From the IMG/VR virus record IMGVR_UViG_3300046557_000206, positions 1-20,997 of that record: a stretch of DNA of 20,997 bases; one strand, 5' to 3'. Of the stretch, positions 1 to 20,997 are shown piece after piece; position 1 is the first letter of the stretch; every line of letters starts with the position of its first letter. This DNA comes from a virus. The position numbers and the translations under genes were made by a program. Below the pieces are notes generated by a model, which was given only the letters and a program-made list of their open reading frames with translations, had not been told where the DNA came from and did not search any database.

Positions 1-1090
1 TTGGAGCGATCAATTGAGGCCGCGCCATTCTGTTCTTGGCTTCGATGATCTGTGAGACTGTCCTGTTGTATTCTTTCTGGATAGGGATAAGATCCTTTAT
101 CACCGACTCGGCATAGAACCTTCCAGTTGGAATATGATCTATCTTCGAGAATGGGTATCTCATATTTTGGTACGGCCACGTTGTAGACAGGCTTAGTATC
201 TGCTCTCCAGCCCAAATGATTACTGCCCCTGCTGGGTAATTCGGACACGGCTTCACCCACATCTCTTTAACGTAAACAAGTTCTCGTGAAGTAGCCGAAG
301 CAATACCTAAAGCAGAAAAGAATCGCTGCTCTAGAGAGAGTCCTGTAGAAGATACGTCTGTCTCTGCTTCTAGACCATACGTACCCTTAACCCAATCCGC
401 ATCCTTGGCAGCCGCGTGAATAACATAAGGCTGATTCTCAATCTCTTCCTCTTCCAAATCGGGTGCGAAGAGATGAAACGCGTTAATTGGGTCTAAACAG
501 ACTGAACCAGGAACTCCAGAGGAATCGGGCTTATCGGGGTCGTAATACGTCTTAATAAACGCCGATCCGCATATCAAGGCCCAAAATACTGTTCGACGTT
601 TAACTGGCTCAAATCCAAGTTCTTGGAACAGATACTCAGAGATTGCTTCTGCCGCCCTACTTGACGTAATATCTTTATCTTCTGTGGTGTTTGGGACCAC
701 ATAGTATTGTAGCCGCTCTTTGCTGAGTTTGGTAAGTTCTTTTCTAATAACTGGACGAATCTTATTAACAACAAGTCTAACTCGCCACTTTGGAGCGGGA
801 GGTTCGTACAGCTTGTAAAACTCAAAGTTATTTGTTGCTGTTCCAACCCATTCCACCCACTGTCGGCCGAAGTAAAACGCCATATTGTAGTACCAGTCAC
901 GCTCAAAAGAAACGCGCTGATCTTTGGCAAGCTTAAACTTCTTTTCGCAATCCGCCAGAATCTTTTGTGATTCTTCTTTTGAGAGTTTCTGAGCCTGTTC
1001 AGGACCAGACATATAAACCATCTGGTTCATAGCCTGTTCAGACATTTGCTGTCCCTGTTGGCCGGGAGCGGCTGGCATCGTATCAGTCAT
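1..1090 (-). CDS. Phage portal protein, P22-like (partial, C-terminus beyond left edge)
   Basis: Reading the minus strand from ATG 1088-1090 gives 363 codons with no stop to the window edge, so the C-terminus lies outside. The portal is the dodecameric ring at one capsid vertex through which DNA is packaged and ejected. Visible support: an N-terminal stretch with FYFGRQWVEW, then KWRVRLVVNKIRPVIRKE, then VFWALICGSAFIKTYYDP, and near the visible end FYAESVIKDLIPIQKEYN followed by IIEAKNRMARPQ. This pattern is typical of P22-type portals. The N-terminus is rich in Gln and Met (residues 1-30). It lies downstream of the large terminase in the same operon, as expected for a packaging module. Its start overlaps the stop of the upstream membrane-protein gene by 8 bases. 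Assigned from remembered family patterns, not a search. Confidence 0.88.
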   Translation of the reverse strand, partial: MTDTMPAAPGQQGQQMSEQAMNQMVYMSGPEQAQKLSKEESQKILADCEKKFKLAKDQRVSFERDWYYNMAFYFGRQWVEWVGTATNNFEFYKLYEPPAPKWRVRLVVNKIRPVIRKELTKLSKERLQYYVVPNTTEDKDITSSRAAEAISEYLFQELGFEPVKRRTVFWALICGSAFIKTYYDPDKPDSSGVPGSVCLDPINAFHLFAPDLEEEEIENQPYVIHAAAKDADWVKGTYGLEAETDVSSTGLSLEQRFFSALGIASATSRELVYVKEMWVKPCPNYPAGAVIIWAGEQILSLSTTWPYQNMRYPFSKIDHIPTGRFYAESVIKDLIPIQKEYNRTVSQIIEAKNRMARPQLIAP

Positions 1091-1454
1091 TTAGAATCCC
1101 CAAATCCCTAAAATCGTCCTCATACGATACCAGCACTTCTCCATTGGCAACTGCCCCTCCATATGCCCTAGCCACTCTCTCTAGTTCTGCTTCATCGGAA
1201 CCAGATACATAGTCAGGACTAGGCGAAGAGATTGAGTTGGTTGCTTGCAGGGTTTGGTACGTCCACTGATCCGCGCTCATCAGTCTGTCCAGCAAGTTCT
1301 TTCTCTCTTGCTGCCAACTTAACTGCTCTGCGTAGTGCTGCTCTCTCTCGCTTTGCAGTTGGATCTTCGAATCGGTTCGCATCCAAGAAATCAAGAAGGC
1401 CATAAAGGTCAATACCGCAAGTAAGCAGACCGTCAAACAGATTCCCAAAATCAT
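1083..1454 (-). CDS. Small single-pass membrane protein with coiled coil, upstream of portal
   Basis: 123 residues. Residues 3-23 form one hydrophobic helix (GICLTVCLLAVLTFMAFLIS), followed by a charged, Gln/Glu-rich predicted helix (about 30-60) and an acidic tail. The start is supported by AGGAAG seven bases upstream of the ATG. Its first 236 bases are read in another frame as the 3' part of the zinc-finger gene, so two reading frames appear to be used on one strand. The stop overlaps the portal start by 8 bases, suggesting translational coupling. Function unknown; a spanin-like or virion membrane role would be speculation. Confidence 0.7.
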   Translation of the reverse strand: MILGICLTVCLLAVLTFMAFLISWMRTDSKIQLQSEREQHYAEQLSWQQERKNLLDRLMSADQWTYQTLQATNSISSPSPDYVSGSDEAELERVARAYGGAVANGEVLVSYEDDFRDLGILND

Positions 1455-1686
1455 TGATCTGCTTCCTTAGATCGTCGAGTTCTTCTTGGAGTCGTTCCAT
1501 CGAACGATCGTCAGAACGAGTGTATCCTGCAATCTTTGCCATCTGATCTACGCAATAGTTACAGTAATAGACGTGACCAAAGAAATCTTCGATCATTTCC
1601 ATATCCATAAAAAATTCGCGATCAGATGCTCCACCACAAAGCCGGCAATGACCTGGAGAGCGAGCAGCAACTTCTACCAGATACAT
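1219..1686 (-). CDS. Small protein with a Cys4 zinc-finger-like N-terminus and coiled coil
   Basis: 155 residues. CRLCGG (C14, C17) and YYCNYC (C42, C45) make a plausible four-cysteine zinc site, followed by a Glu/Arg-rich coiled coil (about 61-80) and a basic C-terminal third ending NQLNLFA. The ATG at 1684-1686 overlaps the stop of the preceding gene as TAATG, so it is probably translated by coupling. The C-terminal 78 codons share DNA with the membrane-protein gene in another frame. The cysteine pairs argue the N-terminal half is real. Whether the protein runs to its full length is less certain. Partner and role are not recognised. Confidence 0.65.
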   Translation of the reverse strand: MYLVEVAARSPGHCRLCGGASDREFFMDMEMIEDFFGHVYYCNYCVDQMAKIAGYTRSDDRSMERLQEELDDLRKQINDFGNLFDGLLTCGIDLYGLLDFLDANRFEDPTAKRERAALRRAVKLAAREKELAGQTDERGSVDVPNPASNQLNLFA

Positions 1687-1970
1687 TACTTCTTAGAACT
1701 CTTCGCCTCAGCCTCTTCCGCAGGGGCTTCCTCTTCTCCGCTTGCAGCCGCTTCGTCTGCCTTCTTACGCGCAGCGGGAGTAACAGCAGCGATTGTACCT
1801 TCCGGGCCAATCGGAATATTAAGGATAACAGCAGGCGTATCTGGAGAAACCTGATGAAAGGCGGAACCAATGCTGGAATTCAACTGCCACGGACGAGTAC
1901 CATCGAACTCCACATCGAATGATGCAACAATCTCATCCGTATCGAAGTTCTTAATATCAAATCGGACCAT
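1686..1970 (-). CDS. Small hypothetical phage protein with acidic Ala/Glu-rich tail
   Basis: 94 residues from ATG 1968-1970, which overlaps the terminase stop as TAATG. A TTG six bases further upstream would add two residues but is less likely. Residues 1-65 look like a compact beta-rich domain (FDIKNFDTDEIVASFDVEF and AVILNIPIGPEG). Residues 66-94 are low-complexity Ala/Glu/Lys ending KSSKK. It sits between the large terminase and the zinc-finger gene in the packaging part of the late operon. No function recognised. Confidence 0.7.
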   Translation of the reverse strand: MVRFDIKNFDTDEIVASFDVEFDGTRPWQLNSSIGSAFHQVSPDTPAVILNIPIGPEGTIAAVTPAARKKADEAAASGEEEAPAEEAEAKSSKK

Positions 1971-3484
1971 TACCAATCATCTCCTAGCATCGAGTTAACG
2001 TCTTTTGCCCCGTAATCTTGCAACCTTGTGAGGTCTAGATCCACCCCGTATCTAGGAGAATCTAGAACTAGCGCCTCTGAGCTACCCAACAGATTCTTCG
2101 GTTCCGGTAGTGATACTTCATCTGCTGAGAATCTACTTGCAACTCCGTAACGTAAAGCGTCACAAGCGTGATCGTCTTTCTTAACTGGGACTTCTTTAAT
2201 ATTATTCGTCGCTTCGATCTTACGACTAGACCATCTGCCCCAACGGTACCGTTGCATTTCCCAGAGTAGTTTCTCACAATTCCTCGCAATCATGAGTTGA
2301 TTACTCTCAAGCAATCTAGCTACCCTGTTAATACCTCCAGGTACATTATTATTCCCGAGAGCAATTGAGAGGCCACACTCCACATACTCGATTTGAACAG
2401 AAGTACCCGTTATTGGGTCTGTATTTCTGATAGACGGATCGCCTACGATAAAAGTCGGGTCAACTCCAAGAACCTGGCATCGTTCCCTAATTTGGCTCGC
2501 ATGATAGGAAACAATCTCTCCCGACACGTAGTATTCATCATAAATAAGCAATCGACCGTCAGAGTCCGCCGCAATCCATAGGAAACAGGTGGGGTTATTA
2601 AATCCATGGTCCATCGCAAGGAAGTGCGTCCATTTTGTACGGACAGTCTCCCAGCGTTCTGTGCCAAGAATGGGTTGGATAACGTTGGCGCCTTCCTTAA
2701 GATACCTTCCATAGATCAGACCACCAATCTGAACGAACTTACCGTGACGTCGTGCTTGCTTTTCCTCCTCAGTCATACCAGCCAGGTACGAATCAATTTC
2801 ATTCGTGTTGATATAGATATTTGAATCCATCCCTACTTCAATTACATAAGGATCTGGATTCAATTTCGAGGGCAAATAGATATCATCGTACACCCACGTC
2901 ATTCCATCTAGCGGTGTCATAGTAAGAATCCATGAACCACTAATATCAATTAGACGAGCCATATTCTCGTTGAAAATTTCCTTCGGAGGCTCTTCATCAA
3001 ACCAAATAATATGACGAGAGGTACCCGCATGTTTATCTACATCTTGGTCATACGAAAGGAACTCCATCGTTGAACCATTAGCTAGAGTCAACATACGGGT
3101 ACTCTTCTGGAAAGATTTCTCCCAGCTCCCGTCAATTAACTCGCTTGGGGGCATCCAGCGAGCAATCTCTGGTTTCATTATCAATTCGAATCCATGGTCG
3201 AAGTCCACAGAAACGCCACGGGCTTGAATAGGTGGTGGAGGAGTAGGTCGATAGGGGTGCTTCCCTGTCAACCACATAATCATCTCTGTAGCGCCACATA
3301 CCGTTTTCCCCGCTCGGTTGCCTCCCATTAAGCCGCGGCCTTTAGCCATAGAGGCGTGAATAAGTCTCTGATGTTCCATCGGCTTGTAACCAAAGACACT
3401 AGGCCGAATCGACGTCCTTCTAAGGACAGAAGTTAGTTCAGCTAGAATCTCTTGTTCCGCTAGAACTCGTGCCTTTCTCGCCAT
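1970..3484 (-). CDS. terL: Terminase large subunit (packaging ATPase and nuclease)
   Basis: 504 residues, usual size for the family. The protein powers DNA translocation into the prohead and cuts concatemers. Visible motifs: Walker A GLMGGNRAGKT (51-61), Walker B IIWFDEEP (159-166, D163/E164), coupling motif LTMTP (187-191), then a C-terminal RNase-H-like nuclease with acidic candidates in AMDHGF (D292), VGDPS (D349) and KDDHACDALRYG (D437, D438, D442). The ATG at 3482-3484 is preceded by GATAGGGAG very close to the start, with AAAGGA further upstream. The 5' end overlaps the small membrane gene by 47 bases. The stop is fused to the next gene's start (TAATG). Confidence 0.96.
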   Translation of the reverse strand: MARKARVLAEQEILAELTSVLRRTSIRPSVFGYKPMEHQRLIHASMAKGRGLMGGNRAGKTVCGATEMIMWLTGKHPYRPTPPPPIQARGVSVDFDHGFELIMKPEIARWMPPSELIDGSWEKSFQKSTRMLTLANGSTMEFLSYDQDVDKHAGTSRHIIWFDEEPPKEIFNENMARLIDISGSWILTMTPLDGMTWVYDDIYLPSKLNPDPYVIEVGMDSNIYINTNEIDSYLAGMTEEEKQARRHGKFVQIGGLIYGRYLKEGANVIQPILGTERWETVRTKWTHFLAMDHGFNNPTCFLWIAADSDGRLLIYDEYYVSGEIVSYHASQIRERCQVLGVDPTFIVGDPSIRNTDPITGTSVQIEYVECGLSIALGNNNVPGGINRVARLLESNQLMIARNCEKLLWEMQRYRWGRWSSRKIEATNNIKEVPVKKDDHACDALRYGVASRFSADEVSLPEPKNLLGSSEALVLDSPRYGVDLDLTRLQDYGAKDVNSMLGDDW

Positions 3485-3659
3485 GCTCCCTATCTCGATC
3501 CTTTAAAAAAGGCAAGTCGCTAATTGGCATGATACCTACCATAACCATACCAATTACTAACTCTGGTATGGAAGGATCTGGCCCATAAAGCCCGTCTATA
3601 ATTACAAGTATGCCTAAGAGAAAGATCACTACTCGTCGAATCACATCAAAGAGGTTCAT
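3438..3659 (-). CDS. Small membrane protein next to endolysin, possible holin
   Basis: 73 residues from ATG 3657-3659, preceded by GTAGAGAGATT. A longer frame starting at 3704 would run into the endolysin gene and is rejected. Two hydrophobic stretches are visible (VVIFLLGILVIIDGLYG, about 9-25, and IPELVIGMVMVGIMP, about 30-45), followed by a highly charged hydrophilic tail (DRDREHGEKG). Two membrane segments, a short length, a charged C-terminus and a position directly after the amidase fit a holin that releases endolysin. That role rests on context, not on a recognised family motif. The 3' end overlaps the terminase start by 47 bases. Confidence 0.7.
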   Translation of the reverse strand: MNLFDVIRRVVIFLLGILVIIDGLYGPDPSIPELVIGMVMVGIMPISDLPFLKDRDREHGEKGTSSSGTRDSS

Positions 3660-3682
3660 AATCTCTCTACAGGGCCGAGAAT

Positions 3683-4552
3683 TTAAGGCGTAAAGCGTCC
3701 CCACAAATCTCCAGTGGGGTTTTCTCCTACGACTGGACCAGTTTTCTCCATGTACGTGTTATTCACGTCAATTGGAGCGTAACCGAAGTCCTTAGTAGCT
3801 TCCTCTAGAGCGGCGTTCGTTGGGAGCCAAAATTTGCCGCCATCGAATACAATAAAAGCATTTCCCCAATTATTAGCGTCACCATTCTTTACAAGAACTC
3901 TCACACTATCATCTCCTGGCGTAGGCATTGGTGCGCTAACTAGGAGCGAGCCAACGCGAGTACGGAATGTATCAATTCGATCTTGGTAACCAGCCCAATC
4001 TTGTCCGCTCTCCCACGGACCAAAAGGATCAATTTTCCGGCCAGGGGTTGAAGTACCGGGTCCACACCATTCTTTATGAGCAAAGACTACCAGAGGATCA
4101 GTCCAACCGAAATTCTTCATTACTTCGGCGCAGAACTTAGCTGTAGAGTCTATTTGGGCTTCTGGATACGCTTCCGCGCCCGTTCCTGGATTTCCAATTT
4201 CGATTGAGACTGTGTTAAAGTTAACTTTGTCTTGAGCAATAGTTCCGAGCGGCGTGTTGTAAGGCCCACCTTTACCGCCGTGATTACAAGAACCAGCAGC
4301 ACAAACATAAATGGTACCGTTCCGAGAAATGTAGACATTACTAATAGGAGCAGAATCACTACCACTAGTAATGTAAGACGCATCTCCCGCACCATCAGAA
4401 CTTTTCCCGCTCGCTGTGTGATGAACTGTGATTCCTTTAAGTGCATCAAAACCGCCGTGGCTATTAGAACGAGTAGCCCAGCCGCCTTGCTCGACGACTG
4501 GATAACCCGTCCATCTAGCCAAATCAGCTAGATTAGAAATAAAGATACTCAT
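3683..4552 (-). CDS. Endolysin: N-acetylmuramoyl-L-alanine amidase (Amidase_2/PGRP fold)
   Basis: 289 residues. It would cleave the amide bond between muramic acid and the stem peptide for lysis. The zinc-amidase signature is visible: GITVHHTASGK (H44/H45), VSIEIGN (E118), FAHKEW (H159) and PGRKIDP (D175), matching the order of ligands and catalytic residues in the family. After about residue 190 a separate C-terminal region (210-289, with aromatic residues such as NNWGNAF and KFWLP) may be a wall-binding or other accessory domain that I do not recognise. No signal peptide is seen, so export would need the adjacent putative holin. The ATG overlaps the stop of the acidic small ORF as TAATG. 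Confidence 0.92.
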   Translation of the reverse strand: MSIFISNLADLARWTGYPVVEQGGWATRSNSHGGFDALKGITVHHTASGKSSDGAGDASYITSGSDSAPISNVYISRNGTIYVCAAGSCNHGGKGGPYNTPLGTIAQDKVNFNTVSIEIGNPGTGAEAYPEAQIDSTAKFCAEVMKNFGWTDPLVVFAHKEWCGPGTSTPGRKIDPFGPWESGQDWAGYQDRIDTFRTRVGSLLVSAPMPTPGDDSVRVLVKNGDANNWGNAFIVFDGGKFWLPTNAALEEATKDFGYAPIDVNNTYMEKTGPVVGENPTGDLWGRFTP

Positions 4553-4689
4553 TAGAGTCCTTGTGTTGCTTCCTCGACTGTCTCTTCTCCATGCTCTACT
4601 TCTGGCATTTCCTCGGGAACTTCTTCACCATCATCCTCCATACCCTCCGGCTCTTCTGCCGGAACTTCCTCAGGACCAGTCTCACTCAT
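4552..4689 (-). CDS. Very small acidic protein (45 residues) upstream of endolysin
   Basis: ATG at 4687-4689 to TAA at 4552-4554 gives 45 residues beginning MSETGPEEVPAEEPEGMEDD; it is dominated by Glu, Pro, Gly and Asp with no Lys or Arg. AGAGAGGAAATCA immediately upstream is a good ribosome binding site, and the stop is fused to the endolysin start (TAATG). Without this ORF the 144-base gap in a tightly packed operon would be unexplained. It is probably intrinsically disordered. It could act mainly as a translational coupler for the endolysin. Confidence 0.6.
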   Translation of the reverse strand: MSETGPEEVPAEEPEGMEDDGEEVPEEMPEVEHGEETVEEATQGL

Positions 4690-4701
4690 TTGATTTCCTC
4701 T

Positions 4702-4998
4702 CTAGGCAGGCATGTTGCCATTAGTTAGAACAGCTGACTTATAATCCATCAAGGACATATTATTTGGTAGTCCAAGACCAAGAATAACAGAACGTTCCTG
4801 ATACCATTCACGTTCTTCATCAGAAACTGAACCGTCCTCTATACCGGCTCCAGTAAAATACCAACGCTTAGCGTCATTAACTGTATTTGTATTCGGAGAG
4901 ACAGTCTGTCGATTGAAGTAAGTACGTTCTTTCGCCTCCCACGAAGAACCTACCTCAGCAGTAAGCCGAAGCATCACAAGATCCGCTATGCTAGGCAC
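4702..4998 (-). CDS. Small hypothetical phage protein (late operon)
   Basis: 98 residues from a GTG start (4996-4998) that overlaps the preceding gene by 8 bases. Predicted mostly helical with the segment AKRWYFTGAGIEDGSVSDEEREWYQERS in its middle (about 44-71). No cysteines, no membrane segment and no recognised domain. It follows the tail-fibre genes and precedes the lysis genes, so a small virion or assembly role is possible but not shown. Confidence 0.7.
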   Translation of the reverse strand: MPSIADLVMLRLTAEVGSSWEAKERTYFNRQTVSPNTNTVNDAKRWYFTGAGIEDGSVSDEEREWYQERSVILGLGLPNNMSLMDYKSAVLTNGNMPA

Positions 4999-5269
4999 TA
5001 GCAGGCCAATTCGCTTGAACTGATGAGAGAATCATTCCATCTGTAATAACAGATTCATCTCCACCAGGATTAGGAATATTAGCATCGAGTGCGTAGGAAT
5101 AGGCAGCTTCTACGTCAGATGCCGAGGCTACTGCCCATCTAATCTCTTCTAGGTAGAGATTAGGTGCAACCGGACCTCCCTTTGACTGCTGCTCCTGTGC
5201 AATAGCAGACATAATGCGAGAAATGTATGCCTGATCGTTCACACATATACCTATAGTCTTGTAAGACAC
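4991..5269 (-). CDS. Small hypothetical phage protein after tail fibres
   Basis: 92 residues from GTG 5267-5269, placed directly against the TAA of the upstream tail gene (TAAGTG). Contains CVNDQAYISRIMSAIAQEQQ and a helical segment around residues 43-62 (EEIRWAVASASDVEAAYSYA). Function not recognised. Its position between fibre genes and lysis genes suggests a minor tail or assembly protein. Abutting and overlapping boundaries on both sides support co-translation. Confidence 0.7.
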   Translation of the reverse strand: MSYKTIGICVNDQAYISRIMSAIAQEQQSKGGPVAPNLYLEEIRWAVASASDVEAAYSYALDANIPNPGGDESVITDGMILSSVQANWPASA

Positions 5270-5977
5270 TTAGTAACCAATCCTTTCCATAGTCCACCAA
5301 CAACGGGACCCTTGCAGAGCTTTACCACTTCCGTCAGCTGAGTAATAAAAGGCTAATTGATCTGCTGCCTGAACATTAGCAAAGATCGTTTGAATTTGGG
5401 CATTACACCAGTTTCCGTTCATACTGTTTACCACATCCACATTCGCAATAATAGAGAGACTTCGAAATTGCACGCAGGAAACGGTTACATATTGACCTAC
5501 TGGTGTAGTTACATTAGCTGTAAAAGAAGCAGTCAGTCGATAAGTACCGGGATAAGTTGCAATGACTCTGCTCGGAGGGTTACTCCCCATTCCTACAGAC
5601 ACATCTATAGTAATAGGAACCTCTGCATTAGACCCTGGTATAGTAGGGTTACCCGTTACTCTACCAGCGGCATAACAAGGACTTGGTACCCATACTCCTG
5701 CAACTCTCTCCCAGATTACATTACTACCAGTATCAAAACATCTCGCTCCATTTGGAGGACTGGTCCAAGCAGCATCTCTAGCGGCAGCAGAAGCAAAAAT
5801 AGGAAATGATCCATCAAACTTCCATGCCATATCTGTAGGATTAGATCCAGTACGACGAAGAACTTGTTGATCTACTCCTGATGGAATTCTATTATCCACG
5901 TATTGCTTAGTAACAGCCTCAAGAGCAAGCGTTGGATCAGCGGGTAGAGATATAGGAGTAGTTGATTTTCTACTCAT
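5270..5977 (-). CDS. Tail fibre / receptor-binding-like protein
   Basis: 235 residues. The N-terminus has DPTLALEAVTKQYVDNRI, a variant of the DPxxxxxAxTKxYVD motif frequent in phage fibres. The C-terminal part (about 95-235) is beta-rich with small-residue strands (GTYRLTASFTANVTTPVGQY) and ends CWWTMERIGY, resembling a C1q/TNF-like or other trimeric fibre head. Such proteins bind the host surface. The ATG overlaps the upstream fibre gene stop as ATGA. The same motif in the upstream fibre suggests the two share an attachment module. Confidence 0.75.
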   Translation of the reverse strand: MSRKSTTPISLPADPTLALEAVTKQYVDNRIPSGVDQQVLRRTGSNPTDMAWKFDGSFPIFASAAARDAAWTSPPNGARCFDTGSNVIWERVAGVWVPSPCYAAGRVTGNPTIPGSNAEVPITIDVSVGMGSNPPSRVIATYPGTYRLTASFTANVTTPVGQYVTVSCVQFRSLSIIANVDVVNSMNGNWCNAQIQTIFANVQAADQLAFYYSADGSGKALQGSRCWWTMERIGY

Positions 5978-7341
5978 CCAAGTACCGTGATTCTATAATC
6001 ACCTGCTGCTGGAGCGACAGCAAATCGAACAGTCACATTATTAGTATCAGTTGCCTCAACATCACACTCTACTTCATCCCATGGAGTAGTTGAACGAATC
6101 ACTGAAACAAGTACGTCACGCGTTCCAAAAGCATGGTTAACTACGGTTGAAGTAGCAGCGGCACAAGCAGCAGAAAGCTTACGAGCAAGTGTCCCTGCCA
6201 TAATTGTTGCCAAGTTAGCAGGGGTCAAATCTTCTGGAGCGCCAGCGCTTGCAGTAACACGACCTTTGATTGTATTCTGGTTCATGTTTGCCATCTTGGC
6301 ATTTGTTACTGCCGAGTTGGCAATTGTGGTAGCATTGGAACTCGCCGGTGCAGTTACATCGCCAGTAAGAGCAGCACGACTAAGAAGATCAGCAGCAACA
6401 ACGAGAGAAGCGTCCACAGTAACGTCAAAAGCGTTACCGTTCTGAACAAGACCAGCACCAGCAGTTAAAGCTGTTCCAGCGCCAAACTGTGCCCAAACTG
6501 TTGTAGTTGATCCTGGAGTAATTGGAGCGTCAGTTGTACAAACCCAAACAGTGTTACCTAGAGTTGTACCTTCCGAGACAAAGGCAGCAGCACCTTCTAG
6601 TTCTCCTACAGCATCGGCGTCCGTTGCCCTAGTCCATGCGCCAGCAGCAACTATATAAATACCATTCTGCGATCCTGTAGTCTGATTCTTAACAAGAACT
6701 CGATCACCAACAATCGCTGACACACCATCAATTGTCTGCGCAGCCGAAAGAGAAATGTTAACTGTTGTTGCACATCTAACTGCTTCTTTCCAGGAAAGTC
6801 CTGCTGCTACGTTATCAACGTAATTCTTAGTAGCAGCGTCCTGAGCACCCGTAGGATCAGCTAAGTTAATAATTCTTTGGCTGTTAAGATTAACGCTAGC
6901 CGTAGGAACACCAAGAGCAGAAAGTGCAATTGCTGAGTGAGCAGCATTATCATGCGTTGGGTTACCGTGTGCGTGATCCGAACGAGCAAGCGTAGCAGCA
7001 GCACCGTTTGTAGATGAAGCACCAAAAGTAGCTTCTGCTGTTACTGCTCCAAAAGCTTCTCGACCATGCTTGTGATCTTCACGCGCATACGTAGTAGCAA
7101 CGCCGACTACAGCAGCATCACCGACTGCTTGAGTTGTAACCGTTGTCGCTGGTACTGCTCCTGCTCCACCTTGTGCAGCAACCCAGCCAGAACCATTGTA
7201 CCAATAAAGAATGTTACCGCCGGTATCGAAATAAATTTGACCCTTGACAGGCAAGGAAGGAGCAGATGGAAGATTCTGAATTACAGCATTCTGTAATTCT
7301 AGTTTCGTTAGATCAATTGCGGTCTGAAACTTACGAGCCAT
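5974..7341 (-). CDS. Tail fibre protein with paired HxH motifs
   Basis: 455 residues, Ala/Thr/Val-rich and repetitive. The N-terminal domain (1-60) has GQIYFDTGGNILYWYNGSGW, a fibre attachment pattern. DHKHG (89-93) and DHAHG (122-126) match the HxH motif of T4-type fibres, where histidines bind metal ions along the trimer. DPTGAQDAATKNYVDN follows (about 162-177), then a beta-structured repeat region (VLVKNQTTGSQNGIYIV, TVWVCTTDAP) found in many fibres. The start has TAGGAG seven bases upstream of the ATG. Probably an elongated homotrimer binding the host surface. Specificity cannot be read from the sequence. Confidence 0.85.
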   Translation of the reverse strand: MARKFQTAIDLTKLELQNAVIQNLPSAPSLPVKGQIYFDTGGNILYWYNGSGWVAAQGGAGAVPATTVTTQAVGDAAVVGVATTYAREDHKHGREAFGAVTAEATFGASSTNGAAATLARSDHAHGNPTHDNAAHSAIALSALGVPTASVNLNSQRIINLADPTGAQDAATKNYVDNVAAGLSWKEAVRCATTVNISLSAAQTIDGVSAIVGDRVLVKNQTTGSQNGIYIVAAGAWTRATDADAVGELEGAAAFVSEGTTLGNTVWVCTTDAPITPGSTTTVWAQFGAGTALTAGAGLVQNGNAFDVTVDASLVVAADLLSRAALTGDVTAPASSNATTIANSAVTNAKMANMNQNTIKGRVTASAGAPEDLTPANLATIMAGTLARKLSAACAAATSTVVNHAFGTRDVLVSVIRSTTPWDEVECDVEATDTNNVTVRFAVAPAAGDYRITVLG

Positions 7342-7349
7342 CCGTACTC

Positions 7350-7994
7350 CTAAGAGAGATAAGCCTTACCAGAAAAGGCAGTAGCAAACGACACGATTAC
7401 ATTTGGTCCCGAATAAACAATGTCGCCTTCAACTTGAGCACCACTAGAATCTACTACTGTGACATTTGGAACGAAGGGTAGACCATGAGTAATTGTCCAT
7501 GTTATTGCGGGAGTCCCTTGATTAAATACATAACTCTGTGGACCACCTGATCCGCCTCCACCAGAACCTAATGGATCATAAAGAAGATCAGCTTCCGCTT
7601 GCGTGAGAAAAAGTGCATCGGCTTCTGCCTCGGTTAAATAACCATTTCCACTTCCTACAGGGGATAGAGGATCTGTGAGAATGTCGTGGAGATTAACAGG
7701 TGAGGGTAATCCTGAGGTTACTAAAAAGGCCCATTCGAGAGAGCCACCTTGTAGAGAAGGAATTTCTTCATAGACGACGTAATAGGTACCATCTGGCGTG
7801 ATGTTGTCGTTACATTCTAGAGCAATAGACCAAACCCCAAAGCCATTTGTAACTCCATCAACTAGTGGTCCTACTTCTGTCCAATTGTTCTTACGGAAAC
7901 CGTTAGTAGGACGAATGTAAATCCGAATCTTAGCGCCAATGATCGGATTAAGTGATGGATCTACGAGCGTGTTGGTAACCGTCTTAGTTGCCAT
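7350..7994 (-). CDS. Tail fibre/appendage protein, upstream fibre gene
   Basis: 214 residues. Residues 1-90 look like a beta-sandwich module (TNTLVDPSLNPIIGAKIRIY, then TYYVVYEEIPS). The middle repeats YLTEAEADALFLTQAEADLLYD, a short helical duplication typical of fibre shafts, then a GSGGGGSGG linker. The last third (TITHGLPFVPNVTVVDSSGAQVEGDI) resembles fibre or collar C-terminal domains. The ATG (7992-7994) has AAGGTAG upstream and overlaps the upstream gene by 11 bases. Best read as a short fibre or fibre-attachment protein. Confidence 0.75.
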   Translation of the reverse strand: MATKTVTNTLVDPSLNPIIGAKIRIYIRPTNGFRKNNWTEVGPLVDGVTNGFGVWSIALECNDNITPDGTYYVVYEEIPSLQGGSLEWAFLVTSGLPSPVNLHDILTDPLSPVGSGNGYLTEAEADALFLTQAEADLLYDPLGSGGGGSGGPQSYVFNQGTPAITWTITHGLPFVPNVTVVDSSGAQVEGDIVYSGPNVIVSFATAFSGKAYLS

Positions 7995-8181
7995 CTGTTT
8001 CTACCTTAACGGCAACGATTGTCCCAGTCTCGGTCTCAACAAATTCTACAGGTTCCAGAACTCGAAAAGAACCTACTGGGTCCTCAATTGGCTTTGCTTT
8101 GGCTTCTTTCTTTTCTACAGGAAGCGGCACTATCTGGTAGTTGGCCGTTTCCCTAAACTTCGAAAGGACATTAGGAGTCAC
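7984..8181 (-). CDS. Small hypothetical charged protein
   Basis: 65 residues from GTG 8179-8181, with AAGGAAA well placed upstream. The middle is Lys/Glu/Pro-rich (EKKEAKAKPIEDP); the C-terminus is beta-prone (GTIVAVKVETDGN). It overlaps the next fibre gene by 11 bases and starts 9 bases after the previous stop. No recognised domain. Could be a small virion or assembly component. Confidence 0.6.
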   Translation of the reverse strand: MTPNVLSKFRETANYQIVPLPVEKKEAKAKPIEDPVGSFRVLEPVEFVETETGTIVAVKVETDGN

Positions 8182-8190
8182 GTAGTTTCC

Positions 8191-8955
8191 TTAAGTTCCA
8201 GGGACGAAATAGGTACCGATTGAGCCTTTAATGGTGGGATCAAACAGCCAGTAAGGACGAATACTCATGTTCAATCCAGGTGCGAAATCTTCGTTGTTTG
8301 ACCAAGCTCCGTTAGCTGTTCTTGAACCCGAAGCAGTAATGGCTACTGGAAGTGTTCGCCAAGTAGCGTCGCGAGAAGTTTGGAAATCGAAGCCCCACTC
8401 CATTGGAGCGTTAGAATTGAACGTAATCGTGAAGTTGCTTCCAACTCCTGTACCTCCGAGTGTAGCAATAGTCCGTACCACTATGCTCCCGTTGAGCAAT
8501 TCAGAGGGCACAGCCGTGTTAATCTCGCCGGCACTCAATCGGTACAAGAATCCTAGGTCGAAGATAGTCAATCCACTTTGCTGAGCTTTCGGTAGAAACT
8601 TAAATTCCTTGTGGTAAGCACTCGCCCTTAAAACGTTTCCTACAGGGTTCAAAGTGCTCTCAACGTATCTTTGGTATCGTTCGAAGTCCGTAATCCATTT
8701 ACATTCAATGTCGTCAGCCGTTAGGCCCGGCGTCACGTCCTCAGGGTGAGTTAGTGTAAACGCCACTACTCCGTTAGCCGCTGACGTGTTAAAGAACTTC
8801 TGATCTACGTAGGCTTTAACTAGTGGGTCGTTGTACCAAGTAGGCTTAGCCTTAAGTAAGAGCCTCTCTTCTGTTCCCCCAATTCGATTCTCGACTACGC
8901 TCCCTCCTGAACCGCTTACAGCCCGACAACAGTTCCTAATTGTAACGTTAACCAC
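8191..8955 (-). CDS. Hypothetical structural-type phage protein
   Basis: 254 residues from GTG 8953-8955, directly against the preceding TAA. Beta-rich composition with segments such as GVVAFTLTHPEDVTPG, SIVVRTIATLGGTG and RDATWRTLPVAITASG; FNSNAPMEWGFDFQ is notable. No catalytic motif, membrane segment or cysteine cluster beyond NCCRA at residues 8-12. Its place between a DNA-packaging-type gene and the fibre genes, and its soluble beta-rich nature, suggest a tail or head-tail component. I do not recognise the family. Confidence 0.7.
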   Translation of the reverse strand: MVNVTIRNCCRAVSGSGGSVVENRIGGTEERLLLKAKPTWYNDPLVKAYVDQKFFNTSAANGVVAFTLTHPEDVTPGLTADDIECKWITDFERYQRYVESTLNPVGNVLRASAYHKEFKFLPKAQQSGLTIFDLGFLYRLSAGEINTAVPSELLNGSIVVRTIATLGGTGVGSNFTITFNSNAPMEWGFDFQTSRDATWRTLPVAITASGSRTANGAWSNNEDFAPGLNMSIRPYWLFDPTIKGSIGTYFVPGT

Positions 8956-9627
8956 TTAATTCAACTCTTTACTTGAGACGTTCAGAATCTTCTCTTCAAG
9001 AAGCGTAGCAATCTCAGTCAACTGCTCTGGCTCTACGTACCTCATCAGGATTTCCATTAGCTGTGCCAGAATCTTGGTGAGGTTAATAACTGTTTCACTC
9101 TCCGGCCTAAAGAGCCCCGTGAACTCGTGAAAGTACTTAATCGCTTGCAAGTCCCCCGCTAACACTAATTTCCCTAAACTGAGTTTCGCTTCTTGTTCTA
9201 GACCCGTGAATCGTTTATCAATTGCTGAATTTAACCGCTTAGCAAAATCCGGGTTCTTTAGCCACTGGTTGTATTCAAGTGTACTAGACCCAATGCTTGT
9301 TAGTTTAGCCTTAACAGTTCTCGCGTCATTGAGATCAAGTAGCAGTTTAATAGCCATCTGCTGCTTAAGACGAATTGCCTGATCCTCTGTACCAAGTTCT
9401 TGAGTTCTATATTTTCCTACAGGGGGCCGGGAATTAATTGGCTCCTCACTTTGCTTAAGCGAGGGTGGGGAGTAATAGGTAGGAAGATTTGCTGATTTTA
9501 GGAGGTTGTTAATTGCGTTTGGGTTTTGATAGATTTGTGCACGGAGGTTTGGAGGAACATTAGTTATCTCCGGGTAACTACCGTGAGTTTCTAAGTGGTG
9601 CTCTAAATACTCCAGAACCTCTAGCAT
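8956..9627 (-). CDS. Putative terminase small subunit / helix-turn-helix DNA-binding protein, first gene of the leftward operon
   Basis: 223 residues, almost all helical. The middle contains LNDARTVKAKLTSIGSS and then YNQWLKNPDFAKRL, a pattern like the helix-turn-helix of small terminases and related phage DNA-binding proteins (phBC6A51-type). The sequence GDLQAIKYFHEFTGLF (about 158-173) matches the GDxxAIKxxxExTG signature common after that domain. A Leu/Glu helix at 180-215 could drive oligomerisation. Small terminases recognise the packaging site and load the large subunit. Here the gene is more than 5 kb from terL. It is the promoter-proximal gene of the leftward operon. Ribosome binding site is weak. 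The assignment is from pattern memory only. Confidence 0.6.
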   Translation of the reverse strand: MLEVLEYLEHHLETHGSYPEITNVPPNLRAQIYQNPNAINNLLKSANLPTYYSPPSLKQSEEPINSRPPVGKYRTQELGTEDQAIRLKQQMAIKLLLDLNDARTVKAKLTSIGSSTLEYNQWLKNPDFAKRLNSAIDKRFTGLEQEAKLSLGKLVLAGDLQAIKYFHEFTGLFRPESETVINLTKILAQLMEILMRYVEPEQLTEIATLLEEKILNVSSKELN

Positions 9628-9748
9628 GTGTCTTAGAGTAGATTAATTAGTTAGCAAGCGAAACTTGGCACTAAAATAAAAAAATTTGTAGAGAAAGAAG
9701 CTTCGCAAGCTTACCGGCGTGGGGTGCAAATCGCGGGGACCAAACTTT

Positions 9749-9956
9749 GTTAGGCGTGCCTAACACGAGCCGTTCATTTGCCTTAATTCGGCTGTTAAGT
9801 AAGCCTAACTTTAGGCATTCATTTGCCTTAATTCGACTGTTAGGAAGGCTTAACGGCGGTTATTCATTTCACCTTATATCCATTATTCGATTGACCTTAT
9901 ATACGTAATTCATTTGACCTTATATCCGCAGTTTCTGGTCGCGCTATATACGTTAA
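9749..9956. repeat. Iteron-like tandem array: 45-base composite repeat and 22-23 base units
   Basis: Three 16-base palindromic elements start exactly 45 bases apart: GTTAGGCGTGCCTAAC (9749), GTTAAGTAAGCCTAAC (9794) and GTTAGGAAGGCTTAAC (9839). Between them the sequence TTCATTTGCCTTAATTCG recurs (9773, 9818), then related units TTCATTTCACCTTATATCC (9863), TTCGATTGACCTTATATAC (9886), TTCATTTGACCTTATATCC (9909) and a weaker one at 9932. The unit length of 22-23 bases is about two helical turns. Arrays like this usually bind an initiator or a repressor. Which protein binds here is unknown. Confidence 0.85.
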
Positions 9957-10044
9957 TTCGGCTCATTCCATTGCCGAACCGTTGTGGCACTACGCGAGCG
10001 AGCGCGCATCGCGTGCGCGCCGTTCCGATTCCGAGCCGAGAACC

Positions 10045-10073
10045 TTTCGGGACCATAGTCCTATCCGAATGAT
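10045..10073 (+). promoter_or_regulatory. Weak promoter-like site with CATAGT element
   Basis: GGACCATAGTCC (10050-10061) is nearly palindromic. Its CATAGT lies where it would fall four bases after a -35 in the two stronger CATAGT promoters of this window. The core hexamers here are poor (TTTCGG, spacer 17, AATGAT), so activity would need help or the site may be an operator only. A CCTATGG site in the opposite orientation follows at 10082-10088. It is the best candidate I can find for initiating the 10251-11295 genes. Confidence 0.35.
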
Positions 10074-10250
10074 CCGTTTGGCCTATGGTCAACGGCGACC
10101 GATCGGATTACCTTGGTGAGTGCCGGGCGATAGCACGGGCAGTACGGAGCCCCACTCCGAAAGCGACGGGCAGTCCCCCTGAGAATCGGCGGGACAGTTA
10201 CGGACCTAAAGTCCACCCAACCCAAACCCAAACCGAAAGGGAAACTCACC

Positions 10251-10766
10251 ATGGCAACCGCAGGCAAGACCAAGGTCGGCGGTGAAGTCGTCGTGCCGGA
10301 AGCGATTCCGACCGAGACGACCGAACCGACCGCCGAGCAGGCAAAGTCCCTAGCGGACCTGAACCTGCTTCTCGCCTCGCTCATCACTCTCAGCGTTACT
10401 GCTGCCAGCGATGAACAGAGGGCAGCGCTTCGGAAGGCAGTCGATGCCTACCTGAGCGAGTGCAAGGCAACGTTCTTCTCGCTTCGTCTGACCGCTTCGG
10501 CGGATTACGACAAGGCGACCGAAGGATTCGCCAAGACTTACGAAACGGCGGTTAAGCCGCTTCGTGAGGCTTACGAGAAGGCTTGCGAGCCCTTCGCCAA
10601 AGCCTACGACGAGGCTTGCAAGCCGTTCCAAGGCTTGCTCGCTGGAGCGAAGGAAGCGAAGGACCTGCACGACACCATCGTGACCCTACTAGGCAAGCGG
10701 GACGGATACGGAGACCTCGAACTCCTCCCCGTCCCGAAGGGTAGGGTCCCGAAGGCGAAGGCCTAA
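10251..10766 (+). CDS. Hypothetical helical protein with 11-residue (hendecad) repeats
   Basis: 171 residues. An Ala/Thr/Glu-rich N-terminus (1-30) is followed by helices. Residues 85-128 contain four consecutive 11-residue repeats: DYDKATEGFAK, TYETAVKPLRE, AYEKACEPFAK and AYDEACKPFQG, consistent with a right-handed or straight coiled coil. The C-terminus is basic (KGRVPKAKA). The ATG is preceded by CGAAAGGGAAACTCACC, the extended ribosome binding site shared by neighbours. The gene is visibly GC-rich compared with both arms. A perfect 11-bp hairpin follows the stop. No function recognised; an oligomeric structural or DNA-coating role is one possibility. Confidence 0.75.
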   Translation: MATAGKTKVGGEVVVPEAIPTETTEPTAEQAKSLADLNLLLASLITLSVTAASDEQRAALRKAVDAYLSECKATFFSLRLTASADYDKATEGFAKTYETAVKPLREAYEKACEPFAKAYDEACKPFQGLLAGAKEAKDLHDTIVTLLGKRDGYGDLELLPVPKGRVPKAKA

Positions 10767-10772
10767 CGGTCC

Positions 10773-10798
10773 GGGAGGGAGGCGAAAGCCTCCCTCCC
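10773..10798 (+). terminator. Strong hairpin with GAAA loop after the hendecad gene
   Basis: GGGAGGGAGGC-GAAA-GCCTCCCTCCC forms a perfect 11-bp stem with a GNRA tetraloop, six bases after the stop codon. No T-run follows, so it may be a U-less terminator, a partial attenuator or an RNA-stabilising 3' end separating expression levels of adjacent genes. Confidence 0.6.
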
Positions 10799-10839
10799 AC
10801 CTTCGGCAGCAAGACCACCCACCTACCGAAAGGGAAACG

Positions 10840-11046
10840 ATGCCAGCACTAGTACCAGGTACCGACTGGTACCGTTACGTATCCAAGGCTTACGATCGCC
10901 TCTCGCTTGCGGATCTCCGTTCGCTTTGGCGAGAAGAGGGAGGAGCCTTGCCAGTCGCCGAACGGGTCATCCTCATGAGTGTCTACGCTCGGAAGATGAA
11001 TGGCCGAGCTCAACTACTCGGACCCGCCGGTTATCCGAAGGCTTAA
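10840..11046 (+). CDS. Small hypothetical protein in GC-rich block
   Basis: 68 residues. TDWYRYVSKAYDRLSLADLRSLWREEGG is followed by a helix (ALPVAERVILMSVYARKMN). It is soluble and mildly basic. The segment ADLRSLWREEGGALPVAERV looks helical and could be a small DNA- or protein-binding bundle, but no domain is recognised. The start is set by CGAAAGGGAAACG directly upstream, the same leader as in the flanking genes. It stands alone between two hairpins. Confidence 0.65.
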   Translation: MPALVPGTDWYRYVSKAYDRLSLADLRSLWREEGGALPVAERVILMSVYARKMNGRAQLLGPAGYPKA

Positions 11047-11103
11047 GTCTTTCGTCCTGAGCATGACGCTAAACCGCTCACCACACCAACCGAAAGGGAA
11101 CCC

Positions 11104-11295
11104 ATGACAATGGCACTCACAACCGCGATCGTTACGCTCAAAGCGGAGATTGCGATGCACGGCCCGAAGGTGGAGAAGCTCCACCGGGACTACCTGGCAG
11201 CGGCGAAGGAACAGCACTCTCGCATAACGCTGCTGGCGATTCTGACGGAGCGTCGGAAGGAAGATGCCTGGCAGCGTTACGGGCTCGGCGAGTGA
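11104..11295 (+). CDS. Small helical hypothetical protein in GC-rich block
   Basis: 63 residues, predicted to be a helical hairpin: TTAIVTLKAEIAMHGPKVEKLHRDYL then AAAKEQHSRITLLAILTERRKEDAWQRY. Charged heptad-like pattern suggests a coiled coil. The ATG follows CCGAAAGGGAACCC. A second ATG three codons in is a less favoured start. The coding stretch ends 10 bases before a GAAA-loop hairpin. No function recognised. Confidence 0.6.
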   Translation: MTMALTTAIVTLKAEIAMHGPKVEKLHRDYLAAAKEQHSRITLLAILTERRKEDAWQRYGLGE

Positions 11296-11305
11296 AGCGC
11301 AGCGA

Positions 11306-11331
11306 GGAGTCTGGCCGAAAGGTCAGGCTCC
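11306..11331 (+). terminator. Hairpin with GAAA loop after the GC-rich gene block
   Basis: GGAGTCTGGCC-GAAA-GGTCAGGCTCC makes an 11-bp stem with two G-T wobbles and a GNRA loop, 10 bases after the stop of the third small gene. It matches the architecture of the hairpin at 10773-10798 but has different sequence, implying selected structure. No T-run follows. Confidence 0.55.
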
Positions 11332-11391
11332 GGGCTGGCGCCCGCGTCGCAACATTTGGCCTCGCATTCTCGCATTCTATCTTTACAATCT

Positions 11392-11421
11392 TTAGTAATA
11401 GCGTTACTTAGTAATAGCGTT
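11392..11421 (+). repeat. Tandem 14-base motif, left copy pair
   Basis: TTAGTAATAGCGTT occurs at 11392-11405 and again at 11408-11421 (16-base period), followed by CTTTA. The same pair occurs in inverted orientation at 12807-12836, on the other side of the helix-turn-helix gene. Likely binding sites, or ends of a small DNA unit. Confidence 0.8.
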
Positions 11422-11704
11422 CTTTATCTAAGCCGCCGTGTTCCACGAGTCGCATTCATTTAGCCTTTTAATAGCTTGAGCTAAACTCAGATTGTTTAAT
11501 TGTCTGGGTCTTAACTCGGCGCCGGGCTTGCGCCGGTCGCATTCCATTCGTTCTATAAGTCAGACTTTAGATTAGCAGCGCTTTATAGGGCTTTTTACTC
11601 TTGGCGCTATGTAACTCTCTCTACAGGGCGGCGTTAACTATCTGTGGGCATTACCTATGCACGCTCGATTATTAGGTGCCTCATCACGCATAATTTCGAG
11701 ACTA

Positions 11705-11743
11705 ACTTGAACCCCCTTGCTTCTTCGAAGCAGGGGTTCAAGT
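11705..11743. repeat. Long inverted repeat / hairpin
   Basis: ACTTGAACCCC...TGCTTC on the left pairs with GAAGCA...GGGGTTCAAGT on the right: 17 bp interrupted by one 2-base bulge, with a TTC loop. It lies about 145 bases upstream of the leaderless promoter. It could be a bidirectional terminator that insulates that promoter, or part of a structured RNA. The GGGGTTCAAGTC part resembles a tRNA T-arm but no tRNA folds around it. Confidence 0.6.
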
Positions 11744-11889
11744 CTAGGGCAAGTCTTTGTGCATAGCATACATACGCTGACCTGGCCTTATGCGCCCTAT
11801 GCGCCGAGGCGCTATGCACGCATAGGAATAGCGAGAACGTGCATATAAATACCGTCACTTACTTAGATCGACCAACTATGCCAAACCCC

Positions 11890-11919
11890 TTGACAGACCA
11901 TAGTCCGCTCCCTTATAAT
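11890..11919 (+). promoter_or_regulatory. Consensus -35/-10 promoter, predicted leaderless start
   Basis: TTGACA (11890-11895), 18-base spacer, TATAAT (11914-11919): both hexamers are perfect. The first base of the ATG at 11927 is 8 bases beyond the end of the -10, the usual distance to the transcription start, so the mRNA should begin at or next to the start codon. The spacer holds CATAGT (11899-11904) and ACTATG lies upstream (11875-11880), a dyad with the same spacing as at the 18630 promoter. Confidence 0.85.
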
Positions 11920-11926
11920 CCGCCCT

Positions 11927-12805
11927 ATGAGCGCCTCCGAAGTCCTACCTAAGTACCCACTTACTACTCTCTCAGCTACTGAATTAGCAACTCGCCTAAA
12001 GAGTCACTTTAGACTCACGTTTGCAATTGATCAACTTGCAGATTTACTGCTAGCACTCGACGGAGCAACAGAGACGGACAAACTGCACACTCAATTGAGT
12101 CTGGCTGAAGCAAGTGGAATTAATCAGAGTACTATTTCGCGTGGGCTAGTACCTCCTAAGTGGCTTTCACAATTCGTGACTGATCTACCAAAGGGACTCA
12201 AATTAAACAGACTAGCTTTAGATAACCTGCTAGTGACTTCGAAAGGCGGCCCTGTAGAAAGAATTAAGACCACGAGAACGGTATCAATCAACGATCGGCG
12301 ACAAACTACGGATAAGGGTTACTTCGTATTGAGAGTAATTCCTCCAGTTAACCTTCACCCACAACTCCAATCAATTTACGGGAAGGAAGGAATTATTGCA
12401 GATGAGTGGAAGCAATATGTTATGCAAACAGGCCCGCGTCAACTAAATGAGTTAGTGTGCTTTATTAAGTGGGCGCAAGATAATCCTCTAGCAAATCCGT
12501 ATGACTTAGGAATGTTTCCGCCCGATTCATTTGGTAAAGAAGTCTATCAAACAGACCCTCAATTTCGAGTCGCGGAATGGCAAAGCTTTATCCTAGAGAA
12601 CCTAGCTGCTTTATCCATCGAGAAGATACAATTCTACTTCATGCTCTATCTTTGGTTAATGAGCACTAAAGAAATTGCGCCTAATTTCAACAACACGCAT
12701 TACCTAAAGGCTATTGTTGATATTATTCCTCGACAAACGAAAGCACATCTCCAAGCGAACTTCGAGTTCTTTACTTTTCTCGATGAATTCCACTGGAAAG
12801 CTTAA
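11927..12805 (+). CDS. Predicted helix-turn-helix regulator, leaderless; family not recognised
   Basis: 292 residues. Residues 57-80 contain LSLAEASGINQSTISRGL, a good helix-turn-helix pattern (LAEASGI-NQSTISR), preceded by a helical N-terminal region. The C-terminal two thirds (about 120-292) is a soluble domain rich in Trp, Phe and Asp (FIKWAQDNPLANPYDL, FYFMLYLWLMSTKEIAPNF) that I cannot place. The start is ATG 11927 because the promoter leaves no room for a leader and no ribosome binding site is present. The gene is AT-rich relative to the block on its left. An immunity-type or early repressor that autoregulates through the adjacent dyads is the leading idea; a replication initiator is an alternative. 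No integrase is present to support lysogeny. Confidence 0.75.
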   Translation: MSASEVLPKYPLTTLSATELATRLKSHFRLTFAIDQLADLLLALDGATETDKLHTQLSLAEASGINQSTISRGLVPPKWLSQFVTDLPKGLKLNRLALDNLLVTSKGGPVERIKTTRTVSINDRRQTTDKGYFVLRVIPPVNLHPQLQSIYGKEGIIADEWKQYVMQTGPRQLNELVCFIKWAQDNPLANPYDLGMFPPDSFGKEVYQTDPQFRVAEWQSFILENLAALSIEKIQFYFMLYLWLMSTKEIAPNFNNTHYLKAIVDIIPRQTKAHLQANFEFFTFLDEFHWKA

Positions 12806-12806
12806 G

Positions 12807-12836
12807 AACGCAATTACAAAATAACGCTATTACTAA
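12807..12836 (-). repeat. Tandem 14-base motif, inverted right copy pair
   Basis: Read on the minus strand: TTAGTAATAGCGTT (12823-12836), two bases, then TTTGTAATTGCGTT (12807-12820, 12 of 14 matches), followed by CTTAAG. Same 16-base period and order as 11392-11421, opposite orientation. It lies between the stop of the helix-turn-helix gene and the -35 of the next promoter, where an operator or UP-like element would sit. Confidence 0.8.
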
Positions 12837-12846
12837 AAGAAACTTA

Positions 12847-12876
12847 TTGACACCTTCCATTCCGTCGTGGTACCAT
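12847..12876 (+). promoter_or_regulatory. Promoter of the 12958 gene and helicase operon
   Basis: TTGACA (12847-12852), 18-base spacer, TACCAT (12871-12876), predicted start near 12883. The spacing equals that of the two other promoters on this arm. An ATG at 12883 lies at the predicted +1 and is in frame with the gene, so a leaderless longer form is conceivable, but the strong ribosome binding site at 12945-12953 favours ATG 12958. Confidence 0.75.
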
Positions 12877-12904
12877 TCCCGCATGGAGCCGGACGACGCC
12901 CAAA

Positions 12905-12924
12905 GTGCTTGCAATTGCAAGCAC
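12905..12924. repeat. Perfect 20-base palindrome in a 5' leader
   Basis: GTGCTTGCAATTGCAAGCAC is a perfect palindrome between the predicted transcription start (about 12883) and the ribosome binding site. As DNA it is a good operator for a dimer. As RNA it would fold into an 8-bp stem with an AATT loop and could protect the transcript. Confidence 0.75.
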
Positions 12925-12957
12925 CCGATAACGTCTCCAATACGAAAGGGAAACCAG

Positions 12958-13866
12958 ATGAGTGAGGAAACCGAATCCATTAGGGATAAGGTCGAGGTTG
13001 CAATGGAGTACGGTATCAATATCGTCTCCTTTGTGACGCCGAATACAAGGGATGAGGCTTTCGCCGACGCAATCTTTGCGGCGAATAAACTCCGTGGCGA
13101 ATTGGACTCCGGCGATGAAACTCGCCCGCCTACTGCCACGGAATTCAAGAAGGCTAATGAATTGGACGAGGATGAAACGGCCGAGGTTATGGTCTTTCGT
13201 CAGGAATTGCACGACCTGTTCGTGAAGCATAACGCTTACAACACGACTAAGGTTCTCGCCGAATTCGCTAAGGTTCTCTCGACCGAGGCTAAGGTTTGCG
13301 ATGACGTGCTGGAAATGAATCTCCAGCAGGAATTCAACCTGAATAAGAAAGTTACGCTTGGCAAGAAGCAATTGCACCAGGACTTCATTGTCCTCCGCAA
13401 TCTCATCATCGAGATGGCTAAGACTCTCGGATGGAAGCCGGAAAGCAATGATTGGAAAACCACTATCCCGGCTAAGTCGGCGAATTACGCTGACGAAATG
13501 CCGATGCGTAAGGCTGAAGTTGCTTTCTACTCCCATTCTTATCGGGTCCAGCAGATCAATACCGTGAGGGATGAGAGCGGCGAGGTTATCTCTAGCGAGT
13601 TGGTTAGGGAAAGGGAATTCGAAGCGGGCGAGAACGCAACGTCACTCGCTCACGCTGTTGGACTGCTTCCCTCGCTTACCCGTAAGGGAATCCTTGGCTT
13701 CATCAATGCTTTGTGTGAATCATTCGGCATAGAGGATTTCAAGGCTCTCGGCGAGGATTACAAGTCGGGCCGTCCCGATGAGCCTTCCTTCACGTTCGTT
13801 TACTCGGACGATACCTACTTCAACCTGTTCATTCTCCCGGCCAATACGATCCAGAAGGGTAACTGA
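12958..13866 (+). CDS. Unknown 302-residue protein preceding the SNF2 helicase
   Basis: Starts MSEETESIRDKVEVAMEYG at ATG 12958 after CGAAAGGGAAACCAG; earlier in-frame starts (12847, 12883) lie in the promoter and at its predicted +1. Residues 1-60 are acidic. A long helical section (about 70-165) includes LFVKHNAYNTTKVLAEFAKVL and LNKKVTLGKKQLHQDF. The C-terminal part contains VREREFEAGENATSLAHAVG and ends with a beta-prone segment (SFTFVYSDDTYFNLFILPAN). No Walker, nuclease or zinc motif is visible. It is separated by only 5 bases from the helicase gene, so the two are surely co-expressed and may act together in DNA processing. I do not recognise the family. Confidence 0.8.
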   Translation: MSEETESIRDKVEVAMEYGINIVSFVTPNTRDEAFADAIFAANKLRGELDSGDETRPPTATEFKKANELDEDETAEVMVFRQELHDLFVKHNAYNTTKVLAEFAKVLSTEAKVCDDVLEMNLQQEFNLNKKVTLGKKQLHQDFIVLRNLIIEMAKTLGWKPESNDWKTTIPAKSANYADEMPMRKAEVAFYSHSYRVQQINTVRDESGEVISSELVREREFEAGENATSLAHAVGLLPSLTRKGILGFINALCESFGIEDFKALGEDYKSGRPDEPSFTFVYSDDTYFNLFILPANTIQKGN

Positions 13867-13871
13867 TACCA

Positions 13872-15728
13872 ATGACAAGCATTGAATCAGGTGAACCGAT
13901 CATCGTCCCGACAATGAGCCAGGTCTCTATGGAGATCGCTCGTATTCGGATGAAGATTGACAACCTTAAGAACAGTGAGAAGGGTGTCGATATCCCGAAC
14001 ATCGACAAGGAGAAAAGCGAGGCTTATCGCGTTTATCAGGAAACCGTTTCCATTCTGGAGGCTAAGCGTAAGGCCGTCCAGGACGTCAAGGATGCCATCA
14101 CTAATCAGCGAGTGGAAACAGAGGCTGATCTAGAGAAGAAGTTGAAGTTGCTTGCCGAATTGCAGAAGGCTGCACAAGAGGCGGCTTTCTTTGAAGAGAT
14201 GGAGAAGGCTCTGATCGAATACCTCCAGGATATCGAATCCTGGAAGATCGTTGCCGCTTTCCAGAGGCAGGACATTCTGGAGACATTCAAGGCTTACAAG
14301 TTGGGCATGAATGGCTTTGGCAATTTCAACGATATGGGCCTGGGTAAGACAGTCGAGATGATTATGGCACTCATGCTCATCAAGGCTGACTTCCTTAAGG
14401 AGCATAGTCGGGAGCCGAGAATCCTGCTGCTTACCAAGCAGAGCCTCATCATTTCCACGATGAGGGAATTCCACAAGTGGGTGCCTACCTACCCGATCTT
14501 CCCGATTGCTGGATCAATGCCGCCGGCTCAGCGTGAGACAATGCTCGGCATTGCCCTGTCGAATAACCTCACTATCATTTCCAACTACGAAATCGTTAAC
14601 ACGACGAAGATCGTTAGGGAAATGGATTGGGATATCGTGATCGTGGATGAGTGCCACAAGTTGAAGGGTGGCGCTAACAAGAGCAAGCCTTCACAAATCT
14701 GGATCAATACCAAGGAAGTGTGCCGGCGTGCAAGGTTCATGATTATGATGAGCGGCACGCCTATGGTCAACGCTCCTGAGGAAATGTGGGCCTTGCTCCA
14801 CATCTTTGATCCCGAGCGCTTTCCAACCATGAAGAAGTTCATGAGGGATTTCGGGCTCTACAACTATTCGACAGGGCTTGTGAAACTCGACTCTGACCTT
14901 CTCTTGAAGGGTGCTTTGCACGGTCGTTGCGTTCGCCGGCGTAAGGATGAGGTTGGTATTCAGTTGCCTGATCTTGTTCACTCGTATCGGTATCTGGAAA
15001 TGACCGACGCTCAGCGTGAATTGTACGACCACATGAAGAGCAAGTTCTATATCTGGCTGGAGAAGCAGATCGAAGATAACCCTGGCAAGGCTTTGGCAGC
15101 GCAGGCTATCATCGCTCAACTTACTCGACTGCGCCAGATCAGTGTTTGGGCTGGCTCTATCAAGTACCAGGATGAAGAGACTGGCGAGACAAAGAGGATG
15201 GAGTGCTCTGAGTCGAGCAAGGTGAACGAGGCAATGGATATCATCGAAGAATTGAACGATAGCCAGGAGAATGTCGTGCTGTTCTCCACGTTCAATGAGC
15301 CGATGTACGAAATCCAGCGCCGATGCAAGGAGAAGGGAATCATTTGCGAAACGGTTACCGGCGACTACTCGGACCCGAACATCTCGCAGCGTTTTCAGAA
15401 CAATGAGATCCGAGTGCTTTGCATTAACTTGCAAATGAGCGAGGGAATGAACCTCCAGAAGAGCAAGGATTGGGAAGGTGGCGCTTCTAATGTCATCATG
15501 ATGGATCTTTGGTGGTCACCGGCTCGCAATGAGCAAGCAGAGGCACGCATCCACCGTACTGGTGCAACAGATAACTGCACCATCCATATCCTCCACAATG
15601 AGGATTCCATCGACGGATTCATCGCCGCTAAGGTTGAAGAGAAGGCAGCGCAATTCGCCAACATCCTTGAGCGTAAGGAAATTCGTCCGGCATCCGAGTG
15701 GAAGAACCTCTTGGAAGGATTGCTCTAA
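13872..15728 (+). CDS. SNF2-family DNA helicase/translocase (superfamily 2)
   Basis: 618 residues. Residues about 20-115 form a coiled-coil N-terminal region. Then come the two RecA-like lobes: motif I MGLGKT (155-160), motif Ia LLLTKQSLI (185-193), motif II VDECH (258-262), motif III MMSGTPMVN (292-300), motif IV VVLFSTF (468-474), motif V SEGMNLQ (523-529) and motif VI QAEARIHRTG (555-564). The LWWSPARNEQAEARIHR segment is characteristic of SNF2 proteins. These enzymes use ATP to move along double-stranded DNA. Phage members are usually assigned to replication, recombination or protein displacement. No nuclease domain is fused. No strong ribosome binding site lies directly before ATG 13872 (AAGGG is about 12 bases upstream), suggesting coupling to the preceding gene. 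Confidence 0.93.
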   Translation: MTSIESGEPIIVPTMSQVSMEIARIRMKIDNLKNSEKGVDIPNIDKEKSEAYRVYQETVSILEAKRKAVQDVKDAITNQRVETEADLEKKLKLLAELQKAAQEAAFFEEMEKALIEYLQDIESWKIVAAFQRQDILETFKAYKLGMNGFGNFNDMGLGKTVEMIMALMLIKADFLKEHSREPRILLLTKQSLIISTMREFHKWVPTYPIFPIAGSMPPAQRETMLGIALSNNLTIISNYEIVNTTKIVREMDWDIVIVDECHKLKGGANKSKPSQIWINTKEVCRRARFMIMMSGTPMVNAPEEMWALLHIFDPERFPTMKKFMRDFGLYNYSTGLVKLDSDLLLKGALHGRCVRRRKDEVGIQLPDLVHSYRYLEMTDAQRELYDHMKSKFYIWLEKQIEDNPGKALAAQAIIAQLTRLRQISVWAGSIKYQDEETGETKRMECSESSKVNEAMDIIEELNDSQENVVLFSTFNEPMYEIQRRCKEKGIICETVTGDYSDPNISQRFQNNEIRVLCINLQMSEGMNLQKSKDWEGGASNVIMMDLWWSPARNEQAEARIHRTGATDNCTIHILHNEDSIDGFIAAKVEEKAAQFANILERKEIRPASEWKNLLEGLL

Positions 15729-16183
15729 TGATTTCCCTGAAAGAATACGACCGTATCCACGATGGCTGTATCCAAGCCAAATACAAGCACAAGCAGACGG
15801 GAGAGATTATCGCTCAACGTAAGCGTCGGCCTGCTAACGCTACTCCCGATGTTTGTACCTGGCACGCTAGCGTTTACTGCCAGGATCATCCGAACCGAAA
15901 TGACTCGGCTATCCCTAGGCCCGTTTGCGGCTATAAGGGTGAGCCTGTTTGTTCGCCGCCCGATTGTTCTGGTGCCTGCCCTGTAGGAATGCCTGATACT
16001 CGGCCAGACTTTAGGCACACCCAAAGACTAGAGATGTTGTCTAAGGATTGGAAGGGATGGGTCGATCCTCTCAATCGTTGCGTTGGCAATCTCGTAGAAA
16101 TCCTGCGAGCAGATGGCCGTTCCGATACGGCTATTCATAACATCGTTGAATTGATCTACTTCAAGGAAAGGGATGAAGCATGA
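15728..16183 (+). CDS. Hypothetical cysteine-rich protein
   Basis: 151 residues from ATG 15728, which overlaps the helicase stop as TAATG, with GGAAGGA upstream; an earlier in-frame start at 15698 is rejected. The centre contains CTWH, YCQDH, VCGYKGEPVC and DCSGAC (about residues 43-86), enough Cys/His for one or two metal sites, though the spacing matches no zinc-finger class I know. The C-terminus is helical (VDPLNRCVGNLVEILRADG). It may act with the helicase. Confidence 0.7.
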   Translation: MISLKEYDRIHDGCIQAKYKHKQTGEIIAQRKRRPANATPDVCTWHASVYCQDHPNRNDSAIPRPVCGYKGEPVCSPPDCSGACPVGMPDTRPDFRHTQRLEMLSKDWKGWVDPLNRCVGNLVEILRADGRSDTAIHNIVELIYFKERDEA

Positions 16184-16401
16184 AAGACGCTAACCTAGCG
16201 TTGCAACACTTCCTCAAACTCTATCACGAGAATCTTAGTGATGGTAACCAGAGGAAAGGACAGGCAGCGTTTAACGCGCTGTATCAACTCGACACTCTCG
16301 TAGCCGATATGATTCGCGGATCGCAGTTTGACCCATTCTATCGCGACGAGCGTATTCCAGCATTCATGCAGGAAGTCTTTGGAAGGACTATCTCACTATG
16401 A
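16180..16401 (+). CDS. Small helical hypothetical protein
   Basis: 73 residues, ATGA overlap with the upstream gene, ribosome binding site AAGGAAAGGGATGAAGC. Mostly helical (LALQHFLKLYHENLSDG, AAFNALYQLDTLVADMI), soluble, no recognised domain. Part of the string of short overlapping genes downstream of the helicase. Confidence 0.65.
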   Translation: MKDANLALQHFLKLYHENLSDGNQRKGQAAFNALYQLDTLVADMIRGSQFDPFYRDERIPAFMQEVFGRTISL

Positions 16402-16778
16402 ATCCAGAAACTTTGCGAGGATTGAAGTTTGAGTACGAGATTTGGGAAGAGGCTTTGGGCGTTATTATTCGCCTAGAGGATTGGTTCTCGGATCGTAGTG
16501 CTTGGACTAAGGGTCAGGCTTATAAGGAGAATTCCAACGGAACTTGTCGCTACTGTCTCTCGTATGCGGTGACAATCTTCTGCCCTACTCAACATCGACC
16601 TAATACTTGGCGAGCGGTACAACAAGCCTTGCACGTCAACCTTCCTGAGACATTTCCCTGGCGATCAACACAACTCGAAGCATTTAATGACCACCGCAGC
16701 ACTACCTTTGAAGTGCTTAGGCAACTTCTAAGCGAAGCGAAGGAATCAGTCTTTCTTGCAATGGAGGCTACTCTGTGA
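16398..16778 (+). CDS. Hypothetical protein resembling DUF6197-type phage proteins
   Basis: 126 residues with GGAAGGA before the ATG and an ATGA overlap with the upstream gene. The pattern of a helix with Trp/Asp, then CRYCLSYAV, then AVQQALHVN, then QLEAFNDHRSTTFEVLRQLLSEA is like the C..GAL..A ... FND..GRT..EVL..L..A arrangement I recall for DUF6197 proteins of actinophages. Role of that family is unknown. The match is partial (DHRST in place of the usual GRT), so confidence in the family is modest. Confidence 0.6.
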   Translation: MNPETLRGLKFEYEIWEEALGVIIRLEDWFSDRSAWTKGQAYKENSNGTCRYCLSYAVTIFCPTQHRPNTWRAVQQALHVNLPETFPWRSTQLEAFNDHRSTTFEVLRQLLSEAKESVFLAMEATL

Positions 16779-16987
16779 GTAGCTATCTGATACTCTCCGA
16801 AGAACTCGCAAATTGTGAAAGACTGGTGACCAGAATGAGCAACACTCTTAATTACATTTACGACCTGATAGAAGAGGCGCAGCAAAGTCTCAGTGAGCGG
16901 CGTCCAATGGATGAGGACGTTGAAGAGTGTCGAGAGAAGTTAAAGGCTGTTTATGAACTCGCTCAGGAATGGGTTTCTAATGGCTGA
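16775..16987 (+). CDS. Small coiled-coil protein
   Basis: 70 residues from GTG 16775-16777, with GGAGG seven bases upstream, overlapping the previous stop (GTGA). Nearly all helix with heptad-like pattern (SEELANCERLVTRMSNTLNY, then LIEEAQQSLSERRP, then CREKLKAVYELAQEW). Probably oligomeric. It overlaps the next gene by 8 bases. Function unknown. Confidence 0.65.
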   Translation: MSSYLILSEELANCERLVTRMSNTLNYIYDLIEEAQQSLSERRPMDEDVEECREKLKAVYELAQEWVSNG

Positions 16988-17321
16988 GAACCCTACCTTT
17001 GAGATTGTCATTCAAGAGTTTGAGCGACTCATGGCTAAGAAGTACCCGTTTAAGCAAATAGTCATCATCGTAGCGGATAAGATCCAGCATATCTATACCG
17101 TGGAAGATGGCTTCGAGAACGGGATAATGGAGATTAGAGTAGGTCCCGATTACCGCCCCTCTCTGGTGTCCTGGCTATGGGACACCAGAGAGGGGTTACC
17201 ACCTGGTACGCAAGCGCCCAGACCCCTATGCGGGCACGATAGCCGCACCGATCCTCTCAGGCAGGCATTCAATGGGCGAACAGGCGTTCGATATGGACAT
17301 TATAAACGAGGGTATTGCTAA
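16980..17321 (+). CDS. Small hypothetical protein, C-terminal part doubtful
   Basis: 113 residues from ATG 16980; an upstream in-frame start at 16953 is unlikely. Residues 1-60 look like a genuine folded protein (FEIVIQEFERLMAKKYPFK, QIVIIVADKIQHIYTVEDG). From about residue 60 the DNA is a perfect 16-bp hairpin, and the rest of this frame (TREGLPPGTQAPRPLCGHDS...) reads like non-coding sequence. In the +1 frame the text after the hairpin (VRKRPDPYAGTIAAPILSG) looks coding and runs into the next ORF. So the true product may end early, frameshift, or be fused. Confidence 0.5.
   Translation: MAENPTFEIVIQEFERLMAKKYPFKQIVIIVADKIQHIYTVEDGFENGIMEIRVGPDYRPSLVSWLWDTREGLPPGTQAPRPLCGHDSRTDPLRQAFNGRTGVRYGHYKRGYC
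17156..17195 (+). repeat. Perfect 16-bp stem hairpin inside a coding stretch
   Basis: CCCCTCTCTGGTGTCC (17156-17171), loop TGGCTATG, GGACACCAGAGAGGGG (17180-17195). Fully complementary arms of 16 bp with an 8-base loop are very unlikely by chance. Located where the plausible coding frame seems to change. Could be a frameshift stimulator, an attenuator, or an inserted palindromic element. Confidence 0.8.
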
Positions 17322-17568
17322 TCTAACAAGACAAGCAATCCTTCAAGGGTTGATAGAAGATCCTTCTCCCTTTCTCATAAAATCTAAGCAAATCAAGCCT
17401 AGAAAACGCAATATTAAGTTCTTTCGTGATCTTCTCGCAGATAGGCGCAAGGCATTCAAACGAGGTGAAATAGAAATTCGGCACGGAAACCTTAGCTCCT
17501 ATCTCTACTATGACTGTAAGTGTAAGGAGTGTAGGCAGGCTTTCCTCATCTACGGAAGGGCTAAATGA
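17272..17568 (+). CDS. Small phage protein with HGxxxxY...CxCxxC motif
   Basis: 98 residues from ATG 17272. The C-terminus RHGNLSSYLYYDCKCKECRQ matches a signature common in small actinophage proteins, HGTxxxYxxxxCRCxxCRxAxxxY, with two CxC/CxxC-type cysteines that may bind zinc. The middle is basic (KSKQIKPRKRNIKFF), suggesting nucleic-acid binding. The frame remains open upstream to the stop near 17140, with coding-like text (about 17206-17271), so the real start may lie earlier or the gene may be joined to the previous one by a +1 shift. Ends in an ATGA overlap with the next small ORF. Confidence 0.7.
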   Translation: MGEQAFDMDIINEGIANLTRQAILQGLIEDPSPFLIKSKQIKPRKRNIKFFRDLLADRRKAFKRGEIEIRHGNLSSYLYYDCKCKECRQAFLIYGRAK

Positions 17569-17690
17569 TGATACTATTCCCTATCTTCATCGGCATTTGT
17601 GCAATCACAATGATTGTTGCTCTGGTGTTGCTTATCATCGGCGAGAAGTCTACGCTAGATGAATACGAGAAGGAGAACAATGCCTACTGA
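17565..17690 (+). CDS. Very small single-pass membrane protein (41 residues)
   Basis: ATG 17565 to TGA 17688-17690. Residues 2-26 are one strongly hydrophobic helix (ILFPIFIGICAITMIVALVL), followed by a charged tail (EKSTLDEYEKENNAY). Its start overlaps the upstream stop as ATGA, and its end carries the AAGGAG ribosome binding site of the next gene. A membrane micropeptide of unknown role. Confidence 0.65.
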   Translation: MMILFPIFIGICAITMIVALVLLIIGEKSTLDEYEKENNAY

Positions 17691-17913
17691 AACAATCAAT
17701 CCAACCATTCCTCAACTCCCAAAGTTTGAGGTCAATGACTTAGTGGAGGTTTATCCGGGGCAGTTAGGTCGCATTTTATCTCCAGCTTATTACGCAATGC
17801 CAAACGGAGGCTATTACTTAGAGGTTGAGTTGCAAGGATCGGATACAAGAAACCCGATCATCTATGCTCCTTATTCCATAATGACTTGGGCGGACAATGA
17901 AGAGTTTCGATGA
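17680..17913 (+). CDS. Small protein with KOW/SH3-like beta domain
   Basis: 77 residues from ATG 17680, chosen because AAGGAGAACA precedes it; the in-frame start at 17659 is rejected. After a Thr/Pro N-terminus, FEVNDLVEVYPGQLGRIL and then YYLEVELQGSDTRNPIIYA give the strand pattern of a small SH3-like barrel (KOW/CarD-like cores start similarly). Such folds bind RNA, DNA or polymerase. The assignment is structural guesswork. It overlaps neighbours on both sides. Confidence 0.65.
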   Translation: MPTETINPTIPQLPKFEVNDLVEVYPGQLGRILSPAYYAMPNGGYYLEVELQGSDTRNPIIYAPYSIMTWADNEEFR

Positions 17914-18256
17914 ATTGATGGCGGGTGCAAATAAACTCCTGGCAGGTCAGACAATTTCTACAGGGCCGCGGGTTTCAAATCCCCGTAAAGTAGTGGGGTA
18001 CCTAAAGCCTGGTGACCCAGCACTATTGGCACCGAAGGAGACTATGCACTACAAATTTCTACCAGTAGAAGAGAACGTTCGTCAGGAAGTAAATGTAGTG
18101 TTGCATCTATTTCCCCACGACGAAAACCCGGTTCCTGTAGAACATGCTAAGGCTTGGAAACTAGTACTAGAGCTGTATACAGCAAGGCTTATTGTTCATA
18201 CGCATGATTCAAGAGGGCCGTGTTTCACAGCAGACGGTTGTAAGGAATTCGAATGA
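17897..18256 (+). CDS. Hypothetical protein upstream of HNH gene
   Basis: 119 residues from ATG 17897, overlapping the previous gene by 17 bases. Contains GPRVSNPRKVVGYLKPGDPA, then a beta-prone stretch (YKFLPVEENVRQEVNVVLHLF), then a helix (PVEHAKAWKLVLELYTARL) and a C-terminus with CFTADGCKEFE. No recognised domain. The stop overlaps the HNH gene start (ATGA), so co-translation is likely. Confidence 0.65.
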   Translation: MKSFDELMAGANKLLAGQTISTGPRVSNPRKVVGYLKPGDPALLAPKETMHYKFLPVEENVRQEVNVVLHLFPHDENPVPVEHAKAWKLVLELYTARLIVHTHDSRGPCFTADGCKEFE

Positions 18257-18612
18257 CAAAGAACGAGGACTTGATTAAAGACTGGCGTAGTACAGGTCGC
18301 AGAAAGGCTAGGAGAGAGCTATTCAATAACTATGTAGAGTTTAAGTGTGTTGGCTGCGGACGAACTAGTAAGGAGCCGCCTAAAGACGCGCCCAAGCATT
18401 TCGATGAAATTTGGCCGGAAGCAAATCGAACTCTCGATTACTCTTTGCAGGCCAATCACAAAACGAAGAATTACAGAGATAATGATGTATCTCTGTTGGA
18501 ATGGTTGTGCCAGCCTTGCCACAAAGAACGAGACTCCTCTACGGGTAAGGGCGAGAGCACAGTCAACATGGTCGAGCACGTCTTAGGCTTCGACCCTGCT
18601 GAGTGGACCTAG
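18253..18612 (+). CDS. HNH-type endonuclease-like protein
   Basis: 119 residues with AAGGA upstream of ATG 18253. CVGCGRT (about 34-40) and CQPCHKERD (about 79-87) form the two CxxC knuckles. LQANHKTKNYRDNDVSLLEWL between them carries the H residue and the ND segment of the HNH fold, and CHKERD completes it. Such small HNH proteins are homing-type nucleases, nicking enzymes or packaging cofactors. It lies far from the terminase and ends a helicase-linked operon, so a DNA-metabolism or mobile role is likelier. The region after 100 (VNMVEHVLGFDPAEW) is a short tail. Confidence 0.8.
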   Translation: MTKNEDLIKDWRSTGRRKARRELFNNYVEFKCVGCGRTSKEPPKDAPKHFDEIWPEANRTLDYSLQANHKTKNYRDNDVSLLEWLCQPCHKERDSSTGKGESTVNMVEHVLGFDPAEWT

Positions 18613-18629
18613 CAACTATGAGAAAATCC

Positions 18630-18659
18630 TTGACGGCCCATAGTTGACGGGTGTACCAT
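18630..18659 (+). promoter_or_regulatory. Promoter of the 18721 gene with CATAGT dyad
   Basis: TTGACG (18630-18635), 18-base spacer, TACCAT (18654-18659), transcription start expected near 18667. ACTATG (18615-18620) and CATAGT (18639-18644) flank the -35 with exactly 24 bases between their first positions, as at the 11890 promoter. A repressor shared with that promoter is likely. Confidence 0.75.
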
Positions 18660-18663
18660 GAAC

Positions 18664-18698
18664 CTCGGAGCGGGGGACTCTCTCCCTCGCCAGCCGAG
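18664..18698 (+). promoter_or_regulatory. 5' leader hairpin of the 18721 gene
   Basis: CTCGG (18664-18668) pairs with CCGAG (18694-18698). Inside it, GCGGGGGA (18670-18677) pairs with TCCCTCGC (18683-18690) around a CTCTC loop (one G-T wobble). The transcript would start with or just before this hairpin, a common arrangement for stabilising abundant mRNAs. Confidence 0.6.
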
Positions 18699-18720
18699 AC
18701 AACCAAAGGAATAGGAACCA

Positions 18721-19512
18721 ATGACACTTACCGAAAACCCACAGTTGGGTGCAGCACAGATCATGTATTCGGACGTGATGAATCAACTGTCCGATATTGA
18801 TGAGGCGCTGGATTCAACAGTCGATGCAAAGTCCGCTGGCAAGCGTGCGCTTCGCAATCGGCTTATGGAGCAATTCACCGAATCATGGACGCCGGCAGTT
18901 ACGGCTACCATTGAGCACCTGAATTCCGTGGAGATGAGCGAGCGAGTGGCTATGTTCTCCGCTTTCATTCAGAACCTCAACAAGGCTTTCGAAGAGGACA
19001 GCAACAAGTTCCTTGAGGCTCAGGTTGAGGCGAATAAGACTGACGCTCCTGAGCAGCCGACCTTTACCGAAGAGCAGATTGCAGAGATGCAGGCTAAGCG
19101 TTCGGAACTCTATAAGGCTGCGAAGAGCACGCGTGAACTCGCTCTTCTCTTTGGCGGGACTGAGGATCTCTTCCCGATGCCGAAGAAGCGGACTGGTACT
19201 CGCGGTCGTAGGGGTAAGCGAGCGATTTCGCTTTACGCCTGGTCACTTAACGGTGAGGCTCTTTCCACCGAGAACAACAACCTCGCTTATGTGGCAGAGA
19301 AGTACGGTTATGATACCGCTGCTGTTCTTCGCAATGCGATTCGTGAGGCTCTTGGATTGAAGGATCTCAAGGACCCGCCTCCTCAGATCACGTTTGTTCT
19401 TCCTGAGGGTTCGGTTCTCTCTGGCGTGAGGGATCTTTCGGAAGAGGCCGATACCTCAACCGATGACGACGAGGATGATGAGGATGAGAATGGAGAAGAT
19501 GACGAAGACTGA
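18721..19512 (+). CDS. Unknown 263-residue protein with basic patch and acidic tail
   Basis: Preceded by CCAAAGGAATAGGAACCA and its own promoter. Residues 1-145 are helical and coiled-coil-like. KKRTGTRGRRGKRA (155-168) is an AT-hook-like basic patch, followed by SLYAWSLNGEALSTENNNLA and YVAEKYGYDTAAVLRNAIREA, which look like a small winged or helical DNA-binding unit. DSTVDAKSAGKRAL is at 31-44. The C-terminal 23 residues (241-263) are mostly Asp/Glu, as in single-stranded-DNA-binding or nucleoid proteins that use acidic tails. Strong promoter plus leader hairpin suggest high expression. A DNA-binding or coating role is inference. No family recognised. Confidence 0.8.
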   Translation: MTLTENPQLGAAQIMYSDVMNQLSDIDEALDSTVDAKSAGKRALRNRLMEQFTESWTPAVTATIEHLNSVEMSERVAMFSAFIQNLNKAFEEDSNKFLEAQVEANKTDAPEQPTFTEEQIAEMQAKRSELYKAAKSTRELALLFGGTEDLFPMPKKRTGTRGRRGKRAISLYAWSLNGEALSTENNNLAYVAEKYGYDTAAVLRNAIREALGLKDLKDPPPQITFVLPEGSVLSGVRDLSEEADTSTDDDEDDEDENGEDDED

Positions 19513-19796
19513 GCGCAAACCGCGTGCAATGACTACCTGGGAATGTAGTAAAACTTCCCAAATATAATTATAGGTTTGAGCGCGGTGCCAACTGGCTAAG
19601 TGGATTACCAGCCGCCAATGCTCCCTCTAGTGATTGAAAGTGGATCTAGGGTCGAACCCAACTAGAGGACTCTTGCTGCCAAGTAGTGATCGAGAGCACT
19701 ACTCTGGCGCAGAAATCACCCGGTAGGGTTTCCTTATTCCCTTTCGGTGGCTCTACCGGGTGAACTTTCTTACCAAGATAAGAGAGAGGAAAACAA
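19511..19796 (+). ncRNA. Candidate structured RNA / hairpin cluster
   Basis: This 286-base interval between two genes folds into several hairpins: TGGGAA/TTCCCA (19538-19560); CTGG/CCAG and GCGG/CCGC (19582-19615); CCTCTAGT/ACTAGAGG (19624-19668) with inner GGGT/ACCC; GCCA+AGTAGTG/CACTACT+TGGC (19678-19708, one bulge); TCACCCGGTAG/CTACCGGGTGA (19716-19763, perfect 11 bp). A TATAAT (19563-19568) lies just upstream but with no convincing -35. The last hairpin is in the 5' leader of the zinc-finger gene. No tRNA cloverleaf fits. Could be a regulatory RNA, a processing region or a set of terminators. Confidence 0.55.
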
Positions 19797-19979
19797 ATGG
19801 GTACATATGAGGGAATAGTTCCTATTGATGATGAGGACGATCCATGTATTGTCTGTGGGGATGAAGCAGTCAACGTCACTTTCCCCTACAAAGGCGGCAG
19901 AGTGGGCCTTTGTGGAGATTGCGATACCAAAGCAGAACAAGAGTTTGTTGATAATCACGCTCTAAGCAATCTCAACTGA
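19797..19979 (+). CDS. Small zinc-finger peptide
   Basis: 60 residues from ATG 19797, preceded by AGAGAGGAAAACAA. CIVCG (C17, C20) and LCGDC (C39, C42) form a compact CxxC...CxxC ribbon; the N-terminus is acidic (PIDDEDDP). Probably a single zinc-ribbon adapter, like the small zinc proteins common in phages. Its leader contains a perfect 11-bp hairpin. It lies 12 bases before the exonuclease gene. Confidence 0.7.
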   Translation: MGTYEGIVPIDDEDDPCIVCGDEAVNVTFPYKGGRVGLCGDCDTKAEQEFVDNHALSNLN

Positions 19980-19991
19980 AAGGGAAATTGA

Positions 19992-20552
19992 ATGTTGCTT
20001 TTCCTTGATATGGAAACGACTGGACTCGATTATTTCGCGGACATACCGCTTGAAGTCGGAATCATCCTCATGGAAGAAAAGGGGATGAGGGAAATTGCTA
20101 GAAACTCTTGGCTATGTCGTGTTCAAGGGTTCATTGCAGAACCTACTAACGAATTCGTTTTCAACATGCACACCAAGAACGGACTACTGGCAGAACTTCG
20201 TGAGTCTAGCACCAGAACTTGGGACTCTTTCTCCCAAATTGATGATGACATTTGTTCATGGGTTGAAAGAGAATCAATCGAAGTCTTTGGAACCGAACCT
20301 GGAACTTGGTATCTCGCAGGTTCAAGCGTTCACTTCGATCGACGTTTTGCAGAGCGTAGATTTCCTCGATTCAATTCCATGCTTCATCACAGGCACTTTG
20401 ACGTGTCAAGTATAAAGATGCTTTCAATGCTTGAAGGCGAGTCTTACGAAAAGGGTGAGGAACCTCATCGTGCATTGGCTGATCTTGACTTGGATATTGC
20501 TTGGGTTTGGGCCTACAAGCAGCGAGAAATGCTCACTAGGTTTGGTGATTGA
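19992..20552 (+). CDS. DEDDh 3'-5' exonuclease, oligoribonuclease-like
   Basis: 186 residues. LLFLDMETTGLD (D6/E8) is exonuclease motif I, LAGSSVHFDRRFAERRFP (D113 region) is motif II, and HRALADLDLDIAW carries the motif III H and D. FNMHTKNGLLAEL in the middle is the segment typical of oligoribonuclease, which degrades 2-5 nucleotide RNAs left by RNases. Length matches Orn. A phage copy could recycle short RNAs or act on DNA ends, alongside the nearby helicase and HNH genes. Start ATG 19992 is set by CTGAAAGGGAAATTGA upstream. DEDDh family is sure; Orn subfamily is likely. Confidence 0.88.
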   Translation: MLLFLDMETTGLDYFADIPLEVGIILMEEKGMREIARNSWLCRVQGFIAEPTNEFVFNMHTKNGLLAELRESSTRTWDSFSQIDDDICSWVERESIEVFGTEPGTWYLAGSSVHFDRRFAERRFPRFNSMLHHRHFDVSSIKMLSMLEGESYEKGEEPHRALADLDLDIAWVWAYKQREMLTRFGD

Positions 20553-20800
20553 TGCCGACTCATAAAGTAGTCACAATCAATCCTAATCCTAAGTATCCGG
20601 CGAATAAATCTCCGAGGTTTGTGCAGTTGATAGAGATTATCAAACTGCATGGACCTCAATTTCGCATTCCCGAGGATGCTCAGGTAGAATTGCCTGATGC
20701 TCACCACCACATGCATCCCAATGCAAAGATTGTTCCTGTCTGCGCTCTCCGAGATAATTGGGTGGCTTTCTTCTATTCCGACGAAATCACAATGGAGTGA
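20552..20800 (+). CDS. Small hypothetical protein with His-rich segment
   Basis: 82 residues from ATG 20552, overlapping the exonuclease stop as TGATG; a TTG one codon upstream is not needed. DAHHHMHPNAKIVPVCALRDNW carries four His in a short run, possibly a metal site. The N-terminal part is basic and Pro-rich (NPNPKYPANKSP). It also ends next to the following gene. Function unknown. Confidence 0.65.
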   Translation: MPTHKVVTINPNPKYPANKSPRFVQLIEIIKLHGPQFRIPEDAQVELPDAHHHMHPNAKIVPVCALRDNWVAFFYSDEITME

Positions 20801-20802
20801 TC

Positions 20803-20997
20803 GTGCCTGAGATGTTTGTAGATCAATTCGTAGTTATCTTTGAGAGTCCACATCAGGAGCAGGATCTGAATAGGAACATCGTTTCTTATCAGTCTCCTAT
20901 TAGGACTGACGGTGTTCTTCATCAGACTTACGAGGACGCTGTGAAGTGGGGAGAGGAGAATCTTCCTGGCCGTGCATTTGGTTTCACGGTTAATAAG
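20803..20997 (+). CDS. Partial hypothetical protein, open at right edge
   Basis: 65 codons from GTG 20803-20805 (GGAG five bases before) with no stop to the window end. It reads MPEMFVDQFVVIFESPHQEQ and later TYEDAVKWGEENLPGRAFGF. The start is two bases after the preceding stop. Function not recognised. Confidence 0.65.
   Translation, partial: MPEMFVDQFVVIFESPHQEQDLNRNIVSYQSPIRTDGVLHQTYEDAVKWGEENLPGRAFGFTVNK

Follow-up and report, generated by a model that had tools for sequence, protein, structure and literature searches.

Genomic Context of the Locus

The window, that is, the whole 20,997-nucleotide stretch analyzed here, is a fragment of a virus record (IMG/VR record IMGVR_UViG_3300046557_000206). 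Its terminase and helicase were closest to those of MW202795, a podovirus carrying whiB genes, and the next closest terminases were those of Jasmine-group Arthrobacter phages, Jasmine itself being a podovirus (PMC5513430). The virus is an actinophage-like podovirus that probably infects actinobacteria. The structural genes run leftward in the left half of the window, and the replication genes run rightward in the right half. Another IMG/VR contig (L006) was identical to the window across positions 1-12426 and extended it leftward by 6,863 bases. L007 was a relative at the 85% level in the terminase.

The divergent intergenic region between the structural and the early genes contained phased tandem arrays (positions 9748-9963) made up of units of 45 bp and 23 bp that have TTCATTTG-type cores; these arrays are likely an operator or origin array. 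Three small early genes (10251-11295) had a G+C content of 58-61%, higher than that of the remaining window; they lacked homologs among the fetched loci, and the first of them had none in IMG/VR beyond the same phage. A common leader, CGAAAGGGAA, occurred at 10226, 10819, 11083, 12935, and 19969 (in the last in the form TGAAAGGGAA), each time right ahead of a start codon, constituting a strong repeated ribosome-binding context that is missing before the 292-aa gene described next.

A non-coding interval of 465 bp (11425-11889, 48% G+C), which harbored a strong hairpin (11705-11743) and gave no Rfam or tRNA match, precedes a consensus promoter (11890-11919, plus strand, TTGACA-18-TATAAT, 12/12). 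This promoter is followed by an orphan gene encoding a putative regulator of 292 aa (11927-12805, plus strand). The original prediction described a leaderless helix-turn-helix gene. The promoter match suggests that the gene is indeed leaderless, as the -10 ends 7 nt before the ATG; the helix-turn-helix signal is weak, with a Pfam HTH_3 match to residues 55-72 at E = 0.34 and 11.4 bits against a gathering cut-off of 23. The protein is labeled a regulator because of this weak motif and its position. Its only homolog in phages, plasmids, IMG/VR, GTDB genomes, PHROGs, NCBIfam, PADLOC, and PDB sequences was the one on the identical contig, and weak PDB matches to glucosyltransferases (E about 0.7) were rejected. 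AlphaFold2 models built without homologs (pLDDT 37 for the full protein and 48 for residues 17-105) were too poor for structure search. The GC3 of the gene was 0.39, versus 0.54-0.76 in the left and 0.63-0.66 in the right neighbors, and its codon usage was not foreign.

Downstream lies the promoter of the helicase operon (12847-12876, plus strand, TTGACA-18-TACCAT), with an extended -10 (TGGTACCAT) and an in-frame ATG at 12883, 6 nt past the -10. A TGGTAC-type -10 resembling it was also found in relatives. The leader of the operon, just downstream of the predicted start, contained a perfect 20-bp palindrome, GTGCTTGCAATTGCAAGCAC (12905-12924), the only one of its kind in the window, which could be an alternative dyad operator or an RNA hairpin. 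The operon begins with a 302-aa gene (12958-13866, plus strand; alternative start 12883), followed by a SNF2-type helicase gene (13872-15728, plus strand).

Inverted Pairs of a 14-bp Motif

The 14-mer TTAGTAATAGCGTT, which is asymmetric, occurred exactly at 11392 and 11408 on the plus strand and at 12823 on the minus strand, and with 12/14 matches at 12807 on the minus strand. Each arm thus formed consists of two copies with a 16-bp period: the left arm (11391-11424, plus strand) contains the copies at 11392-11405 and 11408-11421, and the right arm (12804-12837, minus strand) contains the inverted unit, exact at 12823-12836 and 12/14 at 12807-12820. The arms form an inverted repeat matching at 31 of 34 positions (blastn self-comparison, E = 1.4e-6), extendable to 39 nt at 87% in a repeat search. 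The tandem motif of 16-base period and its inverted second pair were therefore recovered at the positions, and with the 14/14 and 12/14 matches, given by the original prediction; the segment between them holds one gene, as it had stated, with a length between the arms of 1,379 bp rather than 1445.

The best spaced inverted repeat in the window scored 25, compared with 13.0 +/- 1.2 (maximum 20) in 300 third-order Markov shuffles, and an exact tandem 14-mer within 40 nt was absent from 60 shuffles. Among approximately 155 comparison loci, gathered by terminase or helicase similarity, a lower self-BLAST E for spaced inverted repeats was found only in three distant helicase matches (L121, L145, and L149). 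The inverted arms are real and well above chance. The original prediction had also proposed a genome-wide search for the motif; with up to two mismatches allowed, the 20,997-base record contained only the two pairs. The 6,863-base left extension of L006 contained no added copy at the same threshold. Over the 27.9 kb available of this incomplete genome, the tally is two pairs and one weak site. The weak site (17791-17822) is a possible third tandem-like copy inside a coding frame; its score exceeded that of 99.3% of shuffles, and the relative L105 scored nearly as high.

The two arms are placed differently with respect to promoters. The right arm begins within the TAA stop codon (12803-12805) of the enclosed gene, overlapping it by two bases, and ends 9 bp ahead of the -35 of the helicase operon, in agreement with the claim that it lies just upstream of this element. 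The right pair, and only this pair, is situated entirely upstream of the TTGACA/TGGTACCAT promoter (12804-12837 versus a -35 at 12847), and its center is at about -62 relative to the predicted helicase-operon start near 12883. The left pair had no recognizable promoter alongside, and the promoter of the enclosed gene had no copy of the motif (best match 9/14).

The Helicase-Side Slot and Its Repeats in Relatives

The 302-aa gene is a distant ortholog of an approximately 225-aa gene that several relatives carry just upstream of the helicase (best E about 6e-5 within a comparison set of 19 proteins). The same slot in L089 is taken by an AT-rich gene of 265 aa that directly precedes the promoter of the 302-aa-gene ortholog, and in L093, L094, and L096 the gene adjoining the helicase is AT-richer than its neighbors. 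Sub-threshold winged-HTH matches were obtained for the slot genes of L093, L096, and L105. The slot gene appears to be leaderless in L096, where the ATG is 6 nt past the -10, and nearly so in L094 (9 nt). None of the relatives' slot genes had detectable homology to the 292-aa gene of the window. On these sequence comparisons, the slot upstream of the helicase unit is common to relatives, and its occupant differs, is AT-rich, and is often HTH-like. The comparison of related phages proposed by the original prediction yielded the same slot filled by a different gene. The relatives are too distant for a true empty-site comparison, because close relatives of the 302-aa gene, the helicase gene, and the first small gene are absent from IMG/VR except in the same phage.

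In 31 loci of the family, tandem arrays with periods of 13-45 were concentrated in intergenic DNA (12 of 21 arrays, with 9 of 21 coding; intergenic sequence makes up approximately 10% of bases, p = 2e-7), a count in which coding and intergenic sequence were split by a simple longest-ORF rule and in which three window arrays, the studied pair among them, flatter the enrichment somewhat. With such a concentration, the window's pairs fall most naturally into the class of operator arrays. L041 contained two 20-bp repeats, the second of which ended 9 nt before the -35 of a TTGACA promoter with an ATG just past the -10, and L089 contained two 26-bp repeats directly upstream of the promoter of its slot gene. 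In L096, operator-like CGAACATATGT-type repeats (4149-4250 and 4660-4735) flank a small gene and form a 30-bp inverted repeat, which would make it a second case of operator-like clusters in an inverted arrangement. In seven relatives, the 400 nt preceding the orthologous gene contained no near-exact (13/14) tandem repeats, a weak negative result because the threshold would also miss the right pair of the window (12/14). Jasmine (KU160650) had no spaced inverted repeat.

Inverted repeats of another kind were observed in L094 (4874-5333), L098 (179-620; also L097 and L100), L108 (4268-4700), and L091 (from 3845 onward). Here a YTTGAMAAYTGAA-like stretch, which we take to resemble bacterial 16S-23S spacer sequence, precedes an inverted repeat, and the second arm of this repeat is located some 400 nt further on, right after a small gene. 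The sequence of the arms varies between these phages and their complementarity is kept (weakly in L091), as would be expected of an RNA processing stem.

Function of the Inverted Pairs

The arms are most readily interpreted as operator pairs that serve a transcription regulator of the phage, with the enclosed 292-aa protein as the likeliest candidate, a reading to which we give about an even chance. It is suggested by the promoter-proximal position of the right pair at about -62, by the intergenic concentration of tandem repeats in the family, which does not bear on which protein binds, and by the relative with the same repeats-then-promoter layout. Also in line with it are the standing of the arms far above chance, the repeats of L089 and L096, and the AT-rich slot genes of relatives with their sub-threshold winged-HTH matches and leaderless or nearly leaderless starts. 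Of the two explanations offered originally, paired operators fit these observations, whereas terminal inverted repeats of a mobile unit were left unsupported. Each arm would provide two asymmetric 14-bp binding sites in tandem, with a 16-bp spacing. The consensus promoter would provide early production of the regulator, which on the right pair may raise or gate expression of the 302-aa gene and helicase from an upstream position like that of a class-I activator. The left pair, about 1.4 kb off and in opposite orientation, might act as a second site, through looping or by blocking transcription that reads through from the small genes upstream. The genomes themselves show the repeats and where they lie, the matches to promoters, and the slot common to relatives; we infer binding by a protein, the enclosed gene product as the binder, the sign of regulation, and looping. 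Against the operator reading stand the HTH match below the Pfam cut-off, the lack of a motif copy at the gene's own promoter, and the promoterless left pair. Moreover, a Cro/C1-type dimer more usually binds a dyad, and the perfect 20-bp dyad at 12905-12924 lies nearby.

In the main rival to this model, the pairs may serve another regulator, whether a host factor or a further protein of the phage, with the enclosed protein acting at the palindrome or elsewhere. A perfect dyad unique in the window would suit a dimeric HTH_3 protein, and the 14-mer is asymmetric and missing from the enclosed gene's promoter. However, an RNA hairpin would account for the palindrome equally well, and both motif pairs bracket exactly the enclosed gene; we regard this explanation as unlikely, at perhaps one chance in five. 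It is improbable, to a clearly greater degree, that the pairs are iteron-like sites belonging to a replication origin within the non-coding stretch at 11.3-11.9 kb, for which the enclosed protein would be the initiator. An origin is consistent with the tandem arrangement of the sites, the strong hairpins of this stretch, and the adjoining replication genes, but there are only two copies per side, no unwinding or initiator-box signature was established, and the 292-aa protein has no homology to initiators in Pfam, PHROGs, or NCBIfam.

A small mobile cassette carrying the regulator, with the arms as its terminal inverted repeats, is very improbable. The locus resembles an insertion sequence in its 34-bp inverted ends (31/34 matching) around one gene, and the GC3 of this gene is below that of its neighbors. 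The lower GC3 is shared with the relatives' slot genes, which are AT-rich without such ends, and the codon usage of the enclosed gene is not foreign. Unlike insertion sequences, the locus lacks a target-site duplication, whose absence had been noted originally and is borne out here (the longest flank match was 3 bp and off-register), and some insertion elements make none. No transposase or recombinase was recognizable in Pfam, PHROGs, or NCBIfam, which leaves room for an enzyme of unknown type. A second copy of the pair, searched as an exact degenerate pattern only, was absent from IMG/VR (2.9 million viral contigs) except for the identical phage contig, and from 84,980 species genomes (one genome per species). 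The lack of a target duplication, a recognizable transposase, and a second copy thus ruled against a mobile element. It is just as improbable that the 1.45-kb unit is an exchangeable regulator cassette, in which unrelated regulators with their own operator pairs would be swapped into the fixed helicase-side slot and the pairs would be its ends. Least probable of all is that the arms act in RNA, as a long stem spanning the gene, or serve as sites of recombination by which the segment is inverted: they are complementary, and the inverted repeats of L094, L098, and L108, about 400 nt apart around a small gene, would share a transcript, but an RNA stem here would need read-through because the left arm is upstream of the gene's own promoter, and for inversion no recombinase was recognized and L006, the only other contig, runs in the same orientation over the part that it covers.

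The pairs are most likely ordinary operators in kind, with an orphan regulator. Class-I-type upstream activator sites are known at bacterial and phage promoters. The right pair resembles them in lying wholly upstream of the -35 and being centered near -62, and the locus differs in its orphan putative regulator and its second, inverted, distant pair. The operators and stoperators of Cluster A mycobacteriophages are asymmetric 13-bp sites bound by a monomeric repressor, and this repressor shows that asymmetric DNA can be bound by a monomeric HTH protein (PMC9283540). The likeness lies in the actinophage setting and in sites that are short and asymmetric (14 bp in the window against 13 bp in Cluster A); in contrast to the two pairs here, stoperators are numerous genome-wide. 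The 292-aa protein had no tblastn match at E up to 10 to phage records, including the L5-type repressor, and it differs from Cro/C1-type (HTH_3) regulators in its sub-threshold domain score. If the operator reading is true, the locus would provide a compact regulator-operator pair for the little-studied actinophage-like podoviruses, and the helicase-side slot would be one that relatives retain with different occupants and different repeat sequences nearby.
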